From Polytrichum commune (Eukaryota > Streptophyta > Polytrichopsida > Polytrichales > Polytrichaceae), in the NCBI GenBank assembly GCA_950295325.1, contig OX485804.1, positions 63,334,533 through 63,398,532 on the forward strand: 64,000 nt of DNA, given 5' to 3'. This document shows, piece by piece, positions 1 through 64,000 of the stretch (position 1 is its first letter; each line of letters begins with the position of its first letter). The notes under the pieces were generated by a model. The model saw only the letters and a list, made by a program, of their open reading frames with translations. It made no database searches and was not told where the DNA came from. The position numbers and the translations under genes were made by a program.

Positions 1-55
1 CTTACTCTGTACATGTGCTTCTAACAAGAATTCTACTGTATCATATTCTTTAAGG

Positions 56-227
56 AATGGGGGCAATCAGGGGAAAAAAAATACATATAAGTAATATAGG
101 GTACCATAAAATCAACCATCCAAGAATTTATAATTACCAATAGGGTGCAAATAATCACAACAATTTACCATTATTTCAAAAATTAGCATCCCTTATAATC
201 CTTTCTCATAGGTAAATAGCCCCCATT
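56..227. repeat. Short MITE-like repeat
   Basis: The segment is bounded by a short inverted repeat, AATGGGGGC at the left and GCCCCCATT at the right. Related AT-rich stretches with phrases such as GTAATATAGGGTA recur near 43,025-43,150 and 49,590-49,745, so this looks like a dispersed non-autonomous repeat. No target-site duplication is obvious and no coding sequence is present. Confidence 0.4.
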
Positions 228-562
228 TTAATAGGTCATTATCGCAGGTGTATGCAAAATATACAAGGGAGTGCCCCCCCCGAGGGTAGGGGTTAGGGAC
301 CCTAATTTCAATAATTTGTAATTGATGAAAATGGGATGGAAAGATTTGAACATAGTGAGATCTTCATTAGAGATTCATCCATGGCATATGTACAAGAAGG
401 GAGGCCATTAGATTTAGGGCTAGAGGGGAAAGATGATCTCAACCGTTTGTGAAGGCAACCACCTTATGACATTTGTACTTCTATGATATATACAAATGGC
501 AATGATCTTTTTTCAAGGCGAAGCAACTCTTGTATACTTGCGCTACCTTTTTACATAGACGG

Positions 563-597
<35 letters not shown>

Positions 598-1290
598 ATT
601 TATATTTTGATATTTATTTTTAATGAATTCTAGAATTTTAAAGGTTTTCTTTGTTTTCTTTGTTTTTTTTTGGTACATATACATATCTCCACCTATATAA
701 CCTCATTCCAAAATGCACATATATTACTAAGTTTCAACCTTTTTAAAAATCTTATTTTTGTATATAGGGATGTTTTAAAGGGGGTAGCAAACACATATGT
801 TTAGAGGTTTCATTAAAGGTGCACTTCTCGGCCATGAGACCAATGCCAAAATTTAGCAAGGGAATTGACATTAAGAATTCAAGAAGTTGGGAAGGTAAGG
901 TAATATCTCTTCCCCACCAATGCTATATAGTGATATCTTCCTAGGACCTGTCAATGCATTTAATCTATTTTGGCTGCCTTCATATACAAATAGATAGATA
1001 GGTTGACTTTCATGTTAAGTTGATATTGCCACGTATTCATAGATAAGGTTTCAATAACAAAGATATTGGACGTAATATTCAAGATTGGCTTGGTCTATGG
1101 ACCTTGAAACAAATGGTTCTCATATCGATTTTTGCAATCTATGTTTGTTGCCTTCAAATATGGATAAATAGGTTGACTTCCATGTTTTCTATTAATAAGT
1201 ATTCATGATTGGACATAATTCTAAACTTGGCCACTTGGTCCTTAGACTTTCAATCAATGTCTTTCTTTCTTTCTTTATTAATTAAAATTT
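228..1290. other. AT-rich intergenic DNA
   Basis: No gene is seen. It holds a (TTG)n microsatellite at 562-595. Two diverged copies of a sequence containing TAGGTTGACTTYCATGTT lie near 990 and 1,170, which suggests an old local duplication. Confidence 0.5.
562..595. repeat. (TTG)n microsatellite
   Basis: About eleven uninterrupted TTG units. On the minus strand it gives a poly-asparagine run in a spurious reading frame; nothing suggests that frame is a gene. Confidence 0.9.
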
Positions 1291-2879
1291 TGACACTAAT
1301 GGCCACACCAACGCCAACACCAAGAATGAATTAGGGAAACATGATGGTGATCAAATAGCAAGGAAAAAAATGGCGGAGTGAGCTCCGAGAGCTGAGTGAG
1401 GGATAGGAAGTCTGATGGCCGCTTGTGCTCCTGCAAGAAGGTTGTGAGCAGATCTCTACGCACAGGGTGATGCCATCGCCGTAGAGACTTCTTCACGATA
1501 TTGTTTGTAGATCGAAGCTCTCCGGGTGCAGATCGCTGGAGATTGGCGACAAATCTGTTCGAAGATTAGAGTGTTGCAGGGCGAGGTAGGAGGACTGAAG
1601 GAGGATACCGCGACACCACAAATCGAAACAGATCGACCAGTGGATGAAACGTAACGGCCAAGTTGTGTCTCTGAAGTCACCAAAAAAGACACTTGAGAGG
1701 CAGCCATCGCCGAACCTGCCACTCTGAGCGCGATCTCCGAGGAGACATCGCCGAAACCTGTCTTTTAGCAAGAATAGTCCTGCTGTGAATACTAACGTAG
1801 AGATCTCGTAGAATCACACCTCTCTGTGCAGATGTTGTCTCGCAGAAGCGGCATTGATAAAGCGAGGACTATACGAAGTAACCGCCGCGGAGACAACACT
1901 GAAAATTGACTTGGGGTAAGTGTAGATCTGGGTGTAGAAGCTAAAGTGATATCACAGGGATTACTTCGGTGCAGATCTGTCAAAACCGACGCTCAGGTAC
2001 AGGTGAACCTCACACTACAACGTCGAACCTGGGTGCGGACCTCACACATCAGGTACAAAAGTTTTTTCCTGTGCAGACACCTCCGCTTCTACATCCCCGA
2101 ACTACCCACGGCAGCATCAACCCGGTCGCCCCCAAAGGTACAGCCACTGCCGAATCACACTCCCAGTCGACGAAGCCTGAAGCAGAGACAACGCGTAAGA
2201 GGCCTCTTCAAAGGGTGAAATCCCCGGGGTGCAGATAGAGCTGTAGCTGTGCCGCATAAGGTGACGCCCCCAGACACAACGACGTTACACCAGCAGCACC
2301 GAAATCTCTCCCCCGAACTCCCCCCTGTCCACACTGCTACTTCACCTAACCAAACTGCAGCCAAACCAGAAGAAGACTGTCGAAGCCAGCTCCAAGCAAG
2401 AGGGTGATTCCAAACTGCTAGGATAAACTTCGAGGGAGGTGACTGAGCTAATCAAGACCGACAACTGCTAGGAGAGAGTGCAGCCCCAAGCGAAACAGAC
2501 CCGAAGCCCATACTGAGCGTGCTGGGGGGCCGAACAAGCAGATTGGTACACTGCAAACAACGGATTTGACACTTGGGGCTGCACCAACACCTAGCACGCC
2601 GGACCTGATAAGCTTACATACACCCCACTCAAGCATAGAAATGTACTGTGAGTGGTTGTGAATGGTGTGTTGATCCTGGAAATGCAACTATCCTAATAAC
2701 CCAAGTCTGAAGCGAGCTAAATGGGCTAGGAATGAGTGTTTGGCAGGCCTAGAGGATATGCAACCACCAGGATCTAACACCAACCACAACCATCCTCACA
2801 TACACTAGCTATGCTGCTTCGGGTAACACACGGCCTAAGCTTACCTACCCCGACATAGCCTCCAATTGACCGACACCGA
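1290..2879 (+). other. GC-richer leader, possible 5' UTR of the retrotransposon
   Basis: This stretch is clearly richer in G and C than its flanks. It repeats short phrases such as GTGCAGAT, GTAGAGATCT and AGAAGC at irregular spacing (for example near 1,527, 1,827, 1,970 and 2,230). Short open frames occur on both strands but none resembles a known protein or fits ORF1. It may be the internal promoter/5' UTR of the element, or unrelated DNA into which the element inserted. I cannot find a target-site duplication that would settle this. Confidence 0.3.
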
Positions 2880-3362
2880 ATGAGCATCAACATCATCACC
2901 ACCTTCAAACCTACACAAGCATCAACACAAAGTCAAGAGGTAACTCACCCAACAAAGGTACGCTACTCCCTCCTTTGTAAAATTTTCCTTTCCTTTGTTT
3001 TTCCCACAATAGATAGAAACATAAACATCATATTGTGCAAAAACCATGTAACTATCCACAAACTCCTCTACTACAAAGCCCCACTACACGCGTCAGTGGA
3101 AAGTAGAGGAACAAAACCAAAGCAAACAAATAGCCTCACCAAACCAAACAAAGCATTATGTCCAATCCTCTACACTAAACCAATCAAAACCAACCTAATA
3201 GACGAAATTAATCTCACAATTTGTAGAATCAAAATAACAAACCAAACAAATAAAAGCTCTAATCTCCTCTACAAAACCCGTTTGCACGCGCAAAAGGAAG
3301 GAGGAGATAAAAGCATCACCTTACAAGCTTACCATAACATTAACAAACATTGTGCTCAATAG
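2880..3362 (+). other. Open frame directly upstream of ORF1, in the same frame
   Basis: A 160-codon open frame ends with TAG at 3,360-3,362, directly abutting the ATG of ORF1 at 3,363 in the same phase. The translation has no recognisable domain and reads like non-coding sequence. A stretch at about 2,958-3,013 looks like a short intron (GTACGC at the start, pyrimidine-rich tract, AATAG at the end). More likely a leader than a protein, but the stop-start arrangement is worth noting. Confidence 0.25.
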
Positions 3363-5141
3363 ATGGCAAACAGAGGCAAAGCAGTACATGACGCCATCAT
3401 GAGAAGCCCCATTGACACCAACATGGAAGATACAGAAGACACAATGGTGATAGAGACTACCCAAACCAAGAGGGCACAAGAAGCAAAGAGAGGTAGCAGC
3501 TCAAGCAAAAGGAAGAAGAACGCGGAGCTTACAACCGGATTGAAAGACACACCGAAAGACTTTTGGCTTGGAATCATGGCTATGGAGAAGCTCGCTATCA
3601 ATGAAGGGGTAAAAACCAAAGACTGTAAGCCATCAATGAAGAAGGAGGACCTTATAGAAATGGGCATATCCGAGGGTGAAGCAGAGGAGATGAGTCAAAC
3701 TTACAAGATCGCATTCCCACATGTGAAGCAACTCCTCTACCCACTTGAGAGGCCCGATGGAAAAGGTGGGCAACATTTTAACTTAACTCAATTACCCATT
3801 GAAACAGAAGTCGATCCGGGAACCGAACTTTCTCTTAATTACCACATAGCTGTCTACTTTGAAAGACCATCAACAGACTATACTCATAATGAGATACTCA
3901 CCAAGGCAACAGCTAGACTAGCATCCATGAGCATCGAACTGGGGATAGGACTAGCGGAACCCATTTACATCCCATGCAAAGAAAAAGAGAAAAACAACAA
4001 AATCAAATTATGGTCAGGGACCATTAAGATCCATCTCAAAAATCCTAGAGTTGATGGCATTGGCATGCTTAAGGGGCTACGCCCCTTCATCTTGACACTA
4101 GACAAAACCAACACTCTAGGAAAAATTTGCAAATGCTACGACTCCATTGCTAGAAACACATTGCTTTCTACAAAAATCGAGAACCCCAAGCTGCACCTCG
4201 TCTCCTCTAGTGAGCTACAGAGAGATGTGCTAATAGAGAGTTTTAGATGTGGATATGACTATGAGATTGCTAGTGTGCAAAAGGTCAAAGAGGAAACATG
4301 GGGATGGCTCATCTCAACCACGCCAACACAAGCAAACATAATCATTCAATACCTTGTTCCATACAAACAAGAACTCATGCATGTAATCACACCACAAACA
4401 GCTAAAGCAGAGAGAAGAAGCCGTGGAGAAGGACTCACAGAAGACGAAATCAAAAAGAAGAATGCCACCATGCTATGCCTTTATGGTCTTCACAAAATGA
4501 AGAAAGTTGAAGATACAAAGGACTCCATCAAAGCAGTCCTAGGTGAGCTCAATGTTGCATCTTTTTACTTCCCAGGGCAAGTAGGTGATCTCCACAAAGG
4601 CACGGCCAATGTACAATGCCTTAATGCCATTGTCTATAGACAATGGGTAGGCAAGACAGTAGAGATCTTTGGTAAGCATGTGAGCTTTACACCACACCCA
4701 AAAAGCTTGCAAGGAACACTACCACCCACCAAGGAGGAGCAAGAAAAACTTGGGTTTTGTGACATGTCCACAGCAATTGCGGATACACTTGAGGCAACTC
4801 GCAATGCACCGCAAAACAAAGGGAAAGGTAACATGATCACACATGACGACCTAGATGCATTAGTTGAAACTGCCATGGACAAAAGAAATGGACAACTCAT
4901 AATTGAGCTCAAATCCGAACTCACAGCAGAAATACACAAGGAAATGGGTGACTTCAAAAAGGAGGTGTCTTTGGAAGCAGATGTTCGAGAGGAAAGAATC
5001 ATCCGAAACCTGACAACACACGTCAAACAACAACTGACGGAAATTCGAAAACAACTTGCACTAACATCACAAGCGGTTAGCATGACAACAAAAGCACTAG
5101 ACTCCATTCTAGCCCCAACACAACCACAATTGAAAAACTAG
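3363..5141 (+). CDS. Retrotransposon ORF1 protein (592 aa), RRM-like and coiled-coil
   Basis: An intact 592-codon frame from ATG to TAG, the best preserved part of the 5' half. The N-terminus (residues 1-55) is charged, with a basic cluster near SSSKRKK that could be a nuclear signal. The middle has alternating beta and helical stretches. Residues about 368-450 follow the beta-alpha-beta-beta-alpha-beta order of an RNA-recognition motif, with LCLYGL as a possible RNP2-like strand and GTANVQCLN as an RNP1-like strand. Residues about 500-580 are heptad-like and rich in E, K, L and Q, fitting a trimerising coiled coil. ORF1 proteins of LINEs bind the element RNA and assemble RNPs with ORF2; that role is inferred from position and architecture. 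I do not recognise a close family member. Confidence 0.7.
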   Translation: MANRGKAVHDAIMRSPIDTNMEDTEDTMVIETTQTKRAQEAKRGSSSSKRKKNAELTTGLKDTPKDFWLGIMAMEKLAINEGVKTKDCKPSMKKEDLIEMGISEGEAEEMSQTYKIAFPHVKQLLYPLERPDGKGGQHFNLTQLPIETEVDPGTELSLNYHIAVYFERPSTDYTHNEILTKATARLASMSIELGIGLAEPIYIPCKEKEKNNKIKLWSGTIKIHLKNPRVDGIGMLKGLRPFILTLDKTNTLGKICKCYDSIARNTLLSTKIENPKLHLVSSSELQRDVLIESFRCGYDYEIASVQKVKEETWGWLISTTPTQANIIIQYLVPYKQELMHVITPQTAKAERRSRGEGLTEDEIKKKNATMLCLYGLHKMKKVEDTKDSIKAVLGELNVASFYFPGQVGDLHKGTANVQCLNAIVYRQWVGKTVEIFGKHVSFTPHPKSLQGTLPPTKEEQEKLGFCDMSTAIADTLEATRNAPQNKGKGNMITHDDLDALVETAMDKRNGQLIIELKSELTAEIHKEMGDFKKEVSLEADVREERIIRNLTTHVKQQLTEIRKQLALTSQAVSMTTKALDSILAPTQPQLKN

Positions 5142-6655
5142 GTTGGAAAAACAACCACATAGCCCACCCACAAAAAGTGTGTATCCACACAAAAAAAGAG
5201 AAAAGAAGAAGGAGAAAAAGAAAAGAGAACAACCCAATAGCATTTGGAAATACTAACAATAAAGAAACAAAACAAATAAAAACAAATAAAACCAAAGCAT
5301 TCATAAATGCTTGCGCACAAATACAAAAACAAAAACATCAAAAACAAAAAATACCAAATCAACCAAAAACAACAAATAAAACCAAAGCATTCCTAAATGC
5401 TCTCACACAAGAACATAAAACAAACCAACAACAAAAACAACCAAAACAAAACATCCCAAATCAACCAAAAACAACAACAAATAAAACCAAAGCATTCCTA
5501 AATGCTCTCACACAAGAACATAAAACAAACCAACAACAAAAACAACCAAAACAAAACATCCCAAATCAACCAAAAACAACAACAAATAAAACCAAAGCAT
5601 TCCTAAATGCTCTCACACAAACACATAAGATAAAACAACAAAAACATCAACAAAATATACTAAAAACAACAACAAATAAAACCAAAACATTCCTAAAAGT
5701 TCTTACACAAGAACATAAACTAAACCAACAACAAACACAAAACATACCACATCAACCAAAAACAACTAATAAAATCAAAGCATTCCTAAATGCTTCCGCA
5801 CAAATACATAAACTAAAACAACAACAAAAACATCAACATCGACAAAACATACCAAATCAACCAAAAAACAATAACCAAACAAAAACACACCCTAAAACCA
5901 AAGAAACAAACCAACTCAACATAATAAACCTAACTCCACACACAAAAAGATACAAAACGACAACCATCAAATACCAAAATCAAAAGAAAATTGGAACAAA
6001 CCCACAAAAAATAAAACGGGCATGGCCAACCATAGTAAACCACACAAAAAAACATACAAACCCTAGCACCATCACACTCCCTTCAAAAAAAACCCCAAAA
6101 CATAAAAACAACACAAAAAAATATCAAACACAACGAAACAATAAAAACCACCTAAAACGGGCTTGGCCTACCGGCCTCGCCCAAAACCAAAAAACCAAAA
6201 TAAAAAAAGCAAAAAAGCGAAAACACCAACACATAACCACACATATCAACAAACAAACACATCAAAGAAAAACAAAACACCCAAGTCATATAACAAACCT
6301 AAACTCTACAAAAAATCATAACAAACAACAAAACCCAAACCAAAAAAAACAAGAAAATCCTCCCATAAAACAAACACTCTCCCCACACCTAAAACTAACA
6401 CTTAGTGGAGATATCAAAACCTCACCAAAAATAAACCCAAACCTTACAAATAAACACCAGGAAAAGGTAAACAAAAACATAAAGTCCCCCCACAAAGCTA
6501 AAAACACACAGAAAAAGCCAAAAATATACAAACTACAAAAGACGATAGGTAAACAAAAAAACACAACTAACTACAACACCCGTACCAAACAACCAGATAA
6601 ACATGTGCTAAAAAACAACCCTATAATAATAACAAAGTTTCCTACTATAACCTAG
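5081..6655 (+). CDS. K/N/Q-rich repeat ORF with a degenerate 2A-like tail
   Basis: An open frame without an in-frame ATG at its beginning; it overlaps the end of ORF1 by 61 nt in the -1 frame and ends at TAG 6,653-6,655. Its first part has six in-frame repeats with a core like NKTKAFLNALTQEHK. The later part contains two RAWPT motifs (about 6,020 and 6,160) and, near 6,397-6,435, LTLSGDIKTSPK, a decayed relative of the 2A motif at 7,431-7,475. Translation could come from termination-reinitiation, -1 frameshifting near AAAAAC at 5,133-5,138, or fusion to the downstream frame before decay. No enzymatic domain is visible. It may be a basic, disordered RNA-binding or linker segment of the retrotransposon; that function is a guess. 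Confidence 0.45.
   Translation, partial: HDNKSTRLHSSPNTTTIEKLGWKNNHIAHPQKVCIHTKKEKRRRRKRKENNPIAFGNTNNKETKQIKTNKTKAFINACAQIQKQKHQKQKIPNQPKTTNKTKAFLNALTQEHKTNQQQKQPKQNIPNQPKTTTNKTKAFLNALTQEHKTNQQQKQPKQNIPNQPKTTTNKTKAFLNALTQTHKIKQQKHQQNILKTTTNKTKTFLKVLTQEHKLNQQQTQNIPHQPKTTNKIKAFLNASAQIHKLKQQQKHQHRQNIPNQPKNNNQTKTHPKTKETNQLNIINLTPHTKRYKTTTIKYQNQKKIGTNPQKIKRAWPTIVNHTKKHTNPSTITLPSKKTPKHKNNTKKYQTQRNNKNHLKRAWPTGLAQNQKTKIKKAKKRKHQHITTHINKQTHQRKTKHPSHITNLNSTKNHNKQQNPNQKKQENPPIKQTLSPHLKLTLSGDIKTSPKINPNLTNKHQEKVNKNIKSPHKAKNTQKKPKIYKLQKTIGKQKNTTNYNTRTKQPDKHVLKNNPIIITKFPTIT
5272..5870 (+). repeat. Six in-frame tandem repeats of 90-105 bp
   Basis: Copies are anchored at 5,287, 5,377, 5,482, 5,587, 5,677 and 5,770, with periods of 90, 105, 105, 90 and 93 bp. 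All periods are multiples of three, so the reading frame is kept through every copy (30, 35, 35, 30 and 31 residues). Copies 2 and 3 are almost identical, which suggests recent expansion. Confidence 0.9.
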
Positions 6656-7010
6656 ACCTGATAACACTACCTAATGCCAACATAATAACACAACAAAGTA
6701 ACAAAAAAGATAAGTCAAAAGAAAGATCACCCAAACTTAAACAACAAAAAAATACAAATACAACATTTCATAATACTCCCACACGAACAAAACAAAAAAA
6801 AATAAAAAAATAAGCACGACAGCCCAAAACAAAACAATAATGCCTCAATAAACCCTAAATATACAAAAACACCCAACATCACAAAAAACAAAATACTCCT
6901 TAATAAATCTGACCGAATAAAACAAAAAATAAAAAACAAAACAAAACAAAAAATCCCAATAAAAACAAAGACAGACCTTTCAAACAAACACAAGGAAAAG
7001 AAAAACATAA
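6656..7010 (+). other. A/C-rich interval between retrotransposon ORFs
   Basis: Extremely A-rich sequence with several stops in all forward frames and no recognisable motif. It separates the end of the repeat ORF from the open frame that carries the intact 2A-like motif. Confidence 0.4.
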
Positions 7011-7430
7011 CCAAAAAACACATCCAAAAAACTAAAAACCCATACAAAAAACCAAAACCGTACAAAACAAAAAAAAACAATAAAGAAACAAACAAACACA
7101 CCATACACCACCCAGAAAACAACAAAACATAACATTACCCTACTCCTCTCAAAGAATTTTCCAAAACACCAAAACAAGAAAACACAATATAAAAAACCAA
7201 AAAACCACCTAAAACAGGCTAGACCTACCAGCCTCACCCAAAACCAAACAAACAAAATCAGAAAAAGAAACCAATACAAAACCACGTATACCAAACAAAC
7301 ACAAAATACCAGTAAGCACCTAAGTCACATAACAAACCCAGACTATAAAATAATAAATAATAACAAACAAAGATACACAAACTACAATAAACGAAAAAAC
7401 CTTCTCATAACCCAAACATTCTCCCAACAC

Positions 7431-7475
7431 CTACTACTACTACTTAGCGGAGACATTAAAACCAACCCAGGACCC
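7431..7475 (+). other. 2A-like (StopGo) ribosome-skipping motif
   Basis: The frame reads LLLLLSGDIKTNPGP, followed by an ATG codon at 7,476. The NPGP ending, the G-D at -8/-7 and the hydrophobic leucine run upstream match the 2A consensus D-V/I-E-x-N-P-G-P, except that the Glu is Lys. In 2A peptides the ribosome skips the last Gly-Pro bond, releasing the upstream protein and continuing downstream. 2A-like motifs are known at the N-termini of several non-LTR retrotransposon proteins. Here it would separate the upstream leader from the endonuclease/RT polyprotein. The AAA (Lys) could derive from GAA (Glu) by one G-to-A change. Activity is untested. Confidence 0.7.
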
Positions 7476-8006
7476 ATGCCCAATATACTACAGGCACACC
7501 CGTCCACACATAAAAACAGATGCAAAAGATATTTCATAGAATGCACAATCAAATTACAACATGAATATCAACACCTAGCAAAACAATTCTCTCCTAGCAT
7601 AAACTTAACACATCCAAAACACCAAGACACAATTGTAGAATATCCATACCTATCAAGATACATTTATCAAAATCAACACCACCCACCCCCACGCATGCTG
7701 TACGCACTGGTTACCACAATAAGCCCAGTAATAAAAACATGCAACCATATACTAATACAAACACCAGAACCAGACTGGACCACAATAGTTTTAGAACGTA
7801 TGGCCGCACTCCAAAACCCACCCGAAAGACACATCACAACCACACACCTATATACACAATTCCTACAAACAAATCCAGGTATTATCAATCCACCTAATAC
7901 CATTCACAAAGAATTATACAACTTCATCAAACAAAGCAATGAACCACTAACCATACAACTAATGACAGATAAATTCCCCTTTCTACCAGAAAAATTACTT
8001 ACATAA
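7476..8006 (+). CDS. Segment between the 2A-like motif and the endonuclease
   Basis: A 176-codon segment from the ATG directly after the NPGP codons to a TAA at 8,004-8,006. The same frame is open back to 7,011 and resumes immediately after the TAA, so the stop is probably a lesion within ORF2. The protein is rich in His, Pro, Thr and Asn with no domain I recognise. It may be a spacer or an additional nucleic-acid-binding region of the polyprotein. Confidence 0.4.
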   Translation: MPNILQAHPSTHKNRCKRYFIECTIKLQHEYQHLAKQFSPSINLTHPKHQDTIVEYPYLSRYIYQNQHHPPPRMLYALVTTISPVIKTCNHILIQTPEPDWTTIVLERMAALQNPPERHITTTHLYTQFLQTNPGIINPPNTIHKELYNFIKQSNEPLTIQLMTDKFPFLPEKLLT

Positions 8007-8930
8007 TCATTAAAACACAAAGAACCATTACATGAATATTCCCACCCCCCACCATTATCCAACACACCCACACTATGCCCCCAAGAAAATCAGATAACAA
8101 ATCACGGCACGCACATAATCACATGGAACGCTTCATCACTAAACACAACCCTACCAAACCTACACAAACTAATATCAAATACACCAAGCAACCCAGCAAT
8201 TATCACTATACAAGAAACCAAATTAACTGCAACAAAATTCACAAAGTACATACAAAATTTATTTCCACAATACAAACTAATATTTAACAATACGCATTCC
8301 CTAACAAGATGTATACAACAGAGAATGCCATATACACCTGCAAGAGGTGGACTCCTTACACTCATAAACAAAATATACGCATACCCTGGCAACATCACAA
8401 AAATCCCCACCCCAACTGCAATATCACCATACCTACAAATAATACAAATAAACAACCAACCTCTCCAACCGTGGTTAATAATACACATATACATGCCATC
8501 ACACGAAGAAGATATAAGACTTATACCAACAATACAACAAAACATAACACAACAAACCACTAATCACCCAAACCACATATACATTTTATGCGGAGACTTC
8601 AATAGAGACATAGCTCTAATTGGACGTCAAAATGAATACATCACAACACCACCACAAATAGAAGATATAGAATGGAATATATTTATGAACAACCTCCAAC
8701 TCACATACATCCCCACGAATAGCTCATACTCTAGACAAGGTGGTCCGAACTATAACCAAACTAGCTTAATAGACGGATACTACATCAAAATACCCAACAA
8801 TGCCCTATACACATCAACCACAAATAATGACCACAACCTCAACTCAGACCACTCTCCAGTAACACTACATATACCACCAAATATATTACTAGCCCGATGC
8901 ATGCCACCAATAACAGATAAACCTCCATGA
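8007..8930 (+). pseudogene. Apurinic-type (APE) endonuclease domain of ORF2
   Basis: In the ORF2 frame the exonuclease-endonuclease-phosphatase signature appears in order: TWNASSL at about 8,121 (N-terminal strand with Asn), IQETKL at about 8,208 (metal-binding Glu), RGGLLTL at about 8,340, CGDFNRD at 8,589 (the GDFN motif), and NSDHSPV near 8,839 (catalytic Asp-His). This is the target-nicking endonuclease of APE-class LINEs; it cuts the bottom strand for target-primed reverse transcription. It is bounded by the TAA at 8,004 and the TGA at 8,928. All catalytic residues survive. Confidence 0.85.
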
Positions 8931-9653
8931 ATACTAAACCCTATCCCACAAGGAAATATTGAAAAATTCAAATCAGAATTTTTTGAAGAAAATGCACTCC
9001 AGGTAAATGAACTCACAAATACACTAAAAAACGACCAAATAACAGAAGATCAATGGCAAACATCTTGTACAAAACTAGACCATCTAATACAAAAGATTTC
9101 TAACAAAATCCAAAGCACATGCAGTACACCACCCTCCCAAATCTCACAAACCGCACATCACAACAAGGAGGCTTTCTACCAAGAAAACTCCAAAAAAAAA
9201 TGGAAAAACCATCTCTCCACCTACCACCTAATCAGAAAAGCAATTTACCTCATAAAAAATTCTCCAAACTGGCCAACACATCCAATAATAGAAGAGCTAA
9301 AAAACCATACCCAAGTTGCTATCCCACTCCCCCCAAATCAAGAACCTAATCAACATGAATGGATAAAAATAGTTTCCACAATAGCCAAAACCGCAAATAT
9401 ACATGCGCGAAAAATTACAACAAAATACACCCAAGACTGTGTCAAAAAAGAAATATCTAAATATAGGCAATTATATGAAAAGAGTCCAAAAAAAATCAAC
9501 AAAAAAATCTTCAAAAACCAAGAAACATCCCCATTCGACTGCATCACAGATGAACACAACAATATACTTACGAACCCAGTAGATATCGCCAATAAAATTC
9601 ACAAACAACAATCAATTATCAATAAACCCACAGTACCAACATGCTATCACTAG
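8931..9653 (+). pseudogene. ORF2 linker between endonuclease and RT
   Basis: The ORF2 frame stays open from the TGA at 8,928 to the TAG at 9,651. The charged, helix-like translation resembles the connector found between endonuclease and RT in other LINEs (segments like QDCVKKEISKYRQLYEK). No catalytic motif. The uninterrupted frame over about 240 codons supports one ancestral polyprotein. Confidence 0.6.
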
Positions 9654-10757
9654 CCAGAACACACACCATATTGTACATGCGGAGTAAGACAATACCCATG
9701 GCATGACCTTGACGGATTTGTCCTTGACAAAAGAGGGAACCCACAAACTTCATTACATAAATACTTCGACAGAGAGACATATGACATTTGCCTTAAAAAT
9801 CTACCAAATAACAAAACACCCGGTCCCGATAAAATTCCTAATACAATCCTAAAACATATGCCCGAAAGCTTCCATACAGTACTCTTTCTATTTTTTTCTC
9901 ACTGTTACAAACAAAAACAAATTCCAACATCATGGAAAATAAGCCTAACCATACTTTTATATAAAAAAGGAGATCCCTCAAAATTATCAAATCATAGACC
10001 AATCGCACTCGCAAACACAATATACAAATTTTATACGAGTACTCTAACATTCATAATGTCAACATACGAAGAAAAATACCAAATATTACACGACAGTCAA
10101 GAAGGATTCAGAGCAGAAAAAAGCACGTCCAGACAACTCCAACTCCTCATAGCAGTACTAGAAGATGCAAGATTTACAAACCAAGACATATACCTATTAT
10201 ATATCGACTTCAAAAACGCCTTCGGCTCTCTCGACCACGCAAGACTATTAGCGATAACAAAAGATTTAGGTTACCCAGAAGATGTTGTGACCTTAATAGG
10301 TAACATTTACTCCAACTCCAATACCATATTCACCGGAGAACACTTTGGAAAGACAAAACCAATACCAATACAAAGAGGCACAATACAAGGCGACACATTC
10401 AGCCCATACCTCTTTCTAATATTTTTGGAGCCGCTACTAAGATGGCTACAACAAGGGAAAAATGGATACACATTTGGTACATCCAAACTAACAATCAGCT
10501 CAGCAGCATACGCCGACGATCTAGCAGCTATCACCAACAACCTCCAATCAATACAAATCCAACTAAACAAATTAGACAAATATTGTAAATGGTCCGGAAT
10601 GGACCTAGGAATACCAAAATGTGCCATCACAGGATGCCCAAATAAATCAAAAACAAAACCTGAAACATTCAAATCCAAAATCCAAGCCCAAAATATCAAC
10701 TACAGAAACCAACCCCTACCCATTCTACACCAAAACGAACCATATATATATATTTAG
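9654..10757 (+). pseudogene. Reverse transcriptase domain of ORF2
   Basis: Canonical non-LTR RT blocks are visible: KTPGPDKIPN near 9,813 (block 0/1), the PTSWKIS and LLYKKGDPS region (block 2), NHRPIALANTIYK (block 2a/3), YIDFKNAFGSLDH near 10,200 with the first catalytic Asp, QGDTFSPYLF near 10,386, and YADD at 10,509-10,520 with the two catalytic Asp. It copies element RNA into DNA at the nicked target. The frame ends in a (TA)n run at 10,742-10,753; the expected YLGI motif then continues in another frame, so this is a slippage lesion. Confidence 0.93.
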
Positions 10758-11423
10758 GCATACAGTTAGTACCTTCACTAAAATGGAAGCTCCAAACACA
10801 CATCACTCTAGCCAAAATAGTAGACCAATGCAAACAACTAACAAACTGCCCAGCTACAATCAAACAAAAAATAAGCATGGTGGATACCGTCATCAGAGCC
10901 GGTATAGCCTATAGCTTCTATGCAGTTCCATACTCATTACCAACCATAAAGAAATTAGACAAAAAAATTACTGGAATCCAAAAAATAATTTGCGGTCTAC
11001 CCAAATGCACAGCAAATATAATAACCCAACTGCCACATGACCTATTTGGATTAGAAGCCTTCTCACTAAAAAATGCATACCTTAGATGTATTAGCGAATA
11101 ACTTAGAAACGCATTAAATGACCCCGGTAGATTAGAAATAATATACAAAAGACTTATACAATATATACTAGCCAAACATGGAGGAGCAGAGGACATACAA
11201 AGAATTAAATACCAAGATTGTACCAGATCACCTACAACACGAACACTATTTCTTATGGAAAAAAGAATGAGGGACCCATCTCAAAAGTATAGAAACAAAC
11301 TTCCAACTCCATAAGACAGAACTAGAACAAGAATGGAGAACACAAGTCACATCTGTACTACCACAACTAAACACCGAACTATCTCTTAAATTACTACACA
11401 AACTCCTAATCCACAACCACTAC
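10742..11423 (+). pseudogene. RT thumb / post-RT region of ORF2
   Basis: After the TA-repeat frame change the translation continues with YLGIQLVPSLKWK, the usual YLG block after the RT palm, then a helical thumb-like region (IKQKISMVDTVIRAGIAYSF). A stop lies at 11,099-11,101. A further frame change near 11,230-11,270 is needed to follow the reading to about 11,423, where homology-like reading is cut by the AT-rich insertion. Confidence 0.7.
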
Positions 11424-11854
11424 TAGAGATTGTGTACAATCTAGACATGTAACAAGATATTTATTGAAGTAAACAAAGACGTGACCTAATAGCATATATT
11501 ACTAGAAAGTGTGTTGTCTACGACATGTCTTGGGGGACTATGCCCTACACCCCAGGGATCGTCTATTTGGACATAGCCAATATGTTTAGGACCATTGCTT
11601 ATGATGTCTAAATATACTAAAAGTTTTACGGGCTCCACACTAAATTATTACTTAACGTTAAAGCGTGCATGTATGTGTAGGGTTATCATTGGTTGATATG
11701 TTGAATAATGAGTGGTCTTATTTTATAACAAATGAGTGTCATTTAAAAGAGATATCCACCATTAGTAAGTCCAATCCTCACCTCCCGAGCCTTGCCATCT
11801 ATAAACACCTATAGTTCTAAGTGCCTAGACACTTACCTAGTAGGCTAAGCCAAA

Positions 11855-11937
11855 GGCGGGGGGGCCAAGGGATTTGATCCTTGAACCTCTTGGCTCCCAC
11901 ATAGAGGCCTTAGCCACTAAGCCACTACACCGCGCAT
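11855..11937 (-). mobile_element. tRNA-derived SINE-like sequence
   Basis: On the minus strand a perfect pol III A box (TGGCTTAGTGG) is followed by a perfect B box (GATCAAATC), with spacing close to that of a tRNA gene. The sequence does not fold into a proper tRNA acceptor, so a SINE head is more likely than a functional tRNA gene. The body and 3' end are not defined. Confidence 0.5.
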
Positions 11938-11959
11938 GATATATTAGAAGTATTTAAAA

Positions 11960-12660
11960 CATTTGTATATAGAGGCCCCAAGTTATTATTTATTTTTTAT
12001 TTACTGTATACAATATAATAACAACTATATACGGTATATATCATGTACTATCTATTATTTACTGCTTATAATTTATTATCCAGTATTTGTTGTATACTGC
12101 CTATTATTTATTGTTAAGTATACCATATTTTCTATTTTTAACCTCTTATTTACTGTTTATAGTTTATTATTTATAGTATTATAGTATGTTATTTATAGTA
12201 TGTTATTATTATCTATTGTATATAGTATACTATTTACTATTTATGGTATGATATTTAATATTTATAGTATATTATTACTATTAATGGTCTGATGTTTCAT
12301 ATTCAATATTTAATATTATTTTCAGTATGTTATTATTATCTATTGTATATAGTATACTATTTACTATTTATAGTATGATAGTTACTATTTATAGTATATT
12401 CTTACTATTAATGGTCGTCTGTTTATTATTTATAGTATATTATTATTATCTACTTTATATAGTATATTATTAATTACCTCCAGTATGTTATTCTTATCTA
12501 CTGTATATAGTATATTATTTACTATTTATGGTATGATATTTATTTTTATATTTTTATATTAGTTCTATTAATGGTGTGCTATTCTTATTTACTATTTAAT
12601 GTGTGTTATTTTACTATTAACGGACTTTTATTTGTTATATACTGGAAAATGTCTATTATT
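11960..12660. repeat. AT-rich minisatellite
   Basis: Irregular tandem variants of a 25-35 bp AT unit built on phrases such as TTATTTATAGTATGTTATTATTAT and TATTGTATATAGTATA. It has no coding potential beyond spurious Tyr/Leu-rich frames. It lies in the insertion that splits the retrotransposon. Confidence 0.8.
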
Positions 12661-12739
12661 TACTGTGTACATGATTTTCCACATATGCCCTAGAAATTAC
12701 CGACCATAATTCACACAAGCTATTGGACAAATTGTTTGA

Positions 12740-12775
12740 TTGTTTATAGGACGATGTGAGTCGTCCTATAAACAA
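12740..12775. repeat. Perfect hairpin, 15-bp stem and 6-nt loop
   Basis: Arms 12,740-12,754 and 12,761-12,775 are exact reverse complements around the loop TGTGAG; the core arm is GTTTATAGGACGA. It lies near the right end of the insertion and might be a subterminal structure of the inserted element. Confidence 0.8.
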
Positions 12776-12917
12776 CATCGGGGCGTCAATGTGTCCACAA
12801 TGACTATTTTCCAACACTTATACTAGAAACATGTCGATTTTTTTTTTTCATGAAGTGTTGGTCCAATTAGCACATGCATGCTAAAACACTGTACTAAAAA
12901 CCCTTGTTTCTCTTGTA

Positions 12918-13690
12918 GTGAACATACAAAAAATAAAACACATTTCCCTTCCCAATGGCATCCACTTAATGTCGCCAAAAGACTTTCAAACTTATTATAA
13001 AACACCAACAAAATTGAAAAAAAATGCACTACATATAGCAGAACAACTTTTTTGCCACCAAAGCTGTAATCAAAATTGCCCAAACCCATGTAATAGACAC
13101 CCACAAGCCCGCACACTCAAAGCAAGATACATATCAGACAACAGAGAACTAACACCCAGAATACCAGAAAACCCCTTACACCCACCACTACCACAACAAC
13201 CCCAACAATCTAATCCACCATTCAACATAAAAAATAACCCACTCAGATTCCCCATACACACTATCCTAAATCACAGACCAAACATAACAATAGATAAGTA
13301 TAAAATAACCAAAAAATTCAACACATACCTATGCAAATGGTCACTCCTAAATAACATAACATATAACAAATGGATGCCACAATCTGAACTCTTCCCATTG
13401 AACCAACCTATAGTAATTGAACACAACACTAAACTACTAAAAGAATATTACACGAGACATCAACACAATTAATACAAAAACATCGTACATACAAATCTAA
13501 CCCCCACACAAAACAAAGATCCAAGATTTATACCACCACCTACAATATTGCCACTCACCCAAATATCAGTAACAGAATGCAACCCAAAAAAAGACATCGC
13601 CACTATAGAAAATACTATACATATACAAGACGAATTAACGCAGATATATGAAAACACCTCATCATTATCCCAACCACCAGACTAAAATGG
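12918..13690 (+). pseudogene. ORF2 segment with Cys cluster after the insertion
   Basis: The A/C-rich coding style resumes in one frame from 12,918 to the stop at 13,470. It includes a cysteine cluster near 13,060-13,100, CHQSCNQNCPNPCNRH, spaced C-x3-C-x3-C-x3-C, that could bind zinc. The same frame is open again to 13,683, then a frame change joins it to the intact 3' part. No family assignment is possible by eye. Confidence 0.55.
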
Positions 13691-15985
13691 TTGTGGCAAC
13701 AATACAACAAAGACAGATACAACACACATAATCTAGTACCTCCCCCACAATCATTCAAAACAGAAATAGTATGGCTCTACCGAAGATATAACTCTAAAAT
13801 ACCGAAAAAATACCCACTAAAAATATCACAACACACTCTCTCACAAAATCTTCTGGACTCCATCACAAAAACACTCAATATCTCACAATCATACTTCTCC
13901 TCACCAATAACATGCTCTATACATATTACAAAATTCTACTCCCCATTTGCAAGAGACAAAAAATTTGGATCACTAGGCACCGCCTTCCAATACAAATGGA
14001 GTGGAATTGGATACGCCCACCCACACAATGAAGAAATGACCCAACAAGCAATACATTGGGCAAGATTAGCAGCCAAAAATGACCCAAACACCATCACACT
14101 ACTAGTCACACCGGACATTAACTGGTACCAAAACTACTCACCGCACACCGGACCATTCCCTGACACACATGTCCTAGCCCACTTCACTGCAGATACCATT
14201 ACATATGATGAACCAACAACCCCCCAAAACATAAACAAACCACGAATAGAATCATTAGCAATACATATCTTTTGTATCCACCACCAAAACCACACCATCG
14301 GCACATCCAACCAAATGGACACAATTAAAAAAACAATTGAAAATCTACAAATAACACAATATCAGATACAAAAGGCTCCACCTACACCCCTCAACACACC
14401 CGTAAACAAAAACACTAGATGGAACAAACTACTCTACCCACCGCATACCAACCCCTCAACCCCAAATATCCCACCGTTACCAAACTATGAAACTAATACT
14501 ACACTCAAATTTCCACCACAATACAGTTACTACACAGACGGCTCATTTGTTCCACCCATAAAAGCTAATGACGGACAATGGAAGAAAGAAAAAGCCGGAT
14601 ACGGAATTTACAACCCAACAAAAGCAGACATATGTATATCAAAAAGATTGCCTGGCCTACAAACTTGCTTCAGGGCCGAACTAATGGCTATACATAAAAC
14701 ACTCAGACTAATTACTACCAAATACCCAAATGAACCCGCACATATATTCACGGACTGCCTCAACTGTATATACGTACTTAACACACAAATAAAACACCCT
14801 ACACACCATAACAACCATGCTGACAAAGCCATATTAACATCTATGGTAGAAATGCTAAAAAGCCGAACACAACTCACTACGATACACAAGGTGAAAGCAC
14901 ACACCAACATTGCTGGGAATGAACAAGCAGACCAACTAGCCAAACAGGGCACCAAAAAAAGATATAGATTTGTTGTCAAAATATACGAATTTGCACACAC
15001 CACACCATACTACTTCCAAAAAGACACATGGCCTGGACCAAATAAACGACCCGACAAAGGCCCCGTCAGATGCATCGAAACATACATCAATAAACACGAC
15101 CGCGATAACAACCTAAAAAAACTATCAGAACAATTCCCCAACATTAGCAAATGGACAATGAACCCTGATATAGATAATGAACTATCCAACAACTTCTGGT
15201 CTAATCCTATGATAACAGACTCACAAAAAACATGCCTACTCAAATTCCGAACGGGACAATACATGGGCAATGCCAGAAAACAATTATTCTTTGGCATAGA
15301 AAGATTTCCATCGATCACATGCCCAATTTGCAACTCCTCCGATGCAGATATATGGCTACATGTACTACTAAAATGCAACCAACACCATATACATGCCCTT
15401 AGAACCAAAAGACATAATAAAGCAGTATGGGAACTAAGAAAACTAATTCTATCATCACAAAAATCAAGATGTTACACCCTCATGAATGCAGGGACATTCA
15501 ACAACAACCCACAAGAGAATACAGTCCCCACCTGGCTCTTACCATGTACATGTACACAACAAAGATGCCACTGCAACGCCAGACTCAAACCCGACCTCCT
15601 GTGTATGAAAGAACTCCCACATCAAAATACCGCACCAACACACCCAACAGACAACTTCACGGTACAATTGATTGAATTCACATATACAAACGATAGATTC
15701 CCACAGGATACAATTAACAATAAAATCCAAAAATACCAACCACTAATCAATGACATCATCCAGCAAGGTTGGAAAATAGATCCACTTATAGTCATCACGG
15801 CTGGAGCCAGGGGAACCACACACGCCCCATCAATGAAACAACTAGAACAAGCATTTAAAATACCTAAAAATCTTACAAAACATACATTTAAAGAAATAAA
15901 CACTATTGCCATACAATATGCTAGTTCAATCCTCCTACATAAAAGACGTATCGAAAACAACCAAGCAGTACCAATAGAAGAATAA
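13691..15985 (+). CDS. Intact 3' part of ORF2: MTase-like, RNase H, CCHC, RLE
   Basis: A 764-codon uninterrupted frame; it lacks a proper ATG at its beginning and is the surviving C-terminal part of ORF2. In order: a Rossmann-like region resembling PCIF1 methyltransferases (13,935-14,300), RNase H (14,520-14,975), a CCHC finger (15,319-15,375), and a restriction-like endonuclease core (15,581-15,850). It ends in consecutive TAA codons that merge into the 3' (TAA)n tail. Its intactness, next to a badly broken 5' half, is notable, although no start codon or promoter suggests independent expression. Confidence 0.75.
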   Translation: MWQQYNKDRYNTHNLVPPPQSFKTEIVWLYRRYNSKIPKKYPLKISQHTLSQNLLDSITKTLNISQSYFSSPITCSIHITKFYSPFARDKKFGSLGTAFQYKWSGIGYAHPHNEEMTQQAIHWARLAAKNDPNTITLLVTPDINWYQNYSPHTGPFPDTHVLAHFTADTITYDEPTTPQNINKPRIESLAIHIFCIHHQNHTIGTSNQMDTIKKTIENLQITQYQIQKAPPTPLNTPVNKNTRWNKLLYPPHTNPSTPNIPPLPNYETNTTLKFPPQYSYYTDGSFVPPIKANDGQWKKEKAGYGIYNPTKADICISKRLPGLQTCFRAELMAIHKTLRLITTKYPNEPAHIFTDCLNCIYVLNTQIKHPTHHNNHADKAILTSMVEMLKSRTQLTTIHKVKAHTNIAGNEQADQLAKQGTKKRYRFVVKIYEFAHTTPYYFQKDTWPGPNKRPDKGPVRCIETYINKHDRDNNLKKLSEQFPNISKWTMNPDIDNELSNNFWSNPMITDSQKTCLLKFRTGQYMGNARKQLFFGIERFPSITCPICNSSDADIWLHVLLKCNQHHIHALRTKRHNKAVWELRKLILSSQKSRCYTLMNAGTFNNNPQENTVPTWLLPCTCTQQRCHCNARLKPDLLCMKELPHQNTAPTHPTDNFTVQLIEFTYTNDRFPQDTINNKIQKYQPLINDIIQQGWKIDPLIVITAGARGTTHAPSMKQLEQAFKIPKNLTKHTFKEINTIAIQYASSILLHKRRIENNQAVPIEE
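13935..14300 (+). other. Possible PCIF1-like methyltransferase domain in ORF2
   Basis: The translation shows FYSPFARDKKFGSLGTAF, then WSGIGYAHPHNEEM, then LLVTPDINWY and FPDTHVLAHF. PCIF1-type RNA m6Am methyltransferases have a very similar order: FGSLG at the start of the Rossmann core, an NPPF catalytic motif, then a strand ending in P-x-W. Here the NPPF position reads AHPH, so catalysis may be lost or altered. This is a fold-level resemblance noticed by eye; a profile search is needed. Confidence 0.4.
14520..14975 (+). other. RNase H domain of ORF2
   Basis: All type I RNase H residues are visible in order: Asp in YYTDGSF (about 14,529), Glu in FRAELMAI (about 14,674), Asp in IFTDCLN (about 14,745), and the His/Asp pair in KAHTNIAGNEQADQLA (about 14,895-14,942). 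It degrades the RNA strand of the RNA/DNA hybrid during reverse transcription. It is a known domain in several LINE clades, including Dualen/RandI and plant L1 lineages. Confidence 0.92.
15316..15850 (+). other. CCHC finger and restriction-like endonuclease (RLE)
   Basis: CPICNSSDADIWLHVLLKC gives C-x2-C-x9-H-x4-C, the zinc knuckle that precedes the RLE in R2-type elements. Downstream are RLKPDLL at 15,581-15,601 (the PD of the PD-D/ExK core), QLIEFTYTND near 15,664 (the acidic strand residue) and KIQKYQPLI near 15,722 (the K-Y helix), then a strand-rich tail with VITAGARG. This order matches the restriction-like endonuclease of early-branching non-LTR elements. The PD-to-E spacing is longer than usual, as if a loop were inserted. 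Together with the APE domain upstream it makes this a dual-endonuclease element. Confidence 0.75.
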
Positions 15986-15997
15986 TAATAATAAATA
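15983..15997 (+). repeat. (TAA)n, probable retrotransposon tail
   Basis: Four consecutive TAA units overlap the ORF2 stop. Simple TAA or A-rich tails mark the 3' end of many non-LTR elements, so this is the best candidate for the 3' boundary. Confidence 0.55.
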
Positions 15998-16139
15998 CTA
16001 AAAAGGTCATTAATGGACCACTATTTATTGAATAATATGAACCCCTTAGCTCAGGAAGATGGGAAGGAGCCGGTTGGTTGGTACAATTTTCCTGCCTACA
16101 AATCACTAGCAACACCAAGTCATGTATAACACATTAAAC

Positions 16140-16240
16140 GCTCAGACGGACTCAAAGGGAATCGAACCCGGACCGTCTAAAGTGTAGTACAAACATCCTC
16201 CCTCAACCAACCAAGGAAACATGACTTGGCAACCACCAAC
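16140..16240 (-). mobile_element. tRNA-derived SINE-like sequence
   Basis: On the minus strand a near-perfect A box (TGGTTGAGGGA) is followed by a perfect B box (GTTCGATTC) in the context GGTCCGGGTTCGATTCCC. It resembles a tRNA gene from the D arm to the T arm, but the acceptor stem does not pair well. A SINE head or decayed tRNA gene directly downstream of the LINE tail is likely. Confidence 0.5.
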
Positions 16241-16796
16241 ACTACAAAATACATCATATACTACAAACGCAACGAAACCTCTCACTAAATAACTACGGTG
16301 GGTTACTTTTACTCGTTTTCTGGTTACTATAGTGTCCATCCTCGAAAGGGGAGAGTAGTATTGTCCCAATTTCCCATTGTCTGGTAGGCATTGGGTCATT
16401 TGACAATACGAACGGACACTTCATTCATGCCAGCCCCTTTAAGGGACCGGAGTTTCTATCTATGAATTAGGAAAGCATAAAACATCTCACTTCGAGGGGA
16501 GACGGAGGTACTCAAGCGTGTCATATTGCCATGTCAAGAGAGTGCATGGGTACCAATGTAATTCATCAACCAAAAGACTGTTCTTAAACCATCAAGGACA
16601 AAGACAACCGACCAAACAATGCTTGCAAAAGTTTTTCCAAGACCATCGAACAATTAAGGTAGATGTGCATCATTCGGTGCCTACTCTTAAACATACACCT
16701 ACATTGAGTGGTTTATGATTGGATGCGAATTATATTATGGACACCAAAAAGACATGTGTTGAAAAGATACTGGACTACATGTTCAAAAATTGTTAT
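16241..16796. other. No recognisable gene
   Basis: Unremarkable intergenic sequence between the SINE-like piece and the MITE. Short open frames show no domain. Confidence 0.5.
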
Positions 16797-17224
16797 CACG
16801 GGGAGGTCACTCCATTATAAAGTTGAACAATCACGTGCGAACACTTTACATGTAAAAAATCCTACTTTTTACATAAAACATCTCCAAAATGGGTCAAACT
16901 TTTATCAATGTTTTTCATGAGTAGATATACACGATACCTATTACATAGTAAAAAATGGTAACTAAATTTGATGAGTTTTTTTAAAAATTAAAAATTAAAA
17001 CATACCGTTTCTAACTAGAATGACATAAAATTGACCTAAAAAAATCACTACAAAAATGAAGATGACTAATAATTTCAAAAATATATACAAAAGATACTAT
17101 CAATGGTTACGTATATGTAGAAAAAATATCATAAATTTTAAAATTATCTATGGCATGTAATATAGGGGTAGCAAACTTTGTTCACACGTGGTGTTCAACT
17201 TGACAATGGAGTGACCTCCCCATG
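16797..17224. mobile_element. hAT-type MITE, copy 1
   Basis: A 428-bp element with inverted ends CACGGGGAGGTCAC / GTGACCTCCCCATG that extend to about 45 bp. It is flanked by an 8-bp duplication, ATTGTTAT / ACTGTTAT (one mismatch). A second copy in the opposite orientation lies at 50,267-50,683. Eight-base duplications are typical of the hAT superfamily. No coding sequence. Confidence 0.85.
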
Positions 17225-18100
17225 ACTGTTATTTATTCTAGACACTATAGTCAAAATAAATGTAAGGAGCCTATATGATTATTCAATAACTTAGAGAATC
17301 TTCACTTCGATAGTGAATCCATGTTGGCCTTCATAACATGCACTATGTCCACATCTTACATACAATAATGACAATTATCAATATTAATTTAATATACAAC
17401 ACTACACAATAGATATGTGGACAAATGCATGACACATCTTTGAGAAGCCTTCCATTAAGGTTGACACCACACATGAAGAAATGTTATTTGTTGCAATGTG
17501 CACATGAAGCAAGTGTTAGAGTTTGAACAAAAAATATTTCATATGTTCGTGTCCACGACTTCTGTAGGCCATTTAGTAACAATGGGAAAAACTAGTTGAC
17601 TTTTGTCAATTTGGCCCACCCTATTGAGATAAAAATATGTCCATTTAAGACCGACTTACCTTGGCTTGTCTCTTTGGCAAAGAATTCTTCAACTCCCCCA
17701 AGTTTAATTTAAAATTTCAAAGGAAAACCTCTTTTGACGTGGGACTACTCTTGGTAACCTAAATCACTATTTCCCAAAGCCACTTTTCCATGGTACATCA
17801 TACATTCATCCAAAATAAGGTAATTAACCTTCAACCCATGCCATTATTCTTATTTGATTACTACATCATTTTGCGCAATTCAAATTGTCTAAAGACTATT
17901 GCTTTGGAGGAGATGATAAATATCCCTCCACATTGACGAAAGTCTTGCAAATGAGTTCTCCAAAGCTTGCATGTTTCCAATGGAAGTCTCTTCCCCTTCA
18001 TGTATGAGTATCACTGAGCTCCTATATAATGAGGAAAAATAAATTCCAAGCTCGCTTAGGTTGAAGAGAGTCTCAGAATTTGTGTTGCACTAATGCATAA
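17225..18100. other. No recognisable gene
   Basis: AT-rich intergenic DNA. I see no conserved reading frame, terminal repeats or RNA gene. Confidence 0.5.
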
Positions 18101-18109
18101 GTGTTAGGC

Positions 18110-18510
18110 ACACATAACATGCATTGGGTATATATGATGGCAAGAGAGTTTCATGCCCGTCACCTCATTTAGTGTCACATCTTTATGCCAAACAAACCAA
18201 ATGAAGGCCGCCTCCTTGCATGAGCACTCGGGGTCCCATATCTTGGACCATGTCATAAGCTTATAATCAATGAGGAGGAGGCCACTCTATGTTTCAATGG
18301 CAAGCATGTTATGAGGAGCCTCCTTAGTTGCGATCAAACTCCACCCAGTCATTGTGGTGTAGATTAAAAAACATGCTCCCATCTTTGCAATTCCACTGGA
18401 AGGAATCTGAAGCGAGGGTGACGACTTTGCCATGAAAGAAGGAACTATTAAGCATCTTTTGGCCTCTGGTGGTCTTAGCAATCCGTGCCGGCTTGTGAAA
18501 AATCCCAATT
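18110..18510 (-). pseudogene. Possible L1-type LINE C-terminal (zf-RVT) fragment
   Basis: The minus strand reads, with one stop in between, WSLIATKEAPHNM, then MTWSKIWDPECSCKEAAFIW and WHKDVTLNE. The pattern W-x2-IW, K-x-AFIW and a WH motif resembles the zinc-binding domain at the C-terminus of plant L1 reverse transcriptases (zf-RVT). The fragment is short and lacks the RT itself, so the call is tentative. Confidence 0.35.
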
Positions 18511-18519
18511 CCTAAGTGT

Positions 18520-20569
18520 TTAGCAAACTATTTTCAAGAAATGAACATTTGTCTGAAACTTGTCACATATAGCATTCAAATTATAGGTTGTACTCAGGAA
18601 TACTATCACTCATAAATGTAGGTTGAATTTCTTGAAATTCATGTGAAAATCATAATTTTTTTTTCTCTATATTCTTAGTACTATGAATTTCCAATCTTTT
18701 TTACAATTTACAATTTACAAGACCCTATCTTTTTTCGCTGTGTTATTTGAAAGTCATAGATAAAATACAATTTCCATGTGGAATTTGTAGGATCTCAATC
18801 AATGTGGTAATGACACGTGGCAAAATATTCAACATTATTGTTGTTTTATGTCCAACCAGATAAGCAACCACAGAACCTTGCTTATCTTTATATGCCATTG
18901 CACATCCAGGAATTTGCTAGCTCAAGGACTAGCTTTCACATTTTGCCTAACATTTTTATAAACCTAAGACTTGTCGCTGTAAACTATTCTGCAAGAATGA
19001 TGGTGGGTTTGGAGTCAATTAAAAATTATGCCTCATCTGGTGGGTCAAAGTGACACAAAATTCATTACTATGATTGTATTTGCATGAAAGAAATTGGATT
19101 ACTGCATGCATGGAACTTGCTTGGTCATGTTGCTACTTACAAGTTTGGCACAGTCCAAGACTGTAGTATATAGTTGTGATTCTGTGTCTCACACATGTTG
19201 TGGTTACAACGTTGCTTGTGCCCTGAGGAGATCGGTATATATCCATCTTGATTGTTAAAGATTGATAGTTTTATCCCTAGTTGCGTACCTTCTGTATCAA
19301 GATGTTTAAAACAAAGGTGTTACCTTGAGATGATGACATTGAATAGACCATGAACAATTAGAAGAGGACGAGATCTTCTAAATCACTTTTAGTACTTTTT
19401 ATCCAGAACAGATTACATAGTGAGCTACAGAGTGCCAACTTTGATACCATACCTTTCACACAAAGTACTGGGTTTTGCCTTAATATTTGAGTGAGTGTTG
19501 CTGATTTGCACACTTTTGCTCAAGGTGTCAGAATAGGTGCTCAGAAATTGCTGACATTTTAATAATTAGGAAGTAAGGTTGCTGACCCATTCCCGACAAG
19601 TTAACCATTCCCAAACTGAGGTTATTTCCAATCATGTGCGTCACTAGCTGTAAACTTAGCCAACCGAATGGTCATGACATGTCAGAACTTATCATAGGTT
19701 GATATTTTGCTACCCCGAAATAGATTTTCCTAAGCTGTGAAAATGGGGGTGGTCGGATATGGATCGGATACCTTAGGTAATAGATTCAAAGAGCCCTGCC
19801 AAGGGGTGAGATAGGTACCAGTGCTTAGTACAACTGATGATGGGCCAACAAGTCTCCATTACCGCACGTACTGATCAAGCCATGGCATGTTTATCCATAA
19901 TAGGTGATAACGTGCCTTCTTGTATCCAATCGAGAATAGATATATTAACAGAACTGCTTAGCCAGACCGCTACAAATACTCACAAACATGGTGGTATAAG
20001 ATCAATCAGTTTCAGAGTTTCACAATTGTATAAAAAAGTATACTGAAGATGCAATAAGAACCTAGCTTAGAGCATGTGAATTTGTTCCTTCGATTTTGCT
20101 TGTTGAAGGTTCTGGAGAGGCAAGATCTTTTGCTTGTCCTTGCTTTTCTCTGTCAGCCTGGAATGTGTAAAACAAAGATTCACATGAGCTTGCAGAGTAC
20201 TGAAGTTCTGAACTGGCTCTCTATGAATCACCGAACATTGGCTTCTGAATCCTATACATTTGTCATTATCAAAGCTATATAAAGTAGTAGTTATATCCAT
20301 TGCAAACTATATTTCACGTCACCAAGAAGGTAAAAACTTATGGCATAAATACTCAAGGTCGACACTGAGGGCTGTCCTGTATTTAGAAAGCCATGGAAAA
20401 GTACATTATAAACATTGCAGGATGCACAGGGCCAACCTTCATATAATTACAACTGCATGGTCAATCTCCTCATATACGAATCATTTATGGTTTTTCATAG
20501 ACTTTGAAATGGAGTCCAGTCTCATTCGCTGTCCAGACTCCATTGATGACTTCAGAGGTAAAATCCTCA
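18520..20569. other. 3' flank of RbcX, no gene recognised
   Basis: The interval contains only short open frames without domain similarity on either strand. The part next to 20,570 should include the RbcX 3' UTR and polyadenylation region on the minus strand; I could not place a signal with confidence. Confidence 0.4.
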
Positions 20570-23001
20570 TCATTCCATATTGCTTGTTTCAATTAGAAAC
20601 GTGCGCATGAGTGTTGTATTTGCCTCATCCATGTGCTGTTCAGAAACACTCCAATCAGTCCATTTTCAGCATGATTATTTCCTGTAGCTGTTAACAGAAG
20701 TCTCTCTTATCCACTCAAGATAATATGCAACTACAACCTTGACACAGAAAATGAGAGCACAGTACAGGAGGGCAAAAAGGTTAACCTGCAAAGATAGGTT
20801 TTGAAGATTTTCCCATTCAAAGTCTTGCTTGGCATATGCCGACCTTACCTGCAATCCGGATACCCATTGTCATCAAATGAATGTTTCTGCGTAACCCCTA
20901 ACCCCTAACCCCTAACCCCTAAACTTTATGTGAGCACAGTTGCAATGCAGAGCTAAATACTCGCCATCTAAGAATGCATTGTGATCCATTATTGGTAATA
21001 AGGAAAAATGAATATCAAACAATAAATAATTATTGGTAAAAACTTAAGCTGTTACTGGATAGATAGTGTTCAATCATGAAAATTACTTCCATAATGCGCA
21101 GAGCTGGAGATGATCAACATGGAAGTGCCATCCATTGCCAACGCCACACAACCCACACAGTGTGATTTGTTAGTCACTAATGTGGTCACACTGACCCAAA
21201 CCATATTTGATCCTCATTACCTTACACCATTCTAGAAGCGCACAAAGTACAAGAATTCAATCGGGTAGAAAATTTCTGGACGTGCAAAAGACACTAAACA
21301 TCTGATTCACTGTGGCCCACACTATTCATCATCAGCCCACACTAATTGTTTTGCAATCACCGGGTGACAACTACAGAGGGTGTCGAATAAAACTTGGTGC
21401 TACATGACAAGTCACGAAGACTCTAATTAACATGGCACACCAATTTTAATGTCATGCTAAATCAGATGTTTAGTGAAGCTACCAAAAAGCTTCTACATAG
21501 TGTCGCTGACATAACTTCTCTTTGTGTAAGAGGACTTCCTTATGCTGTGCAATTTGATAGATGACACTGTGTGGGAAAGTATTTTAGCATTCAAGCAGAT
21601 GTGACTATACACTATATGTTTTCAACAACAGATTATTAGAAGCCAAAGACGTAGCTTACCCAGATTTCTATGCCGGAAAGATTCTCGCATGAGTTCTGCG
21701 CAAAACTTGTCACCATCTTTCAATGGGACTTTCTCCACAAATTCCATTAAATCTACATACGCTTCCTTATTGTAGTCCTGCACAAAAATACCCATCTTTC
21801 AGTTGCCTCCCTTACTTCGTTTGTCCTTCTTTTCTGGAGCCCATTGTGTGCAAGTGGTATACGAATAAACCTTCAGCCATTCTCCATTATCCTAACTTAT
21901 GCCCTTACAATGTCCAAGGACAGACCTGAAGCTGAGAGGCTACAATCTTAACCGCCACATACGTAAAAAAGTTGTGCAGTGCATCAGCTGCCTTGGACTC
22001 TGGCGACGCTTCTCCAAACCCTGCCAATACAATCATTCTTGAGTAAACACCTGAACTTCAGAACCAAAAAAAAGTAGGATAACGCTTATGTTTGCCAACA
22101 CTAGGATGAATTATAGAGTCTCTTCGCCCGCATGCCACTGCCTCAAATAAGGTGTGGACTCTTTCTAACGGCCATAACCGGGGCAACTTGATCGACAGAG
22201 TTCCTCCCCGTTCCTCCAGTACAGTCATTCTTGAGTAAACACATGTACTTCAGAACCAAAAGAAAAGGGTATCGCTTATGTTTGTCAACACTAGCATGAA
22301 ATATAGTCTCTTTGCCTGCAGGCTACTGCCTCTAATAAGAAGTGGACGCTTTCTAACGGCCGTAACCAGGGCAACTTGATCGACCGAGCTCCTCGATACC
22401 CACAATTTTTAAGTTGACCATTTGGCCCAGTGAACCACGGAATGATTGGGTGAATCTTTGTGGAGAATGGAACCCACACCACTTGTAAGGTACAAGATGA
22501 GTCCCAGCCAATCAAGCCATCGGCTCGATGGTTACTTCGGAACCATAATAATCTCCATCTGACTCATTGTCTTCAATTAATTTGCAACATACTTGACTCT
22601 GGAGATTGTTTAAAGAACCCAAACCATATTGAAGTTCTGAATATCAACAACATCTTTTTATTAAGCGGCTACGATATCACCTATGTTTCTAAAACCATGG
22701 TCCAATTCTAATTTCTGAGAGTAAGATCTTGATGTTGACAGTTCTATATACCTGGCACAAACATCTTCTGGCAGCGAGCAGGCCAAGCATTTCCAGACCT
22801 AAATGTTAGCTGATCTCCATTCTTGTGCGATGTTGATGTTTTGAGAGAAGTCCCCCAAAGCTTAGAAGCCAAATCGTTTGATCCTGTTAATCTCTTTGGT
22901 GAGTTTTCCCATTTGTCTTGCTTTACTGAGTTATGTATTTGCCCTAAAGTTACTAAACTTGCAATTGCACAACACCCTGTGCTCCTTATGCTTTCTGCCA
23001 T
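20570..23001 (-). CDS. RbcX: RbcX, chloroplast Rubisco assembly chaperone
   Basis: RbcX is a small homodimeric chaperone that clamps the C-terminal tail of newly folded Rubisco large subunits and promotes L8 core assembly in the chloroplast. My model has six coding exons: 23,001-22,752, 22,020-21,926, 21,777-21,660, 21,103-21,087 (17 nt), 20,848-20,786 and 20,635-20,570. They give 202 aa with every phase matching. Residues 1-79 are Ser/Thr/Lys-rich, like a transit peptide. The core then reads KMFVPGFGEASPESKAA, FFTYVAVKIVASQLQ, LKDGDKFCAELMRESFRHR, ALRIMEVRSAYAKQDFEWEN and ends TTLMRTFLIETSNME, matching plant RbcX throughout. I chose ATG 23,001 over the in-frame ATG at 23,064, because a pyrimidine tract and CAG near 23,041 look like a 3' splice site of a 5'-UTR intron. 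The promoter is probably beyond 24,700. Confidence 0.92.
20892..20924. repeat. Telomere-like repeat in RbcX intron
   Basis: Four to five head-to-tail CCCCTAA units ending in CCCCTAAA. It resembles the plant telomere repeat CCCTAAA with an extra C and lies in the intron just upstream of exon 5 (minus strand). Confidence 0.75.
21087..21103 (-). other. RbcX: 17-nt microexon of RbcX
   Basis: On the minus strand, CTCCAG / 17 nt / GTAATT. The 17 bases complete the Ala codon begun by exon 3 and encode LRIME, giving the family-conserved ALRIME before VRSAY. Joining exon 3 directly to exon 5 would shift the frame (phase 1 to phase 0) and hit a stop. Length (3n+2), phase, splice sites and residues all fit. 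Confidence 0.88.
21292..21475. mobile_element. Small MITE in RbcX intron 3
   Basis: The inverted ends CACTAAACATCTGATT / AATCAGATGTTTAGTG bound a 184-bp element. Related copies with the same internal phrases (TGTGRCCCACAC, CATGRCACACCAAT) lie in the lectin intron at 36,201-36,370 and, truncated, at about 36,456-36,632. Confidence 0.75.
22024..22400. repeat. Tandem duplication in RbcX intron 1
   Basis: Two copies of about 190 bp (near 22,024-22,215 and 22,216-22,400) share phrases such as CATTCTTGAGTAAACAC, ACTTCAGAACCAAAA and GGGCAACTTGATCGAC. The first copy begins at the acceptor of exon 2, so the 3' splice-site region is partly duplicated. Confidence 0.8.
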
Positions 23002-23064
23002 AATCTTCACTTCACACAGACTTTGCCAGATCCCTTCGCTTCTGCCACCAGAAACGAAAAGCAA

Positions 23065-23716
23065 AGATAAAAATTGTTAGCAGAGACTCTCTGTCTACCT
23101 TCCAGAAAGATGTTGCAAAACGTCAAGAAAACATGAAATTACAAAATGATGTTGAACAATTTTAAACCCTGAAAGAAGCGCAAAAATCTTGGCTCTCATT
23201 GTTAAGAAGCATATGTATTCGTTCGTCCATCATCATCTTGTGCTTAAATGTTGACATACGTCACATAAATTGGAATCCGTGACATATCAGATCTTATTAT
23301 CTTCTTCTAATGTTGTCAGCTTCAAAATCGAGATGTATTGAAAGCCAGGTGTCCCAAGCACACATCTATAGAACCGTTAGTATCAAGTTTGTAACAACCT
23401 GCATCTCCTTTTGTTACCCAATAAATTTGAACCTACAGAAATTCAGAATGAAAATTGATAAAGAGGCTAACCCTCTGTACAATCCCTTCCATGTGGTATT
23501 TCAAATCTGCTTGTAGCTTTACAAATGTAGAGAACCAACCCGAGCCTGAAATAACTGAAGCACATGCTTTTCTTAATATCACATTTTTTATTCTGTAGCA
23601 GGCATTGCAAAGCCACTGATGGAGTATTAAGCCATTAGGTCATAATGAGGTAATGCATGTATATCCGATCGTGTGAACATACAGATTATTCTTAGTCTGA
23701 GCAAGAACAATTATGC
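23065..23716. other. Upstream RbcX intron or leader, no other gene
   Basis: Lies directly upstream of the first RbcX coding exon and is probably a 5'-UTR intron. No other feature is seen. Confidence 0.35.
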
Positions 23717-23769
23717 AGACATCATACAGGATTTAACATGACTAAATCAAGCCAAATGAACTTATAAAA

Positions 23770-24760
23770 CTGCCTTGCATGCTGGTGTCCAACGCAGGGT
23801 TTCCAAAAGATGTCACGTCTTCTATACTCACAACCGCTCCGAACCCTTCCCACCATATACCTGTTCTTCTTTTGATGGTCCAATTTGTAACTATATTCAA
23901 TACTTCCATTCAACTGTGGAGAATAGGCACAGCTAATTTACAGCATTCTATATTCGAATAAGTAAACGAGGTTGGCATGTGCCATCATAATATAGCTCGT
24001 CTTCGGAGGGAAGAATTGCTTCACAAATATATGAAGACCACCAAAATCAATACCATTGTCACTGGTTACCGACAACCAGTTATATTTGCCCGAAACTCGA
24101 TCTGGAGGCAACAATGCTGAGACAAGCATGTCTTCTCTACTCACAAGGCTCTGAACCCTTCGCACTGCATACCTTTTCTTCTCTTGACGGTCTAATTTGT
24201 AAGCAACTAGAGTACTTCCATTCAATCCAGGAGAAAAGACAAAGCTACTTTACAGCATCCTAAATTCGAACAAGTACATGAGGTCGGCATGTGCCACCAT
24301 CATATTAGCTCGTCCCCGGAGGCAGGAATTGCTTGACACTCTTCCAAAAAAAACTACAAGAAATGAGAACACCACAAAACAAATGTCACCGGTCATCCAC
24401 AACCAGATTAAAAAAAATCTGAAACTCAATATGGAAGCAACACAACGGCTCTGAGCCGTTCACACCACATATTCTTCTCTTGATGTTCAATTTGCATGCA
24501 AATCAGATACTCCCACTCAGATCAGGAGACAAGAGTGAGCTAATCTACAAAGTTCTATATTCGAACAAGTAAATGGGAGATACTGCATATGCCATCGCCA
24601 TGTTAGCTCGTCTCTGGGGAGAGGAATTGCTTCACACTCATTTAAAAAACAACAAAGTATAAATTCACCACCAAAACCAATGTCACCGGTAAGCCACAAC
24701 CAAATTCAATGTTCTGAAAAGCAATCTGGAAGCAACAAATGTGAGACAAGCACATCCGAA
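23770..24760 (-). repeat. Tandem repeats of about 305-312 bp upstream of RbcX
   Basis: Three full copies and one partial copy share blocks such as RAAGGGTTCRGAGC, TTCTATATTCGAAYAAGTA, ATGTTAGCTCGTC and GGAATTGCTTCACA. Matching points are near 23,817, 24,129 and 24,440. Some copies keep short open frames on the minus strand (with YKLDRQEKKRYAVRRV) but they are not conserved as protein. The last copy runs into the likely 5' exon/promoter zone of RbcX. Confidence 0.8.
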
Positions 24761-27506
24761 GACTCAAGAAGAGCTCGAGGCAAATGGAAAGCGGGGAGAT
24801 TGAGAGGTAACATGGCCAGAAATGCACCGGAAAAGGACCTGAGATCGTAGCAGAAATTATGATTCGCAGGAATGCAGGCTCCACTCCAGCAGACACGATT
24901 GCTCGCAATTTTACTCATACACTGTGCCAAATTCTTCCTCCGTCGCACGAATTCGTGAACACACAACCACAGAATAGACCTCCTCAACTACGCTAGGAGC
25001 GTCCAACGTGTAAAGCGCCCGACCACTCATGAGAAATCCTTACCCAGTGGATCCCTCATCCGACCTGCGGATGCTGACGACCCTCGGTATAGACAGAGGG
25101 CGAAGGTGGCTACGTGGCTAGGTACACCCCAGAACGCTCAAGCCTTCACTTTCCATTTTCAGGCATTTCCAGCACCAGTGCTGAAACTTTCGATTATGTA
25201 CACAAATAGACTATGTTTTCCTCAAATTCAATCGTACGGATGTGAACTAGACTAGCATTATATTCAGGCTCAGAAAATTTGAAGTCGATTGGACTACATG
25301 TGCTAGGTCACTATGACATATGAATAGGGCCTTCATCCGGGGACAACTGGAGAAAACTCTGAAATTTTTCGTTTCATGATCATTTTGGTCATGCCATGAA
25401 ATTTTGATAGTTGGAAACTTTTGCCATAATATATTATGTGGATGAAATATGAGCTACTCCCAAAAATTTGGGGTTTTTTGAGCAAATTTAAATGAAGTCC
25501 ATCAGCCTCAAAGTTGGAGGGCCACCTGAGGTCATTTTTGGGAGATTTTCTCTTTTTCATGGAGCAAGCAAGATGTGCACTAACTTTTTCCAAATCCATC
25601 CTATGATCAAGGAGAACCGGTAGTTAGTTACAGACGAACTGGTTGAGTTTGAGAAATAAACAGTTGAAGTTCAAGACTGCAGGAAAATTACCGATCATTT
25701 TAGAGGAATATGTGGAATATATCCCAATTTAATAAAGGAAACCCGAAGGATGTCAACATGTAACTGATTGGACTTGCAAACACTAGGATCTCAACTAATT
25801 ATGCCCAAAAATCTCCCCGATCACTGCATCCATCTAGTCAAGTTTGTGCACAACAGTCATCTTGTTCCAAGGGGAAAAACCCCACCCAAATTGGGCATTA
25901 CATGTGAAAGATATTGGCTCTTCAATTTGGCTCCTACATTTGAGCAACACATGGAACCGCCTCCCAAAACAAGCAATGTCAACTTAACAAAAAATCCTAC
26001 ATGCTTGGAGTATGAGGTTTTTATACGTTATTTTGGCCCACATGGTAGTGGACATTGCCCTACACTAATAAATACCTTTCATTCACAAAGATTGCCACCT
26101 AGTGGGTCGCAAACCCCCATCAGAATATTAGGTGGCAACCCATGTTGGGTTGCATGAGCGCTTAAGGGTTAAGGAAACTCTTGTAGGAAAAAATAAGGTA
26201 TAAGTGGGTCCTAAATGGGAATTACTTTTTCCAATTAGCCTACGTCTTCAAGAATGTTTACACGTATTTCGCAATTCCAAATTGAGGTTGTATGAATAAC
26301 TCATTCATTGTTGAAGTAAAAATTCTCTTTCTCTTTGAATGATCATAACTTATGTAAGTCTTCCCAATCTTGTTGACTGTTGAATTTAAGAAAGTTGATC
26401 ACATAGTCCAACCTCTTTATTTAGACATGTGTAGTTTGATAGCTCGAAGGAGGAACCACCTCAATGATGGGAGATTCTTACACATGCTTGTTCATTCAAA
26501 TCCACTTGAGCATTCAACTCGAGTGAGCTTGAACTTTTACAAGGCTCACACTATTTAAACAATGACTTGATGGATCCCATGCAAAACGCCTACAATGTAC
26601 ATTTGATCTTGATTCTTTATAGGTTCTAGGTCAAAATCCTAAGCTACCTCATGGAGGTCGATTAAAAATGGCAAGAGTTTGAGCTCTCGAGTCACCAATT
26701 GAAGGGCTTTCAAGCATTGTTTCACATAATGTCATGAATTCCCATTTGTTTAACACCGTTCCCCTTTTGATAACTCAATTTGAAGTTTTGCGCATGACCA
26801 ATGTACACTTGTTTAAACTATTGAGAGCTCGACCAATCTTCAAGCTCTCAATAATTTGAGCTTTGGATAAAAGCTTGTCACATTCAAGTTATCTCCTATT
26901 GAACTCCCAACTACTACAAGTTTGAGCCCTCAACTCGAGCTCTCTAACACTCTATGGCACAATGGCAACATATTTTGGGCACTTCCCACTCCGCAAATAA
27001 TTTTGGCCTTTGGGAACGTATTAAGAATTGCCTCACATGGTTAGCAATTATGAATCATGAAGACTAACATTTCAAGCTTTAGAATCAAAGTTGCAATGCA
27101 TAAAAATCAAAAGTCTAAATTATGAAGATTCTATTTCTCTTTAATAAGTGATTACCCATGCCCTCCCGATCGTGTTAACAATTGACCTTGGCATGGTGTT
27201 TATAATTTGAACACAGACTAGTCCAACCTCATCATTACCCATATATTTTGTGTGTTTTCAGTCTTAACTACAAGCCTTGCCATATACCTCTCAAATCTAG
27301 TGTCCAATTCCCAACAATGATCACATTAGGTGGGCATTAAGGCCCACCCACCTTAGTCACTGTAAAGAGGGTGTAAGAGCTTGAGCAACGTGTTCCCCTA
27401 TAATTGGTCAACAAGATCCACACAATAAATTGATTTTCTTTAAGAAATTTGTCTCAAGCAGTTAATTGAACTTTGTATGATGTAGAATCAAGCACTTATG
27501 ATGATT
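24761..27506. other. Intergenic; part of a dispersed repeat
   Basis: 24,761-25,140 is GC-richer and may contain the RbcX transcription start on the minus strand. A stretch near 25,600-25,650 (TAGTTACAGACGAACTGGTTGAG) has an inverted diverged relative near 63,055-63,110, which suggests an old dispersed repeat, perhaps an LTR remnant. Other open frames (for example 25,768-26,157) have no recognisable domain. Confidence 0.35.
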
Positions 27507-27514
27507 CTCTAGGT

Positions 27515-29031
27515 CCCAAGGGATGCACCTTTCATGACACGTATGAGTACATGTGAGTACACTAAAGGGGTATTAATTTGAACTTTTCCATTTTACGTAT
27601 ACATATGCTACACAAATTATAACTCGTAGTTATGTACATGTATGGAGGACCTTTAGAAAATGTACTTGTGTGATAGGGCCACTTATTGAAGCTCATTTAT
27701 TTGGAAGTATGGATGGGGAGTTTAGAATTTTCAAAAGTACATTTGTTAGTGATTTGAATGACACTCCAACTTTATCTAAAGATTCATTAACTTAGATTAA
27801 GGTTGTCATATTATATATGAACCCCAAACTCCTTACACTTGCACATTGTGATGCTATACTAGATCTTGGTTGTGATTGTGAAGTGTGTTTTTTGAATACA
27901 CTTGAAGCTTGAATTGTCAAAAAAACATTGTAGACCATAAACATTAGCTAGAGGATAGGGGTCTACTTGACGATGTATCATCCATCAAACATGGAGATTG
28001 ATTTATGTTGGTATAAAAAAGGAACCAATAATAAGGGCGCAAGCATGGTCAAGTACACAACTCCATTACCTTGCATAGGTTTCAGTGAAAGTGATTCAAA
28101 ATATACTAACTTTGAGTTTAGTGAAGGAAAGAATCATGGACAATTGAAATTACATTGATCTACAAAGCCAAACAATTTATGTTGACAATTTTTTCTTCAA
28201 GAAAAGTCTACATATTTTAGAAAACGGTGCAAGTAGCGAGCAAGTAGATATATTGGACATGTAATTGTTTAAAACTTGTTTAAAACATGATAAAAGAACA
28301 TTAGATTGATGTTTTTCTACATTTTTTTTTGTAATGGTGCCCTCAATTTTATATTGAATTCAAGGAATATGAAAAAATCCAACTTCAAAATATTTAAGGT
28401 CATGAAATCTACATCCAAAACTAGATTTAGCCATTACTTTTGAGCGGTACTTTTAATGATAAGTTTTGAGGATCTCATCTTGATATTTTATAGTTGAGTA
28501 CCTAACACAACAATTGAGGGCGCCATAAAAATTTCCTATTTAAACAACACTTTGCTACTACTTTTAGGCATTTAATCAAAAAAATTATGGTTTTAGTACA
28601 CGAGAGCGTTTTTTCCATATACTTGATTGTGCTTGCTCCCATAAGTAGACTTATGATCTTACAAATCATTTAATGCTACATTTGGAAGCAATAATTGCAA
28701 TGGTTTCTATGACATATATTGTAGATTTAGATGCTTATGAATAACATCCAGATAATGAAAAATCTCCAATGACTTTATTGATGAATGCTAGGGTTTTTCA
28801 TGATACATATGATAGGGGTAGGTTATTATTCAAAATTTTACTTGTATACTTATATTAATGACTATATATGAATGTAAAGTTGTTTAGATATACATATTGT
28901 CACTTGTATTTTTATCATTGAAATTTTACACACATTGCTTGATTTACAAAAACAAAACTTGTATATATAGGGGGTTTTAAGAGTATGTTGCACATGGTTC
29001 TTGGTTTTTAATGAAAAGTGCACCCCCTGGG
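27515..29031 (+). mobile_element. hAT-like element A with unrecognised coding remnant
   Basis: A 1,517-bp element with inverted ends CCCAAGGGATGCACC / GTGCACCCCCTGGG and 8-bp flanks CTCTAGGT / CGCTAGGT (one mismatch). Internally a broken reading frame keeps LIEAHLFGSM (about 27,690), LGCDCEVCFLNTLEA (about 27,860) and NMEIDLCWYKKGTNNK (about 27,990). The same peptides are found in related elements at 39,925-43,484. I do not recognise the protein. It is not an obvious hAT transposase, so it could be a captured host gene. Confidence 0.75.
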
Positions 29032-29290
29032 CGCTAGGTGCCTCCATTTTAGTCAATTAAAGGAGGTCGCTTAAGAATGTTGAGAATTTGAACTCTTATT
29101 TTGTGCCCCCACCCCAACAAATGGGCTTTCAAGCATTCTTTAATTTGTCACATATTCCCCTATATTTAGACATTTTATACCAATTCCCCCCCCCCCCTTC
29201 ATAACTCACTTTGAGCATGGTCACTTTACACTTGACCAATCTTCAAGCTGTCTATAGTTTGAGCTTTGAATAAACACTTGTCAAATCCAA
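29032..29290. other. No feature seen
   Basis: Short AT-rich spacer with a C-run near 29,188-29,200. Confidence 0.5.
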
Positions 29291-29528
29291 GTAGCTACAC
29301 CTCTTTCACATAGATTGTTGTGGTTTACCATTTGGAGTTACGCTTTGCTATAATGTTTTACTCAAAATTAAATTTTTTACATGTAAGCTAGAATTTTTTT
29401 CCTTAATGTGCATACTACCTACTGACTTTATGTTATATGGGTAAATAATGATAATATTGGTACGACACTATAGCAATGTGTAACTCCAAATGGTAAACCA
29501 CGGTTTTAGATGTGAAAGGTGCAGCTAC
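29291..29528. mobile_element. MITE with long terminal inverted repeats
   Basis: A 238-bp element. Arms of about 60 bp begin GTAGCTACACCTCTTTCACA and, on the other side, GTAGCTGCACCTTTCACAT; both lead into GTGGTTTACCATTTGGAGTT. The interior is AT-rich with no coding capacity. No target-site duplication could be fixed. Confidence 0.8.
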
Positions 29529-30145
29529 ATTAAATAATCTTATTACTATAGGCCACATAATTATCTAGAGACCATGCTAATTCTCATGATGAGAATTAAC
29601 ATGCGCCGAATTAATTTTCAACCCACACTAAATTTCTAGTAGAAAATCAGTGTGGGTGATTATTTTACTCCTTTGGTAAGATGAATTCATAGAAATGCAA
29701 AATTAATTTCATGATTTTACAAACCAATTTAGAACTAGGCTCTACCAATTTCGTTGGAATCATGAACAAAGTTCACTATATAGACAACCAATTTAACTTG
29801 AACTTTGAACCAATTTCACTACATGTTATGAACGATCTCATGATTCAATGGTACCCATATTCACAACTTCACAAAATTAATTTCATGAATTGTATACTTT
29901 ATTTTACAACAAGACTAGACGCCAAACCAACTAGACCTTGCACAATGGACACTGCGCTCCAAACACATTCCATGCTCTGCTCACACAACCAACACTCTTC
30001 CCACAATCAAATCAACAACCGCACTACACTCTCAAATCCACGAGATTGTGCACTCCAACTACATTGGGTATGTGTTGCTTGCTTCAATGTACACCAATGA
30101 AAGACCAAAGAACAATTGTTATCACTTGCTTTCAGCTTTGAGGTA
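29529..30145. other. No recognisable gene
   Basis: A 129-codon open frame at 29,711-30,100 shows no domain and no conservation with other parts of the window. Confidence 0.4.
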
Positions 30146-30786
30146 CAATAATCTCCCGCTTAAGTACGCACCCATTTAAGTACGCATCCTGGTTAAGTGC
30201 ACAATTTTTTTGACAAAAAATAGGGTTCATACTTTATTGTTTGAACATGTCATGTAGAGTGTTTTGCCGCAAATGCATGAATTCTAAATGCTTGACATTA
30301 AATGTCAGTTTGTTAACGTTTTGTTGAAACATCTCAAACAATCGTCGCAGTTCATCATACATTTGTCCAACTTCCGTTTGAACATTGGAGCAAAGCAATT
30401 GGTCGTCGATGTTGAGGACAATGTTGTGTAAAGCCTTAAAGCCTTTGAAATCAGTAGCACTTTCAAATTTAGCAAATGTCTCGATAGGTTGAATTTTGTT
30501 GTAATATGTTCTCACGATTATCCCATACTTTCTGGATGGCGCCTTCACTGACTTCTTACTCCAACCCCAACACATGCTTGCTCGGTGTGTTCGGCTTACT
30601 CAACTTTGCAATGATTTCATAGCATTGGGCTTCGGTCAAGCGGGTTGCCTCAAGTTTCATCCGTTTCCCGTTGCGATTCATCGAATCAGAGGGTCTAGAA
30701 AGCAATATGAGTAAAGTACGCACCTACCAACTAAGTGTGCACCAACAACTCTAGTTCAAAGTGTGTACTTAAGCGGGAGGTTATTG
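30146..30786 (-). mobile_element. pogo/Tigger-like element with transposase N-terminal remnant
   Basis: A 641-bp element flanked by TA on both sides, with inverted ends CAATAATCTCCCGCTTAAGT / ACTTAAGCGGGAGGTTATTG. On the minus strand it contains LTEAQCYEIIAKLSKPN near 30,640, resembling the CENP-B-type helix-turn-helix of Tigger/pogo transposases (typically EQR-x-EIIAKLSKP). A frame change follows and then a 113-codon frame (30,575-30,234). The catalytic DDE part is missing, so it is an internally deleted, non-autonomous copy. Confidence 0.65.
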
Positions 30787-31770
30787 TACTATAATGAAAG
30801 ACCAAAAAAATCAATGTTGAAGCTAGAGGCTTCTATGTAAACACATGACAAAGAGGAACCAATGAACAATGAAAAGGCAAAGAATGTGAAATGAGGAGGC
30901 GAGAAGTTGAGAAGTTGAGAATACGAAAACCACAGAGTTCGAAAAGATTTAGAAGTTGCTAGAGGTGAAGGTCGACTATCATGAAATTGAGGTGTGCCAC
31001 ATGTCAAGTTGGTTTAGAAGAATCATGAACTAATTTAGAAGGTTCACGAAATTGGTAGAACACTTTGGTAGCATTGGTTGGAAAGTTCATGACCTAGCTT
31101 GGAACCTTCATGAAATTGAGTTGCACTTTTGTGAAGTCATCTTACCAAAGGAGTATTACGTGCAACTTTTGTGCTAAAATTAGTATTCAATGTGTTGGTC
31201 GGAAGTATTTGTGAAGACTTAGGGGGAAGACCCAAGGTCTTGTGCCCATCCCACTCTAATTCCACCTTGGTCTTGAAGTAAAAAATTAGTGCGGCCCATG
31301 TTGATTATTTCCACCCTAAGTTCCCACCCATGTACTACCGTAGGTTGATAACATGATGGCGGGAAGATAATTTAAAAAATCAAGCCTATCTTTTTGGAAA
31401 TTAATGAGTTAGATGGCCTAAATGGAAGGAATAATAATCATAAAAATGTCTAAATATTAAGAAACTTGGTGTGTTATGGAATAAGCCAAAGTCAACATCT
31501 CACATCCATAGACAACACTATTGTACCTACAATCTACCCTTGATATGTAATACCCCGATAAGTGTTAAAAACCGCATATGTGTTAAGGAAAATTGCAATC
31601 TCCAAAAAAATTTCAAAAAATACACTAGTAAATTGTTAATATTTGTATGTTAAAAGAATTTGTAAAAATTATGCTTTGCCTTGATAAGTGTTAATTTGGA
31701 TAAAAGTGAGGCTATGAGATTCTATAATTTGGATGAAATTGATACAACCCTAACCCTAAACCCTACTAGC
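30787..31770. other. No gene recognised
   Basis: Intergenic sequence with a short telomere-like phrase (CCCTAACCCTAAACCCTA) at about 31,748-31,765. The left end of the transposase fragment that follows is not defined. Confidence 0.4.
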
Positions 31771-31781
31771 TTATTGAACAA

Positions 31782-32160
31782 TTGGCATTAGTGTTTGCAA
31801 AGAGTGAAACTGGACCCACTATGAATGCACATGAGTTCATCAATCATGAATTGGAATTTGACCTAAACAATCCCTACATATGTCTTGAGGAAGAGATTAT
31901 AGGTATCCTTGATGAAACGATGATGCAACTAACAATGAACCCATTGAAGAAGTTGAGAATGAGCAAATTGGTGATGTGGTGGTAGACATAGTAGTATTCA
32001 AGGATGGTGAAAGTGCATTAGTGACCTTGAAACAATTTTTGGAATAAAGACCTATTGATATTACACCTCTCATCCAAAGCATTCTAACATTTCAAAAGGA
32101 AATAAGATCTTAGCGTGCACAAGAATCTCATCAAACTACTTTAGATTCATTTTTCCTTTA
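31782..32160 (+). pseudogene. Tigger/pogo transposase C-terminal remnant
   Basis: Following two frames, the translation gives MNAHEFINHELEFD, LEEEIIGILDE, then NEPIEEVENEQIGDVVVD and ends HQTTLDSFF. An acidic region of the form EEEI followed by a QTTLDSFF terminus is characteristic of Tigger/pogo transposases. It contains at least one frame change near 31,920 and stops near 32,045 and 32,111. The catalytic core is absent. Confidence 0.6.
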
Positions 32161-32644
32161 CACATAGAAGTATGATGACATTCATATCTTATGTCTTTTC
32201 ATTTTTTATACGAAGGTTAGTGTTTTTAATCCAAAGTCACATAAGTGCTATTCATGTAAGTGCTACAAATTGTCTATGCTATCCTATCCACTATAAGTGT
32301 TGAAGTGTTAACACCACAAAATTGTTACAAGTTTCCTTGTTAGGAAGTGTTAATGTTTATCAAAGGTGGAATGTATCATGTGCATTCAATATGACATTCA
32401 CACAGAGTAAAGCTAGCATTCATGCATACAAATTGAACATCTCAAAATCAAAAGTCCTAAAGCTTGACATCGGTGTAGTTTGCTAGAGGAGTGTGGGGAA
32501 GTCTAGTTAGGGTATGTCATGTGTCTAAACACACACAAACACACACACACACACACACACACCTTTTTCCAAATCAGTTTAATTATTGGACAATTTTTGC
32601 CCATCATGCTATCAACGTATGGTAATAGGACTATTTGATGTGGA
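32161..32644. other. No gene; contains a (CA)n microsatellite
   Basis: Intergenic DNA with a (CA)n run at 32,529-32,562. Confidence 0.6.
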
Positions 32645-33461
32645 GTAGAGGCGCCCATAATCGATCACTTAAGAGGTTTTGTGCCAGATTTGGAGAAGTA
32701 TAAGGCGGTGCAAATTTTTCCGTGTACAAAGATAGAAATTAGGAGGATTGCAATTTTTTTTTGTAATTTTATTCCTTCGTTTGAAATTACTATGAATTTT
32801 TGAAGCCAAAAGTTGGCCCAAACATATTACCAATGTCTAGAGTATGCCATAACTGCTTATTTTCACCACTCATTTCTCTTCACTTTAACACTCAAAACCA
32901 AGACATGTGTCATGGCATTATTGGTTCCGGGTTGAGCAAAATTCAATCCCAGCTTGATCGAAGTTGCAGGTACCCTATAGATTGCCAATGGGGTCTTCAT
33001 TGGGAATAGGTGCCTCTACTATACCTATCAAACTCCCGAAAATTACAAGGTTTGAACTCCCAATTTGTGGAGGAGCTCTCTACCTAGAATAGAGGCACTT
33101 ATAACCGACCACTCAAGAGATTTTGTGCCAAATGTGGAGAAGTATAAGGCGTTGCAAATTCTTCCCGTGTAGGAAGATAGAAATAAAGAGGACTACAAAC
33201 TTTTTGGTAATTTTATTCCTTAAATTGAAATCATTGTGAAATTCTGAAGCCAAAAGTTGACCCAAACCTATTACCAACATCTAGAGTTTGCCATAACCGC
33301 TCATTCGTTGTCACTTTAACACTCAAAACCAAGACATGTGTCATGGCACTATTGGTTCCGGCTTGATCCAAATTCAGTCCTAGCCATATCGAAATCCAAT
33401 CCCAGCCATATCGAAAATTATGGTACCCTATAGATTGCCGATGGGGTCTTCATTGGGAATG
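32645..33461. repeat. Tandem duplication, period about 450 bp
   Basis: 32,645-33,009 and 33,093-33,461 are diverged copies sharing GAGAAGTATAAGGCG, CAAAACCAAGACATGTGTCA and ACCCTATAGATTGCC. No coding sequence is conserved between the copies. Confidence 0.85.
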
Positions 33462-35539
33462 CGCATACTACCTAACCGCCAAAAAGAGCCGGCCTCCGGG
33501 ATGCCCCAAAAGAAAGAGTTTTATAAAGGAAATTGTGTTTCAAGTTAAGTTAAGTATGTAGAACTACATAATGAATCTTACAGCATGTGGAATCAATCAC
33601 TCGTGGGGAGCCGCCAGACGCCTCCACTGCAGTCTGCAAGTTGATCGATCTCTCTCTCTCTCTCTTTCTCGCACGCACACACACACACAATTTAATTACT
33701 TCACTTCCCTTCACTGCGATGTCATTCTGTAATCTAGCCTCCTCAGACCTAGTCTGCCATTCACTTTTCTCCTGGAAGCTGTCTGTCCGTTCTCGGAGCC
33801 TCAAGTGGTAATTAGTACTCGCAGTACTTCTTACAACAAGCTCTGCAAGCAAGCAAGGGTTGGCAGACTAGACAGCCTCTCCTGTCCTCTTCTTTATGTC
33901 CCTCCCCTCCTGCTCTATATATGTTTTCCCACCAGGCGACCTTTCCCTCCTCCTCTGATTCATCATTCATGTGCAGCGTCACATGATCGATCCATCAGTA
34001 GTACTGTCTTGACTTCGTAACTCATCTGGACACATTTGAGATCAGCTTCCTCACTCTTTGCTCAGCTCATCAGGGCTTAACCAGCTAGCTAGCTGCAGGG
34101 GTAACCTACAGGACCTAGTCATCGATTGCCGCCATATCGACCTCCAGCATCTCGCTGGAGTACTAGTACTGGGACGAGATCCCTATCTGCAGAAGGAGAG
34201 GCGCTGTTAGCTTTGATCATGCAATGTTCAATCGTTTTAGTCAACTGTAACCACGTCTTGTGGCATTGGACAGTGATCCCATGGAGTAGGTAGTAGCATA
34301 TACACGTAAGTACTACATTGTTTTTATTTCCTTCTTCAGCTCCCCCGCCAATATCCCACCCCTGTGCAGGAAAAATTAGGTTAGGTCAATGCTCATGCTG
34401 AGGAGTTCATTGTATCTGCGTAAGTTGTTTATGCCTACAGTTCGAACAGGTGCACAGCTGCAAAATCCCCCTTTTGAGTATTTGCGGAGACTGTGAGGAG
34501 GAGCACTACTGGCTCATGTGGAGTAATCTATGGTGGAGAAATGTTGCACTTATAATCACCACGGCGCCGGCAATGCTACTTGTCGTGCAATCTTCGAGCT
34601 AGAGCCATCGACATAGCTCATCAGGTTCGTCGAGCTTTCTCACTTGATCTTATTGTAATCCCCCATTTCCTGGGCTTCTCTCCGGTTGAGATTGTCTTAC
34701 TACTTGACAAGCTGCTACTGTGCTGTTTTCCAAGTGTGATGTTTTCACAGAGTCAGCTTGGCTGATTTGAAGCATGTCCATGCTTTCTCAGCTGAGGTTT
34801 TAAGTAGCTAGAGCTCCGAAGCTACCAGCTCACTCCACTCGAGTTACAAATTGGGTCCTTGCAATACATTGAGGCGTTATATGACAAGAGCTTGTTTAGC
34901 TGATGCCTTTGTGATCATGCGTTTGCAAGTTGCAACATCTTTTCGCTGGGAGGGTAACACGTTTGTTGGGAATGGATATACCTATTTTGAGGGAACCGAA
35001 AAATCCTTAACACCGTTGCAAAAACGCCAGAAATGTATTCATGTCTGCTGCTGCCAAAAGTGTACAAGGAAATTGAGCACTTGAGAGCCTTGTCAACTGG
35101 CCTTCAAATAATCCTATAACCGTCGCAAAAACCTCATCATCTTGTTCGTCTTCTGTTGCTATGAGTCAAATATGTGTAATTTGTACCAGTTGAGGTTAAT
35201 ATCTGCTTTGACAACCTGCCGTATAGTACTTTTCGAAGCGTGAGTCTTGACAGAGTACTCAGCTTGGCTTGAAATTAGCACGTCCATACTTGAAATCAAA
35301 TCCCCGCGAAGCCTGCCCTTCGATGAGCTGCTACTGTTGTACATAATGCCAGCATATACATATCCTGCCGGACATCAAGAGTTGATGCTATTTCTGTCTC
35401 CTGCAGGAACACATTGGGCCATAATTTGTAGCCAGGGAGATTGAGCACTTGTTAAGCGACCCTGTGCAATATGTCTTGTCAACCGGCCTCCAAATCTGGT
35501 ATACAAGCTAATCGTCCCTCACAAGAGTCCCAGCTTAAG
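33462..35539 (+). promoter_or_regulatory. Upstream and leader region of the lectin gene
   Basis: Contains pyrimidine/CA microsatellites at 33,645-33,690 and a TATA-like CTATATATG at about 33,914, a plausible promoter if the gene has a long, perhaps spliced, 5' leader. Segments near 35,066-35,110 and 35,443-35,500 are diverged copies (both contain GAGCACTTG and GTCAACYGGCCTYCAAAT), so the leader has been partly duplicated. No TATA box is evident immediately upstream of the ATG. Confidence 0.35.
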
Positions 35540-37965
35540 ATGGGAACCCTAATATCAACCAAGGCTCTGCATCATTGCAGGTCATCATCATCATCATGTG
35601 CTGATGACGCCTTCAACAGGCGGCAACACATAGCACTCCTACTAGTTCTTATTGCCCTAGGGTTCACCTTATCTGCAGAGTTCACATTAGGTCAAGACAC
35701 CCGGTTCCAGTTCCACCAATTCTCCCAAAACAGGAGCAGCCTGACCCTGCTAGGCGAGGCTAGCGTCGCACAGGACGACCTCGCCCTGGAGCTCACCCGC
35801 AACGCGACGGGCAGGGCGCTCTACGTGGACCCAATTCAATTCAAGGACCCTACCACACAAGCCGTGGTCTCGTTCGCCTCCACCTTCATCTTCTCCATCG
35901 AGACAGGGGCTAAGCCCTTGGTTCCAAATGTGAACTCTGCGGAAGGATTTGCGTTCCTGATCGCCCCCGACAACGTGACGCTGGGGAGTGGCGGGGCGTG
36001 GATGGGATTGATGTCGCCGAGTAACGATACGGGTAGCTCCGCCGCGCCCGATGCGAGCGCTAAGCTGGTCGCTGTGGAGTTCGATGTGCAAAAGGATGTG
36101 TTGTTTTGGGACATCAGCAACAATCATGTGGGCGTTGACGTCAATACGTTGAACTCTATCTTTGCCAAGGACGCCGCCTCCGGCTCGCAAAAGGTGACAA
36201 CACTACACATCTGATTTACTGTGACCCACACTAATGTTCGTCGTCGACCCATATTGATTGTCTTGCAATCACTGGGTGCAACTAGAGGGTGTCATACGAC
36301 ACTTGAATGTTTGTGCTCTAATTGATATGGCACATCAATTCTAAATACCACACCAATCAGATGTTTAGTAAGCATGTTGGAGTGGATGTCACTACATAAT
36401 TGAACTCTAATTAAGCTTGTGAGGGACACTGCTCCAGCTCGCAGAAGGTGACTCCAGTGAACATCTGATCTAGTGTGACCCACACTGAAGTTCTCCATCG
36501 ACCCACATCTATTTTCTTGCAATTACTGAGTGGAACTAGAGACTCGGGTGTTAAACGACACTGGGTGCTACATGACAAGTCATGAAGACCACTCTAATAT
36601 TCATGGCACACCAATATTTTTAATACTACACTAGAGTGAATACCTTTAACTGGATGGAACTTTTCATCGAGAGGTGGTCCTCTGTGATTTCCATTGGTTA
36701 TTTTGCATACAATGTCAATCATTTCTTTCCACTTGTGGTGGATGCTCGGAGGTGGAGTTTGAAATTGAACAAAGAGCAAACAAGTTTGGTTCATTGAGGG
36801 CCACACTCATTTCAGCAACTCTTGGCATGCCAAAATCAGTGAGTTTGACCCCCAATGAACCACTATAAAATGTTCTTTGTTTGAACCTCTCTATACTATC
36901 TCCAAAACATGCACTAAAAAGTTACCAAACATGGAAGGCATTGTATGCAAATTACCTTGACTTCTCACCAAAAGTCATGTTGAGATAGAGGCATGTTTAA
37001 TACCACCTCCTAATGTGTACCCTTGATTCATCTAAGGTAAGCGGGCCTAATTCTATCTTTATACATGAGGACAAGTGATTTAGCCAAGAACTTAATGCAT
37101 AACGTAGGAAGGAAGGAAGAGAGAGTTGCAGGGAAGGAGGGGGGGCATGAAGGGAGGATGGCATGGAGGATAGACAGTTTACTTGTTTATGTAGAACAAG
37201 ATAGTGATGTGGCACCTCTACTGAATTGCCTTTCTCTAAAAATTTAGATTTTTTAAGGGCTTATTGATAAAGGGGGATTCACTATTGGAGCACAGATGAA
37301 ATAAATAGAAGTGAAACAGTAGAGATTCACTAGAACGCTTTCACAATGCAATCAAGCGTAATACTACTCTTAAATCCAGCCACACTTTCACTAGGAACCG
37401 ATCTCCTTCAAAACTCACCTACCTTACATACTATCATTGTAATCACTCATCATTTGTCAAAAACCTACAACATTTCTTGCAAAGTGACTGTTTGGATGAT
37501 CTGACTCGATCTTTGTATGTTTGGGCCGATCTCTAGGTGAGCCTGCTGTCAGGACACATCAAGGTGTGGATTGAGTATGACGGTGAAGGAAGGAAACTGC
37601 AAGTGTCCATAACGCCATATGCGGCCAACAACGATTACCCGAAACCCGCCAACCCCCTCCTCGCCCTGGACCTGGACCTGTCGGAGGTCGTCAATGAGTA
37701 CATGTACGTCGGCTTCTCGGCCGCAACTCGCAGTGGCACAGTACAACACAAAATCTGGTCCTGGACGTTCGAAAGCGCTGCCGGAGGTGGTGGTTCAGGA
37801 TCTGGAGGATTTGGCTATGGAGATTTGGCCCCCAGCCCAGCACCCTCAATTCCCTCTCTCCCTACCAATGGTGCCTCCAGGAGTACTATCGTTCCCTGCA
37901 AACTCTTTACCACTTGTGCTTTCCTCATGATGTCCTTCGTAGCCATTCTACTCCTTTCCTCATGA
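35540..37965 (+). CDS. Legume-type lectin, secreted and probably GPI-anchored
   Basis: A carbohydrate-binding protein with a beta-sandwich (jelly-roll) legume lectin domain. Exon 1 is 35,540-36,193 and exon 2 37,537-37,965 (phase 0, donor AAG/GTGACA, acceptor CTCTAG/GTGAGC), giving 360 aa. An in-frame ATG at 35,471 would add 23 residues; I prefer 35,540 because the hydrophobic segment IALLLVLIALGFTLSA then sits closer to the N-terminus. Domain landmarks: FQFHQFSQN, RALYVDPIQF, STFIFSIET, GFAFLIAPDN, LVAVEFD (metal-binding Glu and Asp), NNHVGVDVN, and the C-terminal strand HKIWSWTFES. The sugar-site Asp of the usual ADG motif is Glu here (SAEG), and the usual Asn after EFD appears replaced by Asp. 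After a Gly/Ser/Pro-rich stalk the protein ends in a hydrophobic tail fitting a GPI signal. The 1.3-kb intron holds MITEs. Confidence 0.88.
36125..36632 (+). repeat. Tandem duplication of exon 1 end plus MITE
   Basis: Unit 1 (36,125-36,372) contains the last 69 bases of exon 1, the donor site and a MITE (36,201-36,370). Unit 2 (36,373-about 36,632) is a diverged copy: TTGAACTCTA, CAGCTCGCAGAAGGTGA and the MITE start all recur. The copied exon piece has in-frame stops, so it is a pseudo-exon within the intron. Confidence 0.8.
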
Positions 37966-38020
37966 TGTCCTTCGTAGTCATTCTACTCCTTTCCTCATGA
38001 TGTCCTTCATATTCATCCCA
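37921..38020 (+). repeat. 35-bp minisatellite spanning the lectin stop codon
   Basis: Units start at 37,921, 37,956 and 37,991 with TTCCTCATGATGTCCTTC. The first unit encodes the hydrophobic C-terminal tail and the second supplies the TGA stop (37,963-37,965). Because 35 is not a multiple of three, the stop arises from the frame change between units. Confidence 0.9.
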
Positions 38021-39536
38021 GAGATCATCATGCAACCATTTGATGGTAGTTTTGTTCAATCCCCAGTAGCTAGTACCAATGTTGTTACACTTTTCATGCA
38101 ATTTTATAATTGCAGCTGGCGTCTCCAAATGCGGCACCATGTTACATGAGCTTTATTGTGTTCAACACACTTGCAGTGTGAGTCTATTAGATTTGGCTAC
38201 GGAGATATAGTTGGCCCTAGCCCAGGACCCTCCTCCAGGAGTACTGTTGTTCCCTGCAAACTCCTTGTCACTTGTGCTTTCCTTGTGATGTCCTTCAAAG
38301 TCATTCTCGAATTCATCACGGAGCAGTAGTATCACGCTTTCCTCTAATTCTCGTGATGTCCACATTGGGTGAATTACATACAGTTAGACTAACTTGAAGA
38401 TGAAGGAACGCCATAATTCACGCCAGTGGCAGCATTGGAGTCATCTCGAGCTCTACTATGAACCATCATATAACCACTTGATGGTAGGTTTGTACCCTTA
38501 CTAATCGGTTGAAAGCATTGCTAGTACAGTGCAGGTGTAATTTTGCAGCCGAGGTCTCTAAATATACTAATGTTCCATGAGTCTCTTGGATTTGAGGTGG
38601 ACTTGCTGGATGAAATTTGTTAACCATAGTCACATGAGGTTCAGCCGCTCTACTTTCAGGCTATTTTCGACACAATGTTGTTATAATCTGTGGAGAATAT
38701 GTACCAGTGCTTGGTGGCGGACTTGGTAGGGCGCTGTACATTGGACGAATGCTGGCTGTGGATCAAATATACTGGAAACTTTGGCCTAACTTATACTCTG
38801 GCACCTCGAGATCATGCCTTTGGAAAGTTCCATACATTGCAATTATTCTGAAACTTACTTTTGCACATCGTCCTCAAGTCCCCTCAAATCCTCTCAAAAG
38901 CTATGCAGCCATGAGCGCACATATAATTTTTGACACAGTGACTGTAGTCTGTTGTAGGGTGCTGTACATTGAGTGGATTCCTACTTTGCATCAAAGTACA
39001 GGAAACGTTTGGCCTAACTTATACTCTGTCAACTTGAGATAATCCCTTTGCAATATTCCATACACTGAAATTCTGAAACGGAATGTTGCTCATTGCCCTC
39101 ACTCATGAGTTCTATTGTGTTTCAGACACTTGCAGTGTGAGGGGTCTGATTAGTCTCTTAGATTTAAATCTAATCTGTAGATTTGTTGGGTAGCTGTGGA
39201 ACAAGGGGCCTCTCAAATCGTCAATATGTCCGACCAGCGAAATTTAAAAAAGAATTAGCTTTATTGTGATTGATTGCGTCCAAGTTTTTTCATGGTATAG
39301 TTTCTGAAAGTCTTGCATGTGTATGGAATTCAGATTTGTTTGCACTCTGTTATGTATGACCTCTTGTAGGTTGTAATTTCTGGAGCTGCAATATCTGGAG
39401 TGAGGACAGAAGAGACTGAAATTTGTAGAGCTTGAGCTTTCAAGCGTCTGCCTGACACTCTTTATCTGTATACAATGGACAACATGGTGGTGGTGGACTG
39501 TGGGAGTCCATGAAAGATGAACACATCAATTAACTT
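38021..39536 (+). repeat. Decayed duplications downstream of the lectin gene
   Basis: 38,191-38,350 repeats the end of lectin exon 2 (TTTGGCTACGGAGAT, AGTACTGTTGTTCCCTGCAA, TGTGCTTTCCTTGTGATGTC) without an open frame. 38,700-38,880 and 38,940-39,110 are diverged copies of each other (GTACATTGGACGAA/GTACATTGAGTGGA, GGCCTAACTTATACTCTG), and a third relative lies near 44,265-44,360. I see no independent gene; part of this should be lectin 3' UTR. Confidence 0.65.
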
Positions 39537-39737
39537 TTTAAAGAAAAAGGATCACATGCCCAAAAAACTCTTCAAAACTCTTCAAAACAAAAATGTGATC
39601 AAAGAAAGAGCAAACAAAAGTGGCTACAAGCGTAAAAGGTGGGCATGGTGGAGGAAAATAGGGGGAGGGGGCATGCATGGAGCTAAGGTGGCAACATGAC
39701 ATGGGCAATATTTTAAACTTAAATACTATATAAAATG

Positions 39738-39809
39738 CAATATTCTTATATTTTTGTTCTTGTTCTTATTTTCTCAAATAAGAATAAGAATAAGAATATA
39801 AGAATATTG
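39738..39809. repeat. Imperfect hairpin with 33-nt arms
   Basis: Arms 39,738-39,770 and 39,777-39,809 pair with about three mismatches around a TTCTCA loop; the arms contain CAATATTCTTATAT and ATATAAGAATATTG. This AT-rich fold-back lies inside the dispersed repeat and is absent from its copies at 45,020 and 51,120. Confidence 0.7.
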
Positions 39810-40102
39810 TATTTCAAACTAAAATACTCCATGGGGGCATGGTGGGGGTCATGTGGGGCTTATGAGCATGGGCATGGGCATATGCTTGCATAGGTTGCAT
39901 GGATGTATGGAGTTGGGTTCATCTCCAAGGGGTGGCCTTTTTATTAAAATCCAAGAACCACATGCGTTTGCAACATACTCTTAAAACCTCCTATATACAA
40001 GGATTTTTAGTTTTTTAGTTTTTATTTGGTTTGTTGGTAAAATCAAGGTATACATGTACAATTTAAATGATAAAACTACAAGTGACAATATGTATACGTA
40101 AG

Positions 40103-40836
40103 CTCGGGGGGTGCACTGTACTAAACATGTACGAGTCTATGTGAGTGCACAGGAGGGGTATTGATTTGGACCTTGCTGTATTACGTATACATATGGTATA
40201 CATGTTATAATTTATAGTTATGTACATATATGGAAGGCCTTTAAAAAATATACAATAATTGTACTTGTATGGTACCGTTACTATATTACATATCATAAGT
40301 TTTCATATTGGATGAAATCGTTTGGAAATTGTTTGGTAATCGTTTGGTAATCGTTGGGTGGAGTATAGGGATCCAATTGACTTGATGGACTGTCCATCAA
40401 ACGTGGAGATTGGTTTATGTTGGTATCAAAAAGGGGCTAACAACAAGTGGACATATGATCTTACTGATCATTTGATGGTAGACTTAGAGACAATAATTGC
40501 ATTGGCTACAATGACATATATTGGTGAATCAAATGTTTATGAGTTACATCCGGGAGATGAAAAAAATTTCAACGACTTTGCTGATGAAAGCTAGGATATT
40601 TTGTTATACATATTATAGGGGTTGATTATTGTTCAAAAGTATATTTGTATACTTATGTTAATGACTATATATGAATGGATGTTTTTTTTGTGTATACATA
40701 TTGTCACTTGTATATTTATTGTTGCAATTGTATGTGTATTACTTCATTTCACAAAAAAAACTTGTATATAGGGGGTTTTTAGAGTATGCAGTGAACGCAA
40801 GTGATTCTAGGTTTTAATGAAAGGTGCACCCCCAAG
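40103..40836 (+). mobile_element. hAT-like element B nested in F
   Basis: A 734-bp element with ends CTCGGGGGGTGCAC / GTGCACCCCCAAG and a perfect 8-bp duplication TACGTAAG at 40,095-40,102 and 40,837-40,844. It carries a 78-codon open frame (40,358-40,594) containing NVEIGLCWYQKGANNKWTYD, DHLMVDLETIIALATMTYI and NVYELHPGDEKNFNDFADE. The same peptides recur in A, C and F. The perfect duplication makes it the youngest dated insertion of the family here. Confidence 0.88.
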
Positions 40837-41125
40837 TACGTAAGAAAATTTACATTCATATAAAGTCCTTAATATAAGTATACAAATTTTCTTTTGAATA
40901 ATAATGAACCCTCATCATATGTGTATTGTAACTCCCTAGTATTCATTAATAAAGTTGTTGAAAACTTTGTTATTCCCCATATGTAATTCATAAGCATTTA
41001 AGTGTACAATATATGTCATAGAAGCTAATGCAATTTTGTTACTAAATCTACCATCAAATGATTCATAAGATTGTAAGTCCGCTTGTTGTTGGTTCCTTTT
41101 GATAAACCATCCTCCATGTTTGATG

Positions 41126-42288
41126 CCCAGGGGTGCACCTTTCATAACACCTATGAGTATATTACATGAGTACACAAAAGGGATATTATAAATATATTGT
41201 ACTATGTATACATATGCTATAAAAATTATAACTCGTAGTTATGTACATGTATAAAGGATCTCTAGAAAATATCTAACATTTGCACTTGTATGGTAGGGTC
41301 ACTAGACTTTATGGGATAAGTATTTAATATTGGATGAAACAAGAATGAATAATTTTCTCATTTCCTTATCTCATCCATGTATGTATGGAAGGGGTAGTAT
41401 TAGAGTTTTGGAAGGGGTGGTTGAGCTAGAGAACAAGGTCACTTCTTGCTTAGGGTTGCAAGCAGAATGTCTAGTGTTTCTTTGTGGCGCTTCTTTGTGG
41501 TTGATGCAGGTGGTTGTGGGTGATTGATGCATTCATTAGATCATGGGCGGCATTGAAACTAAGAAGATGCCGATTCCCAAGTGGGTTTGATCTTAATCGT
41601 TTTTGTATCAATTAGTAAACCTCGGATGTGTGCAACAATTTGGATCAAGCATTTAAAGATTGCAATTGTTGCAAGTTCGAAGGGTTGCAAGTTCTAGGAT
41701 CAAGCATGGAGATTGGTTTATGTTGGTATAAAAAAGGAACCAAGAACAAGTGGATTTATGATCAACATAGTATTCGTGAAAACATCACATTCACATGTGA
41801 TTTTTACTTTTTCAAGGTTGAGTTAGTTTCTAGTCTTGTGAAATGCACTTGAACTTTGAAAAAACTGTAGTTGGCAAAAGTTGCTTTTAAAGACCGATTT
41901 GACCCAACCTTCTTTGCATTCGAGAAAACAACATATATGACATTTTTACGTGCCATGTGACGTTTTCACGAATACCATGTTGATCTTACAGATCATTTGA
42001 TGGTAGGTTTAGAAACAATGATTGCATTAGCTTTTATATGACAAATGTTGTAGACTAAAATGCTTTGAGTTACACCTAGGGGATGAAAAAGTATTCAATG
42101 ACTTTATTGACAACTATATTTGGATGTGAACGTATACATATTGTCACTTGTATCTTTATCAATGAAATTCTATATGTATGCTTGATTTTACCCAAAAAAG
42201 AAAAGAAAAAACTCCTATTTAGGGGGTTTTATAGTATGTCGTAAACGTATGTGGTTCTTGGTTTTTAATGAAAGGTGCACCCCCTGGG
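41126..42288 (+). mobile_element. hAT-like element C nested in F
   Basis: A 1,163-bp element with ends CCCAGGGGTGCACCTTTCAT / ATGAAAGGTGCACCCCCTGGG and flanks GTTTGATG / GTTTGGTG (7 of 8). It contains remnants of the family protein (MEIGLCWYKKGTKNKW at about 41,706-41,755, DHLMVGLETMIAL at about 41,990), interrupted by unrelated sequence and stops. Confidence 0.82.
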
Positions 42289-42420
42289 GTTTGGTGAATG
42301 GTCCATCAAGTCAATTGGATCCCTATACTCCATCCAACAATTACCAAATTGTCTACCCATTCTATAAACCTTCCTAACAAACCAAACCTTAATTGGAGCT
42401 TAATTTTTTGATTTACCATG

Positions 42421-43004
42421 TTATTTAACAGTTCTAGCTTCAGGTGTGTTCAAAAAACACACTTCACAATCACAACCAAGATTTAGCATAGCATCATGAT
42501 TTGCAGGGATAAGGAGTTTAGGCTTCATGTATAATATGCCAACCTTAATCAAAGTCAATGGATCTTTAGATGAAGGTGGACTACCATTCAAGTGACTAAC
42601 AAGTGTAATGCTGAAATTTCTAGACTCCCCTACATCTACATAAGCCACAATGAAATTTACATTAAGTTGAGAGCGCATGTCAACATTTTCATGTTCATCA
42701 ATTAGAACATCCAAGGCATGTCGTAGCTCACTTTGCAACTCCACATCTTCATGTCAATCATTTTCAATTTGCGACTGCATCAATCTGTCTCTATGACAAC
42801 ATCCTTGCACATATTTGAATTGTCTTCTCCAACTCTAAAATTTTCCTTGTCACTACCTTGTGCACTGGAATCATCAACCAATGTGTGATCATAATCACAC
42901 TCCTCCTCCTCCTCCTCCTCCTCCTTCATGCTTCCAAATAAATGAGCCTCAATAAGCTCAGGGGGGGTAGTCATTGGTTGGAGTAGCAATATACATGCAA
43001 ACAA
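42421..43004 (-). pseudogene. Unrecognised transposon-borne protein, two exon-like frames
   Basis: Two open frames on the minus strand: 43,004-42,780 (74 codons, with a nine-residue Glu-rich run and DDSSAQGSDKENF) and 42,744-42,421 (107 codons, with LNVNFIVAYVDVGESRNFS, KVGILYMKPKLLIPANH and LGCDCEVCFLNTPEA). The second frame has a clear relative in element A at about 27,760-27,910, so the peptide is conserved between copies. I do not recognise the family. The downstream exon-like part (EIGLCWYKKG...) is in the other piece of the element. Confidence 0.5.
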
Positions 43005-43278
43005 ATGATAGGGTATTTTAAAAACATGGGGGCAAAAAATTATAAATGGACTTAAGAGTAATATAGGGTATCAAAAATGGCACTGGACATCTTTAAAGTA
43101 CTATAGGGTATGGAATAATAGGTAATTTGGAATTATAAGTAATGCAAGCCATTTTTCTATTAACCCAAAGTAGAAATTCATAATGATAGCATGTGAAAAA
43201 AGAAGAGAATTGAAAGTAATACCCCCCTTTAAAATAGTGGTTGTTCGCACCTATATCCTTAACTTTTTAACACATTGT

Positions 43279-43294
43279 CCCCCCCCCCCCCCCC
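43279..43294. repeat. Poly(C) run
   Basis: Sixteen consecutive C. A homopolymer of this length is also a likely sequencing-error site. Confidence 0.85.
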
Positions 43295-43560
43295 GAGTCA
43301 ATAAGTGGCCCTATCACACAAGTACAAATGTTGTATATTTTCTAGAGGTCCTCCATACATGTACATAACTACAAGTTATAATTTGTGTAGCATATGTATG
43401 CGTGGTATGGAGAAGTTCAAATTAATACTCCTTTTGTGTACTCATGTACATTCAGACATGTTATGCAAGGTGCACCCCCGGGGGGCTCATCTGGGATATT
43501 TATTCATATGCACAGGTGCAATGGGCCGGAACAACACGCGTCCAAGCTAGTACATTACAC

Positions 43561-45019
43561 ACATTATTATATTTTAATACCATAACATTCAAGTAATCAC
43601 TAAGGATTCACATATATCCCATAAAATTTAGGTATATCAGAATTGTATTGATGGATCTGCCCATATGATTGAAGTAACCAAATAGTTCACATTTGAAAAA
43701 ATATGTCCATATTTACTTAAATCATACATCATATGAGAACATGATAATTACTTTGTGTTTGGTGGTAGAATACAATGATCATATAAAGTCTCAGAAAATC
43801 CACTTTCAAGGTTATTTTAATACAATAGAGTTATTTGTGAAGTAAAGCTATTGAGACCATGTGTTTTGTGCTAAACCTTGAATTTATGAGAATCAACACA
43901 AAGTCACCCAGGTTTTCTTAATGCTTAAATTATCATACACAAAGAGTGGTTTCAAGATATTAAAAACCGGCTTTTTAGCTTGTCCTACTAGGATGGGTGG
44001 GCCAAGCTAGCATTGGAGAGGTCAATCTGGGATTTAGGACAACAAGTCCTATGCGCATGCCCTATTTTAGATCCTAAAATTCTCTCAAAGTTTGAAAAGT
44101 GCAAAGAGGAGGCCCCAAAATTTGCACCCAACTTTCAAAATAGGCTCCAATACAACGAGCTAACGAGCTCTTGCTAGATATTTTTCTCTAAAAAGGACCA
44201 AACCCACAGTTTCGTCTCTCTTTGGGGGACTTCACGAATAACTCTAATGTTGTTGTAATTATTAGTAGTGCTTGGGGGTTAACTTGTTGGGATGGATTTC
44301 CCACTTCATGTCAAAGTATTCGAAAACACTGGCCCAACTTTTACTCCGGCACACAAAAGTTCTTCCCTCAGAGCCCTATCACATGATACTCATAAATCTT
44401 GAAGCACTTTACTATCAATACAATACTCTTCAACTTGACTCAAAACATGTTTACTTCTTGAAAACTCTGCAAGTGCTTGAAATTGATTCCAGCAGCACAT
44501 ATAATAAATATCCTGTAAGATTTCTTCGGTATTCTCATGCAGCTCCATGCACCCATAGAATCCTCGGTAAAAGCAGCATGAGGTCATCAGAGCACCCCTA
44601 ACTCATAACTCATCAGGCTGGTTTGATCTTTCAGAGGGTGCTTGTTGATTAACGTGTGTAATATAGTCCGAGTATGTTCATATAATCTGCAAATGTTTCA
44701 GTTGGCCAGCCTGCAGAATCCTTGACTTGAGCTGTGGCACCATAAGTATAACACAACCTGCATCATCCTTCATGGGTCGAATCGCAACTTCTTGATCCAC
44801 ACTGTTGAACAGTGGGTGGAAAGTTTTGAGGTTCTGAATATTAAATAGAGGCTTTTCATATAAGAAATTCATCAAATGTCATTGGGAACTAACTGATTTG
44901 TATGTGGGATTTGGGTGAGGAATCTTGCAAGATGTTGTGATTCTCCAACGTATTGTAAATGTGCTCAACCATGCCGCCCATTGCCCTACGGTCCCTACCC
45001 ACCTAGAAACATGTCCACC
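43561..45019. other. Intergenic, with a relative of lectin downstream repeat
   Basis: 44,265-44,360 resembles the repeat at 38,700-38,800 (GTGCTTGG, CACTGGCCCAACTTTTACTC). Other short open frames show no domain. No gene is recognised. Confidence 0.4.
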
Positions 45020-45430
45020 GAGCTTTCCAAAGAAAAAAGATCACATGCCAAAAAATCTTTTCCGAAACAAACTTGTGACAAATGTGCCCACAAGTGCAAA
45101 AGCTGGGCATGGTGGGGGAAAGTAGGGAGAGGTGGCGGGCCTAGAACTAAGATGGCAGCATGGCATGGGCAATAGGACAAACTAGAAGAAAAAAAATGAA
45201 AAAGAAGCACTTCACAGAAGCATAATAAAGGGTCATGGGAGGGCTTATGAGCATGGGCATGGACATACATCGTGACATACATACATGATGGCAGGTACGC
45301 ACGGGCATGAAAGTATGCTTGCATGGTTGCATGGATGTATGGAGTTGGGTTCATCTAGGATATTCACTCATAATATTACAAGTGCAACAAGTCAGGACAA
45401 CCCAGATCCAAGCTAGTCTAGCACACATGT
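45020..45430. mobile_element. GGGCATGG dispersed repeat, copy 2
   Basis: Shares with 39,537-39,924 and 51,120-51,490 the phrases CACATGCCAAAAAA, GGGCATGGTGGGGGAAA, GGCATGGGCAA, GGGCTTATGAGCATGGGCA and GGTTCATCTAGGATATT, ending near CCAAGCTAG. Uninterrupted, unlike the copy hosting element F. Confidence 0.8.
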
Positions 45431-45714
45431 CACCTAGACTTTTCATATCTCTAAAAAAAAACTCGTATGCCATCTAAACTTGACATGTCTCTTGTCATTG
45501 GATATTTCAATACAGTCATAAACATCATAGAGAGGCTTTTTCTTTATCTTAAAAAAAAGCATGCGTACACGTGCGATCTGATCATTGTGTCCATCAAGGT
45601 ATGGATGACATATGATCGTGTCATCTAAAGAAGCCCATGTGCCAATTGGAATTACAAGTTTTGAAAACCCTCGATCCAAATCCCCTCCCCGGCTCAGCCT
45701 AGTAGTGGAAGCAT

Positions 45715-45723
45715 TATATATAC
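45715..45723 (+). promoter_or_regulatory. TATA box of the dirigent gene
   Basis: TATATATAC lies 89 bases upstream of the dirigent ATG. A start of transcription about 30 bases downstream would leave a leader of roughly 60 bases, a normal plant arrangement. Confidence 0.55.
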
Positions 45724-45811
45724 TACACTCATGGGCTTCCAATATATCACTTCCATCCTACTATCCACCCAACATCTAGCTGTAAGTAACCTCAAGCCGA
45801 GCTGAGTCAAG

Positions 45812-47835
45812 ATGACCACCATGATCTCTGTTTCGAGAAGCTTGTGCGCTGTTACTATCTTCACCTTGTTATTCATGTGCGTGTTAGCAAGTAGTAGCAA
45901 CAAGGCAGACCTGAGCTACTACGAGACTCTCGGACCTTACTTTCACCATGAAAATGTCACTGGGCCGAATCCAACGGCTATAGTAACGCTACCGAGGGGG
46001 AAGAGCAAAATTGCATTTGGAGCAATGGTCGCTTTTGATGATCCGCTCACGGCGACGCCCTACATCAACTCGACCATTGTCGCACGTGCCGAAGGCCTGC
46101 AAGTTGTGGTGAGCTTGATCTTTCTAGTCCTCACCCCACTACACCGTTTATGTATATGGTATTTAGTGTCGCATGCGTAATACTGTCACTATCCTATTTT
46201 GAGGCATATGTTGGGTTGCGCACCCATGATCAACAACTTCATCATTAGTGTCACCTCATAATACTTCTCATTCGAGTGCGCTTACTGATGTCTTGGCATA
46301 AGTATGTTTAAAAAGTTTTATGAGGTGAACTATGTGTCTATGTTACGCGGTGATCTTCAAGTTGATTGAAGTGTGCACAAACGACATGTGTCATTAGTAT
46401 GTCAGAAGAGTATGCTCAAGAATATCTTCCTCTTGCATACTAGAATGTAAACACATGACCCTTGCCATTAGTGTGCTCAATAGTATCTTCTTCCCCTTGC
46501 GTATTAAAATGCAAATCTATCATCTCAAGTATCTCAATGTGCTCAGCTAAATGTCATAATATAATTATGTTTTCCACTTAAAAAGGTCCTTATGCTAGTG
46601 AATAGGACCATTCAAAGCTAGTGAATAGTGACGCTTTGAAACCTTTAGGCATCTAGTTTAGGCCCTTCGCAAATAAAGCACATGACATTAAATATCATAA
46701 ATGGTGTACACCGTTTATGAGATTTAGTGCCACTTACTATACTATTTAAAGTTATGATGTAGTGCTATACAACTATCTACCGTGAATGTAATGTTTTAAC
46801 AAGCAAGTTGTTTAATATGTTTTGTAATGTCCAAATAACCTATATATTCAACCATTGCTGGTAAAAATTGGATTCTAGAGTAAGAATTTGTTGCATTGCT
46901 TAATTTCGAATAGTAAGTGACACTAAACCCCATAAACGGTGTAGTAGCAAACAGGTGGATGGTTAACATGTCCAATCACTGCGAGATGGTGACTTAATAG
47001 ACTATGTTTTCTACTGTCAGTGTCCAGAGTCCCTGGTCGTCGTTCACAGACTCAACTTGCATTTGCAAAGACAACTCCGATTTAAAGATCATATTTCTGA
47101 GATAAGAGATTCAGGTTGAACATGGTTACAACTCCTTTTGGTCTGACAACTTCCCTCTCTCTATTTGAAAAATCAAAAACCTTATGTTTGTTAATATCCA
47201 GGAATTCTTGGGTAAACGTCCCGTAAACATCGCAGAGATTGTACACTACATGCCTCCAATGGCCATAAGCATGTGCGTTCCATAACATGTTCTTCAAACC
47301 TCATGTGGACGAACTTGAAATCTGTGTGACCCCAAATTCCATGAAGATCATGCCACCAAGGAGACCAGATTCAGACGTCGAATCTGATAGCTCCTCTCGG
47401 CCTGCAGTCGACCTCAGCTCTTCTCTATCTAGAAACAGAAATCAACAACAACAACAACACCACCACCAAATAATGTTACGTCATGTCAGAGTTATTGGGT
47501 GGTTTTGCGTCAGTTTGTTCTCGTAAGTCTGATGCAAATCGATGAATCCAAACACTGAATCTGTGTCTGTGGTTGAATGCCAGGACTCCTTGGATGGCCA
47601 GCATGTTCTCGTAACGTTAACGCTGGTGCTGGGACACGGCACCCTCCAATTCTCGGGCCAGTACCTTGGAGACCTCAGGGGAGTGGCTACTAGCTTGCCG
47701 TGTATAGGCGGGACGGGTGCATACAGTTCCGTGACGGAGGGAAGCTATGACTTCACTGTCTACTACCTGTCAGCTGATGCACTTAATTCCGTACTCAATG
47801 TCACGGTTCACTATCACAAACCGAAAGGGGTCTAA
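45812..47835 (+). CDS. Dirigent protein
   Basis: Dirigent proteins are secreted beta-barrel proteins that guide stereoselective coupling of phenoxy radicals in lignan and related synthesis. Two exons: 45,812-46,108 and 47,584-47,835 (phase 0, donor GTG/GTGAGC, acceptor TGCCAG/GAC), giving 182 aa. Residues 1-30 form a signal peptide (VTIFTLLFMCVLASSS). The barrel follows with FHHENVTGPNPTA, KIAFGAMVAFDDPL, RAEGLQVV, then across the junction DSLDGQHVLVTLTLVL, IGGTGAYSSVTEGSYDF and a final strand NSVLNVTVHYHKP. GxxG-type phrases like GGTG and the V-x-VHYH ending are family hallmarks. NVT and NST are possible N-glycosylation sites. Most angiosperm dirigent genes lack introns, so the 1.47-kb intron is unusual; much of it is MITE sequence. 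The exact substrate cannot be told. Confidence 0.88.
46142..46706. mobile_element. TA-flanked MITE in the dirigent intron, copy 1
   Basis: A 565-bp element between TA dinucleotides (46,140-46,141 and 46,707-46,708), with ends CACCGTTTATG / CATAAATGGTG. A related copy with the same interior (TTCCTCTTGCATACTA, CCCCTTGC) lies at about 61,395-62,182. TA duplication suggests a Tc1/mariner-type origin. Confidence 0.75.
46709..46941. mobile_element. Second TA-flanked MITE abutting the first
   Basis: A 233-bp element with ends CACCGTTTATGAGATTTAGTG / CACTAAACCCCATAAACGGTG, flanked by TA at 46,707-46,708 and 46,942-46,943. It shares one TA with the preceding element, so the two are back to back. Confidence 0.8.
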
Positions 47836-47893
47836 CTTAATCAGGTCAGGAGAAAGCTTGTTAGATATGTGATAGTCGTTTAGGTCTAATGAA

Positions 47894-48471
47894 GGGGCTG
47901 ATTACATCATGGACCTTGAAGTTGTCTTCTGCTTCTCTAGAATATGTGATTGGCTGTTGAACTTGTCCTAGGACCACTTTGGTTTACGTCAAGAAAAAAA
48001 TATGTAAGAGTGACCATGGAACTTTGAGGTCTCCGAGAGGCCTATTTTCAAGCCTACGTTATGCATTGTCATCATCCAACGGGTTTTGCGGTGGGAGAGG
48101 CAAAAGAGGTTCTCTCACTGCAAATGTCAAGGGACCATGGCACATAAATAACATTATTTTAATCTTTTTATTTTTTACTTTTTTGCCCAAAATTTCCGTA
48201 GTTGTGAGGAAAGAAGGGAAGAAGGTCAAACATGAAGAAATTTCTCAAAACTGCCCTTTTTGGACATATATTACAAATATTTGACACATCCGTTGTTTGG
48301 TGCATGGTCACTTCTCTTGGTTCACGTTCAGTTTACACCTAGTCAAGGACCCAAAAGCTTTAAAATGCAGTTTTTGGAAATCGGACCATGAAAGTGTGAC
48401 CATGAAGTGTGACCATGGAAAAATGCCCTCTGACATGGGACAACTTCATGGTCCATGATGTAAGCAACCCC
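47894..48471. mobile_element. TIR element downstream of the dirigent gene
   Basis: A 578-bp element with about 33-bp inverted ends, GGGGCTGATTACATCATGG and, from the other side, GGGGTTGCTTACATCATGG, both continuing to TGAAGTTGTC. Both flanks read GAA, a possible 3-bp duplication. It starts 58 bases after the dirigent stop, so it may overlap the 3' UTR. A 101-codon open frame inside has no domain. Confidence 0.75.
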
Positions 48472-49998
48472 GAAGTTACAAGTATACAAGAGCATACTAT
48501 TAATATGACATTCTAAACACTTTGTTAGCCTAGTAGCCTACTAAAGAACCTAAATTATGTTCAAACTCCGGAAATCATCATCAAATTCACAAATAAAGAA
48601 GAAGCGTTCAAGAATTCCTTCTTTTATTTCTCATTTTGCATGGGGAAATTACAGTGTGCGGTCGATTTAAATCCATAATATCGGACAGAGGATGATAATA
48701 AGGATGAAATGCATTTGTTAATCCAATTTCAGGTGCTTTCATCCAAAAGAGAGCGATACCTTTCTCAGAAACCAGGATGATTTCAACAGTATCACTCGTC
48801 CAACAAGATGGAATACAGTCAAATATTTCCTCACCACAAAACTGTAAAGTGATTCTAGCAATAAATAGCCCAAATAAATTAGATGCGTTGCACCACCAAT
48901 TACTTTGAGAGTACTTGTAGTCTGAGATACCCAGGTGTGTGTGTGTGTGTGTGTGTGTGTGGAGACTGACACTTTGCATGCTCAAGTTCGCTACATTGAA
49001 GATTTGGAGCTGAGATTACAATCATGGTAACTTACAACCAATATCTTATTTGTTTGATGATAATAATAATGTGGGTTATAATGAGCTTGCATGCATGCAC
49101 CATAATTCAATGTGTAAGAGGTCCCCACAACTACAATCCACAAATCCTTGTTGCCAGCATCCCGCCAGCATGCAGTGTAACTAAAATATGAGTGTTGAAC
49201 ACAAAGTTTGATGTGCAAATTCAACCGGAGTTCTCAATGTAAGAAGGTGTGGTGACCACACACAATGATATTCCAAGAAACCACCAAAAAGGCCACCAGA
49301 ATTTTGATACAAGATTGTAAACTCGTGTCTAACTCACATAAAGTAATTGTGAAGTCCATCTCGTTACTCCTTTCAATAGCTTTCCAATGGACTTATCACT
49401 CACCAAGTTTTGTTTCGCCATTTAAAGTAACGACCTCTCGAAATCTGAAATCTTATGTTGCTCATTTCATGCTCGAATCTTTCTTGAATGAATGAAAATA
49501 ACTCTGTTTGCAATGGTATTACTGTTTGCACCCTTCTTTGTTTCCATGCTTTCCCTCAACACTCGTCAATTACGTTAGGAAGTAGATTAGCTTTTATTAC
49601 TTAAAAGGAATATAGAGTACAAAAAATTGCAGTGACTTGGACAATATAAGTAATGGAAGGGTGCAAACAAATGGGCCATTTTTTTAATTTAAATAATTAT
49701 AGGGAGGCTTTAATTCAGCCCTTGAAGGTAAATAGCCCCAAAACAAAAAAAACCCCAGCCGCACGTGGTGCACAAAAATGCCTTAGAGTGATCTACCCGT
49801 GATTTTTGGAACATGATGAGGTAAGGCCTGAATTTATACCTCAATCGTCCAGAGTCAAATTTTGAACCATGTGTGGCATGGTTGAGGGTGCAAGTCCTTC
49901 ATGACCATTTGTGTAAGGTTTATTAGCTATATCTGGATGGATCCATTGGAAGAAGATGTTAGTGCATGTCAACTACTTAGATACTAATTTTGTTAGGG
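48472..49998. other. Intergenic with (GT)n microsatellite
   Basis: Contains (GT)n at 48,935-48,961 and, near 49,590-49,745, a relative of the MITE-like repeat at 56-227. No gene is recognised. Confidence 0.5.
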
Positions 49999-50081
49999 TG
50001 GTAGATGGGTTATGTTAACGTGTGGGTTTACATGCCGTTCCGTGCTGCAAAGGGCAAGGTCAAAAGACTAGGGTTCAATTC
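49999..50081 (+). mobile_element. tRNA-derived SINE-like sequence
   Basis: A perfect A box (TGGTAGATGGG, 49,999-50,009) is followed after about 63 bases by a perfect B box (GTTCAATTC, 50,073-50,081) in GGGTTCAATTCCCC. The spacing is long, as in tRNAs with an extended variable arm, and no full cloverleaf is evident. Confidence 0.4.
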
Positions 50082-50266
50082 CCCTATTAAACAAATCCTT
50101 TAACATAATATTTCTTACATGTACCCATTTTTTATGTTCTTTGCTATGTGTTAGTCACATTTACATCAATAGCTTAGGAAGTGGGGGGCACATGCTAGCT
50201 CCACATCGCCAAAACATAGCCACATATACACGCAACAAAAAATTATGCATAGCCGCATATGTATAC

Positions 50267-50683
50267 CACGGGGAGGTCACTTCATTGTCAAGTTGAACAC
50301 CACGTGCGAACAAAGCTTGCTACCCCTATATTACATGCCATAGATAATTTTAAAATTTATGATATATTTTCTACATATACATAACCATTGATAGTATCTT
50401 TTGTATAATTTTTTGAAAATTTTAGTCATCTTCATTTTTGTAGTAATTTTTTTAGTTCAATTCTGCATCATTCTAGTTAGAAACGGTATGTTTTATTAAA
50501 AACAAATCATCAAATTTATTTACCATTTTTAATTATGTAATAGGTACCGTGTATATAACTCATGAAAAAATTTGATAAAATTTTGACCCATTTTGGTGAT
50601 GCTTTATGTAAAAAGTAGGATTTTTTACATGTAAATTGTTCGCACGTGGTTGTTCAACTTTACAATGGAGTGACCTCCCTGTG
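50267..50683. mobile_element. hAT-type MITE, copy 2
   Basis: A 417-bp element, opposite in orientation to 16,797-17,224, with ends CACGGGGAGGTCACTTCATT / AATGGAGTGACCTCCCTGTG and a perfect 8-bp duplication ATGTATAC (50,259-50,266 and 50,684-50,691). Confidence 0.92.
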
Positions 50684-50691
50684 ATGTATAC

Positions 50692-51119
50692 GTTGTAGGA
50701 CCTCTTGTCACATTTGCAATATACAAAATCGTCCCACATCACCAACTAGGTCTCCCAACCTCACTTAAAGTACCTCAAAAGCTAGGCAATGGATGGGCCA
50801 AAAGCCTATGAATTTACCCATTTCTTTTTTTAAATGAAAATCATTGTATACAACAAAGCTTGTGGTGGTGGTGGGAATTTACAAAAGATGGCTACATGTT
50901 TGATTACACTATCTTGTCTAATTAGTGTGGGCCACACTAATTCTCCATGACCCACACTATTTCTTATTATAATATGAAGTGCTCCACTATAAGTTTCAAT
51001 ATGAAAAATTAGTGTGGATTTTTTTGTCTACATGTTTGGATGGAAATTCATAAATTCATCAAATTGTATTTTTGCAGCTTTCCCGCCTACACTAATTAGG
51101 AAAAATAGTGTAGCTTTTT
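50692..51119. other. No gene recognised
   Basis: Intergenic AT-rich sequence with several CCCACACTAATT-like phrases but no defined element. Confidence 0.4.
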
Positions 51120-51490
51120 AAATAAATAAAGGCCACATGCCAAAAAAATCCCCAAAAGAAACATATGACAAAAGAAAGAGGATACAAATGTAAAAAGGTG
51201 GGCATGATGGAAGAAACTAGGAAGAGGTGGTGGGTATGAAGCTAAGGTGGCAACATGGCATGGGCAACATGACAAAGTTTATTAAAATGAAAGACAAAAT
51301 CATTTATTTTCTTAAAGCACTCACAAGGGGCTTATGAGCATGGGCACGGACATACATGCATATGGCAAGTACAGACATGCATGGGCATATGGTTGCATGG
51401 GTGTATGGGGTTGGATTCATTTAGGATATTAATTCATATTCATGGATGTAACGGGCTGGGACGGCACATGTCCAAGCTAATACCTTATAC
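51120..51490. mobile_element. GGGCATGG dispersed repeat, copy 3
   Basis: Third copy, with GGCCACATGCCAAAAAA, AAGGTGGCAACATGGCATGGGC, GGGGCTTATGAGCATGGGCA and GGATATTAATTCATATTCATGG, ending near CCAAGCTAATACC. It shares ends with the copies at 39,537 and 45,020. Confidence 0.8.
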
Positions 51491-53144
51491 GAGTAAAGAA
51501 TATAGGTGTTGTGGGGGATTATAACCAACCAAACAAAATGGTGAAGTCCTATCTTAGTCAAATTGGGTTGAAGCCATCAATTTGGCAAGGACAATAGAGA
51601 ATTTTCTTGAGCAAAGTGCAACATGACAAACCTACCCTAATTTTGCACCCTCAAGTTGGACTTCAGTTTGGATTCTCAAACCAAACTCAACCTAATCCAA
51701 CCATCAATGTTTTTTGTGTGTGTATTGGACGGCCTTTAATTGTATAATTTAAGTCCCTGGGGTTCAAAATTTTCAAACATGGAATCAAAAATGTTAAGCA
51801 AATCCTTACACTCCCATCTACCCTAATAATGAATAACTTTCCTAGTGTTGTAATTCTTATCATTAGCTTGAAGTTGAAGGTAGGTAGATAAAGCTAATTT
51901 GGTTAGCTTTCTTAATCGGACACCTATTTTTGGCTCTTAATTGGCGGTACAATCACTTTAATACAATGGGTGAGTAATACATGGTCATTTAACTGCCACA
52001 TTGATGATATTTGGGTTAGTCACTTTGCAAAAGTTAAACTACACTTATTATCCTCCATAATGAGGAGTGCTATCCACCAAGCTATGACACTTGATTTTGG
52101 TGTCCAAGGGGGACAAATCAGAAGGCAACATGTGGCTGCAAGGTGTTGACCAACTTGTATTGTGGGTATTCTACAATGAAGAATAATTCAACATTTTATC
52201 TACATGTGACCACTTTGGAGACATGACACAACCAATATTGACATCCAACTTGGTTTTCATGGACAAATGACCCATGTAGGATCTACTATTGATGTTGCCC
52301 ACTTACACAACATTGAACAAATAAAAGAGTTTCTCCCTTAACACCACATTGGGAAGTAGAGAATCTTTGATTTCAGCACTTAGATTAACACGTTCCTCAC
52401 TCCAATTTCAACGATTTCAGATTCTTTGGTCATGATCCGCAATTGCTAACATGCTGAAGCTTCTAATTCTTAAATGCTTCCACAGAGCTGGAGGTGTCCA
52501 CATTGGCCTCATCTACCTTAGCTACAAGAAAAGTATTCTTTGTTGGTCTTTGATGGACTTTGTTGGACTTACCAAGATTTCAGGTTTTGTCCTTTGGGCT
52601 TTTGCCCTTGTACAAAATCTGATACATACAAAAGTACTCGGGAGAAGGCTTTCCTATTACTTAAATAGGGCATATTAGGTAGTCTGGTCAACATCAAAAA
52701 GCGGCACCTAGTACTTACTCAATCTGACTTCTGTTCAAAAACCCAATGCAGAAATATGTTCAAAGCCAAAACTTGGATATCACTGCAGGCCTCACATAAC
52801 AGAAGGCTTGTGGGGACCACCACCAGGACAATCCCTGGTCCCATATTGTCAATCCATCCAAGAGGGAGATAATTTACCTCAGTATAATATGTAATCTATC
52901 TCTCAACAAATGAGTGATTATACCCAACCTCTTGGAGAGACAAATTTGATATAAATCTACACTCTTTTCATCGTTTCTGATACGACATACTACAAGGGTA
53001 AGCATGAGTTGATGGGCATCACCATCATGCCCACCCGTCATGGCAACATGATCTTGTTCAGTCGCATGGAAAAAGAACACAATTGCCACCTTCTCTCAGT
53101 TCAAGATCATATTTAAACTTGTACACCTCGGAAGGCCCCAAAAC
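51491..53144. other. No gene recognised; 3' flank of HMG-CoA synthase
   Basis: Unremarkable intergenic DNA. The part next to 53,145 should contain the 3' UTR of the HMG-CoA synthase gene on the minus strand. Confidence 0.45.
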
Positions 53145-56100
53145 TCAATGGACATATCCATTGGTGCCATTGACTGCCAGTTTCTCAGATTTGGTTGCAC
53201 CCGAAAATCTGGCGTAACTGCGGCGGTAGAGCTTATCAACCTGAGTAACAAAGTAAGTTCCTGGGCGCAATGTTTTCTGTGAGCTCACAGGGATATAATC
53301 CTTTGCACCATATCGTGTCTCCATAAGGTGCATTGTCTCCACAAACACCTTAGGAGTTTCCTGAATCATCAAAAGACACAACAAATGAGCAAGGATCTTC
53401 ACATGATTGGTAACCTCTTATGGAATCATTTGACTCTTACATAATGAAAGGGATCCTAATTTGGTTGCTTATCTTTATGATATTTAGATACCCATCTATC
53501 TTAATACATCTGGTCCAGCAAAGCCTAACAAGAGATATAAATGACAAAATATTCAGCCATTATTATTCAGCTCTGGACAATATCTGAAGTAATTCTGAAG
53601 TGAAAGAAGTATGGACATACCATAATGCGAGATTCCAGCTTTGAGGCAATATCCATTTTCTTCTGAATGTCTACAAGGGAGAAGGAACTTTGACCTTCTT
53701 GGAATTTACAAGCGAAGAGGCTTGATGCAAGACCACTTCCATAAGAAAACATGATTATCCTCTTTCCATCCTGTCAAACATTTCAATATCTGCATGAATG
53801 TGGCAGCCCCGATTTGTTTGCAAGCATCGAATGTTGCAAAGAGTGCATGCAATATTGTTTGATTATGCATAAGAGATTGTTTCCTGTAAGAGTGTGCCCT
53901 TGACCCATTAATTTCAGAAACAAGTCTACCACATAACAAACAGATCAATGAAACTAAGCGTATCTGTAGGAATGAAGTTCATCCTTATACTTGGCATGCG
54001 TATCCCAAACCTCATGCAAAGGAGAACTGAATACAAAGGTAATTACCAATGATGACGCTTTGTTATGCACAAGGGTAGCAAGACCCGCATATAAAGATGC
54101 ACAGTACATGTTGCCAAGTTCCTTGGGCAGCAGTGTTGTGGGCTCAATCTTCGTCTTGTAGTCTTTCTTTGCAACATCTTGTGATACCTAAACCCAACAG
54201 GCCACCAGGGGTTCAAGATTACTTCTTGACATTTTTAGCTAGAATTGTCAAATTGACCCTATCTAAAATTATGTCATTTATCATGTGTATTTATTCCAAC
54301 TGGAGTGTACATTTATGTAAATTGAGTTATGTGGAGATTTGAGGTTGTATAATCACATGTGCTTGAATATTTACAATGTACATCTAATCACTGTTGTCAA
54401 ATATAACTTCATCCTCACTTCCGTCTTTTTAACAAGTTGTGCTAAAAATAGATACAATACCATAGACCAAATTAGATATCATTTACCTTCTCCAGGTCCC
54501 GGTTCACAAGGCTGTCCTCCTGTGCCAGGGCAGCAAAAGGTTCCAGTTTGGCTGCTGCTTCCTTTCCAACAAAACTGGATAAAGGACACAAACTCTCTCA
54601 TGTAAAACACAAATAAATGATACTCAAAATCTCCTCAGCCAAGATGCAGGGAAACATAATTTTCCACCAACCTTCAATAAAACATGCCTATCCAAGTAAA
54701 TTAGTGTACCTGGGATCCCGAATGTAGTCATTGTAGATGAGTCGGGCATAACTTTTTTGTACAAGCTGCACAAGGTTAACAAATCAAAAGCCTTGCTATA
54801 AATTATCTCGATCCACATCACAAGTAATTGCTCACAAGCGTAGGAAGACAGCATAAAGTGTGAAGATTCTCAACACAAGATCAAAGACAGGTAAGAGAAA
54901 ACAATACCTTATTGTAGGGGGCATGGCACACAACATAATCAGCATCTGCTAGTGTGAATGCTTTGCCTTCTCTTTTCTCAAATCTGCCAAATCCACTAGA
55001 GCCATCAGTAGGAAGCTGGATTGAAAAAATTAAAATGTGGAATTGTGAGATAAGCTTTTATCTTCTAGAATTAAACATGCAAACAAAAAGGTAAGTTGAC
55101 ATACTTCTTACAAAACCGCCAATAGCACAAGTCGACTGCTTGCAGATAGCATGTCTGAGAAAGTTTTCCATCTACCACCTATTACCAAGCCCCAAAACAA
55201 AAAATAATGCTCAGTTCACACCAAGGCATCATAAGCGAAATTCAACATTCCCTTAAAAACTCAATTATCTTCTATGATCAGATTTACACTAGAACTTTAG
55301 GAACCCTGGGCTTCTTTAAGGGAAAAGTGTGGGTAATAGAATTCACAACTTACAGGATATTCACTAGCCAAATCAGGCTTGTAAAAATCATAAACATTTG
55401 CCATATGTGTGGCAGTCAAACTGCGTTCAAATACAATGGGGGCGTCTGGTCCAACCAGCATTGCCACAGCTCCAGCACCACCTGTGGGCCGTGCTGGGCC
55501 CTCTGCGTATACCTGCCAATCAGAAAATTTCTTGTCAAGTGCCCTTAAAAAACCTCGGAACCAAATAATTTATTGAAGCCAATCTTCGATCCAAGAACCA
55601 AAGTCATTGATTACGTACACAAATGCCAAGCACGGTCAAGTGGCAAGCTCTCATTAGTCAAAACTTTATTAATACCTATCTTCAGACACAAAGTCTTCTC
55701 CCATCTACCAAGATTCAACCTTAGAAGACCTTGGAAGAAGGATCCCACCTTGCTTATATTAGGTAAGCAGGCCTAATACAATTGCTCATCTTAAACGGAC
55801 ACCTATATTTGAGTGGTGCATGGTCAAGTGTGAAATTAAGAATGGACACCAGAAAGACACATGTTTAGAAGAGATTGTACTACTCCTCAAAATTTGTTAA
55901 CCATTCTAGACTCACTAGTCAACACCAATGGGGAGACCTATATAATAAATAAATAAGGGAATCTTCATTTTGATTGTAATCATACCAGCTCCAAAAATTA
56001 TGAGGAAAGCTGCTATGCTTTGATTGGGATTTGCTGATAGTCTCACAATAATCATGTGTTTCAAATCCTATAGAAATGGGTGCAGAGCTAGAGGGTCTCT

Positions 56101-58008
56101 TTTAGGCCTGCATACTTTAAGGAGGGAGACAACACATAATAATCAATGGATGAAGACAGAATATGCAGGAAGGAGTCAGAAGGATAAAGGAGGAACATAT
56201 ACCGCACTGTCTGCAGCTACAACAAGGGCATAACGTCCATCCCAGGCACTGCTCTCCACCCAGTTAAGAGAATTGAACAATGCTGCTGTACCTCCATAGC
56301 ATGCATTTGTAGAATCTACTCCTTCAATATCACCATTACCAGATTCCTACATGCCATATTTACCCTCAAAGTTAGAAGACTTGCGCTGTAGTTCGCCGCA
56401 GGTAAGGATGTACATTCTATTACGTTTGACTGTTATCATGTGCGCAGAATTAGTAACATAAAGTTGGACAGTTTAGCAGGTTCAACCCAGAGCAAGGATC
56501 TGCAGGTGCACCCACTAGACTGCAAACTCATCCAAATTCGTGAATAAGCTGCACAATAAAAATGGATTTATGAAAGTTCTGATATAGGCATGGCAACCAA
56601 ACCTCAAGTGCCATGGCAATTTTGTGATTGTCAATAGCTACCCATTGGGATATTTACATTCTTAGCCAATTTCATGGCAAAGAACATGATACATTTGATG
56701 GTTCCAGTGTTTTAGTTTGCAAAACCATGATCATTATGAATCTAAAATAAAAGTATATATAAGACACTTGTTATTTTGTAGGCATTAAGATACTCCTCAA
56801 TTCAACTGTTGTTGATGTTCATATTGAAAGTCGATAAACTGACTGCAAGGAATAAGGAATGACAATCAACTCTGATCTGATTGTGATTTACAGTAGCCGC
56901 CACATGAATGACCACTTGCAGTGAATTCCCAGTTTAGTTCAGAATTTACTGAAGGACCCAAATAAAATCATTGATGACCAATGAAGGTTTGAAGGGGCTT
57001 TGGTGATTTCAGCACAAAGACTAGCCAAAAAAATGTCATAGACCCCTCTAGAAAGGCTTTTTTTCTGAGGTTCTTCACTTGCCTGATTGTCTTAGTGAAA
57101 TACAGGCACATGTTGTTTGAAAGCCGAAGGACAAACCTCAAAAAGCTGCATCAGGGATGTCTTGATGGCCTTGCTTTTGTCAATCACCGTCTCGCTGCCC
57201 ACCTCCAATCGCCCTATGCGCTCAGGAGATATGTCATACTTCTCCAACAAAGACTTCACAACTGTCAAGCTGACAGCCCCACTATCCTTCTCAGATAAAG
57301 CCTCAAATCCTTGGGCTGTGCAACTAGCAAAAATATAGAAAAGCAGCCAAAAAAAATTCCACCTATACTACCAATTTCGTCCACCTACTTTTGTCAATAA
57401 AACATTATGTTAGAATCTTGTTGAAATTCCAGTTAATCTGTAGTGGTCGACCCTCTTGTCAAGCTGACACAGTCCCACCATCCCTCTCAGGTAAAGCCCT
57501 CCACCTGAAAGTGGTGAAACATGAGATGCCTGCCTACTCAAAAGGCACCCACATTCTCAATCTACACTACCAATTTCCACCTAGATACGTTTATCATTAA
57601 AAGCATTATGATTCAATTCTGTCTGACATTCTGGTTACACTTTTAAGTGGTCTACCCTCTTGTCCATCTTTGTTAAAACCACCAGAGTGCTACAAAACAT
57701 TGACCTACCTAAATTTTCAAGTTCCTTATTACGTCCGGAGACCTAAAATCGGTGGCAAAGATGTACACCAAATCGATCTCCAAGCAACAAAATTAAGCCC
57801 TAACAATTCAACAGAAAAATAATGGGAAGGCAAAAGCAAGGCGAGGGGCACCTCATGGAGATGACGTCCTCGAGGTCGGTGCAATATACGAGGCGATCTT
57901 GACCTAAACCGATGGTGTATTTTCCCTTGCTCACTCCATCGTGGGCCTCCAACTCCTCCTGCACACACAACATCATCCCTGATCCCTCAGTCATCCTGCT
58001 TTCTCTCA

Positions 58009-58060
<52 letters not shown>

Positions 58061-59223
58061 AACTTTTCATCTTTGAGATGATCAACTTGAGCACACGGTT
58101 TTGTGTCTCCATTCGACCACCGCAGGCGTATTGAAGAAAAATTCCATGCATAACTTTTCTCCTACATCTCAAATGGCCTAACACACATAGCCGAGAGGTT
58201 TCCAGAATAACAAAGCAATCGAATCCCAACAATCCGGGTTCCTTAACCTCTCTGTCTCCGACTTTTCATTTCTGTCATGATCACCCGGACCACTTGGCTT
58301 TATTAGTCCCGGTGCCTCGATTCGACCAATACAAGATTTCCATCCACACTTTTTTCCTACGACTCACATAGCCCAAACACAAGGCCGAGACGTATCCCCA
58401 ATGAACAACGCAATCGAAGCCCAACAATCCGGTTTCCTCAACCTCTTTCTCTCTCCGACTTTTTCATCTTTGCTCCCAGTGTCTCGATTCGACAAATACC
58501 AGATGTCCTTCCATGCTTCTTTTTTTCGCTATAACTCACATGGCCTAACTTACATGGCCGAGACATTCCCAACTAAACAAAGCAATCGAAGCCAAACAAT
58601 CCCTCAGTCACCCTCTCTCACTCTCTCTCTGACTTTTCATCTCTGTGATGATCACCCCGACCACATGGCTTTGTTGGCCCCGGTGTCACGATTCGACCGA
58701 TACAATATTTCCGTTCGTACTTATTTCCTGCACCTCGCATGGGCCTAACAGACATAACCCAGAGACGTATCCCCAAATAAACAAAGCAATCGAAGTCCGG
58801 CAATCGGGTTCCCACACAAAGCAGCGTACACCATACGCCAACAAGCGCAGAGACGAAAGGTTTTCGAGGGAGTCGAGTCGAGTCGCAATGCAGCTCACAG
58901 ATCGAATGTGTGCACGGCGAGAACTCCACAAACACAATGACACAACAGCAACAACAACCAAAGCAACAATCGAAAAGCCTCATCTGTGGCCTGCATAAAC
59001 CTCTCTCCCCCACACCAGAAAATGGGAAAAAAAATAAAAATACAACAAACCCAAAAAAACACACACAGTACCCAAATAGCAAGATCGTCGCAAACTCGCT
59101 ATGCTCTTCCCCAATCCCAATACCAACCATGTGAGGAGGCATGCGAACCTGGGTAATGCAGGACGCCGGAAAGTACACGTCCATAGCCAGAATGCCCACA
59201 TTATGAGGCCGCGAGGATGCCAT
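53145..59223 (-). CDS. HMGS: Hydroxymethylglutaryl-CoA synthase, 12 exons
   Basis: Condenses acetyl-CoA with acetoacetyl-CoA to HMG-CoA, the second step of the cytosolic mevalonate pathway to sterols and other isoprenoids. Exons on the minus strand: 59,223-59,149, 57,958-57,852, 57,269-57,137, 56,346-56,203, 55,512-55,354, 55,178-55,105, 54,995-54,908, 54,765-54,710, 54,574-54,487, 54,187-54,047, 53,770-53,621 and 53,360-53,145. All phases match and the product is 476 aa, close to the usual plant length. Key residues are present: catalytic Glu in [11 protein letters not shown], nucleophilic Cys in [17 protein letters not shown], catalytic His in VCHAPYNK. Other hallmarks are [43 protein letters not shown] and the ending RYGAKDY ... 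PGTYFV. No organelle-targeting extension precedes [10 protein letters not shown]. Exon 6/7 joining has two possibilities (see findings). Confidence 0.96.
58011..58058. repeat. (CT)n microsatellite in HMG-CoA synthase intron 1
   Basis: Uninterrupted (CT)n of about 48 bases; on the coding (minus) strand it is (GA)n. GAGA tracts near the start of plant genes are often regulatory, but no evidence beyond the sequence exists here. Confidence 0.9.
58060..58790. repeat. Tandem repeats of about 175-200 bp in intron 1
   Basis: Four units, starting near 58,061, 58,261, 58,458 and 58,633, share ACTTTTCATCTYTG, GATGATCAC, CGATTCGACC, CAAAGCAATCGAA and CAACAATCC. The third unit has an internal deletion. 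They occupy most of the 5' half (plus orientation) of intron 1 of the HMG-CoA synthase gene. Confidence 0.85.
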
Positions 59224-59640
59224 CGCTTCTGTTTCTGTCTCTGTCTCCGTCTCTCCCTCTCCCTCTCCCTCAGTCCCTCCCTTCGTCACCTGTCGCAGCC
59301 TACAACGCTCCCTCGCCGACCTCTTGTGCACCCCAAATCCCAACTAATTTGCTCCCCTATGAAATGAATGGAATCGAGAGCAGTAAGGAATGGAAGGAGC
59401 TCGGCTCGTATGAGCAGAGAGTGTGATGAGAGGACTGAGAGGAGAGGAGAGCAGAGCAAGCAGGCTCAAAAGCGGCAGCACCAGCGACAGCGGAAGAGTC
59501 GCCGACATGCGAGTGAGCAAAGAGAGCGAGAATGGGAGAGAAGGAGCGCCAGTAAATAATACTTAGGCAAGAGTAACTTAGGAGGTTGGGAGGGGAGGGG
59601 AGGTTGGCGGGGCAGCAGTTGGTCGTCTGTCTACCACGCT
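59224..59640 (-). promoter_or_regulatory. 5' UTR and core promoter region of HMG-CoA synthase
   Basis: GC- and purine/pyrimidine-rich sequence directly upstream of the ATG (minus strand). On the minus strand it is rich in CTCTCT and TCGCT phrases, and a TATA-like ATTATTTA lies at about 59,556-59,563, roughly 335 bases upstream of the ATG. Placement of the transcription start is inferred. Confidence 0.4.
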
Positions 59641-61394
59641 TACCGTTTGTTTGTAGGCCTGTGTTCTGTCCCGGGGGACGCTTGTAAGCTTATTATTCTT
59701 TTGTGGCAACAGAGAGAAAAAGGGAGGAAAAGGTTGAAGAGACGAGGAAAACAGGAAGGCGGGCTGACAGACCAACCTCCGGCCTCCGGGGCTGCTGCAA
59801 AGATGCATGCCTACACACGCCAGCTTTCTCCGTCTGCGGGCGCGCAGGCTAAACCCCACCACCACTCTTACCCAAGGTCAAGGTGAAGGTGAAGGTGAAA
59901 GTGACAGAAGAAGAAGAAGGAAGAGACTTCAGACTCCCATAGATTTGTGGTTAATTCATCTCAAGTGGGGGTTTCTCTAATTTGGGGTGTCTGATGTTAA
60001 GTATGGTATTGTTTTGATTGGAGGAGGAGGAGGAGAAGAAGAAGAAGATCGCAGTTTATAATATAATTGATGGTGTTTTCACCCTGGGTGATGCACTACT
60101 TGTGTGGTTAATTCATCTCGAGTGGGAGGTTTCCCTAATTTGGGGTGTCTGATGTTAAGTATGGTATTGTTTTGATTGGAGGAGGAGGAGGAGAAGAAGG
60201 AGAAGAAGAAGAAGATCGCAACTTATTGTATAATTGATTGCATTTTCACCCTAGGTGATGCACTACTTGTGGTATTTGGTGGCTCCGGGGATGACTATAA
60301 GCTCTTAGTGGCAACATAAAGAAAAGGAAGAAAGAAAGAAAGAAAGATAAAAGGTTGAAGAGAAGAAGATAGAGAAGGGCTGACAAACAAGCCTTGGGCC
60401 TGTGGGCTCCTCAAAAGATACAAACACCGGTTTCTTTGTCTACGGACACGTATGGTGAAACCCACCACTCGTACCCAAGGTGAAAAAAAAAATTGATGTA
60501 TGTAGATTTGTGGTTGATTCATCTCAAGTGGGTTTCTCTAGAATGATTTGGTGCATTTGATGTTGATGATGGTGTTAATTTGATTAGAAAGAAAGTTGCA
60601 TGTTATAATATAATGAATTGCATATTCACCCTTGATGATGCACCGTTTTTGGTATTTAGTGCTTCGGGGGACAATTGTACAAGCTTAGCGGCAATAGAAA
60701 GAAAGGACGAAAAGGAAGAAAAGGGTTGAAGAGAGGAAGACAAAAAGGCGCACTAGCAAACAAATCTTTGGTCTCCGAGGGCTGCTATAAAGATGCATAC
60801 CTACACACCCCGCTTTCTCCGTCTGCAGGCGCGCATGGTAAACCCCACCACTCTTACCCAAGGTGAAAGAAGAGAATTGACTCCCACAAATTTGTGGTTA
60901 ATTCATCTCAAGTGGGGGGTTTCTCTAGAAGAATAATTTGGAGCGTCTGATGTTAATTATGGTATTAATTTCATTAGAGAAGAAGGAGAAAAGAAAGAAA
61001 AGAAATCCACATGCTATAATATAATTGATTGGGTTTTCACCCTGGGTGAATGCATCGCTTATGGTATTTGGTGGCTCGAGAGACAACTATAAACTCTTAG
61101 TGGTGAAAGAAAGAAAGAAAACATTGAAGAGAGAGAAGGGGTTGACAAACAAGCCTTTGGCCTATGGGCTCCTCGAAAGATACATACACCGGCTTCTTCA
61201 TCTACGGACACGTATGGTAAAACCCATCACTCTTACCCAATGTGGAAAAAAAACCCAACTCCTATAGATTTGTGGTTAATTCATCTCAAGTGAGTTTTCT
61301 CTAGGAAAATTGGGGCATTTGATGTTCATTATGCTGATAATTTGATAAGAAAACAAATCCACATGTTATAATATAATTGATAGCAATTTCACCC

Positions 61395-62182
61395 TTGGTT
61401 ATGGCATTTATAGTCACATGCGTAATAGTGTCACTTACTCCCATGTTTTGCGGTGTATGCTAGTTTACACAAAGACCAAGAACTCCGCAATTAGTGTCAC
61501 CTCATGACACTTGGCGCTCAAGTGCGCTTACTAATATCTAGGCATGGGTATGTTCAACTAGTGTTATGAGGTGTACGCCTATGTTACACAATGGTTTATA
61601 GGGGCCGGGGATTCGTGGCACTCAAGTAAAACCATCCGTGCGGATGAAAAAAACACAGGAATCATCTAAATGGCTATTTTTTTGGCAATTTGATTCCGGA
61701 AATAGAGTCAAAGGCCCCGAATTAGTCTAGTGACGTCACATTCGAATGAATCAGCCCTCAACCCCATAGGGGGGCTTTTTTTATTGGAGCCACTTCATCC
61801 ACGATATCTTGGATGGATGATTTTACTTGAGTGCCACGAATCCCCAGCCGTTTATAGGTTGACTAAAAGTGTACACAAATCACACTTGACATTGGTATGC
61901 TCAAGGACATCTTCCTCTTGCATACTAAAATGTCAACACATGACACTTGTCAATAGTATGCTCAATATTATCTTCCCCTTGCATACTAAAACGCAAAACT
62001 ATCATGTCAAGTATTACGATGTGCTACACTAAATATCATAATGTAAATAAAATTTCACCTAAAATAAGTTACTTATGTTGAAAATTAATGACAATTAGTA
62101 TACATGGCACTTTGAGATTTCTAGACATCTAGTTTAGGCCTTTCACATGTAATGTACATGACATTAAATACCATAAAGGGTG
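61395..62182. mobile_element. TA-type MITE relative inserted in the tandem array
   Basis: Shares its interior with 46,142-46,706 (ATGCGTAATASTGTCAC, AGTGCGCTTACT, TATGAGGTG, CATCTTCCTCTTGCATACTA, TCTAGTTTAGGCC) and ends CATAAAGGGTG followed by TA. The left end is degenerate. It is interrupted by a smaller element at 61,603-61,849. Confidence 0.7.
61603..61849. mobile_element. Mutator-like MITE with perfect 9-bp duplication
   Basis: A 247-bp element with 35-bp inverted ends, GGCCGGGGATTCGTGGCACT and, from the other side, GGCTGGGGATTCGTGGCACT, differing at few positions. It is flanked by GTTTATAGG on both sides (61,594-61,602 and 61,850-61,858). A 9-bp duplication and long ends indicate a Mutator-type (MULE) non-autonomous element. 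Confidence 0.93.
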
Positions 62183-62439
62183 TAGATTAATTTGGACAAT
62201 CTAATGTTAATTCCAATGTCAATTTGACTTCTTCTTTTCACATTACAAGTTATTATATAATTGATTGTGTTTTCACCTAGGGTAATAGTGGTGGGGGCCC
62301 AACTCAAAAGAGGCAGATGTTGTCATAGCCCTAACCATAAAACTCTCAAAGCGAGCTTGCTTACAAACTGCCGGTGAGCTAGGGAATTCTACACCAATGC
62401 CTGGGAAGTTTTTGGGCATAGTTGGTCAAGATCCTAGTG

Positions 62440-62943
62440 AGGGCCACTTCACACACAAGATTGAGAGCCCGTGACCAGTACACTTCAAGCACTCTCATTG
62501 GTGGAAAAGGCAGAGCCGGTCCAAGTTCGCTTCACACTATGCTCGAGGGACCAACGGAGTATGTGAATGCAAGATGGATGTAAAGTCTACATGGATTCCT
62601 ACATAGCATCTAATGGATCATGTTTCATGGTCACTTGGATTATTTTCAAAAACCACCTCTTGGAGGTGGTCCTAACACAAAACCATTGGGAGACCATGGC
62701 ACTCCAAACGCTCACAACCGTTGATTTATTATGTTTTATCATATATGAGGACCTGCGTGAATAGAAATTCATTGAAATAGCATTTAGTTGAGGGTGCGGT
62801 CACATATGGCTTCACACTACACTTAAAAGTCCGTGACCACACTACACGATTTTGGAGGTGTGTTGGGACGGCCTTTGAACACTTTCTTTTGGGCTCTCAC
62901 AATTTCATGGTCACGCCTTTTGGCTTGTGTGTGAAGTGGCCCT
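62440..62943. mobile_element. MITE of about 504 bp
   Basis: Inverted ends AGGGCCACTTCACACACAAG / CTTGTGTGTGAAGTGGCCCT. The flanks GATCCTAGTG and GATTCTAAAT share 7 of 10 positions, so a 9-10-bp duplication (MULE-type) is possible. No coding sequence of note. Confidence 0.8.
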
Positions 62944-64000
62944 GATTCTAAATCCAACCAGTTACACGTTGACATCTTCCAGTTTTTCTTTATTTATTTG
63001 AGGTATATTCTTGTATAGATTCCTCTAAAATGGTCAGTAATTCTCCTGAAGTCTCCAACTTAACCAGTTATTTCTCAAGCTCAACCGGTTCATCTGTGAC
63101 TAATCACCAGTTCTTCCCAAGCAGTGTTCTGCACCTGGGGTCTCATGGTGATTTTTAAGTTACATGCAATGGATGGGCAGTAGAAGTTCCATTTTGGGTC
63201 ATAAAGGTAGATGGGTCTTGAATTTTTTAAATTTTTTTTTCCCCCGACTTGCCCACTTCTACTAGGAAAATAAACACACGGTTAGTACAAGATGGCTAGC
63301 AAATTCAAATCGAGGTCGTATTCACTTTTCTCATTTTTTGGGAGCTCATATGATTATCTTATTCAATAACAAAGTGAAGTTTCTTGTGCTCATTAAATGG
63401 ACCTCAAATAGATCCTCTTGAATGGTTATGTTGATTATTGGGTATAGAATGGTTATCATATTTTGAGCGCGTAGTCTAATCTTTTTCAAACACATGTTTG
63501 TTTGGTATTTGTTTGGAACCATGCATAACCACATACTACTCAAGTATAGATGTCCACTAAAGGTCAATAAGGCCCCTAAGAATCTATAAATACATTGAGT
63601 AGATAACCATTTTGTCATCTACCTACACAAGCGAGATTTCAGTCATAAGCGATAAGCTCATGGATAGAGTATGGGAAATAAATATGATATTATGCTTCCA
63701 TGGATGTAAAGTTGTGACAAGGTCTAATAATTGTTATGCTTTTTTTAGACATGTAGTTGATCTTGGTCTAGGAGGGCCAAGGGGGGTTATTACACATAAC
63801 CATTATGAGTGTCCTCTCATCTAGGCCCTTTGATCATGGAGATTGCGGGCATGGGGAGGAGAGGGTTATGCTATGTGAAAGATGTCATCTTCCCCAATCC
63901 CAAAACATCACCTCATGTGCCAAATCATTATGTATAGGGAGAAGCCCCACGGGGAGGGATTTGGATATGTTGAGGCCTTGCCCAAGGTGCAACACTAGAC
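62944..64000. other. No gene recognised
   Basis: Intergenic DNA. 63,055-63,110 is an inverted relative of about 25,600-25,650. Short open frames have no domain. Confidence 0.45.

Follow-up and report, generated by a model that had tools for sequence, protein, structure and literature searches.

Dual-nuclease LINEs are already known in the form of Dualen/RandI, and Dualen carries APE, RT, RNase H and RLE in the same order as the family described here. R2, the RLE LINE of animal rDNA, is specific to rDNA and is not known to have APE or RNase H. The 2A-bearing LINEs of trypanosomes and sea urchin belong to other clades and are not known to carry an RLE. In published accounts, Dualen/RandI is placed in green algae (Chlamydomonas) and annotated in cryptophytes too, green-algal RandI elements end in (ATT)n or (CTATTT)n tails, Dualen is the basis for proposing that RLE was replaced by APE as LINEs evolved, and 2A-bearing non-LTR retrotransposons are described from trypanosomes and sea urchin. 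Plant L1 elements are described as possessing APE, RT, RNase H and two ORFs, and a review of land-plant transposons presents L1 and RTE as the only plant LINEs.

Organization of the element and placement of its RT

We analyzed a LINE in a 64,000-nt stretch of Polytrichum commune DNA (the window); indirect evidence on the host likewise favors a land plant, probably a moss. The element spans ~1336-16461, approximately 15 kb, the 5' limit being the less certain end. It is very probably a decayed member of a large and recently active dual-endonuclease LINE family, encoding an ORF1 protein and an ORF2 polyprotein. The initial annotation had placed the element at 8007-15985; this interval does lie inside the LINE, but the full LINE is longer and has ORF1 upstream (Table 1).

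Table 1. Features of the LINE and their positions in the window.
Feature	Positions	Strand	Remarks
Candidate 5' target-site duplication, 10 bp	1326-1335	+	repeated at 16462-16471 directly 3' of the tail
ORF1, 592 aa from ATG	3363-5141	+	other copies have a related ORF1
GC-rich RNA hairpin motif, GGCC-TACC-GGCC core	6159-6182	+	leader, upstream of 2A
2A-like ribosome-skipping motif GDIKTNPGP	7449-7475	+	motif match
Conserved N-domain between 2A and APE	7476-8105	+	one stop in window copy
APE-type endonuclease	8109-8924	+	Pfam Exo_endo_phos 1.8e-7
APE-RT linker, same frame	8931-9653	+	
Reverse transcriptase (RT)	9669-10742	+	RVT_1 2.8e-25; YADD 10509-10520
Non-autonomous CACTA transposon within LINE	11418-12920	.	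ends CACTAC...GTAGTG, 3-bp duplication AAC
Cys-rich stretch (from 13053) and chromodomain-like fold (tentative, ~13266-13460)	13005-13472	+	
PCIF1-like (cap adenosine methyltransferase) domain	13652-14470	+	Pfam PF12237 over cut-off
RNase H	14483-15016	+	profile match 3.3e-15
CX2CX9HX4C finger and restriction-like endonuclease (RLE; predicted fold)	15104-15985	+	finger 15320-15376
3' UTR ending GGGACCGGAGTTTC and short (TATC)n tail	15986-16461	+	

As read from the sequence, ORF2 contains, in order after 2A, the N-domain, APE, RT, the Cys-rich stretch, the tentative chromodomain-like fold, the PCIF1-like domain, RNase H and the finger with RLE. In the window copy, internal stops and frame breaks interrupt this frame, the RT homology continues with a broken frame to ~11417, and the LINE is split by the 1,503-bp CACTA insertion. 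The 10-bp duplication is weak alone; its position directly after the tail matches that in three other copies.

An APE-type endonuclease, an RT with YADD and an RNase H had already been recognized, the first from GDFNRD and SDHSP, and all three were borne out by the profile matches of Table 1. The APE motifs were located at 8121 (TWNASS), 8208 (IQETK), 8490 (YMPSH), 8592 (GDFNRD) and 8844 (SDHSP), and across members APE was matched by PF14529 (8/8) and PF03372 (7/8). ORF1, the 2A motif, the chromodomain-like fold and the PCIF1-like domain are additions to that first inventory. No Pfam family was over cut-off for ORF1. Other copies read GDIEPNPGP, GDIETNPGP or GDIESNPGP at the 2A-like motif; the exact D(V/I)ExNPGP was present in 8 of the 15 sequences examined (c1_40.9, c1_17.9, c5_35.1, c2_42.8, c2_9.0, L018, L019 and L021), K or H replaced E in 5 more, including the window, and no such motif was found in L020 and L022. 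A worn second copy of the hairpin motif lies at 7216-7239, and an Rfam search of the window returned nothing at gathering score. By eye, tRNA-like B-box text can be read in 11400-16600; ARAGORN reported zero tRNA on the same interval.

In an unrooted RT tree covering R2 and L1 sequences, the RT of the family grouped with R2, apart from plant and human L1 (support 100/99), and the L1-type RTs of the same genome joined human L1. An RT phylogeny had been proposed as a check on the dual-nuclease reading, and in this comparison with R2 and L1 the RT did not fall within plant L1. The branch next to R2 is long (1.56). This length would suit a lineage distinct from Dualen/RandI in which both nucleases were independently acquired or retained, and thus a new dual-nuclease clade, as would the family's own ORF1, 2A, chromodomain-like and PCIF1-like parts. 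Viral-contig scans, which revealed no relatives (18 pattern loci had no tblastn match), point the same way, although such contigs are poor ground for algal LINEs. However, the set of APE, RT, RNase H and RLE equals the one described for Dualen, and the (TATC)n tail, like those of RandI, is a short T-rich repeat. We consider a separate clade unlikely, while keeping it as a serious contender.

Chromodomain-like and PCIF1-like regions of ORF2

The predicted model of the chromo region consisted of a three-stranded sheet and a C-terminal helix, with a pLDDT of about 80 there. Plain Foldseek of the model covering the chromo and PCIF1-like regions retrieved nothing under E 0.13. A second look using VIA, which covered the best 1,000 Foldseek chains, gave chromodomain, chromoshadow-domain or Chd1 entries in rows 1-9 at Z 5.1-6.0, which VIA calls the common range, and also listed PCIF1. 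Pfam chromodomain matches were found for 2/9 members, all below cut-off (E 0.039-0.068), and an hhalign comparison of the region with three HP1-type chromodomains yielded E 0.28. Since chromodomains were listed by the VIA second look only, we retain a chromodomain-like fold in ORF2 as a tentative, model-based assignment.

For the PCIF1-like domain, where an FGSxG loop is retained, the PCIF1 family matched 9/9 aligned members and was over cut-off in 150/150 scored loci (150 of 698 candidates); a divergent PCIF1-like subfamily was below cut-off (29.0, 28.8, 26.6 and 16.7 vs 31.1 bits). A PDB sequence search with this domain returned just two matches, both PCIF1/CAPAM and both weak (E 0.036 and 0.04). 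The published catalytic motif of PCIF1 is NPPF. The window reads HPHN in place of NPPF at 14018-14029. Of the 17 copies scanned for this site, c2_9.0 was not matched by the search expression, and the site read HPPN, HPHN, HPHT, HPKD or FPTD in the other 16. This replacement in 16/16 copies argues against an active adenosine methyltransferase that would mark the RNA or DNA of the element; such an activity would be consistent with the family match in all nine members, the FGSxG loop and a dN/dS of 0.13 between the open-frame lineages c1_17.9 and L014, and appears improbable to us. As no PCIF1 score was above 55.6 bits, a canonical host PCIF1 was not seen among the 150 of 698 candidates scored, which does not imply its absence. 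L022, considered as a host PCIF1 gene, was rejected as another LINE copy.

C-terminal nuclease and copies of the family in the genome

A CCHC finger followed by a PD...E...K restriction-like core had been annotated at the C-terminus. Motifs at 15320-15736 and an R2-like predicted fold agree with this claim, but it gained no sequence-profile match, the region having zero relevant matches by sequence in Pfam and PDB. The core residues are KPD from 15587, E within 15671-15685 and K..KY within 15716-15736, and the P-D, E and K columns were invariant in 9/9 aligned sequences. Because sequence searches were blank, the fold search decided the identity of the RLE. With the model of 15104-15973, whose mean confidence was low (pLDDT 56), Foldseek ranked R2Tg (probability 1.00) and R2Bm (0.99) first and second of 448, none of the matches reaching E 0.001. 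The top 7 entries of VIA were all R2, at Z 8.9-10.2, and the next best scored 7.0. These predictions support an R2-type RLE fold plus a CCHC-type finger. An ordinary plant L1, with its C-terminal zinc knuckle misread as RLE, would also display a Cys/His motif at its C-terminus, besides APE and RT, would have company in L024-L027, which read as L1 by motif in the same genome, and would explain why no sequence profile recognized the RLE. We reject this reading, now highly improbable, because the RT groups with R2, apart from the L1-type sequences of this genome, and because R2 RLE ranks first by fold; the invariant P-D, E and K columns also speak against it.

The dual-endonuclease family itself was examined in other copies of the same genome. 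Six copies (c1_40.9, c1_17.9, c5_35.1, c2_42.8, L014 and L015) carry APE, RT, RNase H and finger/RLE in one open frame, with lengths from before 2A to RLE of 2,919, 2,625 (three copies), 2,924 and 2,663 codons. The single ancestral reading frame postulated by the initial annotation is thus preserved in these copies. Among the matches listed, an APE was found upstream of the RLE in the same orientation at 74/134 RLE loci (controls 0), with a spacing of 5.2-7.4 kb (median 5,526 bp), and 60/134 RLE loci had no APE partner; together with the six open frames, this co-occurrence sustains the claim of two nucleases in one element. A nested or chimeric artefact, in which an unrelated RLE element or gene would lie behind an APE-type LINE, draws on the broken window copy with its one genuine CACTA insertion, and is given almost no credence because six copies keep a single open frame from APE through RLE, the paired loci being a further argument against it.

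Three of the six open-frame copies share 99% identity and have 10-12 bp target duplications. Duplications of this size adjoin the tail in 3/5 copies tested, and that of the window is just 10 bp; none was found in c2_9.0, one of the five. In c2_42.8, a second 12-base word from the tail region recurs elsewhere in the same copy, so chance matches are possible for single words. The 5' ends differ among near-identical copies. Exact 3' ends numbered 848 in the genome (0 for the reversed-pattern control), copies are dispersed across chromosomes and the duplicated target words differ between copies. Between c1_17.9 and L014, dN/dS was 0.07 for APE, 0.05 for RT, 0.08 for the Zn-chromo region, 0.06 for RNase H and 0.09 for RLE; in a pair of greater divergence, the Zn-chromo region was under weaker constraint (0.41). 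By these ratios, APE and RLE are both under strong purifying selection. Overall, the sequences show the architecture, the copy number, single open frames, enzymatic domains held under purifying selection, 10-12 bp target duplications and a (TATC)n tail.

Proposed mechanism and comparison with known systems

One far-reaching scheme is possible, if doubtful as a whole: both ancestral nuclease types would be kept for one strand each, a captured, catalysis-free cap-methyltransferase fold would read the element's own capped RNA, a chromodomain would target insertion and 2A would process the product. In the main reading itself, the leader would be released from the enzyme by ribosome skipping at 2A, and mobility would proceed through target-primed reverse transcription. 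One of APE and RLE may nick the first strand and the other cut the second ~10-12 bp away; the assignment of each nuclease to a strand is one that we infer. The chromodomain-like fold could bias targeting, and the PCIF1-like fold may bind, and not methylate, the capped 5' end of the element RNA, a cap reader that would hold this end until insertion is complete. If true, one retrotransposon polyprotein would sense both the RNA cap and chromatin, and the two additional parts suggest how a retrotransposon could read them. The high copy number, the recent insertions and the strong constraint on both nucleases make it testable why a LINE would keep two endonucleases and which of them cuts the second strand, and a dual-nuclease family in a land plant is also relevant to the proposed replacement of RLE by APE.

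Among known systems, PCIF1/CAPAM is related through the PF12237 match and the two weak PDB sequence matches, and differs in that NPPF is lost here and the domain is embedded in a retrotransposon polyprotein. The 2A LINEs of trypanosomes and sea urchin similarly have D(V/I)ExNPGP in a retrotransposon protein. With plant L1 as described, the family has in common APE, RT, RNase H and two ORFs, whereas its RT lies outside L1, its C-terminus has a predicted RLE and its tail is (TATC)n instead of A(n). R2 resembles it in RT affinity, RLE fold and C-terminal finger, but the present family has APE and RNase H, and its copies are spread over chromosomes. Finally, Dualen/RandI, as described, likewise combines APE, a PD-(D/E)XK endonuclease, RT and RNase H in one LINE with a simple-repeat 3' tail, and its arrangement is present here, with APE N-terminal to RT, then RNase H, and an RLE, recognized by predicted fold, C-terminal in the same protein. 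The present family differs from Dualen/RandI in residing in a land plant and would differ from the algal elements, as described, in having a separate ORF1, a 2A motif and chromodomain-like (tentative) and PCIF1-like parts.

Linkage of two nucleases in one reading frame

The initial annotation had proposed a single ancestral reading frame carrying an APE-type endonuclease, an RT, an RNase H and a C-terminal CCHC finger with the core of a restriction-like endonuclease (RLE). The region concerned (8007-15985) proved to be a portion of a larger decayed LINE, in which Pfam recovered the first three domains (Exo_endo_phos, 1.8e-7; RVT_1, 2.8e-25; RNase H, 3.3e-15) and, unexpectedly, a PCIF1_WW domain between RT and RNase H (6e-10, above the gathering score). 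The CACTA insert listed in the table is a homology gap of this copy versus the others, and the 3' end has one mismatch to the family's 22-base end (shuffles, 0). From 5081 to 15985 without the insert, strand composition was extreme, with 46% A and 9.5% G on the coding strand. ARAGORN found no tRNA at the two box-like sites.

Features of the window, with positions and basis
Feature	Position	Basis or detail
ORF1	3363-5141	translation
GC-rich palindromic hairpin (GGCC-TACC-GGCC core)	6159-6182; 7216-7239	
Upstream 2A, degenerate	6407-6427	
2A motif GDIKTNPGP	7449-7475	translation
CACTA-type transposon, 1,503 bp	11418-12920	ends CACTAC...GTAGTG; 3-bp duplication AAC
LINE 3' end	16443-16464	match to the family end
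tRNA promoter box-like text, reverse strand	11836-11940	by eye; inside the CACTA insert
tRNA promoter box-like text, reverse strand	16145-16230	by eye; LINE 3' UTR
Legume-lectin domain in reading frame	35456-36211	Pfam 3.5e-34

In the 408 Mb genome, all 58 scored candidates of a C-terminal protein search matched (best 58 of 6,994). Copies were read as five nearly complete ones, eight 10-kb stretches with one 4-kb stretch, and then eight more 4-kb stretches. As proposed, the domains share one frame, and in six copies it was open from ahead of the 2A through the whole RLE: 2,919 codons in the C1:40.9M copy, 2,625 in those at C1:17.9M, C5:35.1M and C2:42.8M, 2,924 in L014 and 2,663 in L015. A divergent copy at C5:33.4M, read from a point within the APE as far as the RLE, sits in a 2,372-codon open frame; c2_9.0 (contig C2, 9.0 Mb) and L016-L022 are partial or interrupted copies. 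Elsewhere on contig C5, fourteen light-harvesting matches of equal score lie within 95 kb (C5:1751760-1846160). A light-harvesting protein of this genome had its best match in 9vfj, a multi-LHC chain aligned in two stretches (512 bits summed), followed by 8htu and 7xqp (461 and 459 bits), which are assigned in the literature to 'Pp' PSI and Physcomitrium patens (PMC10005731, PMC12589708); maize 5zji scored lower (431 bits). Lipid-transfer proteins, a hallmark of land plants, gave 30 matches in 35 candidates scored, and the host is probably a moss.

The two nucleases also co-occur in other copies. Protein searches with one query each gave 134 rows for the RLE (best 134 of 5,741 candidates scored) and 141 for the APE (best 140 of 1,196 candidates scored). 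At least 74 of the 134 listed RLE rows had a same-strand APE 5.2-7.4 kb upstream (median 5,526 bp), and the opposite-strand and reversed-order controls both gave 0. The remaining 60 rows may be 5'-truncated or have their APE beyond the matches listed. We calculated dN/dS (NG86) mainly for the copy at C1:17.9M against L014, open-frame lineages with a dS of 0.4-0.9; near-identical copies held too few changes for such a reading. Values were 0.07 for APE, 0.05 for RT, 0.09 for RLE, 0.08 for the Cys-rich and chromodomain-like part, 0.13 for the PCIF1-like part and 0.06 for RNase H, with 0.49 for the leader ahead of the 2A. Against the more distant C1:40.9M copy, with dS near or beyond saturation, APE, RT, PCIF1-like part, RNase H and RLE gave 0.05-0.15, the Cys-rich and chromodomain-like part 0.41 and the leader 0.50. 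Both nucleases thus stayed functional over the same period.

Predicted fold of the RLE and affinity of the RT

By sequence, the RLE had no relevant match in Pfam or among PDB sequences. We modelled it with AlphaFold2 from nine family members (mean pLDDT 56, much of the core 68-84), and the predicted fold agreed with an R2-type RLE. Foldseek ranked R2Tg first (E 2.6e-3, probability 1.00) and R2Bm second (E 0.016, probability 0.99) among 448 matches; no match fell under E 0.001, and cap-snatching PD-(D/E)XK nucleases came next. In VIA-align, seven R2 entries came top (Z 8.9-10.2, 188-208 residues, rmsd 4.0-5.1), and the best non-R2 entry was a Holliday-junction resolvase (Z 7.0). Lower in the list stood spliceosome entries (chain residues ~1480-1752), which we read as Prp8, a protein known to be related to RLEs. 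All 9/9 members of the family alignment share invariant P-D, E and K columns, and the motif is also present in the divergent L029 and L030.

The RT profile matched R2 proteins best in the PDB (111 and 104 bits), with a human L1 entry behind (75 bits). A maximum-likelihood RT tree of 16 sequences (eight family members, three R2, four L1-type from the same genome and one human L1) split the family and R2 from L1 with a support of 100/99; R2 formed a single group (93/92). Since the tree has no root, its branches are long and it contains no Dualen, RTE, I or CR1, it is evidence against membership in L1 but gives no placement inside a named clade.

Additional domains, leader motifs and termini

The PCIF1 profile matched 9/9 aligned members and exceeded the gathering score in 150/150 scored genome loci (best 150 of 698 candidates); in the divergent subfamily the score was below it. 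Only two PDB sequences matched this part, both PCIF1 (E 0.036 and 0.04), and VIA, run on a low-confidence model, placed PCIF1 entries in rows 10, 11, 13 and 14 (Z 4.6-4.9). In all 16 copies whose site was read, other residues replace the NPPF described for PCIF1 (PMC8868631), so that the domain has probably ceased to be a methyltransferase. The chromodomain-like region was modelled confidently (pLDDT ~80), and in VIA the first nine rows (Z 5.1-6.0) were all entries for a chromodomain, a chromoshadow domain or Chd1; its sequence scores were marginal and plain Foldseek missed it.

In 15 sequences examined, the exact 2A consensus D(V/I)ExNPGP (PMC4981915) occurred in eight; K replaces E in L014-L016 and the window, H does so in L017, and L020 and L022 yielded no 2A match. 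Two 2A sites in tandem, the upstream one degenerate, were seen in L017 (2028 and 2298) as in the window, as if the 2A region had been duplicated. The hairpin stands one to three times ahead of the 2A in 12 of these 15 sequences (shuffle control, 0) and is absent from L016, L020 and L022; its 17-base core was counted at 300 sites genome-wide, against 0 for the reversed pattern. Because its reading frame differs between copies, it seems to be conserved as RNA instead of peptide.

Over 10.7-12.0 kb the three 2,625-codon copies share 99.0-99.1% identity, and in each a 12-base word repeats immediately 3' of the (TATC)n tail. Because one or two bases at the start of this word may be tail, the target duplication is 10-12 bp. 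The remaining two of the five copies checked were the window, which showed a 10-base repeat, and c2_9.0, which showed none. Genome-wide, the 22-base 3' end was found without mismatch at 848 sites (415+433; reversed-pattern control, 0). Between target duplication and shared part, L006-L011 carry 5' stretches of up to ~2 kb, unrelated among copies 99% identical in the coding part, which suggests 5' UTR exchange or template switching.

Proposed mechanism and known dual-nuclease LINEs

The ORF2 frame overlaps the end of ORF1. The transcript would yield the ORF1 protein and ORF2, the latter split by the 2A; the ORF2 enzyme would nick the target, prime at the (TATC)n tail and copy the RNA; the second nuclease would cut the opposite strand 10-12 bp off, and RNase H would clear the RNA. 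Beyond the architecture we infer these steps, and either nuclease could take either cut.

Among the matches listed, titles and abstract openings of the open-licence literature held neither a land-plant Dualen nor a PCIF1 domain in a LINE, which leaves absence from print unproven for both. In excerpts, LINEs of plants are described as L1 and RTE (PMC9033089), oomycete and plant retrotransposons are covered (PMC5348765), and Physcomitrium LINE-1 and LINE-2 appear with their clade unstated (PMC7466625). A plant-LINE table assigns RandI to green algae and gives its tails as (ATT)n or (CTATTT)n (PMC3747384). The group described with both nucleases, as in the family studied here, is Dualen (PMC4640811, PMC3636483), which the excerpts place in Chlamydomonas and relatives (PMC8226300) and in cryptophytes (PMC12747079).
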